Positions 1-64,000 of a stretch of 64,000 nucleotides of DNA are shown one piece after another. The notes beneath the pieces were generated by a model. It had not been told where the DNA came from. It saw nothing but the letters and a program-made list of their open reading frames with translations, and ran no database searches. Both the position numbers and the translations under genes were made by a program. Source of the DNA: Flavobacterium luteolum (lineage in GTDB: Bacteria > Bacteroidota > Bacteroidia > Flavobacteriales > Flavobacteriaceae); NCBI RefSeq assembly GCF_027111275.1, contig NZ_CP114286.1:4016501-4080500 (forward strand), in the 5' to 3' direction. Positions within the stretch are counted from its first letter, which is position 1, and each line of letters begins with the position of its first letter.

Positions 1-995
1 CTATCGAACCTAATATTGGTGTTGTAAACGTTCCAGATCCAAGAATCAATAAATTGGAAGAATTGGTAAAACCAGAGCGCGTTCAAATGGCAACTGTAGA
101 TATCGTAGATATTGCAGGTTTGGTAAAAGGAGCAAGTAAAGGTGAAGGTCTTGGAAACCAGTTTTTAGGAAACATTAGAGAGTGTAATGCTATTATTCAC
201 GTTTTGCGTTGTTTTGACAATGATAATATTGTACATGTTGACGGAAACGTAAATCCAATTCGTGACAAAGAAACTATCGATATTGAGTTGCAGTTAAAAG
301 ATCTAGAAACTGTTGAAAAGCGTTTAGAAAAAGTAAAACGTGCTGCAAAAACAGGAAATAAAGAAGCTCAGGCAGAAGAAGCTTTATTGAACAGAATTAG
401 AGAAGCTCTTTTGCAGGCAAAATCTGCAAGAACAATTGTTCCTCAAAACAACGATGAAGAAGTTTTGATGGAAGCTTTCCAATTAATTACAGCAAAACCA
501 GTTTTATATGTTTGTAATGTTGACGAAAGTTCTGCTGTGAACGGAAACAAATATGTTGATCAAGTTCGTGAATTAGTAAAAGATGAGGAGGCTGAAGTTA
601 TTGTACTTTCAGTAGGAGCAGAGGCAGATATCACAGAATTAGAAAGCTACGAAGAGCGTCAGGTGTTCTTAGAAGATATGGGATTAGAAGAGCCAGGAGC
701 ATCAGTTTTAATTCGTGCGGCTTACAAACTATTAAAACAGCAAACTTACTTCACAGCTGGTGTAAAAGAAGTTCGCGCTTGGACAATCAATATTGGAGCA
801 ACTGCACCACAAGCAGCTGGAGTTATCCATACCGATTTTGAAAAAGGATTTATCCGTGCAGAGGTAATTTCATATGACGATTACGTTCATTATGGTTCTG
901 AAGCAAAAGCAAAAGAAGCAGGAAAATTCAGAGTTGAAGGAAAAGAATATATCGTAAAAGATGGTGATGTAATGCATTTCCGTTTTAACGTTTAG
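1..995 (+). CDS. ychF: YchF/OLA1-type redox-regulated GTPase/ATPase, 5' end outside window
   Basis: Partial gene: the frame is open from base 3 and gives about 330 residues of a family usually near 364, so only the P-loop end is missing. The first visible residues read IEPNIGVVNVPDPR, the switch I region typical of YchF, followed by DIAGLVKGASKGEGLGNQFL, the G3/switch II region. The C-terminal TGS-like domain ends in the family signature around VMHFRFNV. YchF is an Obg-family P-loop protein that binds ribosomes and prefers ATP over GTP; its cellular role is linked to translation and stress responses. A strong hairpin with a T run follows the stop codon. Confidence 0.95.
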   Translation, partial: IEPNIGVVNVPDPRINKLEELVKPERVQMATVDIVDIAGLVKGASKGEGLGNQFLGNIRECNAIIHVLRCFDNDNIVHVDGNVNPIRDKETIDIELQLKDLETVEKRLEKVKRAAKTGNKEAQAEEALLNRIREALLQAKSARTIVPQNNDEEVLMEAFQLITAKPVLYVCNVDESSAVNGNKYVDQVRELVKDEEAEVIVLSVGAEADITELESYEERQVFLEDMGLEEPGASVLIRAAYKLLKQQTYFTAGVKEVRAWTINIGATAPQAAGVIHTDFEKGFIRAEVISYDDYVHYGSEAKAKEAGKFRVEGKEYIVKDGDVMHFRFNV

Positions 996-1037
996 TCTTT
1001 TTAAAGAAGAAAGAGACAAGAAGAAAGATAATAGACT

Positions 1038-1069
1038 AAAACTGCTGGAGAGATTCAGCAGTTTTTTTT
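1038..1069 (+). terminator. Rho-independent terminator of ychF
   Basis: A 10-bp perfect stem (AAAACTGCTG at 1038-1047 with CAGCAGTTTT at 1056-1065) with an 8-nt loop runs into a stretch of T residues. It lies 43 bases after the ychF stop. Confidence 0.85.
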
Positions 1070-1092
1070 GTGCTTAAAATTAAAGTTCTGCT

Positions 1093-1187
1093 TTGTCAGG
1101 CTGAGCGAAGTCGAAGCCCGCACAAAGAATGGAAATGTTTTATGGAGCTTCTTACGTGTCCTTCGACTTCGCTCAGGAAGACAAAAA
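1093..1187. repeat. Intergenic inverted repeat of a dispersed flavobacterial type
   Basis: The 16-base core CTGAGCGAAGTCGAAG (1101-1116) recurs as its exact reverse complement at 1161-1176. The arms also carry TTTGTC (1093-1098) and AGACAAA at the other end. Between them is GGAGCTTCTTACG (1144-1156), whose reverse complement occurs in another intergenic repeat near 50151-50163. Both strands show short open frames here (about 65 codons), but they are by-products of the inverted repeat. The 996-1335 gap holds this element, the ychF terminator and a perfect GCTTTCGCGAAAGC palindrome near 1216; I see no gene. Confidence 0.7.
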
Positions 1188-1335
1188 AATAAGGTGAAAA
1201 TCCGTTTAAATCTGCGCTTTCGCGAAAGCGAATCTGTAAAATCCGCGTCCCATTTTAGCAACTGAAAAATTTTTGGCTCAAAAATTGGTTACAGAAAAAT
1301 TAACCAATTACTAATCTAAAAATCAACCAATCAAA

Positions 1336-2013
1336 ATGCTAAAAAAATCATTCAAAATTCTAGGCTGGACGCTTTTCGGAATTTTCAGTTTTCTTGCTCT
1401 GTACATTTCTTCTGTTTTAATTATTTCAAAAATTACAGTCAATTCAGATATTGCAAAAGTCGAAGAGCAAGATGCCATTCCCATTTACATTCTTTCAAAC
1501 GGAGTCCATACTGATATTGTTGTTCCGATAAAAAATGAAATCAAAGACTGGCGAAACGAAATTCAATTCAGCCAAACCCAATCAAAAGATTCGTTGATGA
1601 ATTATATCGCATTTGGTTGGGGTGATAAAGGTTTTTATCTTGAAACTCCAGAATGGGCAGATTTAAAAGCGAGCACAGCTTTTAAAGCCGCTTTCGGAAT
1701 CAGTTCATCTGCTGTACATGCTACATTTTTTAAGCAGTTAAGAGAAGGGGATGATTGTAAACGTATTTTAGTTTCTAAAGAGAATTATCAAAATTTAGTT
1801 AATTACATCTCTAATAGTTTTAGCGATTCAATTCATCCAGAATGGATTCAAGGTCACAGTTACGGAAAAAAAGATGCTTTTTATGAAGCTAAAGGAAGTT
1901 ATAGCCTTTTTTATACTTGCAATACTTGGGCAAATAATGCTTTAAAAGCAGCGAACCAAAAAGCAAGCTTATGGACGGTTTATGATAAAGGGATTTTCTG
2001 TCATTATAAATGA
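1336..2013 (+). CDS. DUF2459 (TIGR02117-like) membrane-anchored protein
   Basis: 225 residues. An N-terminal hydrophobic segment (about residues 8-30) is followed by an extracytoplasmic domain containing SNGVHTDIVVP, FGWGDKGFYLETPEW and, near the C-terminus, YTCNTWANNALKAA. These match the DUF2459/TIGR02117 family, whose members show a conserved H, GWGD and C-N-T-W pattern suggestive of a cysteine-type enzyme fold. The biochemical function is not established. The downstream lipoprotein begins 8 bases after this stop, so the two are probably co-transcribed. Confidence 0.75.
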   Translation: MLKKSFKILGWTLFGIFSFLALYISSVLIISKITVNSDIAKVEEQDAIPIYILSNGVHTDIVVPIKNEIKDWRNEIQFSQTQSKDSLMNYIAFGWGDKGFYLETPEWADLKASTAFKAAFGISSSAVHATFFKQLREGDDCKRILVSKENYQNLVNYISNSFSDSIHPEWIQGHSYGKKDAFYEAKGSYSLFYTCNTWANNALKAANQKASLWTVYDKGIFCHYK

Positions 2014-2020
2014 TTCTGCT

Positions 2021-2701
2021 ATGAAAAAGATAGTTTTAATTGTAGCAATACTAGCAGTAAGCATTTCTTGTAAAAAAGTAGACGCACCAGCAGAATGCGT
2101 AGAAGGATGCGCGACTTTTTATTTTGAAAAGCCACAGCCTGACAATGATTCTGAGTTAGATCGTTTTCCGAGTAAATTTAGAGGATTGTATGTAAACAAT
2201 GATTCAACTTTTATAAGAATTGAAGAAGATAGAATTCTAGAAGAATATTTTTGGAAGTTCAAAATTCATAAGTTTAAATTAGATTCACTAAAGGCTGAAT
2301 GCGATATTGTTGATGGCAAATTAGTGGTGAAGGAGACAAGATATACTTATGATATGCTACCAAAAGGCGATTCAATTGAATTAATTCAAAAAAGTATCGA
2401 TACGCTGTTTAGGTTTTCTCTTTATGAAAAAGCAAAGCGAATTGATGGACAATTAATTTTGAGTAAAAAAGATTCTATATTTTGGAAAGTTCGATTTGTT
2501 TCACTTGATAAAAACACAATCAAATTTAAAAATCTGTACGATTTGAAAGATTTGAAAAAACTTGATTCTGTAACTAAAATAAAAGCAAAAAAGCTTGATT
2601 CTATTTCGTATTTGATGAAACCAGCAAGAAGCGAATTCAAAAAGATCTTTAAAATTAAACATTTAGGATACGATCAGGAATATAAAAAGGTATCTAAATA
2701 A
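2021..2701 (+). CDS. Hypothetical SPII lipoprotein
   Basis: 226 residues from the ATG at 2021. A longer in-frame reading from 1982 would overlap the previous gene and hide the signal peptide, so 2021 is preferred. The N-terminus MKKIVLIVAILAVSISC is a clear lipoprotein signal peptide with the cysteine at position 17. The mature part is charged and lysine-rich, with no motif I recognise. It follows the DUF2459 gene by 7 bases. Confidence 0.7.
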   Translation: MKKIVLIVAILAVSISCKKVDAPAECVEGCATFYFEKPQPDNDSELDRFPSKFRGLYVNNDSTFIRIEEDRILEEYFWKFKIHKFKLDSLKAECDIVDGKLVVKETRYTYDMLPKGDSIELIQKSIDTLFRFSLYEKAKRIDGQLILSKKDSIFWKVRFVSLDKNTIKFKNLYDLKDLKKLDSVTKIKAKKLDSISYLMKPARSEFKKIFKIKHLGYDQEYKKVSK

Positions 2702-2791
2702 ACATGGGAAAAATATAAAATTCGGCTAAAATCCAAGAAGTACGGAATTTTCATTAATGCTTAAATTTGAGTGAATATCAAAAATAAGCAA

Positions 2792-3706
2792 ATGAAAAAT
2801 CATAATATCTTTTCGAAAACTTGGTATTTATTAAAAACAACATTTTTAGAATTCAACGATGACAATGCGATAAAGTTAAGCGCGGCGTTATCTTATTATA
2901 CCATTTTTGCTTTGCCTCCTTTGTTGATCATTATAATTACCATTTGTGGCTTCTTTTTTGGGGAAGAGGCAGTCACAGGTCAATTATATGGTCAGATAAA
3001 TCGATTGGTCGGGAATAATGCTGCTGTACAGATTCAGGAGGCAATCAAAAATGTTCAATTATCAGACAGTAATGTCTTTGTAACCGTATTTGGAGTTGTG
3101 ATGCTTTTAATTGGAGCATCAGGAGTTTTTGCAGAAATTCAGAGTTCAATTAATTATATATGGGGACTTCGAGCAAAACCAAATAAAGGCTTGAAAAAAT
3201 TTATTCAAAACAGATTAATGTCATTTTCGATGATCGTTTCTGTTGGATTTTTAATGTTGGTCAGTTTAATGGTCAATGCTACACTCGACGTTTTAAATGC
3301 CCGTTTAAAACTTTATTTTCCAGACACAACAGTTTATTTTTTTTATGTGGTTAATTTGGTGATTGTTTTTGCCAGTATTACATTGCTTTTTGCTATTATA
3401 TTCCGAACTTTACCAGACGGCATTATCAAATGGAAAGATGCTTTTATTGGAGCATCCAGCACTGCGATTTTGTTTATGATAGGTAAATTTGCAATTGGCG
3501 TTTACTTAGGAAATTCAACCGTTGCAAGTGTTTATGGCGCAGCGGGTTCTGTGATTATAATTTTGGTTTGGGTATATTATTCGGCTATTATTTTATATTT
3601 TGGAGCAGAATTTACAAAAGTTTATGCCAAAGCTTTCGGTGGAAGTATTTCGCCAAATGATTATTCTGTAGAAATACAAAAAGAGATTTTTGAAATAGAA
3701 AATTAA
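2792..3706 (+). CDS. YihY/virulence factor BrkB family inner-membrane protein
   Basis: 304 residues from the ATG at 2792; an in-frame GTG at 2771 would add seven residues. The protein has six predicted membrane segments. The early motif KLSAALSYYTIFALPPLLI and the late GSVIIILVWVYYSAIILYFGAEFTKVYA are the hallmarks of the YihY (formerly called RNase BN) family. The family has no firm biochemical role and the RNase BN name is a historical error. It stands alone, followed by a long AT-rich inverted repeat. Confidence 0.88.
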   Translation: MKNHNIFSKTWYLLKTTFLEFNDDNAIKLSAALSYYTIFALPPLLIIIITICGFFFGEEAVTGQLYGQINRLVGNNAAVQIQEAIKNVQLSDSNVFVTVFGVVMLLIGASGVFAEIQSSINYIWGLRAKPNKGLKKFIQNRLMSFSMIVSVGFLMLVSLMVNATLDVLNARLKLYFPDTTVYFFYVVNLVIVFASITLLFAIIFRTLPDGIIKWKDAFIGASSTAILFMIGKFAIGVYLGNSTVASVYGAAGSVIIILVWVYYSAIILYFGAEFTKVYAKAFGGSISPNDYSVEIQKEIFEIEN

Positions 3707-3711
3707 TAGTA

Positions 3712-3798
3712 AACCATATAAGTAATATAAGAAAATTTAAGTTTTCACTTAATTAAAGGCAAAGTAAATTTAAATGAACTTATGTTACTTATATGGTT
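3712..3798. repeat. Long AT-rich inverted repeat, probable transcription end or insulator
   Basis: The 19-nt left arm at 3712-3730 (AACCATATAAGTAATATAA) pairs with 3780-3798 with a single T/G wobble position. A nested, weaker repeat of TTTAAGTT/AATTTAAA words fills the loop. It starts 5 bases after the yihY stop and ends 21 bases before the next start codon. It resembles other word-like inverted repeats in this window at 52432, 57167, 57905, 60066 and 61289. Confidence 0.6.
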
Positions 3799-3819
3799 AA
3801 AAAAACAAATACCACAAAT

Positions 3820-4344
3820 ATGAAAATAATAGCCTTTGGAGGAAGTAACAGTAAGCACTCAATCAATAAACGTTTAGCTACTTATGCATCAAGTTTGTTT
3901 GAAAATGCCGAAGTTGAAATTTTAGATCTTAACGATTTTGCAATGCCAGTTTTTAGTGTAGATCTTGAAAAAGAAATAGGTCAGCATGAAGTGGCGCAAG
4001 CATTCCTGAATAAACTTAAAGAAGCCGATATTTTGGTGGTTTCAATGGCAGAAAATAATGGAAATTATTCGGTTGCTTTCAAAAATGTTTTCGACTGGAG
4101 TTCTCGAATCGAAAAAGACGTTTTTCAGCACAAACCAATGTTATTATTGGCAACTTCGCCTGGAGGCAGAGGAGGCGCATCTGTTTTAGGAATTGCGCAG
4201 AATCTTTTCCCTCGTTACGGGGCAGAAATTAAAGGCAGTTTCTCATTGCCAGCATTTGGCTCGAATTTTGATTTGCAAGAAAATAAAATCTCTAATCCAG
4301 AATTGGATCAGGAATTGAAAGATATTATTAAATCAAATTTTTAA
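3820..4344 (+). CDS. NADPH-dependent FMN reductase family protein
   Basis: 174 residues from the ATG at 3820. An ATG at 3793 lies inside the preceding inverted repeat and adds an atypical MVKKTNTTN, so I reject it. The flavodoxin-like fold is indicated by IIAFGGSNSKHSINKRLA, the FMN phosphate-binding loop, and by SMAENNGNYSVAFKNVFDW and LLATSPGGRGGASVL, which match the NAD(P)H-dependent FMN reductase family (ArsH/SsuE/azoreductase relatives). It is likely to transfer electrons from NAD(P)H to FMN or quinones; the substrate is unknown. Its stop codon abuts the next start codon. Confidence 0.87.
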   Translation: MKIIAFGGSNSKHSINKRLATYASSLFENAEVEILDLNDFAMPVFSVDLEKEIGQHEVAQAFLNKLKEADILVVSMAENNGNYSVAFKNVFDWSSRIEKDVFQHKPMLLLATSPGGRGGASVLGIAQNLFPRYGAEIKGSFSLPAFGSNFDLQENKISNPELDQELKDIIKSNF

Positions 4345-5325
4345 ATGCCACAAAAAAAGATTGCCCTTATTTTCTTTTTATTAAATAGTATTTTTATCAA
4401 TTTTGGTTTTTCTCAGAAGATCAGCGAAGTTGATAAAATAGTTGCAAAATACCCAAAAAGCTTTGATAGCACAGAGAAATTAGCTGACAAAATCGAAAAA
4501 GATTTTGATTCGGATTATGATCGTGCGCGCGCTATTTACAGTTGGATTGCCTTCAATATAAGATACGATTATAATGCGTATTTGAATCCGCCAAGAACAC
4601 AAGGTTTCAGCTATTCTTCTGAAGCCGAAAAACAGCGAAAAATTAAACAATTAAATGATAATCTAATTCAGAAAGCTTTTAAATCTAAAAAAGCGGTTTG
4701 TGAAGGGTTTACAGCTTTGTATCAGCATTTAGCTTCTTTGATGGGAATTAAATGCGAAATTATTCGTGGCGATTCTAAGATTTCAGTCCGAGATATAGGT
4801 AGAAAAAACACTTCATCCAATCATGCATGGAATATCGTTTTGATCGATAAAAAATGGCGCTTAATTGATGTGACTTGGGGACAAGGCTATTATGACAGCA
4901 GTAAAGGCAGAATGGTCAACGATTTTAATCCTGCTTATTTTGATACTGATCCCGATTATTTCTTTGCCAAACATTTTCCTGATTCTGGAACTTTTTTAGG
5001 TAATAGATTAAGTAAAGATGATTTTCTGAATGGTCCGTTAATTTACAATACAACAGTTGAAAAAGATTATAAAATTAAATCGCCCGACTCTGGAATAATC
5101 GAAGCTAGAAATGGTGATAAGATTACTGTAGAAATTAAAAATCTCTCAAAATCCAATCAGGTTTTTTATTTAAATAAAAGAAATCAGCCAGTAAAAGTTC
5201 AAAACCCAAAAGAAAAACGAGGAGGATTAGAATTCCAAATTGGCATTGATAACAATATTGGAGATTATATTACTGTTTTTGTTGATGGTAATAGTGTTGT
5301 TTCTTTCAAAATAACTTCAAAATAA
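4345..5325 (+). CDS. Exported transglutaminase-like (TgpA/YebA superfamily) protein
   Basis: 326 residues with a signal peptide ending near residue 24 (cleavage after GFS-Q). The transglutaminase core has the expected triad: Cys119 in KAVCEGFTALYQ, His160 in SSNHAWNIV and Asp175 in RLIDVTWGQG, in the order Cys-His-Asp with normal spacing. A C-terminal region of about 100 residues looks like a beta-sandwich. Known relatives act as transglutaminases or cysteine proteases in the periplasm; the substrate here is unknown. Its ATG immediately follows the TAA of the FMN reductase gene. Confidence 0.85.
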   Translation: MPQKKIALIFFLLNSIFINFGFSQKISEVDKIVAKYPKSFDSTEKLADKIEKDFDSDYDRARAIYSWIAFNIRYDYNAYLNPPRTQGFSYSSEAEKQRKIKQLNDNLIQKAFKSKKAVCEGFTALYQHLASLMGIKCEIIRGDSKISVRDIGRKNTSSNHAWNIVLIDKKWRLIDVTWGQGYYDSSKGRMVNDFNPAYFDTDPDYFFAKHFPDSGTFLGNRLSKDDFLNGPLIYNTTVEKDYKIKSPDSGIIEARNGDKITVEIKNLSKSNQVFYLNKRNQPVKVQNPKEKRGGLEFQIGIDNNIGDYITVFVDGNSVVSFKITSK

Positions 5326-5401
5326 TCGATTAAGAAACCAGCAATTTTCATCTTTTCTGAAATTGGCGTATCTTAGCCAGAATGATCCGAATTTGAACAC
5401 T

Positions 5402-6577
5402 ATGGAAGCGACTTTTCTGAAATCAATCTTAGATAATGATTTCTATAAATTTACAATGCAGCATGCTGTAATTAAACTTTTTCCAAAAGCAAAAGTTCGT
5501 TACGGATTTATAAATCGAGGTAAACATGTCTTCCCAGAAGGATTTGCAGATTTACTTCGAAAATCTGTTGATGCATTATCTGAGCTTCGTTTAACAAAAG
5601 AAGAAAAAAGTTATTTAGCCCATTATTGTCCTTATCTTGATCCGACTTATTTAGATTTTCTGCAAGGATATAGTTTTGATCCGTCTGAGGTTGAGATTAG
5701 TCAGGAAGGTTCAGAAATTTCAGTAACAGTAGAAGGTTATTGGTATAGGACTATTTTATGGGAAGTTCCTTTAATGGCGCTTATTTCAGAGCTTTTTTAT
5801 AAATCAAATCATTTAATTCGTTTAAATGATGAAGCCATAAAAGAGCTGACAAAAGAGAAAATCGATAATTACAATAAATTAGGAGTTTCGATTTTAGAAT
5901 TTGGCACTAGAAGACGTCATTCTTACGATGTTCATGATTTAGTCAATGAAACTTTAAGAACTTACGGCGGAAACAGTTTTATTGGAACCAGTAATGTGCA
6001 TTTTGCAATGGTTAACAATAGAAGGCCTTTAGGGACGCATGCTCACGAATGGTTTATGTTTCATGCCGCGCAATATGGCTTTCAGGTGGCGAATTTTATA
6101 AGCCTCGAAAACTGGACAAAAGTTTATGGCGGTGATCTCGGAATAGCTTTAACGGATACTTATACTACAGAAATATTTTTCAACCAATTTGATAAAAAAT
6201 ATTCTAAGCTTTTTGATGGCGTTCGACATGACAGTGGCGATCCAATTGAGTTTGCTCAAAAAGTAATTGCTCATTATAACAAAATGGGAATCGATCCAAA
6301 ATCAAAAGTTATTGTTTTTTCAGATTCACTCAATTACGATAAAGTAAAAAAGATTGTCGATTTCTGTCAAGACAAAATAAAAATGTCATTTGGAATCGGA
6401 ACAAATTTCACTAATGATGTTGGACTTCCTGCTATGAATATGGTTATAAAATTAACCGATACAAAACCTGATAATGTGCATTGGCAAGGAGTGGTAAAAC
6501 TTTCTGACGAGAAAAACAAAAACACAGGAACGCCCGAAATGATTGCCTTAGCAAAAGAAGTGCTCGGAATCAAATAA
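5402..6577 (+). CDS. pncB: Nicotinate phosphoribosyltransferase
   Basis: 391 residues from the ATG at 5402; a TTG-initiated extension from 5363 reads into unrelated sequence. The start MEATFLKSILDNDFYKFTMQ is the classic NAPRTase N-terminus. Further markers are LEFGTRRRHSYDVHDLV, NNRRPLGTHAHEWFM with the conserved HAHEW, ALTDTYTTEIFF and GVRHDSGDP. The enzyme joins nicotinate to PRPP with ATP hydrolysis to give nicotinate mononucleotide for NAD salvage in the cytoplasm. Length is normal for the bacterial PncB family. Confidence 0.96.
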   Translation: MEATFLKSILDNDFYKFTMQHAVIKLFPKAKVRYGFINRGKHVFPEGFADLLRKSVDALSELRLTKEEKSYLAHYCPYLDPTYLDFLQGYSFDPSEVEISQEGSEISVTVEGYWYRTILWEVPLMALISELFYKSNHLIRLNDEAIKELTKEKIDNYNKLGVSILEFGTRRRHSYDVHDLVNETLRTYGGNSFIGTSNVHFAMVNNRRPLGTHAHEWFMFHAAQYGFQVANFISLENWTKVYGGDLGIALTDTYTTEIFFNQFDKKYSKLFDGVRHDSGDPIEFAQKVIAHYNKMGIDPKSKVIVFSDSLNYDKVKKIVDFCQDKIKMSFGIGTNFTNDVGLPAMNMVIKLTDTKPDNVHWQGVVKLSDEKNKNTGTPEMIALAKEVLGIK

Positions 6578-6693
6578 TATTTTTTTTGACAAAAAAGCAG
6601 TTTTTTATAATTTTACATTCCATTTTATTTTAAAATCAATTTAAATAGATTTCAAACTGTTATTATTCATAACAAAAAGAAAATACGCTTTCA

Positions 6694-6726
6694 TTTTTTG
6701 CTAAGAAATGGTACATTAGCAAAAAA
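6694..6726. promoter_or_regulatory. Perfect inverted repeat in the parE leader
   Basis: TTTTTTGCTAA (6694-6704) and TTAGCAAAAAA (6716-6726) form a perfect 11-bp inverted repeat with an 11-base spacer, ending 14 bases before the parE start codon. The T run lies on the 5' side and the A run on the 3' side, which is the wrong order for an intrinsic terminator on either strand. It could be an operator or a leader hairpin. The role is inferred from position only. Confidence 0.5.
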
Positions 6727-6740
6727 TCCTAAATTCATAT

Positions 6741-8609
6741 ATGCTAGAGCAAAATCAATATACCGAAGATAATATTCGTTCACTTGATTGGAAAGAACAT
6801 ATCCGTATGCGTCCGGGAATGTATATCGGGAAACTTGGAGACGGTTCTTCTCCAGACGATGGTATTTATATTCTTTTAAAAGAGGTTTTAGATAACTGTA
6901 TCGATGAGTTTGTAATGGGCTCTGGAAAAACTATTGAGGTAACGATAAAAGATAAAACGGTTTCGGTTCGTGATTACGGACGTGGAATTCCGTTGGGGAA
7001 AGTGGTCGATGTAGTTTCGAAAATGAACACAGGAGGAAAGTACGATTCTAAAGCTTTCCAGAAATCAGTTGGTTTAAATGGTGTCGGAACAAAAGCAGTA
7101 AATGCACTTTCAAATTATTTTCGCGTAGAATCTGTTCGTGAAGACAAACAAAAAGCAGCGGAGTTTTCTGCTGGAAATTTGGTTTTAGAAGAAGATGTTA
7201 TTGAGACCACAAAACGTAAAGGAACAAAAGTAACTTTTACGCCAGACGAAACGATTTTCAAAAACTATAAATTCCGTCTAGAATATGTGATTAAAATGGT
7301 TAAAAACTATTGTTATCTAAACAATGGTTTGACTATTATTTTCAACGGAGAAAAATACTATTCAGAAAACGGACTTCGTGATTTATTAGAAGAAACAATC
7401 AGCGAAGAAGATTTAGAATACCCAATTATCCACTTAAAAGAACATGATATTGAGGTTGCGCTTACTCACAGTAAAACGCAATATAGCGAAGAATACCACT
7501 CTTTTGTGAACGGTCAGAATACAACACAAGGAGGAACGCACTTAGCCGCTTATCGTGAGGCGGTTGTAAAAACGATTCGTGAATTTTACAATAAGAATTT
7601 CGAAGCATCAGACGTTCGTAAATCGATTGTGAGTGCGATTAGTATTAAAGTAATGGAACCGGTTTTTGAGTCTCAGACCAAAACAAAATTAGGTTCTACA
7701 GATATGGGTTCTGATGATGGAACGCCTGCTGTTTCTGTTCGTACTTTCGTTAACGATTTCATTAAAACGAAACTAGATAATTACCTGCATAAAAATCCAG
7801 CAACTGCCGAGGCTTTATTGCGTAAAATTCTTCAGGCAGAACGTGAGCGTAAAGAATTATCTGGAATTAGAAAACTGGCGACAGATCGTGCTAAGAAAGC
7901 CAATCTTCACAATAAAAAATTAAGAGACTGCCGTGCGCATCTTCCAGATACCAAAAACCCAAGAAACTTAGAAAGTACGCTTTTCATTACCGAGGGAGAT
8001 TCGGCTTCTGGATCGATTACAAAGTCGCGTGACGTAAATACGCAAGCGGTTTTCAGTTTGCGTGGTAAGCCTTTGAATTCATACGGAATGACAAAGAAAA
8101 TCGTGTATGAAAATGAAGAGTTCAACTTATTGCAAGCAGCGCTTGATATCGAAGACGGATTAGAAAAATTACGTTACAATAATATCGTAATCGCAACCGA
8201 TGCCGATGTCGACGGAATGCACATTCGTTTGCTTTTGATTACGTTCTTTTTACAATTTTTCCCAGAATTAATCAAAGAAGGACATTTGTATATTTTACAA
8301 ACACCGCTTTTCAGGGTTCGTAATAAAAAAGAAACCATTTATTGTTATTCTGAAGAAGAAAGAAAAGACGCCATCGAAAAATTAAAACCAAAACCAGAAA
8401 TTACCCGATTTAAAGGTTTGGGAGAGATTTCTCCAGATGAGTTTAAAAACTTTATTGGAGATACGATCCGCCTTGATCCGGTTATGATGGACAAGCATAC
8501 TTCAATCGAGCAGTTATTATCTTTCTACATGGGTAAAAATACACCTGACAGACAAGATTTTATTATCAAAAATCTGAAGGTTGAGATTGATGAGCTAGAG
8601 GAGGTTTAA
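6741..8609 (+). CDS. parE: DNA topoisomerase IV subunit B (GyrB/ParE type)
   Basis: 622 residues. The GHKL ATPase domain shows [31 protein letters not shown] and [14 protein letters not shown]. The TOPRIM domain shows [13 protein letters not shown] and [16 protein letters not shown], followed by [15 protein letters not shown]. The length is that of the short ParE type rather than a long GyrB. With ParC it decatenates daughter chromosomes and relaxes supercoils using ATP. parC follows after 49 bases, so the two form an operon. Confidence 0.95.
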
Positions 8610-8658
8610 AAGAAAGAATTATAGAAGAATTTTTTAGTATTTATACTGAACAAAATAT

Positions 8659-11379
8659 ATGAAAGACGAAGAAGACGATAACATAATTCCAAGCGACGAC
8701 GAGAATAATCAAGATGAAAACCATATTGATGACAATCAAAATGGAGATGACGATGAGATTATCGATGTAGATGCGAAGCATTTCGAAGGACAGCATTTTT
8801 ACGAAAATCAGGAAGAAGAAGGAGAAGACGTTATTACGAAAGTAACCGGAATGTACAAAGACTGGTTTTTGGATTACGCTTCGTATGTAATTCTAGAACG
8901 TGCAGTTCCTGCTATCGAGGACGGATTTAAACCTGTTCAGCGTCGTATTATGCACTCTTTAAAAGAGTTGGATGATGGTCGTTATAATAAAGTTGCCAAT
9001 GTTGTTGGTCACACCATGCAGTATCATCCACATGGAGATGCGAGTATTGGTGACGCCATGGTGCAGATTGGTCAGAAAGATTTATTGATTGACTGTCAAG
9101 GAAACTGGGGAAATATTTTAACGGGTGACGGAGCAGCTGCTTCGCGTTATATTGAGGCACGTTTATCTAAATTTGCTTTGGAGGTTTTATATTCTCCAAA
9201 AATTACCGATTGGGGTGTTTCGTATGATGGTCGTCGTGCAGAACCAAACAATCTCCCTGTAAAATTCCCATTGCTTTTAGCACAAGGTGCAGAAGGTATT
9301 GCAGTTGGACTTTCTACAAAAGTATTGCCTCATAACTTCAATGAATTGATTGACGCTTCGATCAAGATTTTAAAAGGAAAATCGTTTACGCTTTATCCAG
9401 ACTTCATGACTGCTGGTATTGCTGACGTGTCAAATTATCATGATGGAATGCGTGGCGGACGTGTGCGTGTGCGTGCTAAAATTTCTCAATTAGACAAAAA
9501 TACATTGGTCATTACGCAAATTCCGTTTTCGACTAATACATCGAGTTTAATTGACAGTATTTTGAAAGCCAATGAAAAAGGTAAAATCAAGATCAAGAAA
9601 ATCGAAGACAATACGGCTGCCGATGTTGAAATTTTAATTCACCTTTTCCCAGGTGTTTCCCCAGACAAAACAATCGACGCACTGTTTGCTTTTACAGCCT
9701 GTGAAACTTCTGTTGCACCTTTAGGATGCGTTATTGAAGATAACAAGCCGTTGTTTATCGGAGTTTCTGAAATGTTGAAAATTTCAACGCACAGAACAGT
9801 CGATTTACTTCGTCAGGAATTAGAAATTCAGTTAGAAGAATTAAAAAACAAGTGGCATTTTTCTACTTTAGAAAAGATCTTCATTCGTGAAGAAATGTAT
9901 ATCGACTTCAAATTATATGGAGATAGAGAATCACTATACAAATATTTATACGATCGTTTTGAGCCTTTCAAAAAATCATTTGTCAGAGAAATTAATGATG
10001 ATGATTTACAGCGTTTGACTCAAATTCCGATGATTCGTATTACACGTTTCGACTCTGATAAAGCCGATGATTTAATTGCTAAGTTAGAAGACGAAATGAA
10101 AGAAGTAGAGCATAATCTAGAACATTTAACAGATTTTGCAATTGCTTATTTTACCAAATTAAAAGAAAAATACGGAAAAGGACGCGAACGCCAGACAGAA
10201 CTTCGTGTTTTTGATAACGTTGAAGCTACGAAAGTAGTTTTAAGAAATACAAAACTATATGTAAACCGTGAAGAAGGTTTCGTAGGAACAAGTTTAAAGA
10301 AAGATGAATACGTAGGAGACTGTTCTGATATTGATGATGTTATCGTGTTTTTACGAGATGGAACATTGATGATTACAAAAGTCGATGCCAAAACCTTTAT
10401 TGGAAAAGACATTATACACGCTGCAGTTTTCGATAAAAACGATAAACGTACTATTTACAATATGATGTACCGTGATGGTAAATCTGGACCGTCATATATA
10501 AAACGTTTTAATGTTACGGGAGTTACGCGCGATAAAGCTTACGATTTGACTAACGGAACAAATGGTTCGCAAGTTGTTTATTTTTCGCACAATCCAAATG
10601 GAGAAGCTGAGGTTGTGACTATTTTGCTTCGTCAGGTTGGAACAATCAAGAAACTGAAATTCGATATTGATTTTGCTAAACTGGCTATTAAAGGCCGTGG
10701 CTCTAAAGGAAATTTGGTGACCAAATATCCAATCAAGAAAATCGAATTAAAAGAAAAAGGAATTTCAACTTTATTGCCAAGAAAAGTTTGGTTTGACGAT
10801 ACTGTAAAACGTTTAAATGTTGATGCAAGAGGCGAATTGTTAGGTGAATTTAAGCCAAGCGATAAAATTTTAGTAATCAGCCAAAGCGGTAAATTAAAAG
10901 TTATTATTCCAGAATTATCAACTCATTTTGAGGAAGATATGATTGTCCTAGAAAAATGGAAGCCTAAAAAACCAATTTCTGCTATTTATTATGATGGTGA
11001 AAAAGAGCGTTATTTCTTGAAACGCTTTCTGGTAGAAAATGAAGGAAAAGAAGAGAGTTTTATTACAGACCATCCAAATTCACAACTAGAGATCGTTTCT
11101 ACAGATTATCGTCCAGTAGCGCAATTGATATTTGCAAAAGTAAAAGGAGTCCAAAAAGACGATTTACATATTGATGTAGAAGACTTTATAGCCGTAAAAG
11201 GTTTTAAAGCTCTAGGGAATCAATTGACAACAGATAAATTAAGGCAAGTTAACTTGTTAGATCCGCTTCCTTATGAAGAGCCAGTCGAAGAAGTTCCTGA
11301 AAAACCAGAAATTCCAGAAGATGATTCTGTGGAGACAGAATTAGATGACGACGGCCAGATAGGCTTGGTTTTAGAATAA
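8659..11379 (+). CDS. parC: DNA topoisomerase IV subunit A
   Basis: 906 residues. A very acidic N-terminal extension of about 50 residues (many D and E) precedes the conserved core that begins near MYKDWFLDYASYVILERAVP. The catalytic tyrosine is Tyr164 in AAASRYIEARLSKF. IMHSLKEL and VVGHTMQYHPHGDASI match the winged-helix DNA-binding part. The C-terminal third is the variable beta-pinwheel domain and ends in another acidic tail. The subunit breaks and rejoins DNA in the ParC2ParE2 tetramer. Assignment as ParC rather than GyrA rests on pairing with the short ParE. Confidence 0.94.
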   Translation: MKDEEDDNIIPSDDENNQDENHIDDNQNGDDDEIIDVDAKHFEGQHFYENQEEEGEDVITKVTGMYKDWFLDYASYVILERAVPAIEDGFKPVQRRIMHSLKELDDGRYNKVANVVGHTMQYHPHGDASIGDAMVQIGQKDLLIDCQGNWGNILTGDGAAASRYIEARLSKFALEVLYSPKITDWGVSYDGRRAEPNNLPVKFPLLLAQGAEGIAVGLSTKVLPHNFNELIDASIKILKGKSFTLYPDFMTAGIADVSNYHDGMRGGRVRVRAKISQLDKNTLVITQIPFSTNTSSLIDSILKANEKGKIKIKKIEDNTAADVEILIHLFPGVSPDKTIDALFAFTACETSVAPLGCVIEDNKPLFIGVSEMLKISTHRTVDLLRQELEIQLEELKNKWHFSTLEKIFIREEMYIDFKLYGDRESLYKYLYDRFEPFKKSFVREINDDDLQRLTQIPMIRITRFDSDKADDLIAKLEDEMKEVEHNLEHLTDFAIAYFTKLKEKYGKGRERQTELRVFDNVEATKVVLRNTKLYVNREEGFVGTSLKKDEYVGDCSDIDDVIVFLRDGTLMITKVDAKTFIGKDIIHAAVFDKNDKRTIYNMMYRDGKSGPSYIKRFNVTGVTRDKAYDLTNGTNGSQVVYFSHNPNGEAEVVTILLRQVGTIKKLKFDIDFAKLAIKGRGSKGNLVTKYPIKKIELKEKGISTLLPRKVWFDDTVKRLNVDARGELLGEFKPSDKILVISQSGKLKVIIPELSTHFEEDMIVLEKWKPKKPISAIYYDGEKERYFLKRFLVENEGKEESFITDHPNSQLEIVSTDYRPVAQLIFAKVKGVQKDDLHIDVEDFIAVKGFKALGNQLTTDKLRQVNLLDPLPYEEPVEEVPEKPEIPEDDSVETELDDDGQIGLVLE

Positions 11380-11385
11380 AAAAAG

Positions 11386-11418
11386 AAAACGCTAAGATTA
11401 ATTTCTTAGCGTTTTTTT
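11386..11418. terminator. Bidirectional terminator between parC and tssH
   Basis: AAAACGCTAAGA (11386-11397) pairs perfectly with TCTTAGCGTTTT (11404-11415) around a 6-nt loop. A runs on one side and T runs on the other allow termination in both directions, fitting the convergent parC (+) and tssH (-) genes. Confidence 0.85.
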
Positions 11419-11430
11419 TATAGAGTTAAA

Positions 11431-13893
11431 TTAATTTTCAATCACGACAGACTCTGCTATAATCCATTTCACTTCGTTGTTTTCAATAATTACCGATATG
11501 TTGTCGTTGTCTTTAACTTCTCCAGAGATAATCTTTTTAGCTAGAGTCCTTCTTAAATGTGTCCTAATGATGTTTTTGATAGGTCTTGCGCCATATTTAG
11601 CATTATAGCCGTTTTCAGCTAAATACAGTTTAGTTTCTAAAGGAATTTCTACTGTAATTTTACTATTGTTTAATAAATCAATGAATTCTTTTCTAAGGTG
11701 AATCTCAAATATTTTTAGCGCATTTTCTTTATTAATTGGAGCAAAGGGTACGATTTCGGTCAATCGCCCTAAAAATTCGGGCCTGAAATAATTTGCCATA
11801 ATTTCCATTAAAGAACTAGAAGTTGGAATGTCACCATTATTAAATGTATTGACGATATGATCTGCGCCAATATTTGAGGTAAAAAGAATTATGGCATTGG
11901 AGAAATCTCCTTCTTTGCCTAATCTATCGTGCAGTTTTCCTTCGTCCATAATCTGTAGAAATACGTCAAAGACAGAAGGATGTGCTTTTTCAATTTCATC
12001 AAACAAAACAATAGAATATGGTTTTTGTCTAATCTTGTTTACTAATAACCCACCTTCTTCGTAACCAACATAGCCAGGAGGAGCGCCGTATAATAAAGCT
12101 GCCGAATGCTCTTCTTTAAATTCAGACATATCAAAACGAATAATAGCGTTTTCATCCTGAAAAAGAAATTCAGCTAATGACTTGGCCAATTCTGTTTTTC
12201 CTGTTCCTGTTGGCCCTAAGAAAAAGAAAGAAGCAATTGGCTGACCTGCTTTGCTAAGTCCCGAACGTGATTCTAAAATAGATCCAGCAACAGTCTCAAT
12301 GCAATGATCTTGACCGATTACCCTTCGGCATAAAACTTCTTCAATAGTATTTAGTTTTAGTTTTTCTTCTTCTTTGAGTTTTCCTGCGGGAATTCCTGTT
12401 TTTTTAGCAATAATCAATGACAAATCAAAAGCTTCAATATGGGAGCGTTTGTCAAGCGCTTTTTCCTCAAGCGTGCTAATTAGGTTCTCAATATAATTCA
12501 GAATAGATTCTGATGTTTCAAAATTTATTTTTTCATTTTGTTCATCAATATCTATCAAAAATGCTGTTTTGTTTGTTAAATCATGAAGAAACCACTTATA
12601 TTCCTTTAGCAATTGATTTTCAGATAAATTGTCTTTATTTTCTTTTAAAAGATTTAATTTATTGGTAATGGACTGTTTCTCATTAAGAAAAGTTTCTCCC
12701 GAAGTTTTTAAAACCGACATTGTATGGTCGATCAAGTTAATTGCTGATTCAGGAAGACTTTTTTCCTTTAAATACCTTTTAGATAGTCGAATAGATTCTG
12801 AAATCGTTTCATCATCTATTTGTATTTTATGATGTTCTTGATAGCTTTTGATAGATTCACGAATCATGCGAAACAGAGTTTGATCATCCGCTTCTTCTAA
12901 TTTTACAATTTCAAACATTCCAGCAAGCCCTTGCTCTTTTTCAATTCTTTTGGAATATTCATCAATTGTAGAGGTTGCAATAATATTTAACCCCTTTACC
13001 AGCTCACCTTTAAGAACATTTGAAACACCTGAATCTCCTCCATGTTTATCAAGTAAAACATGAATTTCTTCAATAATTAAGATGGCTTTTGGATATTGCT
13101 TAAGTTCCTGAATACAGTTTTTTAAGAGATCTTCTATTTCGCCTTTGTATGAAGCTCCAGCAATAAGTGACGACAAATCAAGTTCAAAAAGCTGTACTTT
13201 GTTTAAAACATCTGGAACTTGATTGGCTATTACATCTTGAATAAGAGTGTCGATTAAAATTGATTTCCCAATGCCGCGATCGCCTATAAGCAGAACATTT
13301 GGTTTAGAAAATCGGCAGAGTATTTCTTTTATGGCATTCAATTCGGTTTCACGACCAATCGCAGATGCTCTTTTTTTAATTTTTTCAAGGTTTTTATGAA
13401 CACAATATTTGCTTAAAAAACCTTTTTTAACTTCTTGTTTTGTACCATTATCAGTTTGCGGAAGTATAATTTGATCCTCTAATAATTCATTTCTTGAGAT
13501 AGGGTAAGATTTCATTTGATCAAAATTGAAACCTACGCCGGGAGAACTTAAAGCAATTATAGTGGAATAAAGACTAATCTCATCTTCATTCAAAGCTATT
13601 CGCACAGATTCTGCCTCTTTTATGACATCATCAATCAAATCACTAGGCTCAGCATCAAGTACATGAATGGTTTTGGGCTCTTCTTCGATTCGAACTTCTG
13701 CCCATTCATCAAGATAATAAACATCTTTGCCCATAGATTCAAGCCGTTTCAAAAGTGATAAATCTCTGTTTAAAATGGCTTTTAATAAATGGGATGCCGA
13801 ATAGTATTTATTTGAATTGTTTTTAGCAATTTTCTTAGCAATTTCTAATGCGCTTAATAGTTCTGCACTGAAAACATTTTTTTCTTCTTCCAT
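11431..13893 (-). CDS. tssH: T6SS AAA+ ATPase ClpV/TssH
   Basis: 820 residues with ClpB/ClpV architecture: an N-terminal Clp-repeat region (1-145), AAA module 1 with Walker A GDRGIGKS at 204-211, an insert with a coiled-coil propensity, and AAA module 2 with Walker A GPTGTGKT near residue 560 and the motif LYGAPPGYVGYEEGG. Module 1 is somewhat divergent. The location beside T6SS genes marks it as ClpV, which disassembles contracted TssB/TssC sheath for reuse. It ends the - strand pair with the PKD gene 7 bases upstream, so the two share a promoter in the 14954-15241 gap. A housekeeping ClpB is the alternative and is unlikely here. Confidence 0.92.
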   Translation of the reverse strand: MEEEKNVFSAELLSALEIAKKIAKNNSNKYYSASHLLKAILNRDLSLLKRLESMGKDVYYLDEWAEVRIEEEPKTIHVLDAEPSDLIDDVIKEAESVRIALNEDEISLYSTIIALSSPGVGFNFDQMKSYPISRNELLEDQIILPQTDNGTKQEVKKGFLSKYCVHKNLEKIKKRASAIGRETELNAIKEILCRFSKPNVLLIGDRGIGKSILIDTLIQDVIANQVPDVLNKVQLFELDLSSLIAGASYKGEIEDLLKNCIQELKQYPKAILIIEEIHVLLDKHGGDSGVSNVLKGELVKGLNIIATSTIDEYSKRIEKEQGLAGMFEIVKLEEADDQTLFRMIRESIKSYQEHHKIQIDDETISESIRLSKRYLKEKSLPESAINLIDHTMSVLKTSGETFLNEKQSITNKLNLLKENKDNLSENQLLKEYKWFLHDLTNKTAFLIDIDEQNEKINFETSESILNYIENLISTLEEKALDKRSHIEAFDLSLIIAKKTGIPAGKLKEEEKLKLNTIEEVLCRRVIGQDHCIETVAGSILESRSGLSKAGQPIASFFFLGPTGTGKTELAKSLAEFLFQDENAIIRFDMSEFKEEHSAALLYGAPPGYVGYEEGGLLVNKIRQKPYSIVLFDEIEKAHPSVFDVFLQIMDEGKLHDRLGKEGDFSNAIILFTSNIGADHIVNTFNNGDIPTSSSLMEIMANYFRPEFLGRLTEIVPFAPINKENALKIFEIHLRKEFIDLLNNSKITVEIPLETKLYLAENGYNAKYGARPIKNIIRTHLRRTLAKKIISGEVKDNDNISVIIENNEVKWIIAESVVIEN

Positions 13894-13900
13894 ATCAAGT

Positions 13901-14953
13901 TTAATCTTTAGACCAGATCAGGTATTTTTTTACTTTATAGCTGATATTCAATCCTTTAATGCAATTAGTTTGTTTGTCTTTATTTAAACGTATTGATTCG
14001 ATTTTTATCTTTTTACCTTTTACAGAAGAACATAATTGAGAGAAAGTCATTAAATCTTTATCATTTTTTACAACAGGAATGTCTAAGTCATCACACAAAA
14101 AATCGGCAAAATCATCTTTTACTTTACTGCCTTCTGCTACTTTTTTGAATAAAATTTCAAACTGATCTTCAGACATTTTAGGCGCTTTTTTAATTACAGC
14201 AGTACTGTCTTTTACCGTTTTGGTTTTTGGTGCAACTGGAACATATTGAAGCATTTCTTCAAGAGGATCCTTTTTTACAGATCCCCGTGGCAATGCAAAA
14301 TCTTCTGCTCTTTTTTCAAATTCATATGAATTTACGTCCAGAGGATTAGTCTTTTTAATAACTCTTGGATGTACATAAATAATCTTTTTTGCCACGCGGC
14401 TAAAGTCCCCATTTATAACTAAAGTGATTGTTTTTTCACCTGGAGTAATAAAACTGTAAACTGGATTAGATGAGGTTTCATCAATACCTTTATTCTCTCC
14501 AAACGCCCATTCCCAAGTTCGTGCATTATCTGAAATGGATTTAAAATAAGCGGGTTGTCCAACTGTAATAGTTTTTGGCGCAATAATTTTTGGCGTGCCC
14601 ATTTTATCAGCAGCAAATTTGTCTTTTATGGTGATTTCTTTTGTGTGGGTGCAATTACCATTAATTGTTAAAGTAACATAGTATTTTCCTGCATTTTTAT
14701 AGATGTGAAACGTGTTTTTTCTGATATCTTTTTCTGATCCATCCCCAAAGTCCCAAACCCATGATTTTGCATTAGGAGTTTTGTCATAAAACTCTATCGA
14801 TTCTTCTGATTGTGAATGATCTGTGAAAATGTAAAACTTGACGTCTTCGCAGTCTACATGATTAAAAAATTGTATGATAAACGCAATGACTCCAGCTAGT
14901 AAGAGAAGTGTAAAAAAAAATAAAACCCTAACATCAATATTTTTTTGATTCAT
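13901..14953 (-). CDS. Membrane-anchored protein with two PKD domains, T6SSiii membrane-complex candidate
   Basis: 350 residues. One membrane segment at about residues 9-29 anchors an exported region. Two PKD-type beta-sandwich domains follow: the first with WVWDFGDGSEKD (near residue 65), the second with WEWAFGENKG (near 145). A linker rich in K and P leads to a C-terminal alpha/beta domain of about 90 residues starting at KMSEDQFEILFKK. Position between clpV and the divergent tss genes suggests a periplasmic part of the T6SSiii envelope complex (TssNQOPR type). I cannot decide from sequence whether it is TssP, TssR or another subunit. Confidence 0.7.
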   Translation of the reverse strand: MNQKNIDVRVLFFFTLLLLAGVIAFIIQFFNHVDCEDVKFYIFTDHSQSEESIEFYDKTPNAKSWVWDFGDGSEKDIRKNTFHIYKNAGKYYVTLTINGNCTHTKEITIKDKFAADKMGTPKIIAPKTITVGQPAYFKSISDNARTWEWAFGENKGIDETSSNPVYSFITPGEKTITLVINGDFSRVAKKIIYVHPRVIKKTNPLDVNSYEFEKRAEDFALPRGSVKKDPLEEMLQYVPVAPKTKTVKDSTAVIKKAPKMSEDQFEILFKKVAEGSKVKDDFADFLCDDLDIPVVKNDKDLMTFSQLCSSVKGKKIKIESIRLNKDKQTNCIKGLNISYKVKKYLIWSKD

Positions 14954-15060
14954 TTCGACATTTTTCTATGTAAGATAAATTTTAATAAAAATAAAAAGCA
15001 AATGTAATTTTATTTATTTTAAAAAACTTAAATTTTGTAATATAATTTTTACAAATTTAT

Positions 15061-15092
15061 TTGTATTCTTACAAAATATTTCACTAGGTTTG
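15061..15092 (+). promoter_or_regulatory. Candidate Bacteroidota promoter for the + strand T6SS genes
   Basis: TTG at 15061-15063, a 21-base spacer and TAGGTTTG at 15085-15092 fit the Flavobacterium consensus TTG-N17-23-TAnnTTTG. It would give a leader of roughly 140 bases before the gene at 15242. The surrounding 14954-15241 gap is very AT-rich, contains no gene, and must also hold the promoter for the divergent PKD-tssH pair, which I could not place. Confidence 0.5.
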
Positions 15093-15241
15093 TGTTCGAT
15101 TCAATCAAAAAGTAAGTAAAGTTGTAATAAATGAATAATTTTCAAAAATAAGAATTTTCGTATATTAAAAAAGAAAGTAAACTGAAAAGTTTTGAGGTTT
15201 GAATAATGTTGAATTTTTAAGAAAGACTAAATAATATTTTT

Positions 15242-15883
15242 ATGAAGCAGTTTGTTATAATAATTCTGGTAATGCATTTATTTACAGAAAGCCATGCTCA
15301 AAAATATATTTCGCAAATTCCCTTCAAATATGATTATTCTTTAGAGCTGTTAAAAAAGCAGACACAAATGAATGAAACAGGTTTGAAAAATAGAATTATC
15401 GTTAATGATAATTCAGAGAATTTAAGTGATGAAGTACTTGCCTTAAAAGAAAAATACTCCATTATTCTGGCTGTTATTCCAAATAAAATCACCAACTATA
15501 AATTGTATTCTTATATAGACCCATGGCTTAATACACCATACAAAGAAAAAAGCTTTTCTAAAAAAGGAATCGACAGTTCTTATTTTCTGCAGTCTTTATA
15601 TAGCGACGTTTACAAGGTTACGCTTCCGAAAGATCCTGCAGGTATGTGGAAGTCTAAATCTATACAAATTTTTACTGGCCGCAGTTTCCTTGCCGAAGGT
15701 GATCTTGTTTTCTTTCGATACGATAAAGACCATCCGATATCTGATGTTGGTTTGTACCTGCATAATGACAGAATTCTGGCTTGTACAGAGAAAGGTCTTG
15801 AGATCTATAATTTCAATGATGAATATTTTCAGTTGCGATACATAGGCGCAGGGCGAATTAATGAGGATGGAAAGAAGAAGTAA
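15242..15883 (+). CDS. Exported NlpC/P60-like protein lacking catalytic Cys and His
   Basis: 213 residues with a signal peptide (MKQFVIIILVMHLFTESHAQ). The second half aligns by eye with the NlpC/P60 fold: WLNTPYKEKSFSKKGIDSSYF corresponds to the helix that normally carries D-C-S-G, and FLAEGDLVFF plus ISDVGLYLHNDRIL corresponds to the strand that normally reads H-V-G-I-Y. Ser112 replaces the catalytic Cys and Asp168 replaces the catalytic His, so cell-wall peptidase activity is unlikely. It probably binds peptidoglycan or acts as a structural part of the T6SSiii periplasmic complex. It overlaps tssG by 23 bases, which ties it to the apparatus rather than to the cargo. Confidence 0.72.
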   Translation: MKQFVIIILVMHLFTESHAQKYISQIPFKYDYSLELLKKQTQMNETGLKNRIIVNDNSENLSDEVLALKEKYSIILAVIPNKITNYKLYSYIDPWLNTPYKEKSFSKKGIDSSYFLQSLYSDVYKVTLPKDPAGMWKSKSIQIFTGRSFLAEGDLVFFRYDKDHPISDVGLYLHNDRILACTEKGLEIYNFNDEYFQLRYIGAGRINEDGKKK

Positions 15884-16811
15884 AAAAAGTCTTGAGGATC
15901 TTGCATTCGAAATTGAAAATATTTCGTATGACATTAGGGCTGAAGTTATTGCTAACGAACTTCTTGAGTCCGGGGCAGTTGTGCAGGATGAAATTACGGT
16001 TTCTAATCAGGGGCAATTTTCGCGTGCCTACAGAAGCGACATTTTGGAGGCGGTAATTCAGGATGATAATTATGATAAACAGGAATATTTAAATATACGA
16101 TTATCACGAGATAGTATGTATGATGCGCTTCCAGAAGGTTTTGTGCATAGCTTGACTGAGAATAATTCTGATAAGTCTGTAAAACAGATGATAAGGGAGC
16201 ATAAACATCAGAAAAAGCAAGAAGCTGAAGCTCGTGTTTTTTTTACTCCTTTTGAAAATGAAATTTTTCATTATCGCACTAAAGTAGAAAGTATTGAAAG
16301 GAACTTTTTATATAAACTGAACGGAAGCAAACCGTTGGATTTTTTCTATGATTTTTGGGGATTATCACACATTTACCCTGAAACTTTAGTTTCAAAATTT
16401 ATACAGCTGCTGCCATATGCGTACAAAATAGTGGGAGACATTGAGCTTGCCTGCCATTGTTTATCAAGTATTATTGAAGAAAAAGTAACCTATACAACAA
16501 CAAGTTCTAAAGAATATAGCGAAGAAGGGGAACAGGTCAGGTTAGGAGAAAACAGATTGGGAGTTGATTTTATTACTGGAAAAGATTACATGGATTATTC
16601 CATGAATGTAAGGATAGAAATTGGTCCAATAACCAATAAACCTTATCAGCATTATCTTAAAAACGGGGACATAAAAATATTTATAGATTGTTTTTGCGAA
16701 CATTTTTTTCCAATGGAAGTTGACATAAAAACAGTCTTACTGATTAATAAAGAAACAGAAGAGTTTAATTTTAGTAAAGAACCTGTGTTAGGGTATACAA
16801 CACGAATTTAG
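15861..16811 (+). CDS. tssG: T6SS baseplate subunit TssG
   Basis: 316 residues. The N-terminal half has the helical pattern of TssG including the early LEDLAFEIENISYDIRAEVI and a central ALPEGFVHSL-like segment. The C-terminal part has the diagnostic RLGENRLGVDFITG followed by VRIEIGPITNKPYQHYLKNG, matching the LG..LG and IGP(L) motifs of TssG (VC_A0111 family). TssG with TssE, TssF and TssK builds the cytoplasmic baseplate wedge. The start lies inside the preceding gene; ATG 15867 is an equally possible start. tssN begins 2 bases after its stop, indicating tight coupling. Confidence 0.8.
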   Translation: MRMERRSKKSLEDLAFEIENISYDIRAEVIANELLESGAVVQDEITVSNQGQFSRAYRSDILEAVIQDDNYDKQEYLNIRLSRDSMYDALPEGFVHSLTENNSDKSVKQMIREHKHQKKQEAEARVFFTPFENEIFHYRTKVESIERNFLYKLNGSKPLDFFYDFWGLSHIYPETLVSKFIQLLPYAYKIVGDIELACHCLSSIIEEKVTYTTTSSKEYSEEGEQVRLGENRLGVDFITGKDYMDYSMNVRIEIGPITNKPYQHYLKNGDIKIFIDCFCEHFFPMEVDIKTVLLINKETEEFNFSKEPVLGYTTRI

Positions 16812-16813
16812 TA

Positions 16814-17782
16814 ATGGTAAAGAAGCATTTATTAGCCCTTATTGATATTAGGCTTATTGTATTTTTAGTAGTAATTATAGCGGTAAGCTTTATACTTACG
16901 ATGGTATTCAGCGATAAAATAAAAGAATTTGCAGTACAGTATAAAAGAAAGTTTTACATCTATATTTTTTCATTTGTATTGATTTATGCATTGGTTGGCT
17001 TTTTAGGCTACAATAAATTATTTACAGAGCTTTCAGACGAGTTTCGATTTTATCAAATTGCCTCGCTGTTATTTGGAATCCTTAATGTGTATTTATATCG
17101 ATGGTACTTTAACGAGTTTAACCTAAAAGGCGTTGTGGGTATCGAATTATTGTTTTCATTTTTAGTAACACTTTATTCAAATGTATTATTTGTGATTATT
17201 TATACCGCCTTAAACGGAATTGCACTAACATTTTTAATGTGCTCCCATTTTTTGATATTCATAGTGCCAACTGGAGTTTATGCTGCTTTTAATTACATGA
17301 TGCAGATTCCTCCTAAAGAATATGTGACTTGGAAAATTCCAGAAAGAAAAAATCCCTTTCCTGAGATAGAAAATGTTCAAATGAAAGATTTGTTGTTGAT
17401 TACCTTATTAATCCAGAAAAAAGAAAGTGACACTAAATATACTTCTATAAGATCTAAAGGTCCCGTAAGAATTGATTTTGGGGCGTTGTTCTATCATACT
17501 GTTTCAGGATATAATCAGCATAATGCTGAAAGTAAAATTGATTTAAAAGAAAACGGTGAAAATTGCAGTTGGGTATTCTTTTTACAGCCAAAATGGTATC
17601 AAACAGCCAAATATATAGATGCAAAATATACTTTAGGTATGAATGGTATTACTGAGAATTCGGTGATTATTTGTAAAAGACAGAAAAAAGAAGAAACCAA
17701 AGTAAATAAAAAAGGTAAGGATAAAGAAGGGTTTATGTTCGAACCTAAGATTGAAAATAAAGAAAAAGAGGTTGAAGCTTAA
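16814..17782 (+). CDS. tssN: T6SSiii membrane protein TssN
   Basis: 322 residues. Five hydrophobic segments fill about residues 10-165, followed by a cytoplasmic domain with KNPFPEIENVQMKDLLLITL, GPVRIDFGALFYHTVSGYN and SWVFFLQPKWYQTAKYI, ending in a lysine/glutamate-rich tail. This architecture and these motifs match TssN, found only in Bacteroidota T6SS. In Bacteroides fragilis TssN links the membrane complex to the baseplate. The gene sits directly behind tssG, which supports that role here. Confidence 0.85.
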   Translation: MVKKHLLALIDIRLIVFLVVIIAVSFILTMVFSDKIKEFAVQYKRKFYIYIFSFVLIYALVGFLGYNKLFTELSDEFRFYQIASLLFGILNVYLYRWYFNEFNLKGVVGIELLFSFLVTLYSNVLFVIIYTALNGIALTFLMCSHFLIFIVPTGVYAAFNYMMQIPPKEYVTWKIPERKNPFPEIENVQMKDLLLITLLIQKKESDTKYTSIRSKGPVRIDFGALFYHTVSGYNQHNAESKIDLKENGENCSWVFFLQPKWYQTAKYIDAKYTLGMNGITENSVIICKRQKKEETKVNKKGKDKEGFMFEPKIENKEKEVEA

Positions 17783-17797
17783 TGTTGCTGAGAAAAT

Positions 17798-18871
17798 ATG
17801 TATTACGAAGACAAACCCGAAGAATCCCCATACAATAAGTTTCGTACTTATAAAATCCAGAAAGGAGATACTCTGGCAAGTGTTGCTCAAGATCTTGGTG
17901 TTGAGGCTGATGAGCTTAGATGGTATCATAATATGTATTGTGAGATTCAGGATTTAATAGAAGCAGATTTCAAAAGCTATTCTCAGTTTTTAATTCTGGC
18001 ACCGGAAAAATATATTGAAGAAAGAAAAGAAAAAGAGGAGAAAAATGCTCAAAAAGTAAGTTTGGGAAGTGATTATACATTGCCATTTGTTGCAGACAAA
18101 ATTAATAATGATTTCCACGTTAATTACACCACTGTTTTTGGAGATGCTGTTGATACAATAGAAATGAAAGTAAGTGTAAAATGGCTTGCTACTGATAGAA
18201 ACAATTATCATTTGTTTGAAATAGAAAAAGGATCTATTTATGTAAATAATAGTATACCAGATACCATTATGGATGAACTGGCTGCAAAAACTGCTGCTGT
18301 TTTATATCCATTAAAAATTGTGGTGGATGAATCTGGAAAGTGGGTTGATATTTACAATTATAGTGAAATAGAAAGCCGATGGAAAGATACTAAAGAAGAA
18401 GTTCTGGATTATTTTGAAGGGGAGGTTGCCGAAAATTATATTGAATATTCAGAATATGCTTTAGAAAATTCTGAAACATTATTTAATTCTCTTGCTTCAG
18501 ATTATTTTTTGAGAGCTTTTTTTAACGGCATTTACGTTGGTTATACCTCAAATTATTCGTTTCAAAAAGAAGTCTTTTTTCCATTAGAAAAAGAAGAAGA
18601 ATCGAAGTTTGCGGTGCAGCAAAAGATAGATTCTATTTTAGATGATTCAAATTTGGTGAAAGTAGAGCAAAAAGGAGATTTTGTAGATTCTGGTGGTGAA
18701 ACCAGTTTTGGATTTGACCCGTGGAAAGGAAAATTCAACGCTTCGTATTTTCTGGATGAACATAGTTATTGTATTGAAAAGATAGATTTAGAATGCAGTA
18801 TTGAGTATGATGAACCAATAAAAGTGATCATACAAATTGAATCTTTAAAGAAAGAAGAAAATCAGAAGTAA
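17798..18871 (+). CDS. Cytosolic LysM-domain protein of the T6SS cluster
   Basis: 357 residues, no signal peptide or membrane segment. A LysM module occupies about residues 16-67 (YKIQKGDTLASVAQDLGV), then a charged linker and a domain of about 270 residues with many acidic and aromatic positions that I do not recognise. LysM normally binds peptidoglycan, but in phage-type injection machines LysM proteins inside the cell join the spike hub to the baseplate (for example Afp7-like proteins). Location between tssN and the PAAR-like gene fits that reading. The family function remains inference. Confidence 0.65.
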   Translation: MYYEDKPEESPYNKFRTYKIQKGDTLASVAQDLGVEADELRWYHNMYCEIQDLIEADFKSYSQFLILAPEKYIEERKEKEEKNAQKVSLGSDYTLPFVADKINNDFHVNYTTVFGDAVDTIEMKVSVKWLATDRNNYHLFEIEKGSIYVNNSIPDTIMDELAAKTAAVLYPLKIVVDESGKWVDIYNYSEIESRWKDTKEEVLDYFEGEVAENYIEYSEYALENSETLFNSLASDYFLRAFFNGIYVGYTSNYSFQKEVFFPLEKEEESKFAVQQKIDSILDDSNLVKVEQKGDFVDSGGETSFGFDPWKGKFNASYFLDEHSYCIEKIDLECSIEYDEPIKVIIQIESLKKEENQK

Positions 18872-18922
18872 AGAGTTAAAACAGAATAGTTAAGTGAATA
18901 TAATATTTATAATGGTAAGGCA

Positions 18923-19417
18923 ATGAGTGAGAAACATATAGTAGTTCAGGGAGCTTCACTAAAATGTAAATTTAGCGTAGAACCTAAAAAAGATATATTA
19001 AAAGTAAAATCGCAGAATAAGCATTATGCTAATGATAAAGATGCTGAGAAAAAACTCATTGCGACCGACAAAGAAATTGGACAGACTTTAGAGAAAAATA
19101 CTTTTGGGAAATGCAAAATGCAGCCAAACGGAAGCGGTGATTATCTGCCGTGTCAGGCCACAATTACTAAGTGGATTGCTTTTTACGAAAAAGTAACCTT
19201 GAGTAATCAAGGGAAGATTTTACTAGAAGACAGTAAAGGAACCTGTCCTATTGGAGGGCCAGATTGTATAGAAGTTGATAAACATGGTCAAAAAGCAGAA
19301 GCGAGCAAGCAAAATGCTAAAAAAGCGAAACCGCAGGTAAATAATCAAATAAATCCTTTGGTTAATACCTCAAAATTTCAGGAGAGTTTAGAAGAGAGTG
19401 ATTCTATTTGTAAATAA
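18923..19417 (+). CDS. DUF4280 PAAR-like spike-tip protein
   Basis: 164 residues. The start MSEKHIVVQGASLKCKFS, the central FGKCKMQPNGSGDYLPC and the closing GTCPIGGPDC follow the conserved Cys and G-rich pattern of DUF4280, a PAAR-like family that caps VgrG or related spikes. The last 45 residues are a disordered K/Q-rich tail. The effector gene follows after 11 bases, so this tip protein probably carries that effector. Confidence 0.82.
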   Translation: MSEKHIVVQGASLKCKFSVEPKKDILKVKSQNKHYANDKDAEKKLIATDKEIGQTLEKNTFGKCKMQPNGSGDYLPCQATITKWIAFYEKVTLSNQGKILLEDSKGTCPIGGPDCIEVDKHGQKAEASKQNAKKAKPQVNNQINPLVNTSKFQESLEESDSICK

Positions 19418-19428
19418 AATAAAATAGT

Positions 19429-22050
19429 ATGTCAGATTTTAAAATAATTGGAAATCCGGATCCTGTTGTAGGTAAGGAAGAATTCTATTCGGTAAATACT
19501 TTTTTACCCAATGTTCTGCCTTTTCAAAACCCAGTTTCTAGCAATAGTTTTGAACAGCCAGTAAAATGGGAAATATACATTCTTGAAAATGGAAGATGGC
19601 GCAAGACAAAAGAAAATGATAAAACGGGAAAAAGAATTTCTTATACATTCTTGCAAAAGAGTTTAAATAGAAAAGGTATCCGTATTTTGGCAAGAAGAGG
19701 GCAAGATGTGGCACGTCTTAATGTAACCACACATCCAGCCGAAAAACCAAAAATTGAGAGTATTGAATTACTGGATAAAAACGGACAAAAACCAGCAAAA
19801 CCGCTTTCTTACGGACAGACTCTAAAAGCAAGGGCTCACTGTCTTCATATGGAAAAACAAAAGGTATATGTTACCTTGTGGGAAGATGATGCTACTGGTG
19901 CCGGACATAACAAAGCAAACGAAAAGAATCTAATACAAACACTCTCAGGAGTTGTTGCAAACGGTAAAGCAGATGTTGACTTTTTGCTGAGACCAAGTTT
20001 TGCTAAAATAGCAAATAGAAGTAAAGACGAAGGCAATATTCATGAGTATTATGTTACTGTAGATTTTAATAAAGAAAAAATTGCAAGTAACAATGTGAAT
20101 GTGCATGACCTTGAAGCACCGGTTGCGCCCTATAAGGCAACGACAACACCAAAAGAAGCTGAAAAGCCAAGCAATCCTACCAAGAAAGATTCTCCAAAGC
20201 AAGATGCATCAGGTGCTAAAAAAGAAAAGGGGCGAATCAATTCAGTGAATCTTACTGACACAGCTGGAAATAAGATTAAAGGAACGTTTAAAGAAAAACA
20301 GATTAAAGTCTGGATTAACTCAACAGGGTTAAAAGGAAAGGATATCAGCTTAAAACTATATGACGAAGATGTAGCTAGCAACGATTTACTGTTTCAGCAG
20401 GAATTTACGCTAAAATCTGATTTGCATGCGATTGTTGTGCCTCTAGATACAATTCCTCGAAGCCTTGGAGGAAATTTTTGGACTGAAGGTGCAGAACAGG
20501 AACTGTTTGCAGAAGTAAAAGTGTTGCAGGCAAATGATTTAAAAAAGAGTGAGGTCGTAGATGTAGATGCTGAAGTTTTTAAACAGGATCCTGTAGAGCA
20601 GACTAATAAGACTGCGAAGGTTGGAGAGGGTGAAAAGAGTGGCGGGAAAAATGAGAAAAAGGGCACTTGTGATGAATGCACTAAGCCTATAACAGCTAAG
20701 CAATTAAAAGATATTTTCCCTAAAGCTGATTCAGCAAAATTAGAGAAAGTAGCCGCAACGTATACTAAATATATGAAAGATTTAGGAATGGATACTTGTT
20801 GGAATAAAGCACATTTATTTGCTCAGGCAAGAGTTGAGTCCGGTTTAAGTTTAGAATTAAAAGAAGGAGAAGGATTTAATTATTATTATGAGAGTTTATC
20901 AATTTTTAAAGCATTTCAAACCAAAGAAGGGAAAGAAAAAGCAAAATTATGGGGTAGACCAACAATCAGACCTAAAAAGCCAGGAGTTTCGTTAGAGGAT
21001 CAAAAAAAAATAGCTAATTGGGCATATTCTCCTCCAGCAAAAAAAGCAAAAGAAATAGGGAATACTGAAGCAAATGATGGTTGGAACTATAGAGGTAGAG
21101 GATTAGTCCAAGTAACAGGAAAAGGTTTTTATGAGTATTGTAATTTATATACAAAAAAAAATAGTTTAGATGTTGTTAAAAAACCAGACTTAATAGGCGA
21201 AAGCATTGAGTTATCTATATTGAGTTCTATGATTTTCTTTAAGTGGAAGAATTTGAATACAATCGCAAATAAAACACATGATGTAGTAAATAAAATCTGT
21301 CCTAAAGTTGGTAATGATGTAAAAATTAAGGATGAAAAAGGTAAGTCTTCATCAAATTATATAGAAAAGCAAAAAGCATTTAACGAAGTAACATCTGAAG
21401 CATTTAAAATTGATAACTGTAAATGGGGAGAAAAAGTTGAAATTCCTAAAACAAAGGGGAAATTTTCGACATATGATAATGAGTATTCAGCAGAATCAAA
21501 AACCGCATATATTAATGTTATTGTTCCTAAGGATAGAAGAACAGAAGGAATGTTTGTATTTTTTGATGACACAGAAATAGTGCAGAAAGGTTACGCGTTA
21601 GCAATGGGAACAGTTAACAATAATTTCTTTGAGAGAAATGGAAAAGGAAGTACCCCTACTGGACTTTGGTCATCTTCTTATTCAAAAACTCACATTGGTG
21701 AAGCGAGTTATGGAGATTATGGTTTAATTCACATAGATGGAATGACTGGAGATGCAAAAAAAGCTACTGCACCTGGGAAAAGAGATGGAATTGCTATTCA
21801 TAGTGGACACACTACTAAAGTTGGAATAAATGATAATGGCCCGTTAATGGTTACTTATGGATGCATTAGAGTATATAATGCTGACATGAAAGAATTAGTT
21901 GAAAATTATAATAAAGTTAAGGGCAAAGGAAAAACAATTTATGTCTATGTTGAAGAAGTAGATTCTATGGATGATGTATACAAAGACTACGATATGGTTG
22001 TTGATCCCAAAGATAAAAGAAGAAATTATAGTAAAAATGCAAAACAATAA
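19429..22050 (+). CDS. T6SS effector: Ig-like delivery region, GH19 muramidase/chitinase-like domain and L,D-transpeptidase (YkuD)-like domain
   Basis: 873 residues, no signal peptide. Residues 1-400 are beta-rich repeats (KIESIELLDKNGQ near 105 and GRINSVNLTDTAGN near 268 head two similar modules) of the type found next to DUF4280 genes. A K/G-rich linker leads to CDECTKPITAKQLKDIF. Residues 420-660 resemble GH19/lysozyme-like hydrolases, with the likely catalytic Glu470 in AQARVESGL and NYRGRGLVQVTG at 553-564. Residues 690-850 resemble YkuD L,D-transpeptidases, with His791 in IAIHSGH and Cys812 in YGCIRV. Both domains predict attack on peptidoglycan. Codon use becomes more AT-rich from about base 20690, suggesting the toxin part was acquired separately from the delivery part. 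Confidence 0.82.
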   Translation: MSDFKIIGNPDPVVGKEEFYSVNTFLPNVLPFQNPVSSNSFEQPVKWEIYILENGRWRKTKENDKTGKRISYTFLQKSLNRKGIRILARRGQDVARLNVTTHPAEKPKIESIELLDKNGQKPAKPLSYGQTLKARAHCLHMEKQKVYVTLWEDDATGAGHNKANEKNLIQTLSGVVANGKADVDFLLRPSFAKIANRSKDEGNIHEYYVTVDFNKEKIASNNVNVHDLEAPVAPYKATTTPKEAEKPSNPTKKDSPKQDASGAKKEKGRINSVNLTDTAGNKIKGTFKEKQIKVWINSTGLKGKDISLKLYDEDVASNDLLFQQEFTLKSDLHAIVVPLDTIPRSLGGNFWTEGAEQELFAEVKVLQANDLKKSEVVDVDAEVFKQDPVEQTNKTAKVGEGEKSGGKNEKKGTCDECTKPITAKQLKDIFPKADSAKLEKVAATYTKYMKDLGMDTCWNKAHLFAQARVESGLSLELKEGEGFNYYYESLSIFKAFQTKEGKEKAKLWGRPTIRPKKPGVSLEDQKKIANWAYSPPAKKAKEIGNTEANDGWNYRGRGLVQVTGKGFYEYCNLYTKKNSLDVVKKPDLIGESIELSILSSMIFFKWKNLNTIANKTHDVVNKICPKVGNDVKIKDEKGKSSSNYIEKQKAFNEVTSEAFKIDNCKWGEKVEIPKTKGKFSTYDNEYSAESKTAYINVIVPKDRRTEGMFVFFDDTEIVQKGYALAMGTVNNNFFERNGKGSTPTGLWSSSYSKTHIGEASYGDYGLIHIDGMTGDAKKATAPGKRDGIAIHSGHTTKVGINDNGPLMVTYGCIRVYNADMKELVENYNKVKGKGKTIYVYVEEVDSMDDVYKDYDMVVDPKDKRRNYSKNAKQ

Positions 22051-22054
22051 TTCA

Positions 22055-23200
22055 ATGAAAAGAACAATTATTTTATCTATTATAACGATGTTAGTTATTA
22101 GTTGTAATTCTCAAACAAAGGAAAAAAAAATGGAAGTTAAAGGGTCAATAAAAAAAAACGAAGATAAGTTATATGCCGAATATATACCATTAATGAGAGA
22201 TTTGTTAAAAGGCAATGGTTATAAATTCCTAGAGCATAGTGAATTTAAGAATAAGGTTGTTGAATATTTCGGAGTTGATATTGATAATGCAAAATTTAAT
22301 GATGTTTATTTAGAAAGTGGGCTTGGATATACAGCTTTGAGTTATGAAGGTTTTATAGATACTTATCAAGTTGATAGAGGTGTAATTGATGGAGCTGGAG
22401 ATGCTTTTGCAGATATTTTAAAAGATGGACTGAATAATGATTATAATATTGATTTTATAAACTACAATAAGATTTTATTTAATGATGATTTATCTGCAAT
22501 ATCAAAAGTAAACTTAGATAAAGATAAAGTTGAAGATATTGTTGTGTATTTAAATTATGAAAAAAACAATCTTTTAAATAATTCATTTGTAAAGAATATA
22601 AAGAAGGTTGACAATTATAATGAAAGTTTTAAATGGCATCTTCTATGGTATAATAATAAAACAAAACCAGATGTAATTAGAAAAAAAATATTGCAAGATA
22701 TAGCTAATAAAAAGCCTGATTTTATTTTTGATTTAGCTTATTTTCTGAAAAACAATTCTAATAAAATTAAAGAGAAAACAGATGGTTCATTGATTGATGC
22801 CACACTAGCTTTTTTAATAGAAGTTGAATTGCAGCATTATGAAGATAAGGATTTGAATGATAATAAAGGTTACAGTTTGCTTAATAATTTTTATATTCAA
22901 AATCCTAAGATGTTAGACAGATTTAAATCTCAAAAATTTTATGGATATCCATTAATTGACAGTTATACTAAAAAGTACTTATTAATGTCAGAAGAAAATG
23001 AGATTTCTTATGGTAAAGTTATCGATCCTGATGGCTACACTAACGTGAGAAAAGATAAAAATAGTACATCAGCTATAATTGAAAAAATTAAATCAGGCGA
23101 AAGAGTTGAAATATTAAATGATTCAGAAAATTGGTGGCTGATAAAAACAAATTCTGGAAAGAAAGGATATGTTTATAAAACCAAAATTAAATCTGAATAA
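22055..23200 (+). CDS. SH3b-domain lipoprotein, likely immunity to the adjacent wall effector
   Basis: 381 residues from the ATG at 22055, 5 bases after the effector stop; longer in-frame starts at 22037 or 21971 overlap the effector and bury the signal. MKRTIILSIITMLVISC is a lipoprotein signal peptide with the modified Cys at 17. The body is helical and acidic with no family I recognise. The last 65 residues form a bacterial SH3 module (TNVRKDKNSTSAIIEKI, WWLIKTNSGKKGYVY). Periplasmic location, wall-binding module and coupling to a peptidoglycan-degrading effector make immunity the best guess. No direct evidence for inhibition exists in the sequence. Confidence 0.65.
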   Translation: MKRTIILSIITMLVISCNSQTKEKKMEVKGSIKKNEDKLYAEYIPLMRDLLKGNGYKFLEHSEFKNKVVEYFGVDIDNAKFNDVYLESGLGYTALSYEGFIDTYQVDRGVIDGAGDAFADILKDGLNNDYNIDFINYNKILFNDDLSAISKVNLDKDKVEDIVVYLNYEKNNLLNNSFVKNIKKVDNYNESFKWHLLWYNNKTKPDVIRKKILQDIANKKPDFIFDLAYFLKNNSNKIKEKTDGSLIDATLAFLIEVELQHYEDKDLNDNKGYSLLNNFYIQNPKMLDRFKSQKFYGYPLIDSYTKKYLLMSEENEISYGKVIDPDGYTNVRKDKNSTSAIIEKIKSGERVEILNDSENWWLIKTNSGKKGYVYKTKIKSE

Positions 23201-23218
23201 TATAAAAAAGCATATATG

Positions 23219-23274
23219 CTCCTTGACATATTGAAAAGAAAAGCCATGGCTAGCAAAAGTTTTATGCTTTTATT
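23219..23274 (+). repeat. Copy 1 of a short coding-like repeat in the immunity array
   Basis: About 54 bases starting CCTTGACATATTGAAAAG (23221) recur at 24739 with only a handful of mismatches. In one frame this copy reads LLDILKRKAMASKSFMLLLQ and then a stop; the second copy reads LDILKRKALASKSAILLLAE. The shared frame suggests both are leftover 3' ends of a gene rather than random DNA. Confidence 0.6.
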
Positions 23275-23511
23275 GCAAATGTAAATAAACCTAGAGATCA
23301 GGTTATAGGTTTAATGGAAGCAAAAATAAATGCTTTAGGTCCATCAACAGTTTCAAAACATTGTGCAAATTCTAGTATAATTAATGTATTCGATATATCA
23401 ATTAGTAGACTTAGTAATCCAAATGATTTTTTAACAGAGATTCAAAAAAGGTCAGAAGTAGATCAAGTTTTAATTGAGAACGCTGTTTATCATGTTGAAA
23501 TTACTCAATAA
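23254..23511 (+). pseudogene. Fragment of an unidentified gene (about 85 codons, no proper start)
   Basis: The frame is open from 23254 directly after a TAG at 23251, and the first ATG is at 23314 (65 residues from there). Reading from the stop gives FYAFIANVNKPRDQVIGLM, then NALGPSTVSKHCANSSI and a tail FLTEIQKRSEVDQVLIEN. Codons upstream of the ATG look protein-like, so this is more likely the 3' remnant of a truncated gene than a small intact one. An alternating strand-helix pattern is compatible with a small ferredoxin-like fold, but I cannot name a family. It begins within repeat copy 1. Confidence 0.5.
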
Positions 23512-23526
23512 AAAAATATTTATAAA

Positions 23527-24714
23527 ATGAAATATATATATATAATTATTCATTTATCAATCTTAAGCACTTTTACTTCCTGTAAAGGACAAGAGAAAGA
23601 AAATGCCAACATAATTACAAATAGTCGTGTTCAAGCGACTATAACAAAAAGCGGAGTGTATTATTATACGCCAGGTCTAAAAGAAATAGATTCCCTTAAA
23701 AAAGTTATGGGGGAAAAGAATTTTTATGTTATAGCCGACGATAACAACGCTTATTTTTCGGAGATATCCCAAAAACTAGGTAATAATCTCATAAAATTAA
23801 AATCCAGAAATGTTTATTTTGAAAATGAAAACTTCAATCTAAATATAAACTCTTTAAAAAATAATTGGGGAATTGTAAAGTATATCAAAGGAAATAAGCC
23901 TGTAATTTATTCTTTTATCGACTATAATTTGCTTTTAAATGATAGGAGTGAAAAAGTTGGTTCACTAAAAAACAATGATTTAATAAGGATTGAGAATACG
24001 TCATTATTTGTAAATCAAAAGGAGTATAAAGGTTTGATAATTAATAAAATGTCACTGACTACAAGTTTAGAAAAAGTAGATAAGCGAAGTTTTGTTTTAA
24101 CATATGAATATAATGGATCTTCCACAAAAATGAAACAAGTTTATAGTTTTACATGTAAAAATGATGCTGTTTATTTAACATCTAAAGAAATTCTAAAATA
24201 TAGTAAAGAAGGTTTTTTATCTAATAAAGTGTATTTGAAAAACTATAAACTAATTAATCAGTTGTATAGTGATTTGGAAGGCATAGGAAGTTCTTTACAT
24301 GACTCATTTACAAAAAATAAATCATTTGCTTTCACAAATCTATATGACAGTTTTTATAAAAAAATTGGTATTCTAAATTTTACAGTAACAAATGATGATA
24401 AATTTATAGAAGCTCCACTCAATGAAGATAAACATATACAAGACATTAAAATAATAGATACAGATAAATTAAATGATGTGGCGTATTATTTAGAGCAGTC
24501 AGGAGCTTATAAAGAGTCTATATTTTTTTTAAATAAAATTATAGATGATAATCCTGAAAGGGTTGTGGCATGGTTGAATTTGGCAGATGCTCAATGGGGA
24601 GATAATAGAAAAAAGGATGCTAAATTATCATATCAGAAATATATTCATTTAATGGAAATTCAAAACAAGGATATAAAGAAAGTACCTCAAAGAGTTTATG
24701 AAAGGATTAAATAA
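23527..24714 (+). CDS. Lipoprotein with C-terminal TPR-like helices, candidate orphan immunity protein
   Basis: 395 residues. MKYIYIIIHLSILSTFTSC is a lipoprotein signal peptide with Cys19. The middle region is beta-rich and aromatic, without a recognisable family. The C-terminal 80 residues contain tetratricopeptide-type helices (DVAYYLEQSGAYKESIFFL, NPERVVAWLNLADAQWG). The very AT-rich coding style matches its neighbours in the array. No cognate effector lies next to it, so if it is an immunity gene it is an orphan retained after effector loss. Confidence 0.55.
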   Translation: MKYIYIIIHLSILSTFTSCKGQEKENANIITNSRVQATITKSGVYYYTPGLKEIDSLKKVMGEKNFYVIADDNNAYFSEISQKLGNNLIKLKSRNVYFENENFNLNINSLKNNWGIVKYIKGNKPVIYSFIDYNLLLNDRSEKVGSLKNNDLIRIENTSLFVNQKEYKGLIINKMSLTTSLEKVDKRSFVLTYEYNGSSTKMKQVYSFTCKNDAVYLTSKEILKYSKEGFLSNKVYLKNYKLINQLYSDLEGIGSSLHDSFTKNKSFAFTNLYDSFYKKIGILNFTVTNDDKFIEAPLNEDKHIQDIKIIDTDKLNDVAYYLEQSGAYKESIFFLNKIIDDNPERVVAWLNLADAQWGDNRKKDAKLSYQKYIHLMEIQNKDIKKVPQRVYERIK

Positions 24715-24738
24715 TTCTTTGAATTAATAATTAAGGTT

Positions 24739-24792
24739 CCTTGATATATTGAAAAGAAAAGCCCTAGCTAGCAAAAGCGCAATCCTTTTATT
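24739..24792 (+). repeat. Copy 2 of the short coding-like repeat
   Basis: Matches copy 1 at 23221-23274 over about 54 bases. Its frame (DILKRKALASKSAILLL) continues to AEGIK and a stop at 24808-24810, which is where the frameshifted lipoprotein region begins. An open frame on the opposite strand across this region (24724-24927) is a shadow. Confidence 0.6.
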
Positions 24793-24817
24793 AGCTGAGG
24801 GAATTAAATGAAAAATT

Positions 24818-25403
24818 ATGAAATTATTATTAAAAATATTGATATTAAGCCTCTTAATAAATTTCATGTAATGGGCAAGTTTCAAATAAGAAAAATCAGG
24901 TTTCAAATGAGAATAGAAACATTGCATATTTTTATGATTATGATTTAGATCAAGACGGAATAAAAGATAAAATTATACTTTATACAAATGATGAAGAAAA
25001 AGGAGAGTTTGAGAGAATTCATTTTGGACTTTCAATGGAAATAAAAAATGGGTTGCCAAATAATACTTTTCAAACGTGGTATGAAAATAATAATATTATT
25101 TCCAAGAACGATTTTAACTGTGCTGCAGAAGGATTTAATAGAATTGTATTTAAAGGGAATTATTTTACAATAGAAGATTATATATGTTCTGATAATATAT
25201 CTATTTCAACTTATATTACTTTCAACGTATTTAAGGACAAAATACTTCTTCATAAATACAGTCAAACCTACTTTGACAAAGCCGATCACGATAAAAAAAT
25301 ACCATCAAAAACTTGGACAAAAAAAGATTTTAATGATATTAATTTTGAAGATGTTACTGAAGATTTTTTGCTAAAGTTAAGTCAAACAAAACCGAAAAAA
25401 TAA
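24818..25403 (+). pseudogene. Frameshifted lipoprotein gene with a D-rich (calcium-loop-like) repeat
   Basis: Starting at ATG 24818 the frame gives a signal peptide, MKLLLKILILSLLINF, and then stops at 24869. The neighbouring frame, open from 24861, supplies the missing lipobox and mature protein: ISCNGQVSNKKNQ, then YDYDLDQDGIKDKIILY and on to the stop at 25403. Together they make one lipoprotein of about 195 residues, broken by a small deletion near 24866 where a 5-base TTCAT repeat unit may have been lost. The first ATG in the intact part is at 25035, giving 122 residues without export signal. A sequencing error would also explain it. Another candidate orphan immunity gene. Confidence 0.65.
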
Positions 25404-25420
25404 TAATGAAGTTTAATGCA

Positions 25421-25540
25421 AATTTCCCTGATAGAGCGAGCATCTCGTTCGTGATAATTTGTATTAGATTGTATTTTAAGCACCTCAGGGACTATCTAGA
25501 GAGACACTTCCGCTAGCAGAGGAGCAAACTTGGAGTTTTT
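25421..25540. other. Non-coding remnant with inverted-repeat words
   Basis: The gap between two lipoprotein genes contains GAGCGAGCATCTCGTTCGTG (25434-25453), an imperfect palindrome with AGCGAGCA/CTCGTTCGT arms, and a more GC-rich stretch CACTTCCGCTAGCAGAGG (25506 onward). The latter shares the GCTAGCA word with the two coding-like repeats. Base composition differs from the surrounding AT-rich genes. It looks like a decayed mobile or recombination remnant; I do not recognise it. Confidence 0.35.
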
Positions 25541-25571
25541 GTTTCTAATAAACACTAACCAATACAAAAAT

Positions 25572-26672
25572 ATGAATTCTAATTATATAAAATACTTAAA
25601 TCAAATAGTTATTACCACCGCTATTATAACCTTATTTACAGCTTGCAAAATAAATAAATCTCTCGTTGAAGAAAGTAGTAGTACAAAAGATGTCAATATA
25701 TATGTCACAGGATATGAATATAATGACAGTAAGTTTGAATCTTCAATTGAGGAAATGGCTGATGAAGTAGGCATGAAACATATTGTAAAATTGTGGAAAA
25801 ACGGGAAAGATATTGACTTAGAAAGTAAAGAACTATATTCAGACGCAGAATCAGTAGTTGTAAACAACAAAGATGTTTATGTCGTCGGATCTGTTAGACC
25901 AAACAAGGAGTATATTGCAGTTATTTGGAAAAACAGAAAAATACAAAAGTTAACAGATGGTAAAACAACTGCTTATGCCAATTCTTTGTTCATAGAGAAT
26001 AACAATGTTTATATTTTAGGTGCCCAGTTTAATAAAAGTAATTATACTATAAAAGTTTGGAAAAATGGGATTCCCATAGATGAAATTAATGGAGAAAATT
26101 GGGTGGATGCTTCTTCATTTTTTGTAGACAAAGGAGATATCTACATTTGTGGATATGAAAATATAATGAATAAATCCACAGCGAAAATTTGGAAAAACGG
26201 GAAGCCACAAAATATTACAGATGGAATGAATAATGCTTACGCACTATCTTTATATGTAGAAAAAGGCATTGTTTATACTGTAGGTTATGAAATAATAAAC
26301 AATAAATATATACCAAAATTATGGATAAACGGAAAGGCTCAAAACCTTTCTGATAATCCAAACAATTCAACTGCAAGAGCAATATATGTAAATAAAAAAA
26401 CTGCATATATTGTTGGAAGTGAATTTATTAATGGAGTTGAAACAGCAAAGTTATTTATAAATGGTAAACCTAAATATATTACAAATGGTAAAAAAAGGGC
26501 CTATGCTACTTCAGTGTTTGTCCATAAAAGCAATATTTATATCACAGGATTTGAGACAAATGATGTAGATAGAACGGTCGCAAAACTATGGGTAAATGGT
26601 GTTTCTGAAGACCTAACAGATGGAACAAAAAACGGATTTGCAAATTCGATTTTCATTGAGGAAAAAAAATGA
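25572..26672 (+). CDS. Lipoprotein with repeated 'LWKNGK...VY' blades (beta-propeller-like)
   Basis: 366 residues from ATG 25572; the longer frame from 25530 starts with an unsuitable N-terminus. MNSNYIKYLNQIVITTAIITLFTAC is a lipoprotein signal. The mature part consists of about seven repeats of roughly 43-47 residues, each with a pattern like VYVVGSV...AVIWKNRKIQKLTDGKTTAYANSLFI, which predicts a seven-bladed beta-propeller on the cell surface or in the periplasm. Propeller lipoproteins of this kind often lie in toxin/immunity arrays, but no function is proven. The gene stands in the orphan array upstream of tssK. Confidence 0.62.
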   Translation: MNSNYIKYLNQIVITTAIITLFTACKINKSLVEESSSTKDVNIYVTGYEYNDSKFESSIEEMADEVGMKHIVKLWKNGKDIDLESKELYSDAESVVVNNKDVYVVGSVRPNKEYIAVIWKNRKIQKLTDGKTTAYANSLFIENNNVYILGAQFNKSNYTIKVWKNGIPIDEINGENWVDASSFFVDKGDIYICGYENIMNKSTAKIWKNGKPQNITDGMNNAYALSLYVEKGIVYTVGYEIINNKYIPKLWINGKAQNLSDNPNNSTARAIYVNKKTAYIVGSEFINGVETAKLFINGKPKYITNGKKRAYATSVFVHKSNIYITGFETNDVDRTVAKLWVNGVSEDLTDGTKNGFANSIFIEEKK

Positions 26673-26968
26673 AAATCAATTGTTGAATAAAAGTCTTTTC
26701 TCCGGTAAGAGGATGTTCAAAATTTAATAACATTTTTCAATTAAAAATTGACAATAACCCCATTCTCACGAGAGTCCTTTCGTTTGGCATTTAAAAAATG
26801 TTAATCTTGAATGTTTTAGGATGAGTAGAAATTATAAATTTTATAAAAGGTAAAAGATTTGTTTTTATAAAGTTTAGAGTATTTCAATTCTGAGAAATAT
26901 AGTAGGATAAGACTAATATTAATCTAAAAAAGGAAAAGAATAAAAAGCTTTTCGAGAACAAAATTAGT
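26673..26968. other. Intergenic gap without recognisable gene
   Basis: About 296 AT-rich bases between two array genes. Apart from a small CAATTAAAAATTG hairpin near 26738 I see no open frame, repeat copy or convincing promoter. Confidence 0.5.
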
Positions 26969-27940
26969 ATGCAGACAATAAGTGTAAAATGGAAAATAAT
27001 TGTTTTTTTGTTCATAACAAATATCAATTTACAAGCGCAATTAAAAAGGTATATGTGTGATCAACATTTTGTCTACCAAGTAGGGCAAACTACAGAACTA
27101 AGATCTTTACTTTTTAGTGATAAAATTGATTCGCCAGTTTTTAGTTTACAATACGATCAATCATCAAGTTTTTTAAACTGTGATTATTTAGATTTTTGTT
27201 ATCAATTTGAAGGTAAAACTTATAATTTACAGGGAAAAATATTTAATAAAAAATACGTGTTGGCTACAACGACATCACAAACCGATATTCAGTGTGAAAA
27301 TTTACTGCCTGTAGATGGTATTTTTAGTATTGGAAAGTTTAATTGCAAGAAATATCAATCAAAAGTTGGAGAGGAAGGTAAACTTGTAGTTTTATTCACG
27401 ACAAACTTGAATAATAGTATTGATTACAATAAGCCAATGAAAGAATTTGAAGAATTTTCAAGCGTCGAAATTCCTATTCTAGCGAAAGGAGAGATTATAA
27501 TACAAATTGGGGTGGAATTTAGAGAAAATGGATATTATAAAATTATTGAACTTGTAAGAAATGAAGAAATCAACCAGGAGTTAATAATATCTGAAAAAAA
27601 TTTAACTGATACTTATAAGTCACTAATTCTAAATGAAAGATTAGATGAAGAGGAAAATGTTTTATTATCTCCAAGTTATTGTTCTATTTTAGATCTTAAT
27701 GAAAATTTGGGTCAAGATGTCAGAGAGAAAACAGAAGAATTTTTAAGAAATATGTGTATATATTTTGATAATTTTGGAAATATCAATAATAAAGATTTTT
27801 GCAGTTATTATAATAGAGAACTTGAAAGAGAGGCAACTTTTTTAAATAAGCATAAAATTTTAAATTCTTTACAAATCGAACAGTTTAAAAAAGAATTAGA
27901 GCGTTATAAAGACTCAAATCGAAAAGAAAACTTCATGTAG
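26969..27940 (+). CDS. Exported protein of unknown function in the T6SS array
   Basis: 323 residues with a signal peptide ending at LQAQ (residue 24), no lipobox. The N-terminal 150 residues are beta-rich and contain four or five cysteines (MCDQHF, NCDYLDFCYQF, DIQCENLL, FNCKKYQ). The C-terminal third is helical and highly charged. I do not recognise a family. It is the last gene before the structural block beginning with tssK, so it could be an orphan immunity protein or an envelope component. Confidence 0.5.
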   Translation: MQTISVKWKIIVFLFITNINLQAQLKRYMCDQHFVYQVGQTTELRSLLFSDKIDSPVFSLQYDQSSSFLNCDYLDFCYQFEGKTYNLQGKIFNKKYVLATTTSQTDIQCENLLPVDGIFSIGKFNCKKYQSKVGEEGKLVVLFTTNLNNSIDYNKPMKEFEEFSSVEIPILAKGEIIIQIGVEFRENGYYKIIELVRNEEINQELIISEKNLTDTYKSLILNERLDEEENVLLSPSYCSILDLNENLGQDVREKTEEFLRNMCIYFDNFGNINNKDFCSYYNRELEREATFLNKHKILNSLQIEQFKKELERYKDSNRKENFM

Positions 27941-28047
27941 ATTTATTATATTAAGTTTTCAAATATTAAATATACTAACAAACTACAATTTCCAAAAACA
28001 AATAAGCACTAATTACTAACCACCACTGCTAGTAATTATTTCAAAAA

Positions 28048-28072
28048 CCTTATGTAATCCAATTACATGAGG
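28048..28072. promoter_or_regulatory. Hairpin upstream of tssK
   Basis: CCTTATGTAAT (28048-28058) pairs with ATTACATGAGG (28062-28072) around a 3-nt loop with one G-T wobble. No T run follows, so it is not a classical terminator. It lies 48 bases before the tssK start and may separate the array from the structural operon. Confidence 0.45.
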
Positions 28073-28119
28073 CATTTTGCTATGGGAGTAAATCAAAAAA
28101 ATATAAAGAATAAAAAATC

Positions 28120-29289
28120 ATGATAGAAAAATTAAGTCATTTTCCCGTAAACTGGATTGATGGGATGAAGATAAATAAGAGTCATTTTTTATCTATTCAG
28201 GACAATGTTTCTGAGTTGGTAAATGATGCAATTGGTATTCATACCACACCTATAAGTTATGGTCTGTTGGATTCTGGAAACCAAAATAAAGAGGCTACAA
28301 AAATCACTTTAGGAATCGATAATCACAAACTGCTTCGCGTTCGTGTAGAAGAATGCCACGCCATAACGCCAAACGGATCAAGAATAGAAATCAGTAAAAG
28401 CAATACGGACACATTAGATCTTCAGATTCCGTATCCAGAAGATACTTATGAGATAAAAGACGGCGAACAATTGGTTTTATTGGCTTGTATTTCGGTTAAT
28501 TCTAAAAAGAGAATTCCTTTTGGCGAACCAGATCCAGATGAAGTACCGCCAAGATATCCGTACACACAGCCAGAATACAAACTGCATTTAATTAAAGCCG
28601 AAGAATTCCGCTCAGGAATTGGATACGGTGGTTTTTATCTCGCAATTGGTAAAATCTTAATTGGAGATACTACAGTTTTAGACGAAGACTATATTCCGTC
28701 TTCTGTAACAGTATCCTGTCATCCAAAACTGGTTGATATGCAAGCGCAGATTGCCCGTTCGTTTGGTCAGATTGAGATTTACTCAGTTCAGATTTCTCAA
28801 AAAATAAACAGAGGACAGCAGACAGGACTTTTACCACAAACGGTAATGCAATTGGCAGACAATACAGGATACTACTTAGGCAGCTGTTTAACTCAGTTCC
28901 GCTGGTTTTCATTGCACCAGCATCCAGCTTCGATGTTAAGCACTGTGGTTGCATTTGCTAGAGTAATGAAGAATTTTATCGATTCAAAATCAGGAGCAGG
29001 AAAAGAAGAGCTGTTAAACTATTTTGCCGAATGGTGTGATATCTCGCAAGGAGATTTCGAAATATTGTTTACCACGCTTATAAATGCTGGCTACGATCAT
29101 GTGCATATCGATAAAACAGCTTCACTGGCTATAAATGCTTTAAATAGAATAGAGAGATTATTCGAAACATTAAGCAAACTGGATTACATCGGTAAGAAAA
29201 AAGAAAATATTGAATTGTTTGTTGCTGAAACAGAGAAAAAAGACATCGTTCATAACCCGAAACGTCACGGTTTCTTTATAAAAGACTAA
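28120..29289 (+). CDS. tssK: T6SS baseplate subunit TssK
   Basis: 389 residues. The start FPVNWIDGMKINKSHFLSIQD corresponds to the TssK N-terminal motif (W..GM....HF..Q). The central RVEECHAITPNGSRIEIS and the C-terminal region rich in helices match the VC_A0114 family shape, though Bacteroidota TssK are diverged and shorter than the proteobacterial form of about 445 residues. TssK trimers connect baseplate wedges to the membrane complex, here presumably to TssN. It starts the block tssK-tssO-tssB-tssC. Confidence 0.87.
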   Translation: MIEKLSHFPVNWIDGMKINKSHFLSIQDNVSELVNDAIGIHTTPISYGLLDSGNQNKEATKITLGIDNHKLLRVRVEECHAITPNGSRIEISKSNTDTLDLQIPYPEDTYEIKDGEQLVLLACISVNSKKRIPFGEPDPDEVPPRYPYTQPEYKLHLIKAEEFRSGIGYGGFYLAIGKILIGDTTVLDEDYIPSSVTVSCHPKLVDMQAQIARSFGQIEIYSVQISQKINRGQQTGLLPQTVMQLADNTGYYLGSCLTQFRWFSLHQHPASMLSTVVAFARVMKNFIDSKSGAGKEELLNYFAEWCDISQGDFEILFTTLINAGYDHVHIDKTASLAINALNRIERLFETLSKLDYIGKKKENIELFVAETEKKDIVHNPKRHGFFIKD

Positions 29290-29311
29290 AAAATAAAATA
29301 GTAATATAATT

Positions 29312-29824
29312 ATGGAAGTATTAAATAAACAAGAACGCCAAAAAGCATTTATTGCTTTTTTAATTGCCTTTATCTTGACTTTTTTGGTTATGCTGATTGC
29401 AGTTTCGTTCAACTTTTACATGCCCGTAGCAGAAAACAAAATGCTGAAAGCAGAAAATGAAATGATGAAAAGAGAATACGATTATCAAACTAATTTTTCG
29501 GTTAAAATTGACAGTATCAGAATGACAATCGATTCAATCAATTCGCCAAAAGTAGATAACGATTTTCAGCAGCGACTGGCAAATGTTATGATCGCCAATA
29601 TTTATCAAAAAGTTCCCAAAGACACTACCGAAAACAAAAAATTATATAACAATGTTATTCTAGCCTACAAGAATATCATTGATTACAAAAAACAAATTAG
29701 AAGCCTTACACACAATTCGCACCTAATAGACAGTTTGAACCAGTCGGCTAAAACCTACAAAGAAGAGTTAGAAAAAGTAAGCAGAGACTTAGATGTATGT
29801 CGTCAGGTTTACCAAAATCAATAA
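29312..29824 (+). CDS. tssO: T6SSiii membrane-complex protein TssO
   Basis: 170 residues. A short cytoplasmic N-terminus (MEVLNKQERQKAF), one membrane helix at about 13-36, then a periplasmic coiled coil with long charged heptads (ENKMLKAENEMMKREYDYQ) to the end. This is the layout of TssO, a Bacteroidota-specific subunit of the TssNQOPR complex. Its place between tssK and tssB agrees. The name is assigned from architecture and context. Confidence 0.78.
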   Translation: MEVLNKQERQKAFIAFLIAFILTFLVMLIAVSFNFYMPVAENKMLKAENEMMKREYDYQTNFSVKIDSIRMTIDSINSPKVDNDFQQRLANVMIANIYQKVPKDTTENKKLYNNVILAYKNIIDYKKQIRSLTHNSHLIDSLNQSAKTYKEELEKVSRDLDVCRQVYQNQ

Positions 29825-29878
29825 TTAGAAATTTAGAGTAAAGAAATTAATAAACTAATCATTTAAAAATTTGAAATT

Positions 29879-30328
29879 ATGTTGTCAAACTATGGAATTG
29901 GAGGTAATGAAGTAAAAATTGATGCAGATGAAGCGATCACTGCAATCCCTCAGAACAGAACACTTGTTGCTCAAAAATTAACAGTAGATGCTCCGGTAAA
30001 ACCAGAATTGGTAGAAGGAATTACAAGCGTTGAAAAAGCATTCGAACATTTTAAGCCAGAAGTAAAAGTAAATTTTGAAACTGCTGATGGCGCTACTAAA
30101 GTTGAGCCTTTAAACTTTAAAAACTTAGGAGATTTTGGCATAAAAGGAATCACAACACAAAGTAGTTTTTTATCTGATCTTGAAACAGAAAAAGATCAGT
30201 ATCAAAAAATTATCCGTCAGTTAAAATCAAATAAGATTTTAAAAGCGGCTTTAGAAGACGGAGAAGCAAAACAAGCTTTATTAGAAAGCCTTGGAGCATT
30301 GATCAATGAGTTAAAAGAGAACAAATAA
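29879..30328 (+). CDS. tssB: T6SS contractile sheath small subunit TssB (VipA)
   Basis: 149 residues. The pattern FKPEVKVNFETADGATKVEPLNFKNLGDF is the core of TssB, with the PLNFKNLGDF strand that interlocks with TssC. The C-terminal helix (KILKAALEDGEAKQALLESL) is typical. TssB and TssC form the sheath whose contraction drives the Hcp tube outward. tssC follows after 20 bases. The gene has well-adapted codons compared with the array genes upstream. Confidence 0.93.
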   Translation: MLSNYGIGGNEVKIDADEAITAIPQNRTLVAQKLTVDAPVKPELVEGITSVEKAFEHFKPEVKVNFETADGATKVEPLNFKNLGDFGIKGITTQSSFLSDLETEKDQYQKIIRQLKSNKILKAALEDGEAKQALLESLGALINELKENK

Positions 30329-30348
30329 GAAATTAAAATATTTTAGAT

Positions 30349-31719
30349 ATGTCAAGTAAAGAAGCATATAAAGGTGATCTAGATACAGCAGTATTAGAGC
30401 CAAAAGCAGTAAAAGGAATTTCAATTGAAAGAAATGTTGAAAAACTGGCTAAATACGGCGGTTTTGATTTATTAGAAATGGCAATTGAAGGAGTTCAGAA
30501 CCTTAATCCAGAGAGAAAAGCAAGAAGAAAAATCTTTTTAGGTGAAGTAAACAAAGCAAAAGAAAGAGAAACACTTTTAAAAACATTAGAACTTTGGACT
30601 TCGGTTTTAAGCAATAATGAAGCTTTGACTGACATGGTAGCGCAAAGTGAAGACAAATGCAAAGAATCTGAAGCTTTATTGCAAAAAAACCTTGCGAAAG
30701 CTGTTGAAGATACACGAGAAATTGAGGCAGCTTACAGAACGTTAGCTTTATTCTTTAAAAATACAGAATCTGATAAAGTAAAAAATGTTACGATTGTAAA
30801 CGCAGAATTAGATCAGTTAAAAGATCTTGACAATACTCGTTTTATTGATGCAATTCACTCAGAATTAGTAGATAATTACGATCGTTTAGATCTTAAAAAC
30901 AACTACGGTATTTTGGTAATTCCAGGCTATTTAGGATCAAATAAAGTAATCGAAAAATGGGCGAAAATTGCGCATGAAAACAAAGTAATGTTGGTTACAG
31001 ATTTCGAACATCTTGACGAACCGGATGATGTAATGGAAATGTTTGACGCTGCTTCTTTAACAGGAGGAGATGTGTACCGTTCTAACGTAATCATGACTTG
31101 CAACTGGCTTGTTGGGCGTGGAAGATTTGATCAAATTGAAGAAAACGAAGATTTGCACATTGCGCCTTCTGCAGCATTAGCAGGAAAAATTTACAAAACA
31201 TTAATGTCTCAAGTTACTGCGGGTAAGAAATTTGGAGGAATTAATGAAGTTGACGGAGTGAAATTTGATCTTAAGAAAAGCGAAATCGCTAATCTTGAAA
31301 ACTTAGGATTGGTTCCGATGGTAAATGAATACGGAAAAGTAATGGCTTTCTCTGCTAAAACATTATTCAGCGGAGATAACTTAGGATTACAAACTTATTC
31401 TGTAGTTCGTGTTTTTGACTATGTGACTAAAGTATTAATGGATTTCCTTAACCGTCGTGCTTTCGAAAACTTTACTGCTAAAACACGTAAAGAAATTATG
31501 AATCAGATCGTTGCTTTCCTTGACGGAATCACTGGTCCAGATAAATTAATTGAGAATTTTGAAATCCGCAGATTCGAACAAGATCCAATTCAAAAAGACA
31601 GAATTTATATGGATATCCATATGAAACCGTATTTCCCGGCTAAAAACTTCCTTATTAAAATGGATGGTCACAAAGGTGATGACGGAACAGAATGGGATAC
31701 AGATTACGAACAAAAATAA
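30349..31719 (+). CDS. tssC: T6SS contractile sheath large subunit TssC (VipB)
   Basis: 456 residues, the normal length of Bacteroidota TssC. It contains YDRLDLKNNYGILVIPGYLG, the LTGGDVYRSNVIMTCNWLVG segment and a C-terminal sheath domain with EIRRFEQDPIQKDRIYMDIH, MKPYFPAKNFLIKM. The N-terminal region holds the helix contacted by ClpV through TssB. A strong terminator follows the gene, so the downstream genes probably depend on read-through or their own promoters. Confidence 0.93.
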   Translation: MSSKEAYKGDLDTAVLEPKAVKGISIERNVEKLAKYGGFDLLEMAIEGVQNLNPERKARRKIFLGEVNKAKERETLLKTLELWTSVLSNNEALTDMVAQSEDKCKESEALLQKNLAKAVEDTREIEAAYRTLALFFKNTESDKVKNVTIVNAELDQLKDLDNTRFIDAIHSELVDNYDRLDLKNNYGILVIPGYLGSNKVIEKWAKIAHENKVMLVTDFEHLDEPDDVMEMFDAASLTGGDVYRSNVIMTCNWLVGRGRFDQIEENEDLHIAPSAALAGKIYKTLMSQVTAGKKFGGINEVDGVKFDLKKSEIANLENLGLVPMVNEYGKVMAFSAKTLFSGDNLGLQTYSVVRVFDYVTKVLMDFLNRRAFENFTAKTRKEIMNQIVAFLDGITGPDKLIENFEIRRFEQDPIQKDRIYMDIHMKPYFPAKNFLIKMDGHKGDDGTEWDTDYEQK

Positions 31720-31733
31720 TTGTACAGTAAATA

Positions 31734-31768
31734 AAAAAAGGAAGCACATAAAATTGTGCTTCCTTTTT
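31734..31768 (+). terminator. Intrinsic terminator after tssC
   Basis: AAAAAGGAAGCACA (ending 31748) pairs with TGTGCTTCCTTTTT (31755-31768) around a 6-nt loop, followed by a T run. It lies about 15 bases after the tssC stop and 50 bases before the next gene. Confidence 0.85.
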
Positions 31769-31816
31769 CAACAAAACATTGATCTTTTGAATGATCAAAC
31801 CAAATAATTCAAATTC

Positions 31817-32344
31817 ATGAACGTACTTAAAATTTTACTTTTAGTCGGTTTGTTTTCAATATCAAATTCGATTAAAGCACAAAAAGTAAATCAAATTGAT
31901 ACTTTAAGCTGTCCTATTACGCAAAATGATTTATTGCTTTCAGGAAAGTTATTTGCAAGTGCGACACCAATTTTACTTCGTGTATACAATGAAGATTACG
32001 AATATGCTGTTTTTCAGTTAGGTAAAAGAAAAAGCAGCATCTATCTATATTTTAAGATTTTCACAGATAACGTCTGTGTAAAACAAGAACAGCCTCTGGA
32101 GTTATATTTTAAAAATGGAGAACGCTATTTGTTAAAAAATAGTTTTAACGTTAATTGTGACGGAACTGCAGCTTTACAGCTTGGAAGAAAGGATATTAAA
32201 AAGTTAATGTCAAACTCTATAAACACAATAAAGTTTTTTACGCTTAAAAAGGACTATGAATTTAGTCCCACAGAAGTTGACAATCAAAATATAAGGTTTT
32301 ATCTGCACTGTTTAAAGCTCTACAAAGTGAGGAAGAAAAAATAA
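31817..32344 (+). CDS. Exported protein of unknown function within the T6SS structural block
   Basis: 175 residues with signal peptide MNVLKILLLVGLFSISNSIKA and predicted cleavage before QKVNQ; no lipobox. The mature protein is beta-rich (YAVFQLGKRKSSIYLYFKIF, LELYFKNGERYLLKNSF) with three cysteines. No family recognised. Its position between tssC and tssE, away from the effector arrays, makes a periplasmic structural subunit of the T6SSiii envelope complex a reasonable guess (a TssP- or TssQ-like role), but it lacks the lipid anchor expected of TssQ. Confidence 0.55.
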   Translation: MNVLKILLLVGLFSISNSIKAQKVNQIDTLSCPITQNDLLLSGKLFASATPILLRVYNEDYEYAVFQLGKRKSSIYLYFKIFTDNVCVKQEQPLELYFKNGERYLLKNSFNVNCDGTAALQLGRKDIKKLMSNSINTIKFFTLKKDYEFSPTEVDNQNIRFYLHCLKLYKVRKKK

Positions 32345-32398
32345 AATAAATTGTGGAAAATTGATATCACCTCAATATAATCTCTAAAAAAACAAAAT

Positions 32399-33112
32399 AT
32401 GCCATTTCCAGAATTGAACCTTTCATTAGGGCTTACAGATAACGACGGTTCTGTTTTTTATGCAGGAAGCGGAGAAGGAAAAGTAATTGTAAAAACAGAT
32501 TCTGCTTTAAAAAAGCATACTATCAATATCACCATTTCGGAACAGGAGGTGGGATCTGTTTATTTGAAAACGTATTTGGAAGGTGCTGAAATTCCTGCTG
32601 AAATTGAAGTTCCGGTTTATCAAATGATCGTTACAGATGATAAAACAAACGAGAAAGAAGTATATAAAGTTACCCGTGACACTTTTTTCTATAAAGAACA
32701 GACAAAGAAAAAAGGATTGTGGAGTTTTTTGGGCTTAAAGTTTTTAGCTCCAAATAACTTTCTATTTGAAAACATCCCATTTGAGCCTTTAAAAGAAGAA
32801 ATGGAAACGTATGATATTTCAAGATATAGAAAATTAAATGAAGATAAACTTACCTATAGTTTTCAGAAGGAAGAACAAAATATTCAGCTTTTTGCGGGTG
32901 ATATTAATACACTAAAAGTGGAGAAGGGAATAAGCTATTTTGTAATTGTGGATGAGAAAAAAGGGCAGAGGTTTATTGGCGATATCTTATACAGAGAAAA
33001 ACTTCTAAAACTCACGCCATCAGTTAAACTGCACATCATAAAACGCAAGAAGATTTCTAAGGAAATGGAAACAGATAAAAAAGGCCGAGCTAATAAGTTG
33101 ATTTATATTTAA
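32399..33112 (+). CDS. Cytosolic protein of unknown function next to tssE
   Basis: 237 residues, no export signal. The N-terminal 90 residues look like a beta-sandwich (FPELNLSLGLTDNDGSVFY, KHTINITISEQEVGSVYLK); a central FLGLKFLAPNNFLFENIPFEPL and a basic C-terminus follow. I do not recognise the family. It is 10 bases upstream of tssE, so it is probably produced with the baseplate and may be an assembly factor. Confidence 0.5.
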   Translation: MPFPELNLSLGLTDNDGSVFYAGSGEGKVIVKTDSALKKHTINITISEQEVGSVYLKTYLEGAEIPAEIEVPVYQMIVTDDKTNEKEVYKVTRDTFFYKEQTKKKGLWSFLGLKFLAPNNFLFENIPFEPLKEEMETYDISRYRKLNEDKLTYSFQKEEQNIQLFAGDINTLKVEKGISYFVIVDEKKGQRFIGDILYREKLLKLTPSVKLHIIKRKKISKEMETDKKGRANKLIYI

Positions 33113-33122
33113 AAAATAAATT

Positions 33123-33554
33123 ATGAAAGGAGCATTTTACAAACTTCCGATAGATTTTAATAGCGTAATGCAAAAAAAAGAGCTTGAAAAAACCTCTATC
33201 GAGCATTCTATCGCGCAACAGATCATTTTACTGGCCACGACGACATTTGGTGAGTGCAAGTTTGATGAAACCTTTGGATCAAAAATTTGGGAAATCGACT
33301 TTGATTTACTGATGAATGAAAATACGCTAAAAGAAATTATTTCAAAAACCATGAAACAGACTCTGGCTTTTCATGAAAAAAGAATAAAAGTAAAAGAGCT
33401 TATTGTTGAATTATCAGAAACCATGTATTTCGTTGATGATGTCAGCAGGTCAAAAAAGAAAGTTGATATAATATTAGAAGCCACTATAAAAAGTACAAAC
33501 CGTGATTTTGACTTTAGGGGTTACTTTTTTGTCGGACCATTATCTTATAAATAA
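33123..33554 (+). CDS. tssE: T6SS baseplate subunit TssE (gp25-like)
   Basis: 143 residues. FGECKFDETFGSKIWEIDFD contains the gp25/TssE lysozyme-like baseplate motif (FG..IWE.DF), and SIEHSIAQQIILLATTTFGE precedes it as in the family. TssE anchors the first sheath ring to the baseplate. It is followed by a 170-base AT-rich gap before hcp, in which a TATATTTA element near 33680 may be a weak promoter -7 box. Confidence 0.87.
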   Translation: MKGAFYKLPIDFNSVMQKKELEKTSIEHSIAQQIILLATTTFGECKFDETFGSKIWEIDFDLLMNENTLKEIISKTMKQTLAFHEKRIKVKELIVELSETMYFVDDVSRSKKKVDIILEATIKSTNRDFDFRGYFFVGPLSYK

Positions 33555-33727
33555 ATGCTTTTTTAATATTTTATTTCAAGAGCTTAAAAAAGAGTTTGTT
33601 GATTTTAGAAATTTGCTTACTTGTGATATTTAATTTATAGATAAAAATTTATTAAAAATCAAATTAATGTAAGATTTTATTTATATATTTACGACATAAA
33701 TAAATTAATAATTAAAAAAAATTCATT

Positions 33728-34114
33728 ATGTCGTTTTTAACATCATTAACAGTAGCAGGAAAAGATTACAAAGTATTAAACGTTAGTTATGATTTAGCTC
33801 AAGAAACAGATGCTTCTGGGCGTCCATCTACAGTAACTCGTGGAGGAAGAATTATGATTGAGGTTGAATCAACTGGAAGCACTGAATTGTTTGAGTGGAT
33901 GACTAACAATTTCGAAAGAAAAGATGGGTCTGTAAAATTTATCAAACGTGATTCAAATGCTACTTTAAAAGAGCTAAAGTTTACAGAAGCTTACATGGTT
34001 AAGTACAAAGAAAACTTTGATCATAACAGTGAAAATCCATTAACTGAAACTTTTATGATTTCTGCTCGCAAAATTTCGATGGGTGGAGGAGAATTTGATA
34101 ATGCTTGGGTATAA
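33728..34114 (+). CDS. tssD: T6SS tube protein Hcp (TssD), copy 1
   Basis: 128 residues. MSFLTSLTVAGKDYKVLNVSYDL, RGGRIMIEVESTGSTELFEWM and the C-terminal FMISARKISMGGGEFDNAW follow the Bacteroidota Hcp family. Hexameric rings stack to make the inner tube. The gene is flanked by a leader and its own terminator, suggesting a monocistronic, highly expressed message. A second Hcp lies 153 bases downstream. Confidence 0.92.
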   Translation: MSFLTSLTVAGKDYKVLNVSYDLAQETDASGRPSTVTRGGRIMIEVESTGSTELFEWMTNNFERKDGSVKFIKRDSNATLKELKFTEAYMVKYKENFDHNSENPLTETFMISARKISMGGGEFDNAWV

Positions 34115-34146
34115 TCCTTTGGACTTTATCAATCTTTATGAAACTG

Positions 34147-34179
34147 AAAGGAAGTCCGATAATGGGACTTCCTTTTTTT
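34147..34179 (+). terminator. Terminator after hcp copy 1
   Basis: AAAGGAAGTCC (34147-34157) pairs perfectly with GGACTTCCTTT (34165-34175), 7-nt loop, then T residues. It isolates hcp copy 1 from hcp copy 2. Confidence 0.85.
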
Positions 34180-34267
34180 GTTTTTCTATTTTGGAGTATC
34201 CAGTTTTAAATTGTTACGAATTGGATTTTCGCACTTTCTAAATTAATTATCTAAACAAATCTACAAA

Positions 34268-34663
34268 ATGAGTTTTTTATCTAAATTACAAATAGACGGA
34301 GAAGAATTTAATGTTCTTGAATTTAATATTGGTTTTAAACAAGAAATTGATACAACAAGTAAACCTACGGGAAATGCTAAAGGTGGAGTTATAAAAATGA
34401 TAATTGAAGCAAGTCAAAACAGTCATTTTTTATCTTGGATGTTAAATGGTGATTTGACCAAAGACGGGAAAATTGTTTTTTATAGAAGAGATGCTTTAAG
34501 TAAAATGAAAGAACTTACGTTTACGAAAGCATTTTGTATTGCTTATGACGAACAGTTTACAAGCACTACCGAAATTCCAATGAGAATTACTATGGAATTA
34601 GTGGCAAAAGAGTTGACTTTTGGAGATGCTAAATTCTCAAATAATTGGATTGCTTTAGATTAA
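34268..34663 (+). CDS. T6SS tube protein Hcp (TssD), divergent copy 2
   Basis: 131 residues. It shares the layout of copy 1 (MSFLSKLQIDGEEFNVLEF, GGVIKMIIEASQNSHFLSWML, ELVAKELTFGDAKFSNNW) but differs at most positions outside the core. It lies 36 bases upstream of vgrG and is probably co-transcribed with it. The copy may serve as the Hcp ring that touches VgrG or as a cargo carrier for the downstream effector. Confidence 0.87.
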   Translation: MSFLSKLQIDGEEFNVLEFNIGFKQEIDTTSKPTGNAKGGVIKMIIEASQNSHFLSWMLNGDLTKDGKIVFYRRDALSKMKELTFTKAFCIAYDEQFTSTTEIPMRITMELVAKELTFGDAKFSNNWIALD

Positions 34664-34699
34664 TTCTTAAAAGCTAATTAAAAATTAGGACATATTATT

Positions 34700-36508
34700 A
34701 TGGCACATTTTTCAGAACAAGTACATATAACTATAGGAGGTTTCACCCAAAACGTTGTTTATTATGATCTAAAGCTATCTCAAAAAATGGCCGACCATCA
34801 TCATTTTTCTTTCGTTTGGCAATATACTGGCAAAGCGGTAATTAAGCCTGCTGACCAAGCCAAGGCACTTAGAACCTATCTTGGAGATGAGGTAATTTTT
34901 ACTTTTAAAAGTCTTACAGGAATTAGACTAATGAGCAAAGGTATAATTACAGAACTTTCTTCTATTGATGTTGATGGAAGCCCAGCAGGATTGCACGTTT
35001 CTGGCATAAGTCACAGTATCGTTATTGATGATATGAAAAAAGCAAGAACATTTAAAGAGCGCAGTATGGATGATATCGTGCTGAGTATTTTTGCTGAAGG
35101 CCCAGGAGAATTTTATCAAAGGGAGTCTATTAAATCAACTTATCTAAAAGAATTTAAAAACCTTTTGCAATACAACGAAACCAGTTTTGAGTTTCTAAAA
35201 AGACTAGCAAAACGCCATGGACAATGGTTTTATTTTGATGGAATGCGTATGCAGTTCGGACAAACAAAAAATAGCCAGACCAAATTGATTAATGGCGCTT
35301 CGCTGCATAGTTTTAAGATACAGGCTAATATGAGTTCGCATAAAATTTCGCTGAACGGTTACGATTATAAAAACGTATCGACTCTTCGGGAAGCAGCGAC
35401 TAAAACTTCGTTTGGCAGTAAAGACAGTTTCGCTACTATTGTAGGTTACAATCAAGGAACAGTAGCAAATTCTGATTTAAACAATGCTGCTTACACTACA
35501 AATGCCGTAAATAAAGACGAACTCGATGAGATGGTAAAACTGCAAACTGCGGGCAATGATGCCAACAGTATATATTACAGCGGTATTTCTTATTTTCCAA
35601 TTGGTCTAGGACAGGTTTTTACAATTCAAAATCAAACGGTACAGCACGAATTAATAGCTGTTGAAGTGATACATCATTCTCAAGTGCACGGAAATTACTC
35701 TTGCGAGTTTAAAGCAATTCCAGCAGATGTATCTGCACCACATTATACCGATGTATTTGTTTACAGTAAAGCAGAAACGCAGCCAGCACGAGTAAAAGAC
35801 AATAATGATCCAGAAGGATTAGGACGTGTAAAAGTAGAATTTTACGGTGCAAGCGGTACGGCAGTCACAGATTGGATAAGAATGGTACAGCCTTATACTG
35901 GTGCAGGAAAAGGATTTTATTTTATTCCTGAAATTGGAGAAGAAGTCTTAATTGGTTTTGAAGGCAATAATGTGCAGAATCCGTATGTAATTGGAGCACA
36001 GTATAACGGACAAGATTCAAGCGGTTATGCTGATGCACAGAATAATGTAAAAGCAATTCATACTAGAAGTGGTCATATAATAAAATTTACCGAAGATGAA
36101 AGTATTATAATTACCGACAAAAACAGTAACGAAATAGTAATTGATACTGTTGCAGGAGATATTAATATTACTGCCAACAACACGATTAATTTTAATGCGA
36201 AAGATATTAATCTAAATGCTTCTCAGAATATTACGGCTAATGCTGGAATGAATATTACAGAAAGTGCTGGAGCCGATAAAATGAGTATTGTAGGTATGAT
36301 GCTTAATACTACTGTTGGTGGTGATAATATGTTGTCAGTTACTGGGAATTTTATGGAAAATATTGAGGGTAATTTGGAATCGCATACTGCTAAAGAAAGA
36401 CAAGAAATTGCAGTTAAAGGAATTGATAATAGTAGTGAAGGTGGAATAAATAAACACTCTAAAAAAGAAATGCAGGTTAATAGTGCCGAAAAATCTAAAT
36501 CTTACTAA
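34700..36508 (+). CDS. tssI: T6SS spike protein VgrG (TssI)
   Basis: 602 residues. The gp27-like N-terminal domain contains FEFLKRLAKRHGQWFYFDG, and the gp5-like OB region shows ARVKDNNDPEGLGRVKVEF, TDWIRMVQPYTGAGKGFYF and PEIGEEVLIGFE. The C-terminal third is the repetitive beta-prism (GDINITANNTINFNAKDINL) ending without an extra toxin domain. It forms the trimeric puncturing tip. The following effector starts 3 bases after the VgrG stop. Confidence 0.94.
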   Translation: MAHFSEQVHITIGGFTQNVVYYDLKLSQKMADHHHFSFVWQYTGKAVIKPADQAKALRTYLGDEVIFTFKSLTGIRLMSKGIITELSSIDVDGSPAGLHVSGISHSIVIDDMKKARTFKERSMDDIVLSIFAEGPGEFYQRESIKSTYLKEFKNLLQYNETSFEFLKRLAKRHGQWFYFDGMRMQFGQTKNSQTKLINGASLHSFKIQANMSSHKISLNGYDYKNVSTLREAATKTSFGSKDSFATIVGYNQGTVANSDLNNAAYTTNAVNKDELDEMVKLQTAGNDANSIYYSGISYFPIGLGQVFTIQNQTVQHELIAVEVIHHSQVHGNYSCEFKAIPADVSAPHYTDVFVYSKAETQPARVKDNNDPEGLGRVKVEFYGASGTAVTDWIRMVQPYTGAGKGFYFIPEIGEEVLIGFEGNNVQNPYVIGAQYNGQDSSGYADAQNNVKAIHTRSGHIIKFTEDESIIITDKNSNEIVIDTVAGDINITANNTINFNAKDINLNASQNITANAGMNITESAGADKMSIVGMMLNTTVGGDNMLSVTGNFMENIEGNLESHTAKERQEIAVKGIDNSSEGGINKHSKKEMQVNSAEKSKSY

Positions 36509-36511
36509 TGT

Positions 36512-38944
36512 ATGAGCAGAATAAGAATTGTAGGAGGCACTATAACAAAAACTACTGGAGGAGATCATAATATTTATTCGGAAGGCAATATTGTTTATAA
36601 TTCTGGTACGTCAGTTAGTTTAACAAGTGATGTAGGTATTAGTTATGGAGAGCCGAAAAATCCTCCAAGACAAGAAATTGTTGAGAGCAAATATAAACTT
36701 GAAAGTATATATGCACATGAACAGCTTTCAGCTTTGGCAAAACAACTAGATGAATTGCCTTTTATGTTTTTTATGGTTGGAGTTTTTGGTGAAGAAATTG
36801 AAGCCAGTGCATTAAGTAAATTATACAGAGGACTTAGTGATAAGTCTATAATTTCACCAGAAATTGTAGTTACAAAATTTCCTGCTCGAGGAAGAAAAGC
36901 CAATTACAGCAATAGTAGGAAAAAAATACTGGTATGGGAACATTTTATCGATCTAGCTGTAAAAGACAATGATGCAAGGGCAGAATTAATGTCGGCTTTG
37001 GTGGAAGAATATGGTCATCATATTGATAATTTGTTAAGAACAGAACTCGCAACTAATGGCAAGGAAGATACAGATTATATAGACGAAGGTGCGAAGTTTG
37101 CCTATGCTTTATTTAATTTTGATATTTTTAAAGAAACACAGCTTTGTTTTGCCAAAGCAGAAACCCCAAACTTTACAGGAGATTTAATAATAGATTTTTC
37201 TGAGCTACATACACAAGTAAAAGAGTATGTAAGCGAGGATAAACAATATGATGCCAACCCAAAAGAAGATGAGGAAGGTTTTGGTGCAGGGTTTGAGGCC
37301 GGAATGCATGGAGGGATAGAAAAAGAGGCATTAGAGGAATTTGTTAGAAGTAAAAAGATTACCGAATTAGAAGTAAAGCAAATTTATTATGGAAACTGGC
37401 TACGTGATTATTCTCAAATTATATTAGAAAGTACAATACGACTTGAAAAACCTGATATTGATAAAATAAAAAAGAGTGGAATTGAGCATCTTAATGGGCT
37501 GTTAAAAATGAATCCATACAAAATGTCTCACGAGGGTTTGGTAAAGCTTTTGGAAATATTGGCGGCCAAAGAATTTGTATTTGGGTCTGATAAATTTACT
37601 CCTAATTATAAAAACCATGTTAGGGCTTTTCAAAAAGAGTATGGGGTGCTTACTAAAGATATTTTAGGTATATACCGACCAGAAGAACATATAGACAATC
37701 CGAAAGGTCTTAAAGATTTTAGTAGTTTAAGTGTTTCTTTTCAATACGAACATGCCAAAGGAAGCTTTGTTACTAGAAAGTTGTATGCAGGAGAAGATGC
37801 TAAATCGCTTGCAATAAACGAACTGAACGTAAAAAATTATATAGCTACAAAAGGTGGTGGCGCGACAGATCCTGAAAGGCCAACATCTGATGCATATATG
37901 ACTCAACAGCTAAAACTTGCGGTACAGTACGGTAGAAATAAAGATGGTTTTAGACATTTGGGAGCAGCTTTTCATGTACTTGAAGATTTTTTCTCACACA
38001 CTAATTTTATAGAAATAACTTTAATAAAGGCAGGAAGTATGCTTCTTGACAAAAACGAGAATAGTACCTTAGGCAAAGAATTAGTTTTGGTTTACCCTTG
38101 GGTACAAGGTATGCAGGGGCAGGATTATAGTACGATACCTATAATAACAGGCAAGTTTTTATTAGATGACACTATGGCAAGTGTGTTGCCTAAAGCGGGT
38201 GAAAAAATGTTTCCAATTGGTATACAGGATTATGTACAGCGAAAACCTGGTGATAGAACTTTTCAAGATGCTTTTATACTTACCACTTTAGAAGATTTAT
38301 CTACTGGGCAACAGACAGATGGCCTAGAGAAAGATCCTGTTTATATGGGGATGAAGAGTTCGGACTTGCTTGCTATGTATAAAAATTATTTAAAACTGAT
38401 TGATACCAAGGCCGCTGCTGTAGAATATACTGGCTGGTTAGGAAGAACAATAGACAAAGGGTTAAGTTATATGGGAGATTCCTTAACGACTTTTAATAAT
38501 ATCGCATACAATTTGCTCTTGGGGTCAGTAGATGATGATGTAAAAATAGAACAAACAGAAAATAGCAATAAAAATTATGGCACCGACCCAACGCATACAC
38601 AAGTAGCCAAAGATGCTCTTAACCATCCATTAAACCCACTTGCGTCTGAGCTTGCTAAAATAGCAGTAAAAGATGTCGCGACAAGAATTCTGGATATCTG
38701 GAAAACGGGGAGTGATCCTACAGGCGAAGAGCTTGCCAAATATGTGATAAATAAATATACTTTGCATCCCGTTTATCAGGTTACAGATTGGGCTAATGAA
38801 GCAGTTAATAAATGGGCAAAAAAAAATGATATAGAGGTTATTAAGAGACTTCAGAGTACTACTCCATATGACCATGCTGAGAAGGTTACACAAAGAGCGA
38901 TTAGCAACAAAAAAGTGCAGGAAATTTTAAATTATTTTAAATGA
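36512..38944 (+). CDS. VgrG-linked effector with Het-C domain and EExGHH motif
   Basis: 810 residues, no signal peptide. Residues 1-50 carry RIRIVGGTITKTTGGDHNI and SLTSDVGISYGEPKNPP, a glycine-rich lead that looks like a delivery tag. A metalloprotease-like VEEYGHHID lies at 164-172. Residues 280-560 match the Het-C family: IYYGNWLRDYSQ (291-302) and HLGAAFHVLEDFFSHTNF (482-499) with the expected acidic and His residues. Het-C domains occur in fungal incompatibility proteins and bacterial T6SS toxins, where they resemble zinc-dependent phospholipase C. A membrane-lipid target is therefore plausible. The stop overlaps the next gene's start as ATGA. Confidence 0.8.
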   Translation: MSRIRIVGGTITKTTGGDHNIYSEGNIVYNSGTSVSLTSDVGISYGEPKNPPRQEIVESKYKLESIYAHEQLSALAKQLDELPFMFFMVGVFGEEIEASALSKLYRGLSDKSIISPEIVVTKFPARGRKANYSNSRKKILVWEHFIDLAVKDNDARAELMSALVEEYGHHIDNLLRTELATNGKEDTDYIDEGAKFAYALFNFDIFKETQLCFAKAETPNFTGDLIIDFSELHTQVKEYVSEDKQYDANPKEDEEGFGAGFEAGMHGGIEKEALEEFVRSKKITELEVKQIYYGNWLRDYSQIILESTIRLEKPDIDKIKKSGIEHLNGLLKMNPYKMSHEGLVKLLEILAAKEFVFGSDKFTPNYKNHVRAFQKEYGVLTKDILGIYRPEEHIDNPKGLKDFSSLSVSFQYEHAKGSFVTRKLYAGEDAKSLAINELNVKNYIATKGGGATDPERPTSDAYMTQQLKLAVQYGRNKDGFRHLGAAFHVLEDFFSHTNFIEITLIKAGSMLLDKNENSTLGKELVLVYPWVQGMQGQDYSTIPIITGKFLLDDTMASVLPKAGEKMFPIGIQDYVQRKPGDRTFQDAFILTTLEDLSTGQQTDGLEKDPVYMGMKSSDLLAMYKNYLKLIDTKAAAVEYTGWLGRTIDKGLSYMGDSLTTFNNIAYNLLLGSVDDDVKIEQTENSNKNYGTDPTHTQVAKDALNHPLNPLASELAKIAVKDVATRILDIWKTGSDPTGEELAKYVINKYTLHPVYQVTDWANEAVNKWAKKNDIEVIKRLQSTTPYDHAEKVTQRAISNKKVQEILNYFK

Positions 38945-39729
38945 AACAATTCGTAATAATAATATTGAGTAGTTTTTTTATGCAATGTCAAACTTCAAAA
39001 AAAGAATCCATGTCAGAAACCGATTTTTATATTAGTGAACATAGTATTACTTACAAAAACAAGGAATTGCCATTTGGTAAACCTGTGAGCGAATGGGTGA
39101 AAATTTTTGGAAAATATAGTAGAATATATCAAACAAGTGTATATATCTGGGACGATTTAGGAATTTATGTTTCTGAATCAGAGAAAAATAAAAACATTGA
39201 TGAACTTCATATCTTCTTTATGAACCTTGACAGTCCTTTGGGGCAGATGGGAAAATTAGAAGAAGCTAGAGGTAGAATGTCAGTAAAGTTTGTCAAGGAA
39301 CGTAATCATAAAGATGGATGGTTTCCTGAAAAAACAGATCCTGAATTCTATGTTGAGATGTTAAATGACGAGAGAAATGGCTCAGACGCTCCTAAAAATT
39401 TTATTTATCCCTTTAAAATTTATGCAAAACCGTTGAATATAGAGGGAGCAGAAGTAAAAGCAGGTATGAAAGTGTCAGATATTAATAAGAAAAGAGAAGC
39501 AGTAGATTTACCCGTTATCAAGTATTACGATGCTGATTTAAATACAAAACTAGAAGATGGTTCTGTTACTACTTTGTCCAATGGTTATTTTACAACATTT
39601 AGTGGTTTCCTGACTCCCGAAGAACAAGCCAGAGCCAATTTTTATAATATCATGTATCGCCAAACCGAAGGCGAGATAGAGTACATTCGTATTGTACATG
39701 ATAAAGGGCAGGAGTATTCTAAATTTTAA
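38941..39729 (+). CDS. Lipoprotein coupled to the Het-C effector, likely immunity protein (copy 1)
   Basis: 262 residues. Start overlaps the effector stop (ATGA), a sign of translational coupling. MKQFVIIILSSFFMQC is a lipoprotein signal with Cys16. The mature part has FYISEHSITYKNKELPFGKP, VYIWDDLGIYV and IFFMNLDSPLGQMGKL, resembling lipoproteins I associate with DUF7738 (not certain). A periplasmic lipoprotein next to a periplasm-acting toxin is the usual immunity arrangement. The next gene is its paralogue. Confidence 0.68.
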   Translation: MKQFVIIILSSFFMQCQTSKKESMSETDFYISEHSITYKNKELPFGKPVSEWVKIFGKYSRIYQTSVYIWDDLGIYVSESEKNKNIDELHIFFMNLDSPLGQMGKLEEARGRMSVKFVKERNHKDGWFPEKTDPEFYVEMLNDERNGSDAPKNFIYPFKIYAKPLNIEGAEVKAGMKVSDINKKREAVDLPVIKYYDADLNTKLEDGSVTTLSNGYFTTFSGFLTPEEQARANFYNIMYRQTEGEIEYIRIVHDKGQEYSKF

Positions 39730-39732
39730 GAA

Positions 39733-40542
39733 ATGAAATGTTTTTTAATATTTTTTTTAAGCATCATCTTAATACAATGCCAAAGTAAAAATACGGATAT
39801 GCCAGAAACCGATTTCTACATCAGCGAACATAATATTACTTACAAAAAACAAGAATTGCCTTTTGGTAAACCTGTCACAGAATGGGTAAAAGTTTTTGGT
39901 AAGTATGATAGAGTTAATCCTCCTTTAGGAAAAGAGGGAGTTGTACGTCGGGACTATATTTGGGATAATTTAGGATTGGCTGTAGAAGAACATGGTGAAG
40001 ATGGGAAAAAGAAAATTATACCAGATTTTTATATTTTTTTTATGAATCTTGACAGTCCTTTAGGTCAGATGGGAAAACTGAAAGAAGCTAAAGGAAGAGT
40101 ATCTGTAGCATTTATAAAGGAAAAAGACAAAAGAACAGGATGGTTTACTTCTGATGCAGATTATGTCGAGATGGAAAAAAGGATAACAATAGGTTCAGAT
40201 GCTCCGCAAAATTTTATTTATCCATTTAAGATTTATAGTAAATCGTTAAACATAGAGGGAGCAGAAGTTAAAGAAGGTATGAAAGTGTCCGATATTAATA
40301 AAAAAAGGATGGCGGCAGATTTGCCTGTCATTAAGTATTGGGATGCCGATATGAATAACAAGCATGAAGATGGCTCTACAACAACTTTGTCAAATGGCTA
40401 TTTTACCTCTTTTAATGGTTTTAGTAGCCCAGAAGAACAAACCAAAGCCGATTTTTATAATATAATGTATCGCCAGACAGAAGGTGAGATAGAATATATT
40501 CATATCGTGCATGATAAAGGGCAGGAATATTTTAAGTTTTAA
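39733..40542 (+). CDS. Paralogue of the preceding lipoprotein (copy 2)
   Basis: 269 residues, 3 bases after copy 1. The signal peptide (MKCFLIFFLSIILIQC) and nearly all motifs are shared (FYISEHNITYKKQELPFGKP, FFMNLDSPLGQMGKLKEA, NFIYPFKIYSKSLNIEGAEV, YNIMYRQTEGEIEYI), so it is a tandem duplication that has diverged. An insertion near residues 60-90 (NPPLGKEGVVRRDY) distinguishes it. Duplicates of this kind may protect against effector variants of competitors. Confidence 0.68.
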   Translation: MKCFLIFFLSIILIQCQSKNTDMPETDFYISEHNITYKKQELPFGKPVTEWVKVFGKYDRVNPPLGKEGVVRRDYIWDNLGLAVEEHGEDGKKKIIPDFYIFFMNLDSPLGQMGKLKEAKGRVSVAFIKEKDKRTGWFTSDADYVEMEKRITIGSDAPQNFIYPFKIYSKSLNIEGAEVKEGMKVSDINKKRMAADLPVIKYWDADMNNKHEDGSTTTLSNGYFTSFNGFSSPEEQTKADFYNIMYRQTEGEIEYIHIVHDKGQEYFKF

Positions 40543-40545
40543 ATT

Positions 40546-40574
40546 GGAATTAAATTATATCTTAATTTAATTCC
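40546..40574. terminator. Hairpin after the lipoprotein pair
   Basis: GGAATTAAATTA (40546-40557) pairs with TAATTTAATTCC (40563-40574), 5-nt loop. There is only a weak T-rich tail, so termination efficiency is uncertain. Confidence 0.5.
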
Positions 40575-40609
40575 CATTTAAACAATAATAGATAAAAATA
40601 CTATGATTC

Positions 40610-41269
40610 ATGAATGAACAATTAAAATATTTTACAAAGATAACATCAATAGCTGTTTTCAGTTTTTTGAAAATTAATTTATTAGGTTTCATTAATACTA
40701 TAATCTGCTGTACAATTGGAGCGTTTTTATTGTCGGCAAATATTGGTCATGCAGCACATACCAATTCGGGAGCATTGATATTATTAGTGTTTTTTTCAAG
40801 TAATCCTATTGGAACAATCTTGTTTGCGCTAATCTTTTTAGCGCCATTTTTAAACATAATAGTAGGGAACAAATATATTGTAAGTAAAGTTGTATATCGT
40901 TTGGTAAAAGACAAATCAGAGAGTACGATCACACCACTATTGGATACTGTTTTGACCAAATTTAAAAATAAGCAACCTGATGGAATTAAAAAAGGAGCCG
41001 ATTTGGCACTGGCTAAAATAAAACTTTTAAATCAGGTAAAGTCTGAAAAAGGCAATAAATTGTTAAAAAAAGTATTGTCGTTTGGATTGAAAAAAATAAA
41101 ATTAGATGATGTTGATTTTAGTCAGAATCATGTTGATTTTAAAGAGGTTGTGAAAATAAAAATTATCAATGCTTTGCATAATTGTACAGAACCTAGCAGG
41201 AAAGGGATTTTAGCAATTTTAATTTTTCAATGGATTTTTTTATTGCTGATTTGGATTGTTAAATTTTAA
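40610..41269 (+). CDS. Small membrane protein of unknown function downstream of the Het-C module
   Basis: 219 residues. Hydrophobic segments at about 14-50 and 56-90 and another at the extreme C-terminus (GILAILIFQWIFLLLIWIV); the middle is a basic helical cytoplasmic region (KNKQPDGIKKGADLALAKIK). No family recognised. It may be a second protective protein against the membrane-acting effector or an unrelated cargo gene. Base use is AT-rich as in the rest of this module. Confidence 0.45.
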   Translation: MNEQLKYFTKITSIAVFSFLKINLLGFINTIICCTIGAFLLSANIGHAAHTNSGALILLVFFSSNPIGTILFALIFLAPFLNIIVGNKYIVSKVVYRLVKDKSESTITPLLDTVLTKFKNKQPDGIKKGADLALAKIKLLNQVKSEKGNKLLKKVLSFGLKKIKLDDVDFSQNHVDFKEVVKIKIINALHNCTEPSRKGILAILIFQWIFLLLIWIVKF

Positions 41270-41686
41270 ATAATTGACAAAAAATATTCCAAAAATCTCC
41301 CCCGCTCTGCAAAGTGTTCTTTGTCAAAAGCTATGCAAATGTCTGTGACTTTGTGCCATTCTACAACATCAAATTTAAAAGATCAAATTGTTTAAAATCG
41401 GAGACTTTCAACAATTTGATCTTTTAAAAAAAACGTTACAATGATGGACTTTAATAAAAGCTCCAATTAAGAAACAGTTAGTTTGAAATAAGACTAATAA
41501 ACATAAATAAGATTTAAAATCACAGAATCATAAAGTTAATCTTTATGATTGGAATTTCGTTTGTGAAATATGATTGATGAATGGTATAGCATCATTTCTA
41601 TTTCTGATATTTTATAAAATTTAAATTCAGTACTAAACAAACAGAAATATCTTAATAAATTACTCAATCTTAATTTTTAATTCTTT
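41270..41686. other. Gene-free 417-base gap with two strong hairpins
   Basis: A perfect 19-bp inverted repeat has arms TTTAAAAGATCAAATTGTT (41374-41392) and 41410-41428 with a 17-nt loop, followed by AAAAAAAACG. A second hairpin has AATCATAAAG (41526-41535) and CTTTATGATT (41541-41550). A GC-richer stretch near 41300-41365 (CCCCCGCTCTGC) stands out. No open frame of note. It separates the effector module from the lipoprotein-tssF pair. Confidence 0.6.
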
Positions 41687-42013
41687 ATGAAATCAAAATT
41701 AATTTTAGCGATATTACTGTTAAGCAGTTGTACCAATAACAAATTTTCGGGCTATGTCTATGATTATGATACCGGAAAGCCAATTCAAAATGTTATGGTA
41801 AATATTATTGGGAATGTCACAAGAACAGATAGCATTGGATATTTTGAGTTAGAAGTAAACTCAAATTCCAATTGTGCTATAAACTTAAAACGGCAGGGCT
41901 ATGCTGTTAAGATCATGTTACGAAAACCTGATTTTGCAGAGGGAAATAAAAATAAAAAGCCAAAAAAAAATACCATTTTTATGTTTAAGAGCGACAGTGA
42001 TTTCTCTAAATAA
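41687..42013 (+). CDS. Small lipoprotein with carboxypeptidase-regulatory-like fold, upstream of tssF
   Basis: 108 residues. MKSKLILAILLLSSC is a lipoprotein signal with Cys15. The body FSGYVYDYDTGKPIQNVMVNIIG, DSIGYFELEV is the short beta-sandwich (CarboxypepD_reg-like) common in Bacteroidota. It ends with a K/N-rich tail. It lies 41 bases before tssF. An outer-membrane lipoprotein is part of the TssNQOPR complex (TssQ), and this gene is a candidate, but the match is by location and lipidation only. Confidence 0.55.
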   Translation: MKSKLILAILLLSSCTNNKFSGYVYDYDTGKPIQNVMVNIIGNVTRTDSIGYFELEVNSNSNCAINLKRQGYAVKIMLRKPDFAEGNKNKKPKKNTIFMFKSDSDFSK

Positions 42014-42054
42014 AAATCATTCAGTAATTCTAACAGGTTTAAAGAAATCAAGCA

Positions 42055-43893
42055 ATGAGACAAGATCGAATAAAAGATAGAGTGCTAAAAAGAGCAGCTA
42101 GATCATGGGGCTTTTCAGATGTTGAGATGGAAACATCATTTGATCCTGTGGTATCAATGATGCTTAATGCATTGTCTTACGAATTGGAGAAAGTAGCCCA
42201 TGAACTTGAAGACTCTAAAACAAGAGTAGTAGAAAGAGTTTTGGAAATTATGTTTCCTGAAGTTACGACAGGAGTAAAACCTGCAAGAGCAATTTTGCAT
42301 GCGTTGCCAATAGAGAATAATATGAAAGTTTCCTTGCAGAATCAAATGACTGCAAATCGAAGAATTCATAATATTTACAATCCTTTAGCGCCAATTATTA
42401 AAGAAGTTGCCCTGTCGCCAACATTAGAAGTAAAGCTGTCATGTGCAGAGGTAAAATATGTCGCGTATGAGCGTAATTTGTTCGAGATTTCGAATCTTTT
42501 TTACAAAGATGCCATACGAGGCTATAAGAATTCACTACCTTCTGGTGTCGTGTTTTTAGGACTTGAATTAACAGATCCGAAGGTCGAAGACATTGAAGAT
42601 TTGATGTTATATATTGACATTAAAAATATACATCAGAAAGAGATGTTTCATTACTATTTAAAACAGATGAAATGTTTTCAGGATGATGTGCAAATTGGGG
42701 TAGAAGAAGGTTACAATGTTCCTGTAAATAATATTGATATCGAAAATATTATCAATCGTAATTACACGCATTTGAGTGAAATTATGCAGGAAGTGAATGA
42801 GTTTTATTTTGATAATTTTTATACGCTGAAAGGATCATTAAAGTATAAACCTTTTAATGAATACAGTTCAGAATATAAATGTTTTGAAGCTGTAACAGAG
42901 AGAAATGATAATCCGATTATTTGGATAAAAATGGTTTTTCCAGAATCGTTAATTCCGCAAATATTAGATAATGTTTCTTTTGCGGCAAATTGCTTTCCTG
43001 TAATTAACAAAAAGAAGCATATTATTAGTAAAACCTTGGGGAATTTCTTGTCTTATATAGCATTAGAAACAGACAATAATTTCTATCTGGATGTTGATAA
43101 GGTTGTCGACGGATTCAATAATCATTATGAAATAAAGGAATTTAAAGATGGAGTACTTGAAGAAGGAAATGCAGTATTAAGAACAGGCGGCGTATCCAGA
43201 TTCGATTCTAGAAGTGCTTCAGAATTACTGCAAAATGTATTGGACTTGTTAAAGGACGAAAGTTCTTCTTTTGCAGGTTTGGGTAAAGACTTTATGAACA
43301 GCTCTTTGGTTGAAATAAACCAGCTTTTAGCTTCTGTCGAACAGCAAGCGAGAGAAAGCAGTTTTTCTAAAAATAATGATCCTTATCTCATGATTAAACC
43401 AAAAATTGATGAATCTATAGGAAAGTCATTTTGTATACATTATTGGTCTACTTGTGCAGAAGAAGGAAATGATATCAAAGCAGGAACTGTTTTAGAATCT
43501 AAAGAGGATATGCTGTTTGTAAGTAAAGAGGCAGTTTTGGTCACCAATACAGTAGGCGGTATGAACAAGCAGAATAATAAAGATCGTATTTTAGCTTATC
43601 GAAATGCTTTACTGACTCGTGGCAGAATTGTAACATTTGCAGATATAAAAGCATTTGGATTTAATCATTTTAAAAGCTGTGTAACAGATATTAGAATAGA
43701 AAAAGGAACGCGAAAAGAAATTTCTGTAAAAGCAGGTTTTAGCAGAACAGTAGATATTTATCTAAAAATTGATGCAACAGAAAGAAACTATCTATCCGCT
43801 ACAGAATGGGATTATCTGTCTGAAAGTTTTATAAAGAACTTAAAAAATAGGTCATCAAATGTATTTCCTTATCGTCTTTTCATAGAAGAATAA
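42055..43893 (+). CDS. tssF: T6SS baseplate subunit TssF
   Basis: 612 residues. The N-terminus RVLKRAARSWGFSDVEMETSFDPVV and DSKTRVVERVLEIMFPEVTTGVKPARAIL match the TssF opening (VC_A0110 family: helical bundle followed by LP..L.P..P). The C-terminal part has GRIVTFADIKAFGFNHFKSC, a baseplate J-like motif, and the final FVYRLFIEE-like strand. TssF pairs with TssG to form the wedge. Here it lies 26 kb from tssG, with cargo modules in between, which is an unusual split. Confidence 0.85.
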   Translation: MRQDRIKDRVLKRAARSWGFSDVEMETSFDPVVSMMLNALSYELEKVAHELEDSKTRVVERVLEIMFPEVTTGVKPARAILHALPIENNMKVSLQNQMTANRRIHNIYNPLAPIIKEVALSPTLEVKLSCAEVKYVAYERNLFEISNLFYKDAIRGYKNSLPSGVVFLGLELTDPKVEDIEDLMLYIDIKNIHQKEMFHYYLKQMKCFQDDVQIGVEEGYNVPVNNIDIENIINRNYTHLSEIMQEVNEFYFDNFYTLKGSLKYKPFNEYSSEYKCFEAVTERNDNPIIWIKMVFPESLIPQILDNVSFAANCFPVINKKKHIISKTLGNFLSYIALETDNNFYLDVDKVVDGFNNHYEIKEFKDGVLEEGNAVLRTGGVSRFDSRSASELLQNVLDLLKDESSSFAGLGKDFMNSSLVEINQLLASVEQQARESSFSKNNDPYLMIKPKIDESIGKSFCIHYWSTCAEEGNDIKAGTVLESKEDMLFVSKEAVLVTNTVGGMNKQNNKDRILAYRNALLTRGRIVTFADIKAFGFNHFKSCVTDIRIEKGTRKEISVKAGFSRTVDIYLKIDATERNYLSATEWDYLSESFIKNLKNRSSNVFPYRLFIEE

Positions 43894-43898
43894 AACAA

Positions 43899-43930
43899 AA
43901 AACGCCGAAAAACTACTTTTCGGCGTTTTG
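43899..43930. terminator. Bidirectional terminator at the end of the T6SS locus
   Basis: AAAACGCCGAAAA (43899-43911) and TTTTCGGCGTTTT (43917-43929) form a perfect 13-bp stem with a 5-nt loop, flanked by A and T runs. It serves tssF (+) and the convergent peroxidase gene (-). Confidence 0.9.
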
Positions 43931-43954
43931 CTTAATTGGGGATTTATTTTGGTT

Positions 43955-45739
43955 TTACTGGTATTTTTTATCCGTTAGCGTTTTCATAAAAGTAACTAGA
44001 GCCTTTTCTTCTTTTATAGTCAAATTCAGTTTGTCAAAAGGAAGTGTTTGATTTTCTACTTCGTAGCCTAAACCAATTCCACCGCCTTTATTGTAGAAAG
44101 AAACTACTTCTTCGAGCGTCTTAAAAACTCCGTTATGCATATATGGCGCTGTAACAGCAGCATTTCTGACAGTTGGCGTTTTAAATGCTCCAACTAATTG
44201 TGGCATTTGGTTGTAGATGTAACGGCCTTTATCTGGGCTTAAAGTTTTTCCGGAAGCTTCACTTGGAGTTCCGATAACTTCATGTTCGGTTTTGGAATAA
44301 CTTGGCGGAACTGTTCCGTTAAATAATGGCGTAAAATGGCAAGTGGCACATTTTGCTTTTCCCATAAAAAGGTTCATTCCTTCGATTTCTTGGCTGTTTA
44401 AAGCTTTTTTGTTTCCTCTCATATAGTCATCAAATCGAGAATCAAAAGCATTTAAAGAGCGTATATAACTCGCAATAGCATTTTGAATCTGCCACGCTTC
44501 TGGTTTTGATATTTTTGGATAAGCTTTTTTGAATAGTTTTACATACTCCTTGTCCAGCTGAATTTTAGCATGAATATTTTCCATCGAGCCATGCATTTCG
44601 TCTTTATTCTGAATCACATCCACACTTTGTTTTTCTAGATCCAACTGACGCATATCCCAAAACTGAGCATTCTGCAAAGAAGCATAGGTTAGAGTAGGAG
44701 TGTTTCTTGGTAAATTCATTCCAGTAAGTGAAATGTTTGTTTTTAATCCGTCTGTAAAAGCTTTTTCAGGATTATGGCAAGTTGCACAGCTTCGATCATT
44801 GTTTTTTGAAAGACTTGTATCATAAAACAATTTTTCGCCTAAAATGGCTTTTTCTTTAGTAAAATTATATTCTTTAGAAAGAACAAAAGCATTCACATCA
44901 AAAGCATCTTTATCAAATAAAGTTTCAATTGTTGGTTTCAGCGGACTGCTTTTCTTTACATTTTTAATATTCTCTTCTTTCTGAAAAGTTTTCAGTTTTT
45001 TCGAAATCGGATTTAGATATTCAGATATAAAAATAGCACGATTAAAAGCATTGAAATTATTATTTTCAGTGCAGTATTTTTGTGCGCTTTTGGTCAACTC
45101 TTTTAATTCAGATACTGATTTATTATCAGCATCAATCTTTTCAAGCGTTTCTGGAATTGAGATTAAACTCTGGCCAGCTTCTGGAATTGAAGACTGCAAA
45201 ATCGGACTATCAAAACCAGTTATTCCTAAAGCAATAACTCTAAAAACATTCTGCTGCATAGCATCCAAAACGTAATCATCACTAATGGTAATAACTTCAA
45301 AAGTGCTTTTGAGTTGTTTAATATTCGATTGAAAAATATTCAATTCTCTCGTTAAACCTTCTTTACTTTCAGGATTGTATTCAGGATAAATCATTTCTTC
45401 CATAACTTGAAAACCATGGGGTTCAAAAGATCTGTTTTCTTCCAATTCCATTTCGTCAAGAGCAGGACCGTTCATAAATCTACCAGTTTCAGGAATAAAA
45501 TATTCAATTGCCCATTCGACTTTTTTGTATGCTAGACGTGACTTTTTAAATTGTGCTACAATTTCTTTTTGTGAAGAATTGCTGGTTACAAGTTTTTGAA
45601 ATTGTGAAATTTCATTACTAAGTTTATTTAAGTCTACAAGTAATTCTTGTTTGATCGTTGGTTTTGAAGCTTCGCTTTCTTTGCATGAATAGAAAAAAGA
45701 AAGCAGTATAAATAGAAAAGTAAAATATTTTAATTTCAT
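43955..45739 (-). CDS. Lipid-anchored di-haem cytochrome c peroxidase (MauG/CCP family) with N-terminal helical domain
   Basis: 594 residues. MKLKYFTFLFILLSFFYSC is a lipoprotein signal. Residues 25-270 form a helical domain with an imelysin-like flavour (RLAYKKVEWAIEYFIPETG, EPHGFQVMEEMIYPEYNPE). The peroxidase part has two CxxCH haem sites, DRSCATCHNPEKAF near 318 and AKCATCHFTPLF near 465, and the late PYMHNGVFKTLEEVV with the axial Met. It reduces hydrogen peroxide or oxidises a partner at the periplasmic face. The next gene upstream (PhoX-like) runs in the same direction after 68 bases. Confidence 0.87.
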   Translation of the reverse strand: MKLKYFTFLFILLSFFYSCKESEASKPTIKQELLVDLNKLSNEISQFQKLVTSNSSQKEIVAQFKKSRLAYKKVEWAIEYFIPETGRFMNGPALDEMELEENRSFEPHGFQVMEEMIYPEYNPESKEGLTRELNIFQSNIKQLKSTFEVITISDDYVLDAMQQNVFRVIALGITGFDSPILQSSIPEAGQSLISIPETLEKIDADNKSVSELKELTKSAQKYCTENNNFNAFNRAIFISEYLNPISKKLKTFQKEENIKNVKKSSPLKPTIETLFDKDAFDVNAFVLSKEYNFTKEKAILGEKLFYDTSLSKNNDRSCATCHNPEKAFTDGLKTNISLTGMNLPRNTPTLTYASLQNAQFWDMRQLDLEKQSVDVIQNKDEMHGSMENIHAKIQLDKEYVKLFKKAYPKISKPEAWQIQNAIASYIRSLNAFDSRFDDYMRGNKKALNSQEIEGMNLFMGKAKCATCHFTPLFNGTVPPSYSKTEHEVIGTPSEASGKTLSPDKGRYIYNQMPQLVGAFKTPTVRNAAVTAPYMHNGVFKTLEEVVSFYNKGGGIGLGYEVENQTLPFDKLNLTIKEEKALVTFMKTLTDKKYQ

Positions 45740-45807
45740 AGTGGAGTTGTAATAGAAACAACCCTTATCGAAAAATAAGGGTTGTCAATAGATTTTGGTA
45801 GAAATTA

Positions 45808-47286
45808 TTAGCGTTGTACGTTTCTAATAATTACAGTTTGTCCTCCCTCTTTGTTAGTTTGAGTTCCTGAACCGTCAGCATTTTTAAATGCATCACTTTG
45901 CCAAGTGTGAGGGTGAATATTTACAGTGAAAGTATCTGGAACACCAATGATATCTGAAATGTCTTGCATAGCTCCAAATTCCCAGCTTCCAAATCTCATT
46001 TCGCCAGTTTGGTTATAAAGTGTATTCCAAGCTGTATCTGTTCTTTTGTGGTTCATGTTTAACCACGGTTTATTCTGTTTTGTAGCAATATTGTACTGCC
46101 AGATGTAAGAATCGTGTTTTGCATCTGCATAATAGCTATCACCATCTTCTTGAATGTAAACATAGTTTTCAGTCACACATAAGTTATCAGGATTGATAAT
46201 TCCAGTTCCAGGAGTACTGTCTCCTTCAACAGCCAATTCTAAAGTTCCTTTTAATGGGTTTGTTGCATCTAATTTTACTTTATAAACTCTTCCCCACATT
46301 GTATATCCTTCAACAGGAGCATTATTTGTTGCTTGACCAGTTGCAGTAAAGTAAATTTCTCTATTGTTGCTTGCACTTCCTTTTCTGTAATCTACGTCTT
46401 CAACTCTTGAGAAACGAATTGCTTTTAAATCATTAACTGTTGTATTGATTACCGCACCAGTTAAGTTTTTAGCATTCGGAATTTCAACAAATTCAACTGG
46501 ATATGAATTGTTTAAAGTGATAGTTGTTTCAACTTGATTTCCGTCAGTTCTTTTTAAAGCGTATAATTTTCCATTAGATAAATCGCCAACTGTGCTAACA
46601 TACATGATTAACTGACCAGCACTTACGTGAGAAGTTGCATAAGATTGATCTTCTCCAATTAAAATAACTGTTTTTCCTGGGTAAGCTTCTTTTGGAAGCG
46701 GAACAGCGTTTTCCATACTCGCTTTTCCTAAAGCTGGCAACACTCTGTCAGTTCTAGCTTTATCAGTAGATAATCCAAGAGGATTAATTCCGTGAACCAT
46801 ACTTTCCTGACCGCTTTCTCCAGCAGTTAAAAAGATTGGCCCAAATCCGTGGATTTCTGGAGTTGCCAAAGTAGCAGAACACAAACGAGTAAGACCTCCA
46901 ACACCATCAACGATATAGTCTCCTTTTACAGGCTTGAAAGTTTTGTCTAAATATACTCTTGATACCGATTGAATAATTTCATGGTTAGTAATCATAATGT
47001 ATCCATCACCTTTAGGATCTTTCATTATTCCAGCTCCGTCAGGCTGTGCGCCATAAACAAAAGATGGAGAATCTGGAAGTACATCAGCGCTTGTAATTAA
47101 AGTGCTGATTTTTAAGTTTTCAAAACCTGTCTGAGCATAAACAAAAGGAGGTATTTTTGAATGTGAAGTAAAATCGATGCTTGCGTTTACATCGTTTTTT
47201 GAATCTTTGTCATCATTTTGACAGCCAATTGCAGTAAGACCTGCAATTCCAAGCAAGGTAATCGATTTTAAGAAGTTAGCTTTCAT
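45808..47286 (-). CDS. PhoX/DUF839-like lipoprotein
   Basis: 492 residues from the ATG at 47286; a longer frame from 47340 adds an unsuitable lead. MKANFLKSITLLGIAGLTAIGC is a lipoprotein signal with Cys22. The body is a beta-propeller pattern with GYIMITNHEIIQSVSR, FLTAGESGQESMVHGIN, LIGEDQSYATSHVSAGQLI and NPDNLCVTENYVYIQEDG, which resembles PhoX-type phosphatases (DUF839), a calcium-dependent phosphomonoesterase family. The match is by pattern only. It probably shares a transcript with the peroxidase gene. Confidence 0.55.
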   Translation of the reverse strand: MKANFLKSITLLGIAGLTAIGCQNDDKDSKNDVNASIDFTSHSKIPPFVYAQTGFENLKISTLITSADVLPDSPSFVYGAQPDGAGIMKDPKGDGYIMITNHEIIQSVSRVYLDKTFKPVKGDYIVDGVGGLTRLCSATLATPEIHGFGPIFLTAGESGQESMVHGINPLGLSTDKARTDRVLPALGKASMENAVPLPKEAYPGKTVILIGEDQSYATSHVSAGQLIMYVSTVGDLSNGKLYALKRTDGNQVETTITLNNSYPVEFVEIPNAKNLTGAVINTTVNDLKAIRFSRVEDVDYRKGSASNNREIYFTATGQATNNAPVEGYTMWGRVYKVKLDATNPLKGTLELAVEGDSTPGTGIINPDNLCVTENYVYIQEDGDSYYADAKHDSYIWQYNIATKQNKPWLNMNHKRTDTAWNTLYNQTGEMRFGSWEFGAMQDISDIIGVPDTFTVNIHPHTWQSDAFKNADGSGTQTNKEGGQTVIIRNVQR

Positions 47287-47448
47287 AAAGTGTTTTTTTG
47301 TGTTTTTTTTGATTAGAGCAAAGCTATCTTTCAAAAACAAAATACATGTTATGAGTATTTTTTCTTTTTGCTAACTTTTATAAGTCTTGTATTACTAAAT
47401 GGTAAATTAAAAGTTTAGAATGTAAATTTTAGATTCCTAAAAAAAATC

Positions 47449-48084
47449 TTAAAGCGGTTTAAAAAGCTGATTTAGATTGACCGCCTTTTTCTCTTTTAGC
47501 TTTTTTACAATCTTAAGAAAAGCAATCGCAGTAATATAAGCATCACCCAAAGCAGTGTGACGGTCTTTTTTTGAAATATCAAATTTGTCAGCCAAATCAT
47601 CTAAGGTATAATGATCTTTTCTCTCGAATAAATGCGATTGAATCAAAGTCTTTTTGTACAAATAAGCCGTATCTAAAGTTTTATTGGTTAAATGCGGAAG
47701 GCCATTTCGTTCTAAAGCTTTATTAATCATGGTAACATCAAAAATTGTGTGATGCGCAATGATTATAGAATCTCCTAAAAAATCTAAAAATTGCTTTAAA
47801 GCCTCTAACTCGGTCGGACGTTTAATCAATAAATCTTTTAAAATACCATGAATTTGAGCAGTCGTTTTATCATAATGATCTTGTTCGAGATAAACTTCAA
47901 AACTATCCTGAACATTAATGATTCCGTTTTGAAGAACCAATGCGCCAATACATAAAATACGATCGTTATCATAATCAAATCCTGTAGTTTCAGTATCTAA
48001 AACAACAAAACGAGTTTCTTCGATGGTAATATTTTCATCGAATAGATTAGTCTCTTCTTTTTTCCAAAAATTGAATAAACTCAT
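47449..48084 (-). CDS. DnaQ-like 3'-5' exonuclease (DEDDh)
   Basis: 211 residues. Exo I FVVLDTETTGFDYDNDRI, Exo II IIAHHTIFDVTMINKAL and Exo III DRHTALGDAYITA carry the DEDDh residues. Family members proofread DNA or trim nucleic acids. It begins 2 bases after the stop of the upstream cNMP/CBS/DUF294 gene on the same strand, so the two form an operon. Confidence 0.9.
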   Translation of the reverse strand: MSLFNFWKKEETNLFDENITIEETRFVVLDTETTGFDYDNDRILCIGALVLQNGIINVQDSFEVYLEQDHYDKTTAQIHGILKDLLIKRPTELEALKQFLDFLGDSIIIAHHTIFDVTMINKALERNGLPHLTNKTLDTAYLYKKTLIQSHLFERKDHYTLDDLADKFDISKKDRHTALGDAYITAIAFLKIVKKLKEKKAVNLNQLFKPL

Positions 48085-48086
48085 AA

Positions 48087-50006
48087 TTATACCAGATTTG
48101 AAATATTAAAACGTACCGAAATAAGTTCCTGAAGTTCTTTGATGGTTTTAAAAGTACGTTTCAGCTTAATTTTTTCCATTTTTGTTAAAGACTCCAATTC
48201 GATAAACTGACCCGAATCATGGTGTAATAATCCTTGTTTGGTTCTAAATTTCAGTAAAGCTTTAAACGAATAAGAGCATGATAAATACAATTCTCTATTA
48301 TTTGGTTCCAGTTCAGCCAATTTCTCAAAACGTTCAGCCGTATTGCTGATTCCTTTTACCGAATGGGATAAAATTAAAACACGCGCTGCATCTGTTAAAG
48401 GCATTAAGGCTCTTCGTTTGATGTCGAAATTATCTTTGTTTGCGCCATCTTGTTCCACTAAAAATTGTCTAAAGAAGCCAGTAGGAGAAGGGCTTTGCAA
48501 AGCACCGCTCACCAAATGCATATAAAAAATCGGATTAGCTTTTACATTTTCAAAAATGGAATCAGACAATTCGTTAACGATTTCAGAATCGCCATAAGTT
48601 TTACTGTAATCAAAGAAAATAAAGGAAAGTAAAACCTCATTTTTCCCTGGATTTGTAATCCAATGATGCACCTGAGCTTTCCATTCATCCAGACTCATAC
48701 ACCATTTCGGACTAGAAGCCATCATATCGGCAGGACAATAATCGTAGCCAATTTCAAATAGGCCTTTATTGACAAGACCGGCAAATTTTAAGAAATATAT
48801 TTTCGTTTCATCTCTAAAAACTTCATTTACATTTTCATAAACAATTGCATTATCTTGATCGGTATGCAACATTTGTTCGCCGCGTCCTTGGCTTCCAAGC
48901 GCCAACCATGCAAATTTTACAGGCGGCGGACTGCTCATTTTTTCCAAACAGATCTCGATAACTCGAGTAGTGCAGGCCTCGTTCAATTCAGTAATGATTT
49001 TGGTAATCAAAGTCATCGGAATATTTTGATCCAGATAACCTTGAAGCAGTTGCATAATTCGGTTGCGGATTGGTTTTATTTCCTTGATTTTTTTAGTGCG
49101 TTTCAGCGCTTTTATTAAAACCGCAGGATTATTTCCAAGCGCTACCATAACGTCGTGTTTCGATAAAATTCCGACCGCTTTAGTATTTACCGTTCCATCT
49201 TTCGTTAAACACAAATGGCTGATATTACTTTTCATCATCGCCATTTGAGCCTCGGTAACCGTCATTTTTTTCGGATATGTAATAACAGGTTTCGTCATTA
49301 TCGTTTCGGCAGTTGTCGTAATTGGAAAATCGCCGGTAACAATTTTATTTCGAAGGTCTTTATCAGTTAGAATACCAATCGGAAGCATTTCATCAACAAT
49401 CAGAATAGCACCAACTTTCTTTTTATTCATAATCTTAGCCACTTCCTTAACAGTCGTTGTCGGACCGCAGGTTACGATTTTTTTTGAATATTTGATGGGT
49501 GCTAAATCAAAAGAATGATTGCTCGAATGCAGGTTTTCATTTAACTGATCATCGCCATATAATTTATCTTTATGAATGTCTGAATACGGATTTCGAGTAT
49601 TTGAAGCATAACTTTCAATTAGAAAATTGCCAATGTTTCTGTTTTCAAGGGCGTAAGGTTTAAAAACCGCAATAGGAATAGCGTAAAGAATACTTTCTTC
49701 ATGCGCTACAGCCTCCATAATGTAATTTTCTTGTGCCAAAAGCGGACGAAGTCCAAAAATATCGCCTTCGTCACACATGTCTAAAACGGTGTTTTTAGTG
49801 CTTTTTTTCAATGCGATCGCACCTTTATGCACTACATAAAAAGAATCGTGCGTTTTATCATTTTCGGCAAAAATTACTGAATCTTTTTCTTTATAAATAA
49901 TAGAAATCTGCTCAGATAGCTTTTCTAAATCTCTCTGATGCAAAAAATTAAACGGCGGATAATTCTTTAAAAAGTCGGCAACACGTTGCGAAATGGTATT
50001 TTTCAT
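48087..50006 (-). CDS. cNMP-binding, CBS-pair and DUF294 nucleotidyltransferase-like protein
   Basis: 639 residues. A cyclic-nucleotide-binding fold lies at about 20-135 (DSFYVVHKGAIALKKS, CDEGDIFGLRPLL), a CBS pair at about 180-300 (MNKKKVGAILIVDEMLPIGI, GILSKHDVMVAL), the DUF294 nucleotidyltransferase core at about 350-410 with GSQGRGEQMLHTDQDNAIVY, and a helical DUF294_C region. This architecture is known from GlnD-like signalling proteins of unsettled function. It lies directly upstream of the DnaQ-like gene, an association often kept in this group. Confidence 0.88.
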   Translation of the reverse strand: MKNTISQRVADFLKNYPPFNFLHQRDLEKLSEQISIIYKEKDSVIFAENDKTHDSFYVVHKGAIALKKSTKNTVLDMCDEGDIFGLRPLLAQENYIMEAVAHEESILYAIPIAVFKPYALENRNIGNFLIESYASNTRNPYSDIHKDKLYGDDQLNENLHSSNHSFDLAPIKYSKKIVTCGPTTTVKEVAKIMNKKKVGAILIVDEMLPIGILTDKDLRNKIVTGDFPITTTAETIMTKPVITYPKKMTVTEAQMAMMKSNISHLCLTKDGTVNTKAVGILSKHDVMVALGNNPAVLIKALKRTKKIKEIKPIRNRIMQLLQGYLDQNIPMTLITKIITELNEACTTRVIEICLEKMSSPPPVKFAWLALGSQGRGEQMLHTDQDNAIVYENVNEVFRDETKIYFLKFAGLVNKGLFEIGYDYCPADMMASSPKWCMSLDEWKAQVHHWITNPGKNEVLLSFIFFDYSKTYGDSEIVNELSDSIFENVKANPIFYMHLVSGALQSPSPTGFFRQFLVEQDGANKDNFDIKRRALMPLTDAARVLILSHSVKGISNTAERFEKLAELEPNNRELYLSCSYSFKALLKFRTKQGLLHHDSGQFIELESLTKMEKIKLKRTFKTIKELQELISVRFNISNLV

Positions 50007-50122
50007 TTGGTTAGATTAGAGTTCTAATGTACTATTTAAAATAGAAATGTAAAAGAAACATTTTTGTTTTTTGAGTTGCAAAGAAACAGAGGGGCAAAGG
50101 GATAAAGGTTTTTCTGCACAGT

Positions 50123-50176
50123 TTTGTCATCCCGAGGAACGAGGGATCTCCGTAAGAAGCTCCACAAAGTTTTGTA
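50123..50176. repeat. Dispersed intergenic repeat (TCATCCCGAGGAACGAGG type)
   Basis: TTTGTCATCCCGAGGAACGA (from 50123), then GGGATCTCCGTAAGAAGCTC and ACAAAGTTTTG. The CGTAAGAAGCTCC block (50151-50163) is shared in reverse with 1144-1156. It lies in a gap between minus-strand genes without any open frame of interest. Confidence 0.6.
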
Positions 50177-50202
50177 ATAAAAAAAGCTCCAAAATTGGAG
50201 CC
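50175..50202 (-). terminator. Terminator of the 50224-50595 lipoprotein gene
   Basis: On the - strand GGCTCCAA and TTGGAGC pair around a 2-nt loop (50186-50201 in + coordinates), followed by a run of T residues (A run at 50178-50185 on the + strand). Confidence 0.75.
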
Positions 50203-50223
50203 TTCAATATTTTAAATCAAATC

Positions 50224-50595
50224 TTAATCAACTTTATAAACAGTACCTCGCTGTTTCTCTTCAGAACCAACCAAGCCAAATTCAAACGTATAAGAATCTT
50301 TAGAAGTTGTTAAAATCTTCATGCTGATTGCTTTTTCTTCAGCCATGTTTTTTGGATGCTTTTTCTGTAGTACATATTCACAGTCACTTACCCAACGAAT
50401 GGTTGCTGTATCTGTTTTTCCTTCAAAAGTTTCGATTTCGATATCGTCTTTGCGTTCAAAATAAGTTGTTTTTTTCTCGCCGTTGACTTCTGTCTCAAAT
50501 TTAAATTTTCCGGTTTTAAAATCTTTACAATTGTGTTCGGCGTTATAACATGAAACTAAAGCCAAAACAGGTAATAAGAAAATTATTTTTTTCAT
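50224..50595 (-). CDS. Small lipoprotein of unknown function
   Basis: 123 residues. MKKIIFLLPVLALVSC is a lipoprotein signal with Cys16. The body has CKDFKTGKFKFETEVNGEKK, TTYFERKDDIEIE and a predicted lipocalin-like or small beta-barrel pattern. Similar flavobacterial proteins have been labelled topoisomerase IV in databases by propagation error, as far as I recall; nothing in this protein supports that. Own terminator downstream. Confidence 0.7.
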   Translation of the reverse strand: MKKIIFLLPVLALVSCYNAEHNCKDFKTGKFKFETEVNGEKKTTYFERKDDIEIETFEGKTDTATIRWVSDCEYVLQKKHPKNMAEEKAISMKILTTSKDSYTFEFGLVGSEEKQRGTVYKVD

Positions 50596-50613
50596 TTTAA
50601 ATAAGTTTTTTTA

Positions 50614-50694
50614 GGAGCTGATTCCCGCTGTCCGCTATATCTTTTGTGGTGAACCCCACCACAAAAGGATGTCGCTACCATCGGGGCTAGGACT
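50614..50694. repeat. Flavobacterial hairpin repeat with conserved flanks
   Basis: GGAGCTGATTCCCGCTGTCC (from 50614) leads into an 11-bp perfect stem, CTTTTGTGGTG (50641-50651) with CACCACAAAAG (50657-50667), followed by GATGTCGCTACCATCGGGGC and TAGGAC. From memory, elements with these flanks and a variable central hairpin recur in Flavobacterium genomes. Its composition is more GC-rich than the genes around it. Confidence 0.65.
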
Positions 50695-50716
50695 TTGGTT
50701 TTCAAAAGTCCTTTTT

Positions 50717-50878
50717 TCAATTAAAGAATAAAAAGAAAATTACAAGAGTTATAAAAGCTATAAAAAGTAAATTTCGTTTTTTGTTTTTAGAACTCTGCTC
50801 TTCGGTTAAATTTGTTTTGCAGAATTTAATTAAGATCCACCAACATGTCCCGCCAAAATTTGCATAATATTCGATCAT
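50717..50878 (-). CDS. Small membrane protein of 53 residues, coupled to the DinB gene
   Basis: ATG at 50878 overlaps the stop of the upstream DinB gene (ATGA). The product begins MIEYYANFGGTCWWILIKFC, continues with a hydrophilic KTNLTEEQSSKNKKR and ends in a membrane helix (NLLFIAFITLVIFFLFF). The Trp/Cys-rich start and overlap support a real gene despite the small size. Function unknown. Confidence 0.7.
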   Translation of the reverse strand: MIEYYANFGGTCWWILIKFCKTNLTEEQSSKNKKRNLLFIAFITLVIFFLFFN

Positions 50879-51450
50879 TTCAATCTCTTTAATTCATCAT
50901 CGGTAAAGTTCTTAATTTCTTTCTCTTTGGCAAACTTTTCAGCATTGTAATTTCCCGATTTATTCTTCGGAATCGATAAGCTATTCCATTCGCTGTTTTT
51001 CAATTGTTTGGCGTAAAAAACAATCTGACCAACATGATAAGGATAATGTGCCAATTGACGATTTATAGCTTCAATAACCGTATGACCTTCATTTCTAATG
51101 TAAATGATATCTGAAAGCTGTTCTGGTTTTAGACTTCCCAAAGCATTTTCAAGACAATTCCATCCTTTGTTCCAGACTTCCAGAACTTCTTCTTTAGACT
51201 GTAAATCGTTTTCAAATTCTGCATCACGATTTCGCCATTCTTTCTCTCCATCAGAAGTCAGAAAATCGGTCCAACGCGAAAGCATGTTGCCTGAAATGTG
51301 TTTTATAATGGTAGCAATGCTGTTGGTGTCGTCATTAAACGATACAAAAAGTTGCGAAGGCTCAAGCTGCTCTATAGCTTTTTCTCCAAGCATTTTATAA
51401 TATAAAAATTGCTTTTTGACACTTTCAAGGTAAGATTCAGATAATTTCAT
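50875..51450 (-). CDS. DinB/DUF1572 family metal-binding protein
   Basis: 191 residues from the ATG at 51450; a GTG at 51468 would add six residues. Four-helix DinB layout with three metal-ligand histidines: TIIKHISGNMLSRW, and RQLAHYPYHVGQIVFYAKQL. This is the DUF1572 branch of the DinB/YfiT superfamily, often thiol- or metal-dependent enzymes with unknown substrate. It is translationally coupled to the small membrane protein downstream. Confidence 0.85.
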   Translation of the reverse strand: MKLSESYLESVKKQFLYYKMLGEKAIEQLEPSQLFVSFNDDTNSIATIIKHISGNMLSRWTDFLTSDGEKEWRNRDAEFENDLQSKEEVLEVWNKGWNCLENALGSLKPEQLSDIIYIRNEGHTVIEAINRQLAHYPYHVGQIVFYAKQLKNSEWNSLSIPKNKSGNYNAEKFAKEKEIKNFTDDELKRLK

Positions 51451-51547
51451 AGCTATTTTTTTTGCCACAAATAGTACAAGTTTTAATTGTATCGCAAATT
51501 GATCGAAATCTCAATTCGTGTTAATTCGTGTAATTCGAGGCGTTTTT

Positions 51548-52120
51548 TTAAACAATTTTGATATCGTATTTGTCTAATAATCCAACAATTCCGTCTGTAG
51601 AAAATTGTGCTTTTTTCATCGGATTAAATTCAGGATCGATTTTATAATTATAAGCTGTTTTAAAATTAACTCCAGCCAATTGTGTTTCGTTAAAAATAGC
51701 GCCATCAAGATTGCAATTATCAAAAATAGAACTCGTTAAATTCGTTCCGATAAAAGTTACTTCACGCACAGAAGAATTGATAAATTTGGTTTTTGGCATT
51801 TTTTTATTCGAAAAAAGCGCATAATCCAAAACGCAATCTTCAAAATATACCTGAAATAAGAAATCGTCACATTCGTTAAAAGCGATTCCCAGAAGTTTAC
51901 AATTTTTAAAAGTGACATTTTTTAAACTTGTTCCAGCCAAACTTGTCATAGAGAGATTGCAGTCAATAAATTCGCAGTCAAGAAAAGTATTAGAACTAAA
52001 ATTGCTGTTGGAAAAATCACAATTTTTAAACACACAATCTTCAAACTCCCGATTGTTTATTCGTTTATCAATATAAACAACTTTGTCAAATGTTTTCTGA
52101 ATGTGAATTATGCCTTCCAT
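51548..52120 (-). CDS. Pentapeptide-repeat protein
   Basis: 190 residues. Repeats of the A/C(D/N)F/L type run from about 25 to 160 (FEDCVFKNCDFSNSNF, FLDCEFIDCNLSMTSL, LTSSIFDNCNLDGAIF), predicting a right-handed quadrilateral beta helix. Some relatives (Qnr, MfpA) mimic DNA and bind gyrase; nothing here shows that this one does. Stands alone between the DinB and DUF6095 genes. Confidence 0.88.
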   Translation of the reverse strand: MEGIIHIQKTFDKVVYIDKRINNREFEDCVFKNCDFSNSNFSSNTFLDCEFIDCNLSMTSLAGTSLKNVTFKNCKLLGIAFNECDDFLFQVYFEDCVLDYALFSNKKMPKTKFINSSVREVTFIGTNLTSSIFDNCNLDGAIFNETQLAGVNFKTAYNYKIDPEFNPMKKAQFSTDGIVGLLDKYDIKIV

Positions 52121-52195
52121 GTTTTATTTAGCTTAAAAGTTTAAATGAGATCTGACAGTATTTTTAATCCGTCAGGTTTATTTTAGAAGACTAAA

Positions 52196-52417
52196 TTAGT
52201 CATTAAATATACCTTTCATAATGGTTTTCAATCCCAAAAAGATCAAAACCATAGAGCTTAGACAAGCTACAATTCCGATTGCTAAAACAAGATAGTGCCA
52301 GTTGTTGCTTTGATTCTGAAAAGCATTATAAATTAACGATGGACCAAGAAACATTAAAGGCAAAGCACCTGTTAAATATTTAATTCCTTTTCCTAGTAAT
52401 TGTCTGTTTGTTGCCAT
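52196..52417 (-). CDS. DUF6095-like two-helix membrane protein
   Basis: 73 residues. Two membrane helices (YLTGALPLMFLGPSLIYNAF and YLVLAIGIVACLSSMVLIFL) joined by a short loop, with a conserved opening MATNRQLLGKGIKYL. It matches the small flavobacterial family I know as DUF6095. Located downstream of murQ on the same strand. Confidence 0.75.
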   Translation of the reverse strand: MATNRQLLGKGIKYLTGALPLMFLGPSLIYNAFQNQSNNWHYLVLAIGIVACLSSMVLIFLGLKTIMKGIFND

Positions 52418-52431
52418 TTTGTTTTTGTTTC

Positions 52432-52497
52432 AAGTTTTCTTTGTTTCAAGTTTCAAATTGCAGTTTGAAACAACATTTCACATTTCAAAGAAAACTT
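52432..52497. repeat. Nested inverted repeats between murQ and the DUF6095 gene
   Basis: AAGTTTTCTTTG (52432-52443) is the reverse complement of CAAAGAAAACTT (52486-52497), and inside it GTTTCAAA (52450-52457) pairs with TTTGAAAC (52464-52471). The repeat abuts the murQ stop and probably terminates or stabilises its message. Confidence 0.6.
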
Positions 52498-52498
52498 T

Positions 52499-53311
52499 TT
52501 ACTTATTATAATTATCGACAGCATTTCTCACGCTGCCGTATTTTTTTAATAATTCTGATGCTTCATCATACGATACTGGAATCTCGTCCATAATCATTTT
52601 TACGCCACGGTCAACCAGTTTAACATTACTTAGCTGCATATCCACCATTTTATTGCCTCTTACTTTTCCTAGCTGAATCATTGCAGCAGTAGAAATCATA
52701 TTTAAAACCAGTTTTTGAGCAGTTCCAGCTTTCATTCTCGAACTTCCTGTAATAAATTCTGGTCCAACAACAACTTCAATAGGGAATTGAGCTGTCAATG
52801 CCAAGGGACTTCCGGCATTACATGTAATACATCCTGTAATGATATTATTTTCATTACAAGCTTCTAAACCACTAATTACATAAGGAGTTGTGCCAGATGC
52901 CGCGATTCCAATTACAACATCATTTGAATCTATATTATGATTTTGAAGATCGATCCAAGCATTTGTTGTACTGTCTTCAGCGTTTTCAACAGCACGTCTG
53001 ATAGCGGTATCTCCACCAGCTATAATACCATTTACTAAATCAAAAGGTACTCCAAATGTAGGCGGACATTCAGAAGCGTCAACAACACCAAGTCGGCCAG
53101 AAGTTCCCGCTCCAATATAAAACAATCTACCACCCAGCTTTAATTTGTCGACTATTTGCGGAATCAAAGCTTCGATCTGTGGCAAAGCTTTTTCGACAGC
53201 ATAAGGAACAGTTTTGTCTTCTTGATTAATATTAGATAACAATTCATGAACAGACATTTTCTCTAAATGTTCATATTTTGATGCTTGTTCCGTGGTTTTT
53301 GTAAATGTCAT
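52499..53311 (-). CDS. murQ: N-acetylmuramic acid 6-phosphate etherase
   Basis: 270 residues from the ATG at 53311; the in-frame extension to 53335 adds an atypical lead. The SIS domain shows LFYIGAGTSGRLGVVDASE, the catalytic Glu in SECPPTFG, GVAASGTTPYV-like VIGIAASGTTPYVISGLEA and GSSRMKAGTAQKLVLNM. It splits the lactyl ether of MurNAc-6-phosphate for cell-wall recycling. No MurNAc kinase or transporter gene lies beside it, so the pathway partners are elsewhere. Confidence 0.93.
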   Translation of the reverse strand: MTFTKTTEQASKYEHLEKMSVHELLSNINQEDKTVPYAVEKALPQIEALIPQIVDKLKLGGRLFYIGAGTSGRLGVVDASECPPTFGVPFDLVNGIIAGGDTAIRRAVENAEDSTTNAWIDLQNHNIDSNDVVIGIAASGTTPYVISGLEACNENNIITGCITCNAGSPLALTAQFPIEVVVGPEFITGSSRMKAGTAQKLVLNMISTAAMIQLGKVRGNKMVDMQLSNVKLVDRGVKMIMDEIPVSYDEASELLKKYGSVRNAVDNYNK

Positions 53312-53476
53312 TTTATAGTTATTTAGACGCGCCAAAATTAATATATTTTATCTCAATCTCGCAAAGTTCAAAGCTTTATAATCTTCATTTTCTTTTATTT
53401 TTTTGAATAAAGACGCTTCTTTCTCATCATTGTTACATAAACTAAAATATTATATTTGTTTAATATAAAAAGATAA

Positions 53477-54619
53477 ATGGATAAATTAGGATTTTTAGAT
53501 AGCGTTGCCCGTATTGCTGTCTTTGTTTCGTTATTATTGGCACTTTTTTTACTTACTGTAAAGACGGAGAATAAATTGGCTAACCGACTTTTTGCTTGTT
53601 TTATTATTTTGTCAGCGATTGATTTTAGCGGATTAATGGATTATTCATTTCCTATAGAATATATAAATATAGATTTGTTTAGAAGTACAGTGTGTTTGTT
53701 AGAAATGCCTTTGATTTATCTCTATGTTTTGGCAGTTTGTTATTCTGATTTTAGACTAAAATGGAGGCATTTAATCTATACACTTCCATTTATAGTGATG
53801 AATTTTGTTTTAATGCCGAGAATTTATTTGAAATGGGGTGCTGAAAAGCAGTTTATTTTAGAACATTACAGTACAATGTTTGAAATTTACTTTTTTCAAA
53901 TTCTAATCGAATTTCAGTATTGGTTTTATATTGTGAGTATATTCTTGATTTTAAGAAAATACAAAAGAATTTATCTCGAAAATTATACGAATCCTAGTAC
54001 GTCTACCTACAAATGGCTTTTTCAGATGAATTGTGTTTTTGTAGTTATGCATTCTATTACAGCTTCAAAAAATTTATTGCGCTATACCGCTTCCAGAGAT
54101 ACTTTTTTGTGGGGAAATGTTTTAATGGTGATTATGGCTTTAAGCGTAATATGCTGGTTTGTTATGAAAGCATTAAATCACCCAGAGCTTTTTAGAGGAA
54201 TTAATTCAAGATTGACGTTAACTAAAGACTTTCTTCCTAAAGAAAATAATGAAGCCATCGAAATTACAAACAATCAGGATGAAGCTGTTTCTGCCCAAAT
54301 CTCAGCATTAAAAAATTATATGGTTGAAAAAGAGCCATTTCTAGACCCATCGCTTACAATTCAGGAATTGGCAAATCAAATTAATATGCCTGTTCGAGAT
54401 TTATCTATTTTGATTAATCATCATATGGACCAGCATTTTTTTGATTTTGTGAATGAATACCGCATTCAGAAGGCGATGACTATTTTGAAAGACTCTTCAA
54501 AAAATCAGTTTACAGTTTTAGAAATATTGTACGAAGTAGGTTTTAATTCGAAATCATCGTTTAATACTTCGTTCAAAAAATATACAAATTTAACACCGAC
54601 AGCGTACAGAAATAGCTAA
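53477..54619 (+). CDS. AraC-type regulator with N-terminal membrane domain
   Basis: 380 residues. Seven hydrophobic segments fill residues 10-235, then a linker and a C-terminal AraC DNA-binding domain (LTIQELANQINMPVRDLSIL, FDFVNEYRIQKAMTIL, VGFNSKSSFNTSFKKYTNLT). It probably senses an envelope signal through the membrane part. The downstream outer-membrane barrel gene, 157 bases away, is the likely target. A terminator-like hairpin lies between them. Confidence 0.87.
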   Translation: MDKLGFLDSVARIAVFVSLLLALFLLTVKTENKLANRLFACFIILSAIDFSGLMDYSFPIEYINIDLFRSTVCLLEMPLIYLYVLAVCYSDFRLKWRHLIYTLPFIVMNFVLMPRIYLKWGAEKQFILEHYSTMFEIYFFQILIEFQYWFYIVSIFLILRKYKRIYLENYTNPSTSTYKWLFQMNCVFVVMHSITASKNLLRYTASRDTFLWGNVLMVIMALSVICWFVMKALNHPELFRGINSRLTLTKDFLPKENNEAIEITNNQDEAVSAQISALKNYMVEKEPFLDPSLTIQELANQINMPVRDLSILINHHMDQHFFDFVNEYRIQKAMTILKDSSKNQFTVLEILYEVGFNSKSSFNTSFKKYTNLTPTAYRNS

Positions 54620-54659
54620 AAATAAAGGCTTTGTAAAAAGTCGAACGCATTACAAAAAA

Positions 54660-54704
54660 AGGTCGAACCAATTTCTATTTTAGAAAATGGTTCGACTTTT
54701 TTTT
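54660..54704 (+). terminator. Terminator after the AraC-type gene
   Basis: GTCGAACCA (54662-54670) pairs with TGGTTCGAC (54688-54696), followed by a run of eight T residues. The stem can be extended by the AATTT/AAAAT region with mismatches. Confidence 0.8.
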
Positions 54705-54776
54705 GTCGGTCGCATAGGCAAATTTTCTAAGGCAACTTTGCTTCAAATTAATCGAACAAGTTAAAAATTAGAAATC

Positions 54777-57155
54777 ATGAAAAAATTAAATCTCCTAATC
54801 TTTTTACTATTGCCTTTATTTTGTTTAGCACAATCAACATTAAAAAGCAAAGTAGCTAGTGAAACAAAAGCTTTAGAATGGGCAGAAATTTCAATATTAA
54901 ATAAAGAAGGAAAAATTATCGATGGAACTACAACTAAAGAAGATGGTTCTTTTGAAATAAAACTTAAAAACGGCTTTTATAAAATACAAATCGATCTTTT
55001 AGGATTTACTAATTATGAAAAAGAAATTTCGCTAGAAAAAAATACCGATTTAGGAACTATTATTCTCAAAGAAAATGAAACCAAATTAGTTGAAGTTGTA
55101 GTTCAATCTAAAAAGAAAACCATCGAACAGAAAACAGATCGCTTAGTTTATAACCTTGAAAACAATGTTACAACAACTGGCGGCGATGCTTTAAGTGCCA
55201 TTAATACAGCGCCTGGAGTTGTGGTAAAAAATGATGTAATTACCATTTTAGGAAAAGGAACTTCACGCGTCATGATAGACGGGCGTTTGATTGAATTGAC
55301 TGGCGAGGAATTGAATAATTTCTTGAAATCGATTTCTGCAGCAGACATTAAGAATATTGAAATTATAAGCAATCCGCCAGCAAAATATGAAGCCGATGGT
55401 ACTGGAGGATTGATAAATATTATCATGAAAAAAGGAGTTCGTGATTCGTGGAAAAATTCGACAACAGTTTCTTACGATCAGAATAAATACGGGATTTATA
55501 CTTTAAGAGATAATTTCTTTTATAATAAAAATAAGTTTCGTCTTTCAGCAAGCGTCAACGGAAAAACAGGATATATGAATATAGATGAAATTTCAAAAGT
55601 ATATTTTGAAGACGGAATTTCAAATATGAGTGCGACGACAAAAATGAAAAATGAAAATCTATCAGGGAAATTTGCTTTAGATTATGATTTTTCAGAAAAA
55701 ACAACAGCGGGTTTTCAATTTATAAACGATAGAAATAATCCGGATTTTCAATCGGATATTGTGATAGACAGATATGATACTGAGAATCAATTAAAAAATT
55801 ATACAATCAATAAAAGTTACGCAGACAGAGCATCGGGAAGTTTAACGTATAATGCGCATTTGATAACAAAACTGGATTCGCTGAACCGAAAATTGTCTTT
55901 TGATGTGGATTACTTTAATTACAATTCAAAATTTGATCGTGAGTTTATCGCAAACGACTATTTAGCAGATGGAACTTTTGTTACAGTGAATCAGTCAGGG
56001 CAAAATATCTCAAACCAAGATATTCATAATTGGAGTTTTAAGGCAGATATGGAACATCCGTTTGAAGTCCTGAATTTATCTTATGGCGCGAAAATGAGTT
56101 TTACAAACAGTGTAAGTGATGTACTTTATTATAATACGATTTCGGGAACTCCAGAATTAGATCCTTTACAATCAAACCGATTTAATTATACGGAAAATAA
56201 TCAGGCGTTTTATGTTAACGGAGATAAAAAAATCAATGAAAAATGGAATTTTCAAGTTGGTTTGAGACTGGAAAATACGCAAACAAAAGGTTTCTCTGAA
56301 ACTTTAAACCAGGAAACGGTTAATAATTATTTGAAATTGTTTCCAACGGTTTTTGCATCGTATAAGAAAAATGACAACAATACTTTTACCTTAAATTACG
56401 GAAAAAGAATCAATAGACCACGTTTTGATTTATTGAATCCGTTTCGAATTTATATAAGCAGTAATAGTTATTCAGAAGGAAATCCGTTTTTGCAGCCTTC
56501 GTTTAGTGACAACTTTGAGTTTGGATATTCTTATAAAGAAATATTGCGAACTACTGTTTTTGTCAATTCAATTACAAATGGCTATGGCGTTTTGTTTACC
56601 TCAAATCCGGCAACAAATACACAAATTGTAACAAGAGATAATTATTTCAAAAGTTTGAATTATGGAGTTGGAGAATCATATTCGGCAACTTTTACAGATT
56701 GGTGGACAAGTGAAAATTCTTTGTATTTTTTAGGCGCAAAAACAGAATTTATTAAAGAGATCAATGCAACTCCGTCAAATAGTTTAGAAGTAGATTTTTC
56801 GACAAATAATACTTTTGTTTTAGGAAAAAATTCTAAACTTCAAATTGATTTTAGCTACACTCCACCTTATGAAAGCGGTTTATACAAAATAGGTTATACA
56901 TCAAGTTTTGATATTGGTTTTAAGCAGGATTTGTTTAATAAAACAGTGCAAATTGCCTTTTTGGCAAATGATATTTTTAATACTTCTTACTTAAAAGATT
57001 TCACTTCTGTGGTAAATGGCGTAAAGCAAGTTTACAGTCAAAACAATAGCAACCGATTTGTTCGTTTGTCTGTGGTTTATAATTTTGGAAATAAAAAGAT
57101 CAACGTTAAAGAACGCAATTTTGGAAATCAAGAGGAGAGAAAAAGAGCTAATTAA
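54777..57155 (+). CDS. TonB-dependent-receptor-like outer-membrane beta-barrel protein
   Basis: 792 residues. Signal peptide MKKLNLLIFLLLPLFCLAQS, a carboxypeptidase-regulatory-like domain (about 20-100), a plug-like region with DALSAINTAPGVVVKNDVI and NPPAKYEADGTGGLINIIMK, then a long barrel ending in a beta strand with RFVRLSVVYNFGNKKINVK. This is the outer membrane beta-barrel family (OMP_b-brl_3) of Bacteroidota. The substrate is unknown. A regulated partner of the AraC protein by location. Confidence 0.85.
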   Translation: MKKLNLLIFLLLPLFCLAQSTLKSKVASETKALEWAEISILNKEGKIIDGTTTKEDGSFEIKLKNGFYKIQIDLLGFTNYEKEISLEKNTDLGTIILKENETKLVEVVVQSKKKTIEQKTDRLVYNLENNVTTTGGDALSAINTAPGVVVKNDVITILGKGTSRVMIDGRLIELTGEELNNFLKSISAADIKNIEIISNPPAKYEADGTGGLINIIMKKGVRDSWKNSTTVSYDQNKYGIYTLRDNFFYNKNKFRLSASVNGKTGYMNIDEISKVYFEDGISNMSATTKMKNENLSGKFALDYDFSEKTTAGFQFINDRNNPDFQSDIVIDRYDTENQLKNYTINKSYADRASGSLTYNAHLITKLDSLNRKLSFDVDYFNYNSKFDREFIANDYLADGTFVTVNQSGQNISNQDIHNWSFKADMEHPFEVLNLSYGAKMSFTNSVSDVLYYNTISGTPELDPLQSNRFNYTENNQAFYVNGDKKINEKWNFQVGLRLENTQTKGFSETLNQETVNNYLKLFPTVFASYKKNDNNTFTLNYGKRINRPRFDLLNPFRIYISSNSYSEGNPFLQPSFSDNFEFGYSYKEILRTTVFVNSITNGYGVLFTSNPATNTQIVTRDNYFKSLNYGVGESYSATFTDWWTSENSLYFLGAKTEFIKEINATPSNSLEVDFSTNNTFVLGKNSKLQIDFSYTPPYESGLYKIGYTSSFDIGFKQDLFNKTVQIAFLANDIFNTSYLKDFTSVVNGVKQVYSQNNSNRFVRLSVVYNFGNKKINVKERNFGNQEERKRAN

Positions 57156-57166
57156 ATTAGATAATT

Positions 57167-57216
57167 AGAAAATGTGCCAATTAGATAATAATAATTTTCT
57201 AATTGGCACATTTTCT
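57167..57216. terminator. 19-bp perfect hairpin between convergent genes
   Basis: AGAAAATGTGCCAATTAGA (57167-57185) pairs with its complement at 57198-57216, 12-nt loop. It lies between the barrel gene (+) and zip (-), so it probably acts in both directions. Confidence 0.75.
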
Positions 57217-57226
57217 AATTGACACA

Positions 57227-57895
57227 TTATAAAAAGAATGCCAATAAAATTCCGAGAACGATCATAGAAACTTTGGCGATATTAAATTTATGCCCTTCGC
57301 TGCTTTCAAAAATAATCGTTGATGAAATGTGGAATAAAATACCAATTACGATTGCCGTTATTTCGGTGTAATATTTACTTAAAAAAGGCAAATATTCAGA
57401 TGCTACAGTTCCTAGTGGCGTCATAATGGCAAATGTGAGCATGAAGGCAAAAATGGCTTTTTTGTTTAAATCGGCATTAATGAAAAATGTTGTTAAGATA
57501 ACAGCAATTGGCAAATGATGAATGGCAATTCCGACGGCTAAGCCATGATGATGGCTTACTGGAAAACCTTCTAAAAAGGCATGAATGCAAAGACTGATAA
57601 ACAATAGCCACGGAATCTGAGACATTTTTGCATGTCCGTGTACGTGTCCGTGTTCGGCACCTTTTGAGAAAAATTCGAGAACGATCTGGAATAAAATCCC
57701 GACCATTATGAAGATTCCGATATTGTGATTATGCGATTCGTAAACATCTGGTAGCAGATGCATTACTGTTAAAGACAATAAAAAAGAACCGCTGAATGCA
57801 AGCAGCAGTTTTAAATTGGTTTTGTTTTCTGGTTTTATAAACAAAGCCACACTATATCCTAAAAGTACAGAAATTAAGGGTAGTAAATAGTTCAT
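57227..57895 (-). CDS. ZIP family divalent metal transporter
   Basis: 222 residues with eight predicted membrane helices. HAFLEGFPVSHHHGLAVGIAIHHLPIAVILTTF-like segment carries the paired histidine/acid metal sites (HAFLEG and HHLPIA motifs); a short histidine loop (GAEHGHVHGHAKM) links helices 3 and 4. ZIP proteins import zinc, iron or manganese to the cytoplasm. Followed by a long AT-rich inverted repeat on its 5' side. Confidence 0.87.
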   Translation of the reverse strand: MNYLLPLISVLLGYSVALFIKPENKTNLKLLLAFSGSFLLSLTVMHLLPDVYESHNHNIGIFIMVGILFQIVLEFFSKGAEHGHVHGHAKMSQIPWLLFISLCIHAFLEGFPVSHHHGLAVGIAIHHLPIAVILTTFFINADLNKKAIFAFMLTFAIMTPLGTVASEYLPFLSKYYTEITAIVIGILFHISSTIIFESSEGHKFNIAKVSMIVLGILLAFFL

Positions 57896-57904
57896 TTTTA
57901 TTTT

Positions 57905-57981
57905 GTTTAATCGTTGATTCGTTTAATCGGTTAATTGTTTTTTTGTTTAGCGATTAAACGGTTCAACAATTAAACGATTAA
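57905..57981. repeat. Long imperfect inverted repeat between the methyltransferase and zip genes
   Basis: GTTTAATCGTTGATTCGTTT (57905 onward) is nearly the reverse complement of CGATTAAACGGTTCAACAAT (57950 onward) and AAACGATTAACC. It lies just after the methyltransferase stop on the - strand and probably serves as its transcription end. Confidence 0.6.
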
Positions 57982-57986
57982 CCAAT

Positions 57987-58751
57987 TTATTTAAAAATCA
58001 TGATTAATCTTTCGCTTTCGGTTTTATGGAATTTTTTGAGTTTATAGTCTCCAAAAATGTCCAGCAGGAAAATTCCAGCCTCGTCCATTAAATCCTGAAA
58101 GTCTTTCAAAGTTAGTGCTTTTACTTTTTCTGTAAAATGATATTTTCTGCCTTGGTCTTCAAAATCAATTTCTTTGAAAATATGCCCGTCTTCTACATAT
58201 CTTTTGATGTGAAAATCTATTTCGTCAACCGTTTTTACTTCTTCTGGAACAAGGTTTTCAATTACGTTTGCAACATTCATAAAATCAATAACCGCAAAAC
58301 CATATTCAGATAAGCTTTCTTTAATTGCTTTTAAGGTTGTTAGATTATCGTCGTCGCTTTCGAAGTAGCCAAAACTGGTAAAAAGGTTGAAAATGGCATC
58401 GAACTTTTCTTCAAAAGGTTCGCGCATGTCGTGCACTTTAAAATGCAGGGTTTCATTACTATTTTTACTAGCTTCAGTAATGCTGTTTTCAGACAGATCG
58501 GCTCCTAAAACATCGTAGCCTAATTGATTTAAATAAATAGAATGACGGCCTTTTCCGCACGCTAAATCCAATACTTTTGCTTTCTCAGGCAAATTAAGGT
58601 AGTGCGTTAAATTGTCCATGAAAACTTGAGCTTCACGATAATTACGATCCTTGTAAAGAATGTGATAATAAGGCGTGTCAAACCACGAAGAGTACCAGTT
58701 TTGATCGTCGCCTTCTTGATTTGGGATGGAGTCGTTATGCTTTTCGGACAT
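57987..58751 (-). CDS. Class I SAM-dependent methyltransferase
   Basis: 254 residues. Motif I is KVLDLACGKGRHSIYLNQLG, motif II the acidic DVLGADLSENSI, with LFTSFGYFESDDDNLTTLK later. The C-terminal 60 residues are typical of the Methyltransf_25/11 group. The substrate is not evident. The gene runs divergently from the RlmL-like gene with 150 bases between starts. Confidence 0.87.
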   Translation of the reverse strand: MSEKHNDSIPNQEGDDQNWYSSWFDTPYYHILYKDRNYREAQVFMDNLTHYLNLPEKAKVLDLACGKGRHSIYLNQLGYDVLGADLSENSITEASKNSNETLHFKVHDMREPFEEKFDAIFNLFTSFGYFESDDDNLTTLKAIKESLSEYGFAVIDFMNVANVIENLVPEEVKTVDEIDFHIKRYVEDGHIFKEIDFEDQGRKYHFTEKVKALTLKDFQDLMDEAGIFLLDIFGDYKLKKFHKTESERLIMIFK

Positions 58752-58901
58752 TTATTCTATTTCAATTAATTCAAAGTCCGGCAAATTTAGTGTATTTTTG
58801 CCGAAAAATTACTATTTAGCAGCGATACATTGTTGCATTATGCAAAGAGATGCAGGAATGCATCTTTTAAATTTTTAGTTTTTTTTAATTTAAAAGACAA
58901 G

Positions 58902-60065
58902 ATGGAAGAAAATTTTAAAATGATTGCCAAATGTTTTTTTGGCTTTGAAGAAATATTAGAAAAAGAATTACGTGCACTTGGCGCTCAAGATGTCGAAAAG
59001 GGGGTGAGAATGGTGAGTTTTAAAGGAGATAAAGGTTTTATGTATAAAGCCAATTTGTCTTTGCGTACCGCGCTTAAAGTCTTAAAACCAATTTATTCTT
59101 TTAGAGCAAATAATGAACAAGCGTTGTACAAAGGTATTTCGGGTTTAAACTGGTCTAAACTTTTAAATGCGAATCAGACTTTTGTGATCGATGCAACGGT
59201 GCATTCTACTTATTTCAATCATTCTGAATTTGTTTCGCAGAAATGTAAAGATGCGATTGTAGATCAATTTAGAGAAAGAACTGGTCAAAGGCCGAGTATT
59301 GATAAGCAATATCCAGATTTACGCATTAATATTCATATCGACAAAGATCAGGTTTCTGTGGCTTTGGATACTTCTGGAGCTTCGCTTCATCAGCGTGGTT
59401 ATAGAACAGCTACCAATATTGCTCCGATTAATGAGGTTTTAGCGGCTGGAATTCTTTTACTGTCTGGCTGGGACGGACAAAGTGATTTTCTTGATCCAAT
59501 GTGCGGTTCTGGAACTTTCTTAGCAGAAGCAGCAATGATTGCCTGCAATATTCCGGCAAACATTAACAGAAAAGAATTTGCTTTTGAAAAATGGAAAGAT
59601 TGGGACAATGATTTGTTCGATACAATTGTTGATAGTTTAATGAAAAAAACAAGAGAGTTTCATTATACAATTAAAGGTTTTGATAAAGCGCCAAGTGCTG
59701 TAAGCAAAGCCAAAGACAATATTAGAAATGCCAATTTAGAAGATTATATTAAAATTTACGAAGAGAATTTCTTTGATACGGAAAAAGAAACAGAAGGAAA
59801 ACTTCATATTGTTTTCAATCCGCCTTATGATGAACGTTTAGATATTCATATGGAAAGATTTTACGCCAGCATTGGAGATACCTTAAAGAAGAATTATCCA
59901 GGAACAAACGCTTGGTTTATTACAGCAAACCTAGAAGCTTTAAAATTCGTAGGATTAAAACCTTCAAGAAAAATTAAACTTTTTAACGGAAGCCTTGAAG
60001 CACGTTTGGTAAAATACGAAATGTACGAAGGAAGTAAGAGAACGAAATTTCAGGTTTCTGAATAG
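58902..60065 (+). CDS. THUMP-domain RNA methyltransferase (RlmL/Trm14-like)
   Basis: 387 residues from ATG 58902; a longer frame from 58830 starts in the leader. The N-terminal ferredoxin-like and THUMP region (FFGFEEILEKELRALGAQDV) precedes the Rossmann methyltransferase domain with LDPMCGSGTFLAEAAMIA (motif I) and VFNPPYDERL (motif IV, N-P-P-Y). This pattern marks N2-guanine methylation of 23S rRNA, as in the RlmL N-terminal half. The enzyme acts in ribosome biogenesis. Confidence 0.87.
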   Translation: MEENFKMIAKCFFGFEEILEKELRALGAQDVEKGVRMVSFKGDKGFMYKANLSLRTALKVLKPIYSFRANNEQALYKGISGLNWSKLLNANQTFVIDATVHSTYFNHSEFVSQKCKDAIVDQFRERTGQRPSIDKQYPDLRINIHIDKDQVSVALDTSGASLHQRGYRTATNIAPINEVLAAGILLLSGWDGQSDFLDPMCGSGTFLAEAAMIACNIPANINRKEFAFEKWKDWDNDLFDTIVDSLMKKTREFHYTIKGFDKAPSAVSKAKDNIRNANLEDYIKIYEENFFDTEKETEGKLHIVFNPPYDERLDIHMERFYASIGDTLKKNYPGTNAWFITANLEALKFVGLKPSRKIKLFNGSLEARLVKYEMYEGSKRTKFQVSE

Positions 60066-60346
60066 GTGCAAAGTAACAAAGGTTCAAAGGGACAAAGTGA
60101 AAATCTTTGTCGATTTGAAAATCTTAACTTTAACCTAAAAGAATATTTAGAATATAATTTGATTATGAGTTCAAAGAACTAGGCTTTAAAACTACAAAGA
60201 GAAGAAACTTTGCCTCTCTGAACCTTGCAACTCTGAACCTTAAAAAAAATAATTTAAAATAAATAGTAAGCTTCTAAGAATATAAGCTGCAAGAAGAAAA
60301 ACTTAGCAGCTTTGCATCTCAGAACCTTAGCAACTCTAAAAAAAAC
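60066..60346. repeat. Gap of word-like repeats (CAAAGGTTCAAAGGG / CTGAACCTTGCAACTCTGAAC)
   Basis: The 281-base gap contains purine-rich words AAAGGTTCAAAGGGACAAAG (60077 onward) and their approximate complements CTCTGAACCTTGCAACTCTG (60213 onward), then a second pair built from AAGCTTCTAAGAATATAAGC and CTTAGCAGCTTTGCATCTCA. They make two imperfect stem-loops. No gene. Confidence 0.55.
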
Positions 60347-60583
60347 ATGTCAAAACTACAACTACGCGCTTTTTTATACCAATTGGCAGCTTTTGCCATT
60401 TTATTTCTTGCATTTAGATATTTGATTGCTGCTTACACAGGATTAACTGGAATCTGGATTCCGATGACGGCATTTGTAATCGGAACTATTATTGGACCTA
60501 AATTCCAAGCTGTAAGAACCAAAGACGGTGAAAAGCTTTTTATGAAATGGCTTTTTATAAAAGGAATTAAAGAAATAGGATAA
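60347..60583 (+). CDS. Small two-helix membrane protein
   Basis: 78 residues. Two membrane helices (LAAFAILFLAFRYLIAAYTG and WIPMTAFVIGTIIGPKF) and a basic C-terminus (LFMKWLFIKGIKEIG). No named family. The racemase gene follows 12 bases later, indicating co-transcription. Confidence 0.7.
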   Translation: MSKLQLRAFLYQLAAFAILFLAFRYLIAAYTGLTGIWIPMTAFVIGTIIGPKFQAVRTKDGEKLFMKWLFIKGIKEIG

Positions 60584-60595
60584 TTTGGAAAATAT

Positions 60596-61288
60596 ATGAG
60601 GAAAATTGGACTTATCGGTGGAATCAGCTGGGTTTCTACATCTGATTATTATACTTTGATTAATAAAGGAATTAATGAGAAATTGGGCGGACTGAATTTC
60701 TCGGAATGTCTAATCTACTCTTTTAATTATTCCGATATTAAAAAGAATAACGATGCTAACGATTGGGATTCGACTTTTAATATGCTTTTAAAAGCTGCTG
60801 AAGTTTTAAAATCGGGTGGGGCAGAAGCTATTCTTTTATGCGCCAATACCATGCATTTAATTGCTGATAGGATACAAGAAGCTATTGATATTCCTCTTAT
60901 TCATATTGCAGAAGAAACAGCGATTGAAATTCATAAAAAACAATTGAAAAAAGTTGGTCTGCTAGGAACGAAATTTACAATGGAATTGGATTTCTTTAAA
61001 GATAAATTGGCTGAGAAAGAAATTGAAACGATAATACCACTAAGCGAAGCTGATAAAGATTTTATTCATTACACCATTTTCGAAGAATTAGGAAGAGGAA
61101 TTGCAACAGAAGAAACGAAAAAGCGTTACTTAGAAATTGTAAATGAATTAATTCAAAACGGAGCAGAAGGAATCATTTTAGGATGTACCGAAATTCCACT
61201 AGTCATAAAAGAAGGCGACTTAAATGTTCCAATTTTTGATACTACTTTAATACATACACAAGCAGCGATTAATTTTCAGTTAACTTAG
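60596..61288 (+). CDS. Aspartate/glutamate racemase family protein
   Basis: 230 residues. KIGLIGGISWVSTSDYYTLI, the first catalytic Cys in LLCANTMHLIADRIQ, LLGTKFTMELDFFKDKL and the second Cys in GIILGCTEIPLVIK are those of the Asp/Glu racemase superfamily (RacX/YgeA branch). It interconverts L and D amino acids without cofactor, supplying D-amino acids for the wall or signalling. The exact substrate cannot be read. Confidence 0.9.
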   Translation: MRKIGLIGGISWVSTSDYYTLINKGINEKLGGLNFSECLIYSFNYSDIKKNNDANDWDSTFNMLLKAAEVLKSGGAEAILLCANTMHLIADRIQEAIDIPLIHIAEETAIEIHKKQLKKVGLLGTKFTMELDFFKDKLAEKEIETIIPLSEADKDFIHYTIFEELGRGIATEETKKRYLEIVNELIQNGAEGIILGCTEIPLVIKEGDLNVPIFDTTLIHTQAAINFQLT

Positions 61289-61341
61289 TTTTAGGTGCTG
61301 AGGTTCTAAGCTACTAAGGTTCTAAGTTTTCTTAACAACAT

Positions 61342-61386
61342 AAAAAAAAGCGGTAAATTCAACTTGAATTTACCGCTTTTTTTACC
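61342..61386. terminator. Bidirectional terminator after the racemase gene
   Basis: GCGGTAAATTC (61350-61360) and GAATTTACCGC (61366-61376) pair, with A and T runs on either side, between the racemase (+) and DUF6048 (-) genes. Outer arms built of CTTAG/CTAAG words (61295-61330 and 61385-61415) add a second, longer imperfect stem. Confidence 0.85.
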
Positions 61387-61422
61387 CTTAGTCCCTTAGT
61401 ATCTTAGCATCTTAAAAAAGAA

Positions 61423-62262
61423 CTATTTCTTCTTCTTAGGTTCTTCTTTTTTTGCAGTTTCAGACGCCATCGTTTTTTTCTTATAAATCGGAATAAAGTA
61501 AGAAACTGTGTAGTTGAAACCAATTCCGAAACTTCCATCATAAGTTCTATTGAAGCCAGGAATATAAAGGTTTTCAAAATTATTAGGCTCTTTATTGGTT
61601 GCCAGAAGTTTAAGCTGTACGCCAAAACCAACAAATACATTTTTAAAAACCTGTGCTTTTAATCCCATGGCAACCTCGATCCAAGTTGCTGTAAGGCCGT
61701 TATATTTTTGACCTTCTGCTATAGGCGGTAATTCTCCCCAATACGGATTCGGATTATAGATTTTGTAATTAATCAGTTCTTGGCTAAAAGTACTGAAACC
61801 GCCTCGCATTCCAATCGTAATTAAGTTTTCCATATCCAACCAGTTTTGATAAAAATTATAATCAAAACCTGCTTTTATGTACGTTCCGTTAGCCGAAGAG
61901 GTTAATCGGTCATCCTCGGTAGTTTTGTCCTCGTAGCCTAGTTCTGCAGCTATATAGTATTTTTTTGTCAAGCGCCAATCTCCAACAAATTCGACTCCTT
62001 TATAATCTTTGTCATAAAGCCCGCGCGTAAGTTTGTACAAATCGACACCTACACGAAGCCCGTAGCGATCTGTTTTTACAACGCTGTCTTTTTGGGTTTC
62101 CTGAACTTCTGGTTTTGCCGTCTTTACAGTTTTTTCTGTTTGAGGCTTTTTAGTCACTATTGTATCTTTATTTTTAGAAATCTCAGGAACATCCTGAGCG
62201 TAACCTAAAAACATTGAAAACAATAATGAAAGACTAGAAATAAACTTTAATGTGTGTTTCAT
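61423..62262 (-). CDS. DUF6048 outer-membrane-type protein
   Basis: 279 residues from ATG 62262, overlapping the DUF6452 gene by 29 bases; an ATG at 62274 adds four residues. Signal peptide ends at LGYAQ. A linker rich in K and T precedes a predicted eight-stranded barrel (RYGLRVGVDLYKLTRG, WRLTKKYYIAAELGYE, GIGFNYTVSYFIPIY) and a basic tail. The rlmD-DUF6452-DUF6048 order is conserved in Flavobacteriaceae as I recall. Function unknown. Confidence 0.78.
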   Translation of the reverse strand: MKHTLKFISSLSLLFSMFLGYAQDVPEISKNKDTIVTKKPQTEKTVKTAKPEVQETQKDSVVKTDRYGLRVGVDLYKLTRGLYDKDYKGVEFVGDWRLTKKYYIAAELGYEDKTTEDDRLTSSANGTYIKAGFDYNFYQNWLDMENLITIGMRGGFSTFSQELINYKIYNPNPYWGELPPIAEGQKYNGLTATWIEVAMGLKAQVFKNVFVGFGVQLKLLATNKEPNNFENLYIPGFNRTYDGSFGIGFNYTVSYFIPIYKKKTMASETAKKEEPKKKK

Positions 62263-62767
62263 TTTCAGATTCAATGTTAGGGTTTTCTAATACAACGTCG
62301 GTCATCCAAATACTACCGTCTGGATCAGTTTGAACAATAGGTAGAACGTTTCTTAACTGAAATATAGTTTTAAATCCACATGCTCTAGAGACGTATACAT
62401 TTTGCGATGTATAATTAAATTTTAACACATCAGTATTGATTGAAGCAGGATTAAATGAATTGGAAATAAACTTGAAGGTTGTTGTACTGTCGTTTACTTT
62501 TAAAGGAATCATAACAGTGCTTCCATTGGTTACATATCGTAATGAATCATCAACTGCAAGACTTTCATTAAAAACAATTCCCTGTTCCATTCCTTCACCA
62601 ATAACTTTTAAGTTACTCACATTTCTGGTTTTGGTAGGATTGGAAATATCATAGAATGTAATCACCAATCTAGGTGTAGTTGGTGTATTAGGATCACAGA
62701 CATCATCTTTCTCGCAGCTAGATAAGCCAAAAGTAAAGAGCAGTAAAAGAGAGATTAGTTTTTTCAT
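62234..62767 (-). CDS. DUF6452 lipoprotein
   Basis: 177 residues. MKKLISLLLLFTFGLSSC is a lipoprotein signal with Cys18; the next residues EKDDVCDPNTPTTPRLVITF are the family start. Beta-rich body with CGFKTIFQLRNVLPIV. It overlaps DUF6048 downstream and lies 6 bases after rlmD, so the three genes form one transcript. Function unknown; probably works with the DUF6048 barrel at the outer membrane. Confidence 0.78.
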   Translation of the reverse strand: MKKLISLLLLFTFGLSSCEKDDVCDPNTPTTPRLVITFYDISNPTKTRNVSNLKVIGEGMEQGIVFNESLAVDDSLRYVTNGSTVMIPLKVNDSTTTFKFISNSFNPASINTDVLKFNYTSQNVYVSRACGFKTIFQLRNVLPIVQTDPDGSIWMTDVVLENPNIESENETHIKVYF

Positions 62768-62773
62768 CTATTT

Positions 62774-64000
62774 TTATCGAAGTTCTAAAAGTACAACATT
62801 TTCAACATGATGCGTCTGAGGAAACATATCTACAGGTCTCACACGTGTTACTTTGTATTTTTCATCCATTAAAGCCAAATCACGTGCTTGCGTTGCAGAA
62901 TTACAGCTTACATAAACAACTCTTTTTGGTGCAATTTTTAAAATTTGCTCCACTACATCTTTATGCATGCCGTCACGAGGCGGATCTGTAATAATAACAT
63001 CTGGTTTTCCGTGCTGTGCAATAAAAGCTTCATTGAATACCACTTTCATGTCACCAACAAAAAACTCGCAATTTGTAATATTATTGCGTTCTGCATTGGC
63101 TTTAGCATCAAGAATTGCTTCAGGAACACTTTCTACTCCGATTACTTTTTTTGCTTTTTTAGAAACGAATTGAGCAATTGTTCCCGTTCCTGTATACAAG
63201 TCATAAACTGTCTCGTTTCCGGTAAGACCAGCAAAATCTCGGGTTATTTTATATAATTCGTAAGCTTGGTCAGAATTGGTCTGGTAAAAAGATTTTGCGT
63301 TAATACTGAATTTTAGACCTTCCATTTCTTCTAAGATGTAATCTCTTCCTTTGTAAAGAACAACATCTTGATCGTAAATAGTGTCGTTTGGTTTTCCGTT
63401 TACAACATATTGCAATGAAGTAATTTGTGGAAATTTCTCGTATAAATGATCAAGAATCAACTCTCGGTTTTCTTTATCATCTTCAAAAAACTGAATTAAA
63501 ACCATAATTTCACCTGTAGAAACAGTACGAATCATTACAGTTCTTAATAATCCAGAATGTTCTCTTGGATTAAAAAACGCTAAATTATGTTCGTTTGCAA
63601 AAGCTCTGATTTCGTTACGAATGGCATTTGAAGGGTCTTCTTGTAAATGACATTTGTTGATATCAAGAATTTTATCCCACATTTTCGGAATATGGAATCC
63701 TAAAGCATTTCTGTTTCCTAAATCTTCAGTGCTTCCAATTTCTTTTTCTGTTAGCCAACGGCTATTTGAAAAAGAAAATTCCATTTTATTTCTATAAAAG
63801 AACTGTTTTTCAGAACCTAAAATATCTTCAAATTCTGGAAGTTCAATTTTCCCTATTCTTTGTAAGTGATTTTTAACCTCATTTTGTTTAAATGCAAGCT
63901 GCTGGCTGTATTTCATATTTTGCCATTTGCAGCCTCCGCATACTCCAAAATGTTCGCAGATTGGTTCTACTCTATATTCAGATAATTCGTGAAATTTTAC
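62774..64000 (-). CDS. rlmD: 23S rRNA (uracil-C5)-methyltransferase, 5' end outside window
   Basis: At least 408 residues; the frame is open through the window edge, so the ATG at 63916 is internal and the true start (TRAM domain) lies beyond. The iron-sulfur motif CEHFGVCGGCKWQ lies at 63919-63960, with the fourth Cys CHLQED later. DLYTGTGTIAQFVSKKA is SAM motif I, TDPPRDGMHKDVVEQI and YVSCNSATQARDL hold the catalytic Cys and the general base region. The enzyme makes m5U in 23S rRNA (U1939 in E. coli for RlmD; RlmCD-like activity is possible). Confidence 0.9.
   Translation of the reverse strand, partial: VKFHELSEYRVEPICEHFGVCGGCKWQNMKYSQQLAFKQNEVKNHLQRIGKIELPEFEDILGSEKQFFYRNKMEFSFSNSRWLTEKEIGSTEDLGNRNALGFHIPKMWDKILDINKCHLQEDPSNAIRNEIRAFANEHNLAFFNPREHSGLLRTVMIRTVSTGEIMVLIQFFEDDKENRELILDHLYEKFPQITSLQYVVNGKPNDTIYDQDVVLYKGRDYILEEMEGLKFSINAKSFYQTNSDQAYELYKITRDFAGLTGNETVYDLYTGTGTIAQFVSKKAKKVIGVESVPEAILDAKANAERNNITNCEFFVGDMKVVFNEAFIAQHGKPDVIITDPPRDGMHKDVVEQILKIAPKRVVYVSCNSATQARDLALMDEKYKVTRVRPVDMFPQTHHVENVVLLELR

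Follow-up and report, generated by a model that had tools for sequence, protein, structure and literature searches.

A GH19-YkuD protein in a Flavobacterium T6SSiii locus represents one state of a module-swapping family of probable wall effectors

A two-enzyme frame within a T6SSiii locus

Does a single gene in the T6SSiii locus of Flavobacterium luteolum encode two wall enzymes, and what would each of them attack in a rival cell? The question is raised by a frame in a 64,000-nucleotide stretch of contig NZ_CP114286.1 (hereafter, the window), in which a first-pass annotation had seen a GH19-like region followed by a YkuD-like region. This arrangement is confirmed: the 873-residue frame joins a GH19 module and a YkuD module, both folds are supported by structure models, and the active-site residues are conserved. 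The effector gene (19429..22050; all features described here lie on the forward strand) is a single intact frame without internal stops, and the one reverse frame translated across the same interval contains many stops. The encoded protein comprises a probable delivery region (residues 1–404, 19429..20640), which is common to effectors with other C-termini, a GH19 module of the lysozyme/endolysin type (about residues 405–673, 20641..21447) and a YkuD module with the L,D-transpeptidase fold (about residues 674–873, 21448..22047). The N-terminal region shows a mean column identity of 45% in an alignment of 40 rows (A2). The residues singled out in the first reading, namely Glu470 in ARVESG, GRGLVQVTG at 556–564, His791 and Cys812 in YGCIRV, are found at exactly those positions in the translation.

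The gene lies inside a Bacteroidota T6SSiii locus. It is preceded by the genes for TssG (15861..16811; PF06996, E = 8.6e-8) and the T6SSiii membrane complex protein TssN (16814..17782; PF17555, E = 6.9e-79), a gene whose product has a weak LysM match (17798..18871; PF01476, E = 0.0043, below the cut-off), and, directly upstream of the effector, a DUF4280 (PAAR-like) tip gene (18923..19417; PF14107, E = 5.1e-20), as had been noted at the outset. Further downstream are the genes for TssO (29312..29824; PF17561, E = 3.8e-20), the TssC sheath (30349..31719; PF17541, E = 2.8e-236) and a VgrG-type spike (34700..36508; PF04717, E = 4.8e-23, and PF05954, E = 1.4e-14). The gene starting at 28120 had no match in the Pfam scan, and we take it to be TssK from its position. 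In all eight GH19 proteins with a tail that exceed 1,200 residues (L097, L093, L052, L054, L090, L124, L092 and L123), DUF4280 forms the N-terminus, and L097 contains DUF4280, GH19 and YkuD in one protein. These fusions tie the GH19/tail enzymes to the spike tip, and a PAAR-like role has been proposed for DUF4280 proteins (PMC5349215, PMC5014421).

The GH19 module

A Pfam search of the effector divided the two modules. PF03734 (YkuD) was the sole family matched, at 33.4 bits against a cut-off of 23.4, and the GH19 family PF00182 was missed, with no match above the cut-off in the window protein; it exceeded the cut-off in the relatives L041, L103 and L008. Fold prediction followed by fold search of both C-terminal modules supported a GH19 fold for the first and a YkuD fold for the second. 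In an alignment of 44 GH19 rows (A1), position 470 (codon 20836..20838) is invariably Glu. Position 481 (codon 20869..20871) is occupied by Glu in 39 rows, Asp in four and Asn in one, and the neighboring Glu479 is variable. Based on this column conservation, and by analogy with TseP and with the family at large, Glu470 and Glu481 are likely the first and second catalytic acids, respectively. The modeled fold suggests that the module would cut the glycan backbone of peptidoglycan.

The YkuD module and its likely activity

The last module of the window protein adopts a YkuD fold according to the structure model and the fold comparison, and the Pfam family is also detected in L097 (26.2 bits). 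His791 (codon 21799..21801) and T-Y-G-C812-I-R814 (codons for C812, I813 and R814 at 21862..21870) fit the pattern His ... [ST]xGCxR, which we take to be the YkuD active-site motif with Cys812 as the nucleophile. The His, the Cys and the motif Arg are retained in all seven two-domain proteins. Tyr precedes the Gly-Cys pair in the window protein, and His takes that place in the other subtype. A sequence profile of the module matched no PDB chain at E values up to 1, and the YkuD model has low pLDDT in places, including residues 83–85 and 123–125 and the final eight.

These weak parts of the model would be compatible with an alternative in which GH19 alone kills and the YkuD module is a non-catalytic wall-binding or regulatory domain. 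Tae17, whose glycan cutter weighs more in killing than its amidase, points in the same direction (PMC11796386). We nevertheless regard this explanation as improbable, given the strict retention of the three motif residues, the occupation of the same slot in relatives by unrelated enzyme folds (M23, CHAP and YkuD) rather than by one binding domain, and the retention in genome G054 of a displaced YkuD tail beside its immunity homologue. A catalytic YkuD module is accordingly preferred.

The top five Foldseek rows for the YkuD model are Csd6, Pgp2 (three rows) and Bd1075. Csd6 and Pgp2 are described as L,D-carboxypeptidases, and Bd1075 is one as well. The Z lead over the best transpeptidase is 1.6 for Pgp2 and 0.6 for Csd6, where differences below 1 count as a tie. 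The module thus appears closest to the L,D-carboxypeptidases in the model comparison, by a small margin. Since the nearest structures are Pgp2 and Csd6, trimming of the terminal D-Ala, or an exchange of the kind described for Tlde1a (PMC9638812), would be likelier than crosslink cleavage, and stem trimming is favored over crosslink cutting. The same structural ranking weighs against the alternatives to stem trimming, namely crosslink formation, D-amino acid exchange and the attachment of some other moiety to the wall, which we consider rather unlikely. The bond that the module would cut does not follow from the shared fold alone. The initial proposal that the protein cuts both glycan strands and peptide stems therefore holds insofar as both domains are present with intact active sites, while its stem-cutting part exceeds what the fold allows.

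A candidate immunity lipoprotein with a C-terminal SH3 domain

The next gene downstream (22055..23200) encodes a lipoprotein of 381 residues with a signal-like start ending in MLVISC. Its ATG at 22055 lies 4 bases past the effector stop codon, and the mechanically called frame begins at 21971, overlapping the effector. From its sequence and placement, it is likely the immunity protein. Its C-terminus contains an SH3 domain (residues 329–374, 23039..23176; PF08239, E = 2.3e-10 as scored on the longer frame). A remnant of another immunity-type lipoprotein (122 residues, 25035..25403) follows downstream and matches the final third of a 378-residue relative at 89% identity.

The comparison of first downstream genes covered 21 cases chosen by hand, including two displaced tails. 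In six of seven loci, the gene after the YkuD-bearing effector encodes a member of a single lipoprotein family, and a weak relative occupies this place in the seventh, L097. Lipoproteins 89.5–91.9% identical to that of the window also stand beside effectors lacking YkuD (L036 and L114, with an L006-type tail, and L038, with a phage lysozyme), as expected of immunity arrays. The SH3 domain, corresponding to the C-terminal 60 residues, is common to the lipoproteins beside YkuD, DUF5675 and L006-type effectors at 44–82% identity, even where the rest of the lipoprotein is unrelated. In the loci examined that have an M23, CHAP or metallopeptidase-like effector (L034, L037, L041, L052, L054 and L055), the first lipoprotein did not match it. 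Two observations count against this pattern: the SH3 domain was also unmatched in the lipoproteins beside the YkuD effectors L097 and L045, and the L034 locus contains a separate SH3-bearing gene further downstream. The SH3 pattern offers a lead on how immunity to toxins of the L,D-transpeptidase fold may work.

A family with exchangeable tails

Relatives align to the window protein over residues 1–410, over residues 1 to about 670, or over the full length. From a starting set of 52 non-redundant GH19 proteins with a length of 300 residues or more, 12 with fewer than 140 residues after the GH19 match were dropped, three of which (L094, L095 and L013) run off the sequence end. BLAST clustering placed the remaining 40 in ten tail groups: CHAP-type (7), YkuD (7), M23 (6), an unnamed Cys-type represented by L006 (5), DUF5675 (4), a second CHAP/TIGR02594-type (3), two metallopeptidase-like groups (3 each) and the singles L103 and L027. 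In four of the 40 (L008, L044, L027 and a second L097 protein), the GH19 profile matched only as two weaker pieces. The tail Pfam scan covered 32 proteins; for the other eight (L040, L003, L032, L002, L031, L044, L048 and the second L097 protein), the tail group comes solely from the BLAST clusters. The scanned tails matched YkuD (2), M23 (6), CHAP (9, of which 7 fell below the curated cut-off), DUF5675 (3), M74 (1, weak) and BtrH_N (1, weak), with no match in 10; nuclease, lipase and pore-forming families were not matched in any of the 32.

The effector N-terminus also occurs in about 15 proteins without a GH19 match, 10 of which were checked. Six of these carry a C-terminal phage lysozyme together with a weak peptidoglycan-binding match, and the remaining four show the binding match only, a weak CHAP match, a weak Ig domain only and nothing, respectively. 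The sequences suggest that the N-terminal arm serves wall attack in general. YkuD is not strictly tied to GH19, because L045 combines the effector N-terminus with YkuD (PF03734 above the cut-off) and has no GH19-profile match. Together, the relatives constitute a modular Flavobacterium wall-effector family with a shared N-terminus or a fused DUF4280, a GH19 module and an exchangeable tail, of which the GH19-YkuD pair is one state.

The YkuD module was found in 8 of 299 Flavobacterium genomes, with G159 as a marginal case (E = 9.6e-4), and in 3 of 296 genomes sampled across the phylum, the genome of the window included. YkuD and GH19 share a frame in five of the eight, and displaced YkuD pieces occur in two (G334 and G054). 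In G334, a 248-residue frame between TssN and later T6SS genes covers the final 32 residues of the GH19 query together with residues 3–190 of the 198-residue YkuD query. In G054, YkuD residues 118–195 lie between a GH19-DUF5675 effector and a gene homologous to the YkuD immunity gene. Comparisons between full-length relatives reveal a mosaic. The identity of L032 to the window protein falls from 91% in the N-terminus to 56% in GH19, 51% in YkuD and 39% in the lipoprotein, and the corresponding values for L002 are 59%, 81%, 88% and 65%. For both, the identity shifts near residues 400–440 in 40-residue windows. GC3 reaches 26.5 in the N-terminus, against 19.0 for GH19, 19.5 for YkuD and 16.8 for the lipoprotein gene. 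The GH19 modules of L006, L004 and L034, which bear other tails, are 39–54% identical to that of the window. The shifts in identity and GC3 suggest that GH19, YkuD and immunity were exchanged as a block behind a resident N-terminus. Owing to this border and to the displaced YkuD tails in two genomes, the tails seem to move as cassettes. Such leftovers fit the cassette replacement described for polymorphic toxins.

Association with T6SSiii across Flavobacterium genomes

TssC was detected in 49 of the 299 Flavobacterium genomes. Proteins with both the GH19 module and a second module occur in 24 genomes, a list assembled by hand, and TssC accompanies them in 22 (Fisher p of about 1e-17, an optimistic value because shared ancestry is uncorrected). 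By comparison, TssC is present in 10 of the 36 genomes that have a GH19 match yet lack a two-module protein and in 17 of the 239 without any GH19 match. The 36-genome control gives p = 0.057 against all other genomes and p = 0.0007 against genomes lacking a GH19 match. Thus, GH19 matches of other kinds also lean toward T6SSiii genomes, far less than the two-module form does. A looser control, in which 36 genomes were picked by hand for a short or C-terminal GH19 gene and nine had TssC (p = 0.15), was set aside; five of its members overlapped the 24. Five further genomes (G169, G237, G253, G307 and G334), all with TssC, are absent from that hand-picked control.

Neither TssC nor TssN was found in the other two of the 24 genomes, G057 and G158, both of which carry the YkuD form. 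A phage-sheath-type gene is present in G057, and no T6SS gene was recognized by eye in the 19 kb around its copy. Since a sheath-type gene occurs there in a genome where TssC and TssN were not found, another injector is possible in G057, and the YkuD form in these two genomes may reflect either such an injector or a recent arrival. As an account of the protein in general, the idea that it rides a contractile injector of another kind, or persists in some hosts as a mere leftover, has little probability in light of the position of the window copy inside a T6SSiii locus and of the 22 TssC-bearing genomes. Delivery by T6SSiii remains our preferred reading.

A phage-derived endolysin gene without a special role is a further alternative. 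GH19 frames of about 190–250 residues are plentiful in Flavobacterium, and most GH19 relatives in phages and plasmids bear the annotation of an endolysin or a GH19 protein (among the best 15 of 99 phage records and the best 10 of 33 plasmid records). However, region 401–873 is not covered to 80% by any phage or plasmid record, and the protein has the effector N-terminus, T6SS neighbors and a lipoprotein partner; hence we consider this origin very improbable. The two domains with intact active sites and the T6SS effector context, which includes a tip gene and a candidate immunity lipoprotein, support the first-pass annotation's overall reading in part, whereas the novelty of the dual design and the stem-cutting claim do not hold as made. 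That the pair belongs to a module-swapping family lay beyond what a single sequence could reveal.

Discussion

The combination of two wall enzymes had been put forward as one not met in a single T6SS effector. Dual wall effectors are in fact already known in Proteobacteria: TseP, Tae17, Tse4 and WHIX subclass II. TseP of Aeromonas dhakensis contains an amidase and a lysozyme domain, the latter solved with an SPN1S endolysin search model and sharing the fold of the window GH19 module (PMC11893102). The order of its modules differs, with the amidase first and the lysozyme last, whereas GH19 is central in the window protein; its partner is a zinc amidase, in contrast to a YkuD module that is exchanged as the last module among relatives. 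The term GH19 is absent from the main text of that paper (PMC11893102). Tae17 and Tse4 of Acinetobacter baumannii resemble the window protein in placing a glycan cutter and a peptide cutter in one effector. They pair a lytic transglycosylase with an amidase (Tae17; PMC11796386) or an endopeptidase (Tse4; PMC11796386, PMC11893102) instead of GH19 with YkuD.

WHIX subclass II effectors likewise attack the wall, are polymorphic and combine two toxic domains in one T6SS effector, with M23, NlpC/P60 and M15-like types among their N-termini and GH19 and lysozyme types among their C-termini (PMC12135965). The WHIX domain lies between the toxic domains (PMC12135965), whereas both enzymes are consecutive at the C-terminus of the window protein. 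The window family differs further in its delivery by an N-terminal region or a fused DUF4280, its Bacteroidota T6SSiii setting and its YkuD partner. The terms YkuD and Bacteroid- are absent from the main text of the WHIX paper (PMC12135965). Polymorphic toxins combine a conserved N-terminus for trafficking with a C-terminal toxin that can be exchanged, and they show standalone cassettes and polyimmunity loci (PMC3482391). These features have counterparts here, except that GH19, itself a catalytic module, often keeps its place after the N-terminus when the second enzyme is replaced. No glycosidase domain is mentioned for Tlde1/Tlde1a in the available text, unlike the GH19-bearing window protein (PMC9638812).

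The GH19-YkuD pair itself was not found in print. Judged by titles and the openings of abstracts, none of the papers listed from the open full-text literature deals with such an effector, a weak absence given that paywalled papers and preprints lie mostly outside it. What seems new is this pair, together with a swappable second blade behind GH19 in T6SSiii. For comparison, we take Tlde1/Tlde1a to be a single-domain toxin.

Considering the domains, folds, active-site residues, locus, mosaic identity and displaced tails established by computation, we infer a scheme for delivery, the bonds cut, immunity and the blocking of repair. The N-terminal region would dock on the PAAR-like DUF4280 tip, the product of the preceding gene, and the effector would be fired into the periplasm of a rival. 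There, the GH19 module would cut the glycan backbone through Glu470 and Glu481, while the YkuD module, through Cys812 and His791, would attack the stem tetrapeptide at the mDAP–D-Ala bond, such that D-Ala4 is trimmed or exchanged. Acting together, the modules would open the wall and remove the tetrapeptide donors for repair by L,D-transpeptidases. The producer would be shielded by the periplasmic lipoprotein encoded directly downstream. Over evolution, the GH19, tail and immunity block, or the tail alone, would be exchanged behind the conserved N-terminus, equipping one delivery arm with many second blades. We consider it probable that the protein is an antibacterial T6SSiii cargo or tip effector that combines GH19 and YkuD wall attack with lipoprotein immunity and module exchange.

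A broader and more speculative reading, which we hold only tentatively, joins these elements across the family. A constant GH19 module would open the wall, and the tail, whether an L,D-carboxypeptidase, DUF5675, an M23 or CHAP enzyme or a metallopeptidase, would be traded together with the lipoprotein immunity to outpace the immunity of rivals. The SH3 domain might then be a common guard that protects the wall stems of the producer or blocks Cys enzymes directly, and the rest of each lipoprotein might supply specificity.

To our knowledge, the wall effectors of the Bacteroidota T6SSiii have been little studied. The present findings carry the idea of a two-enzyme wall effector from Proteobacteria to this system. 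Furthermore, the family provides a matched natural set, with the same arm, a related glycanase and different second blades, which allows one to ask what purpose a pair of blades serves in a wall effector and whether a single immunity protein could stop the two of them.

Modular organization of related effectors

The N-terminus of the window GH19-YkuD effector recurs with other C-termini among the loci of relatives. In L038, L039, L042, L046, L048, and L051, it is followed by a weak peptidoglycan-binding match, approximately 260–290 residues without a Pfam match, and a C-terminal phage lysozyme. The protein encoded at L045:6001-8424 combines this N-terminus with a C-terminal YkuD domain, and our GH19 profile finds no match between them. 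Displaced tails of the YkuD module also lie amid T6SS genes, at L108:8717-9265 in genome G334 and at L109:6569-6841 in genome G054, the latter being preceded by a GH19-DUF5675 effector and followed by an immunity homologue.

GH19-YkuD effector genes are present in G057 (locus L110) and G158 (locus L097), two genomes without TssC (sheath) or TssN (membrane complex); G057 contains a phage-sheath-type gene. DUF4280 genes with approximately 67% DNA identity to the window tip gene reside on the Tenacibaculum finnmarkense plasmids CP116296.1 and CP116298.1, where the effector is absent alongside them.

Immunity-type genes and a possible second effector

The candidate immunity lipoprotein (window 22055-23200) shares an SH3 domain with immunity-type lipoproteins encoded in L031, L036, L043, L044, L053, and L109. 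These proteins adjoin YkuD, DUF5675, and L006-type effectors, and their remaining parts are unlike one another. A 122-aa remnant at window 25035-25403 exhibits 89% identity to the final third of a 378-aa lipoprotein in L053; it is a fragment of an immunity-type gene located in the effector slot.

Immediately after the VgrG (spike) gene, window 36512-38944 encodes a Het-C-domain protein (PF07217, E = 2.7e-36). It is followed by two mutually similar lipoprotein-like genes, at 38941-39729 and 39733-40542. In this arrangement the Het-C-domain protein resembles a second effector whose immunity gene has been duplicated.

An unnamed tail behind GH19

L006:3535-4143 encodes an unnamed tail of approximately 200 aa behind GH19, with relatives in L066, L079, L078, and L091. 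The tail and these relatives have no match in Pfam or the PDB and possess conserved H and GC motifs. The L006-type tail is a candidate for a new peptidoglycan enzyme family.
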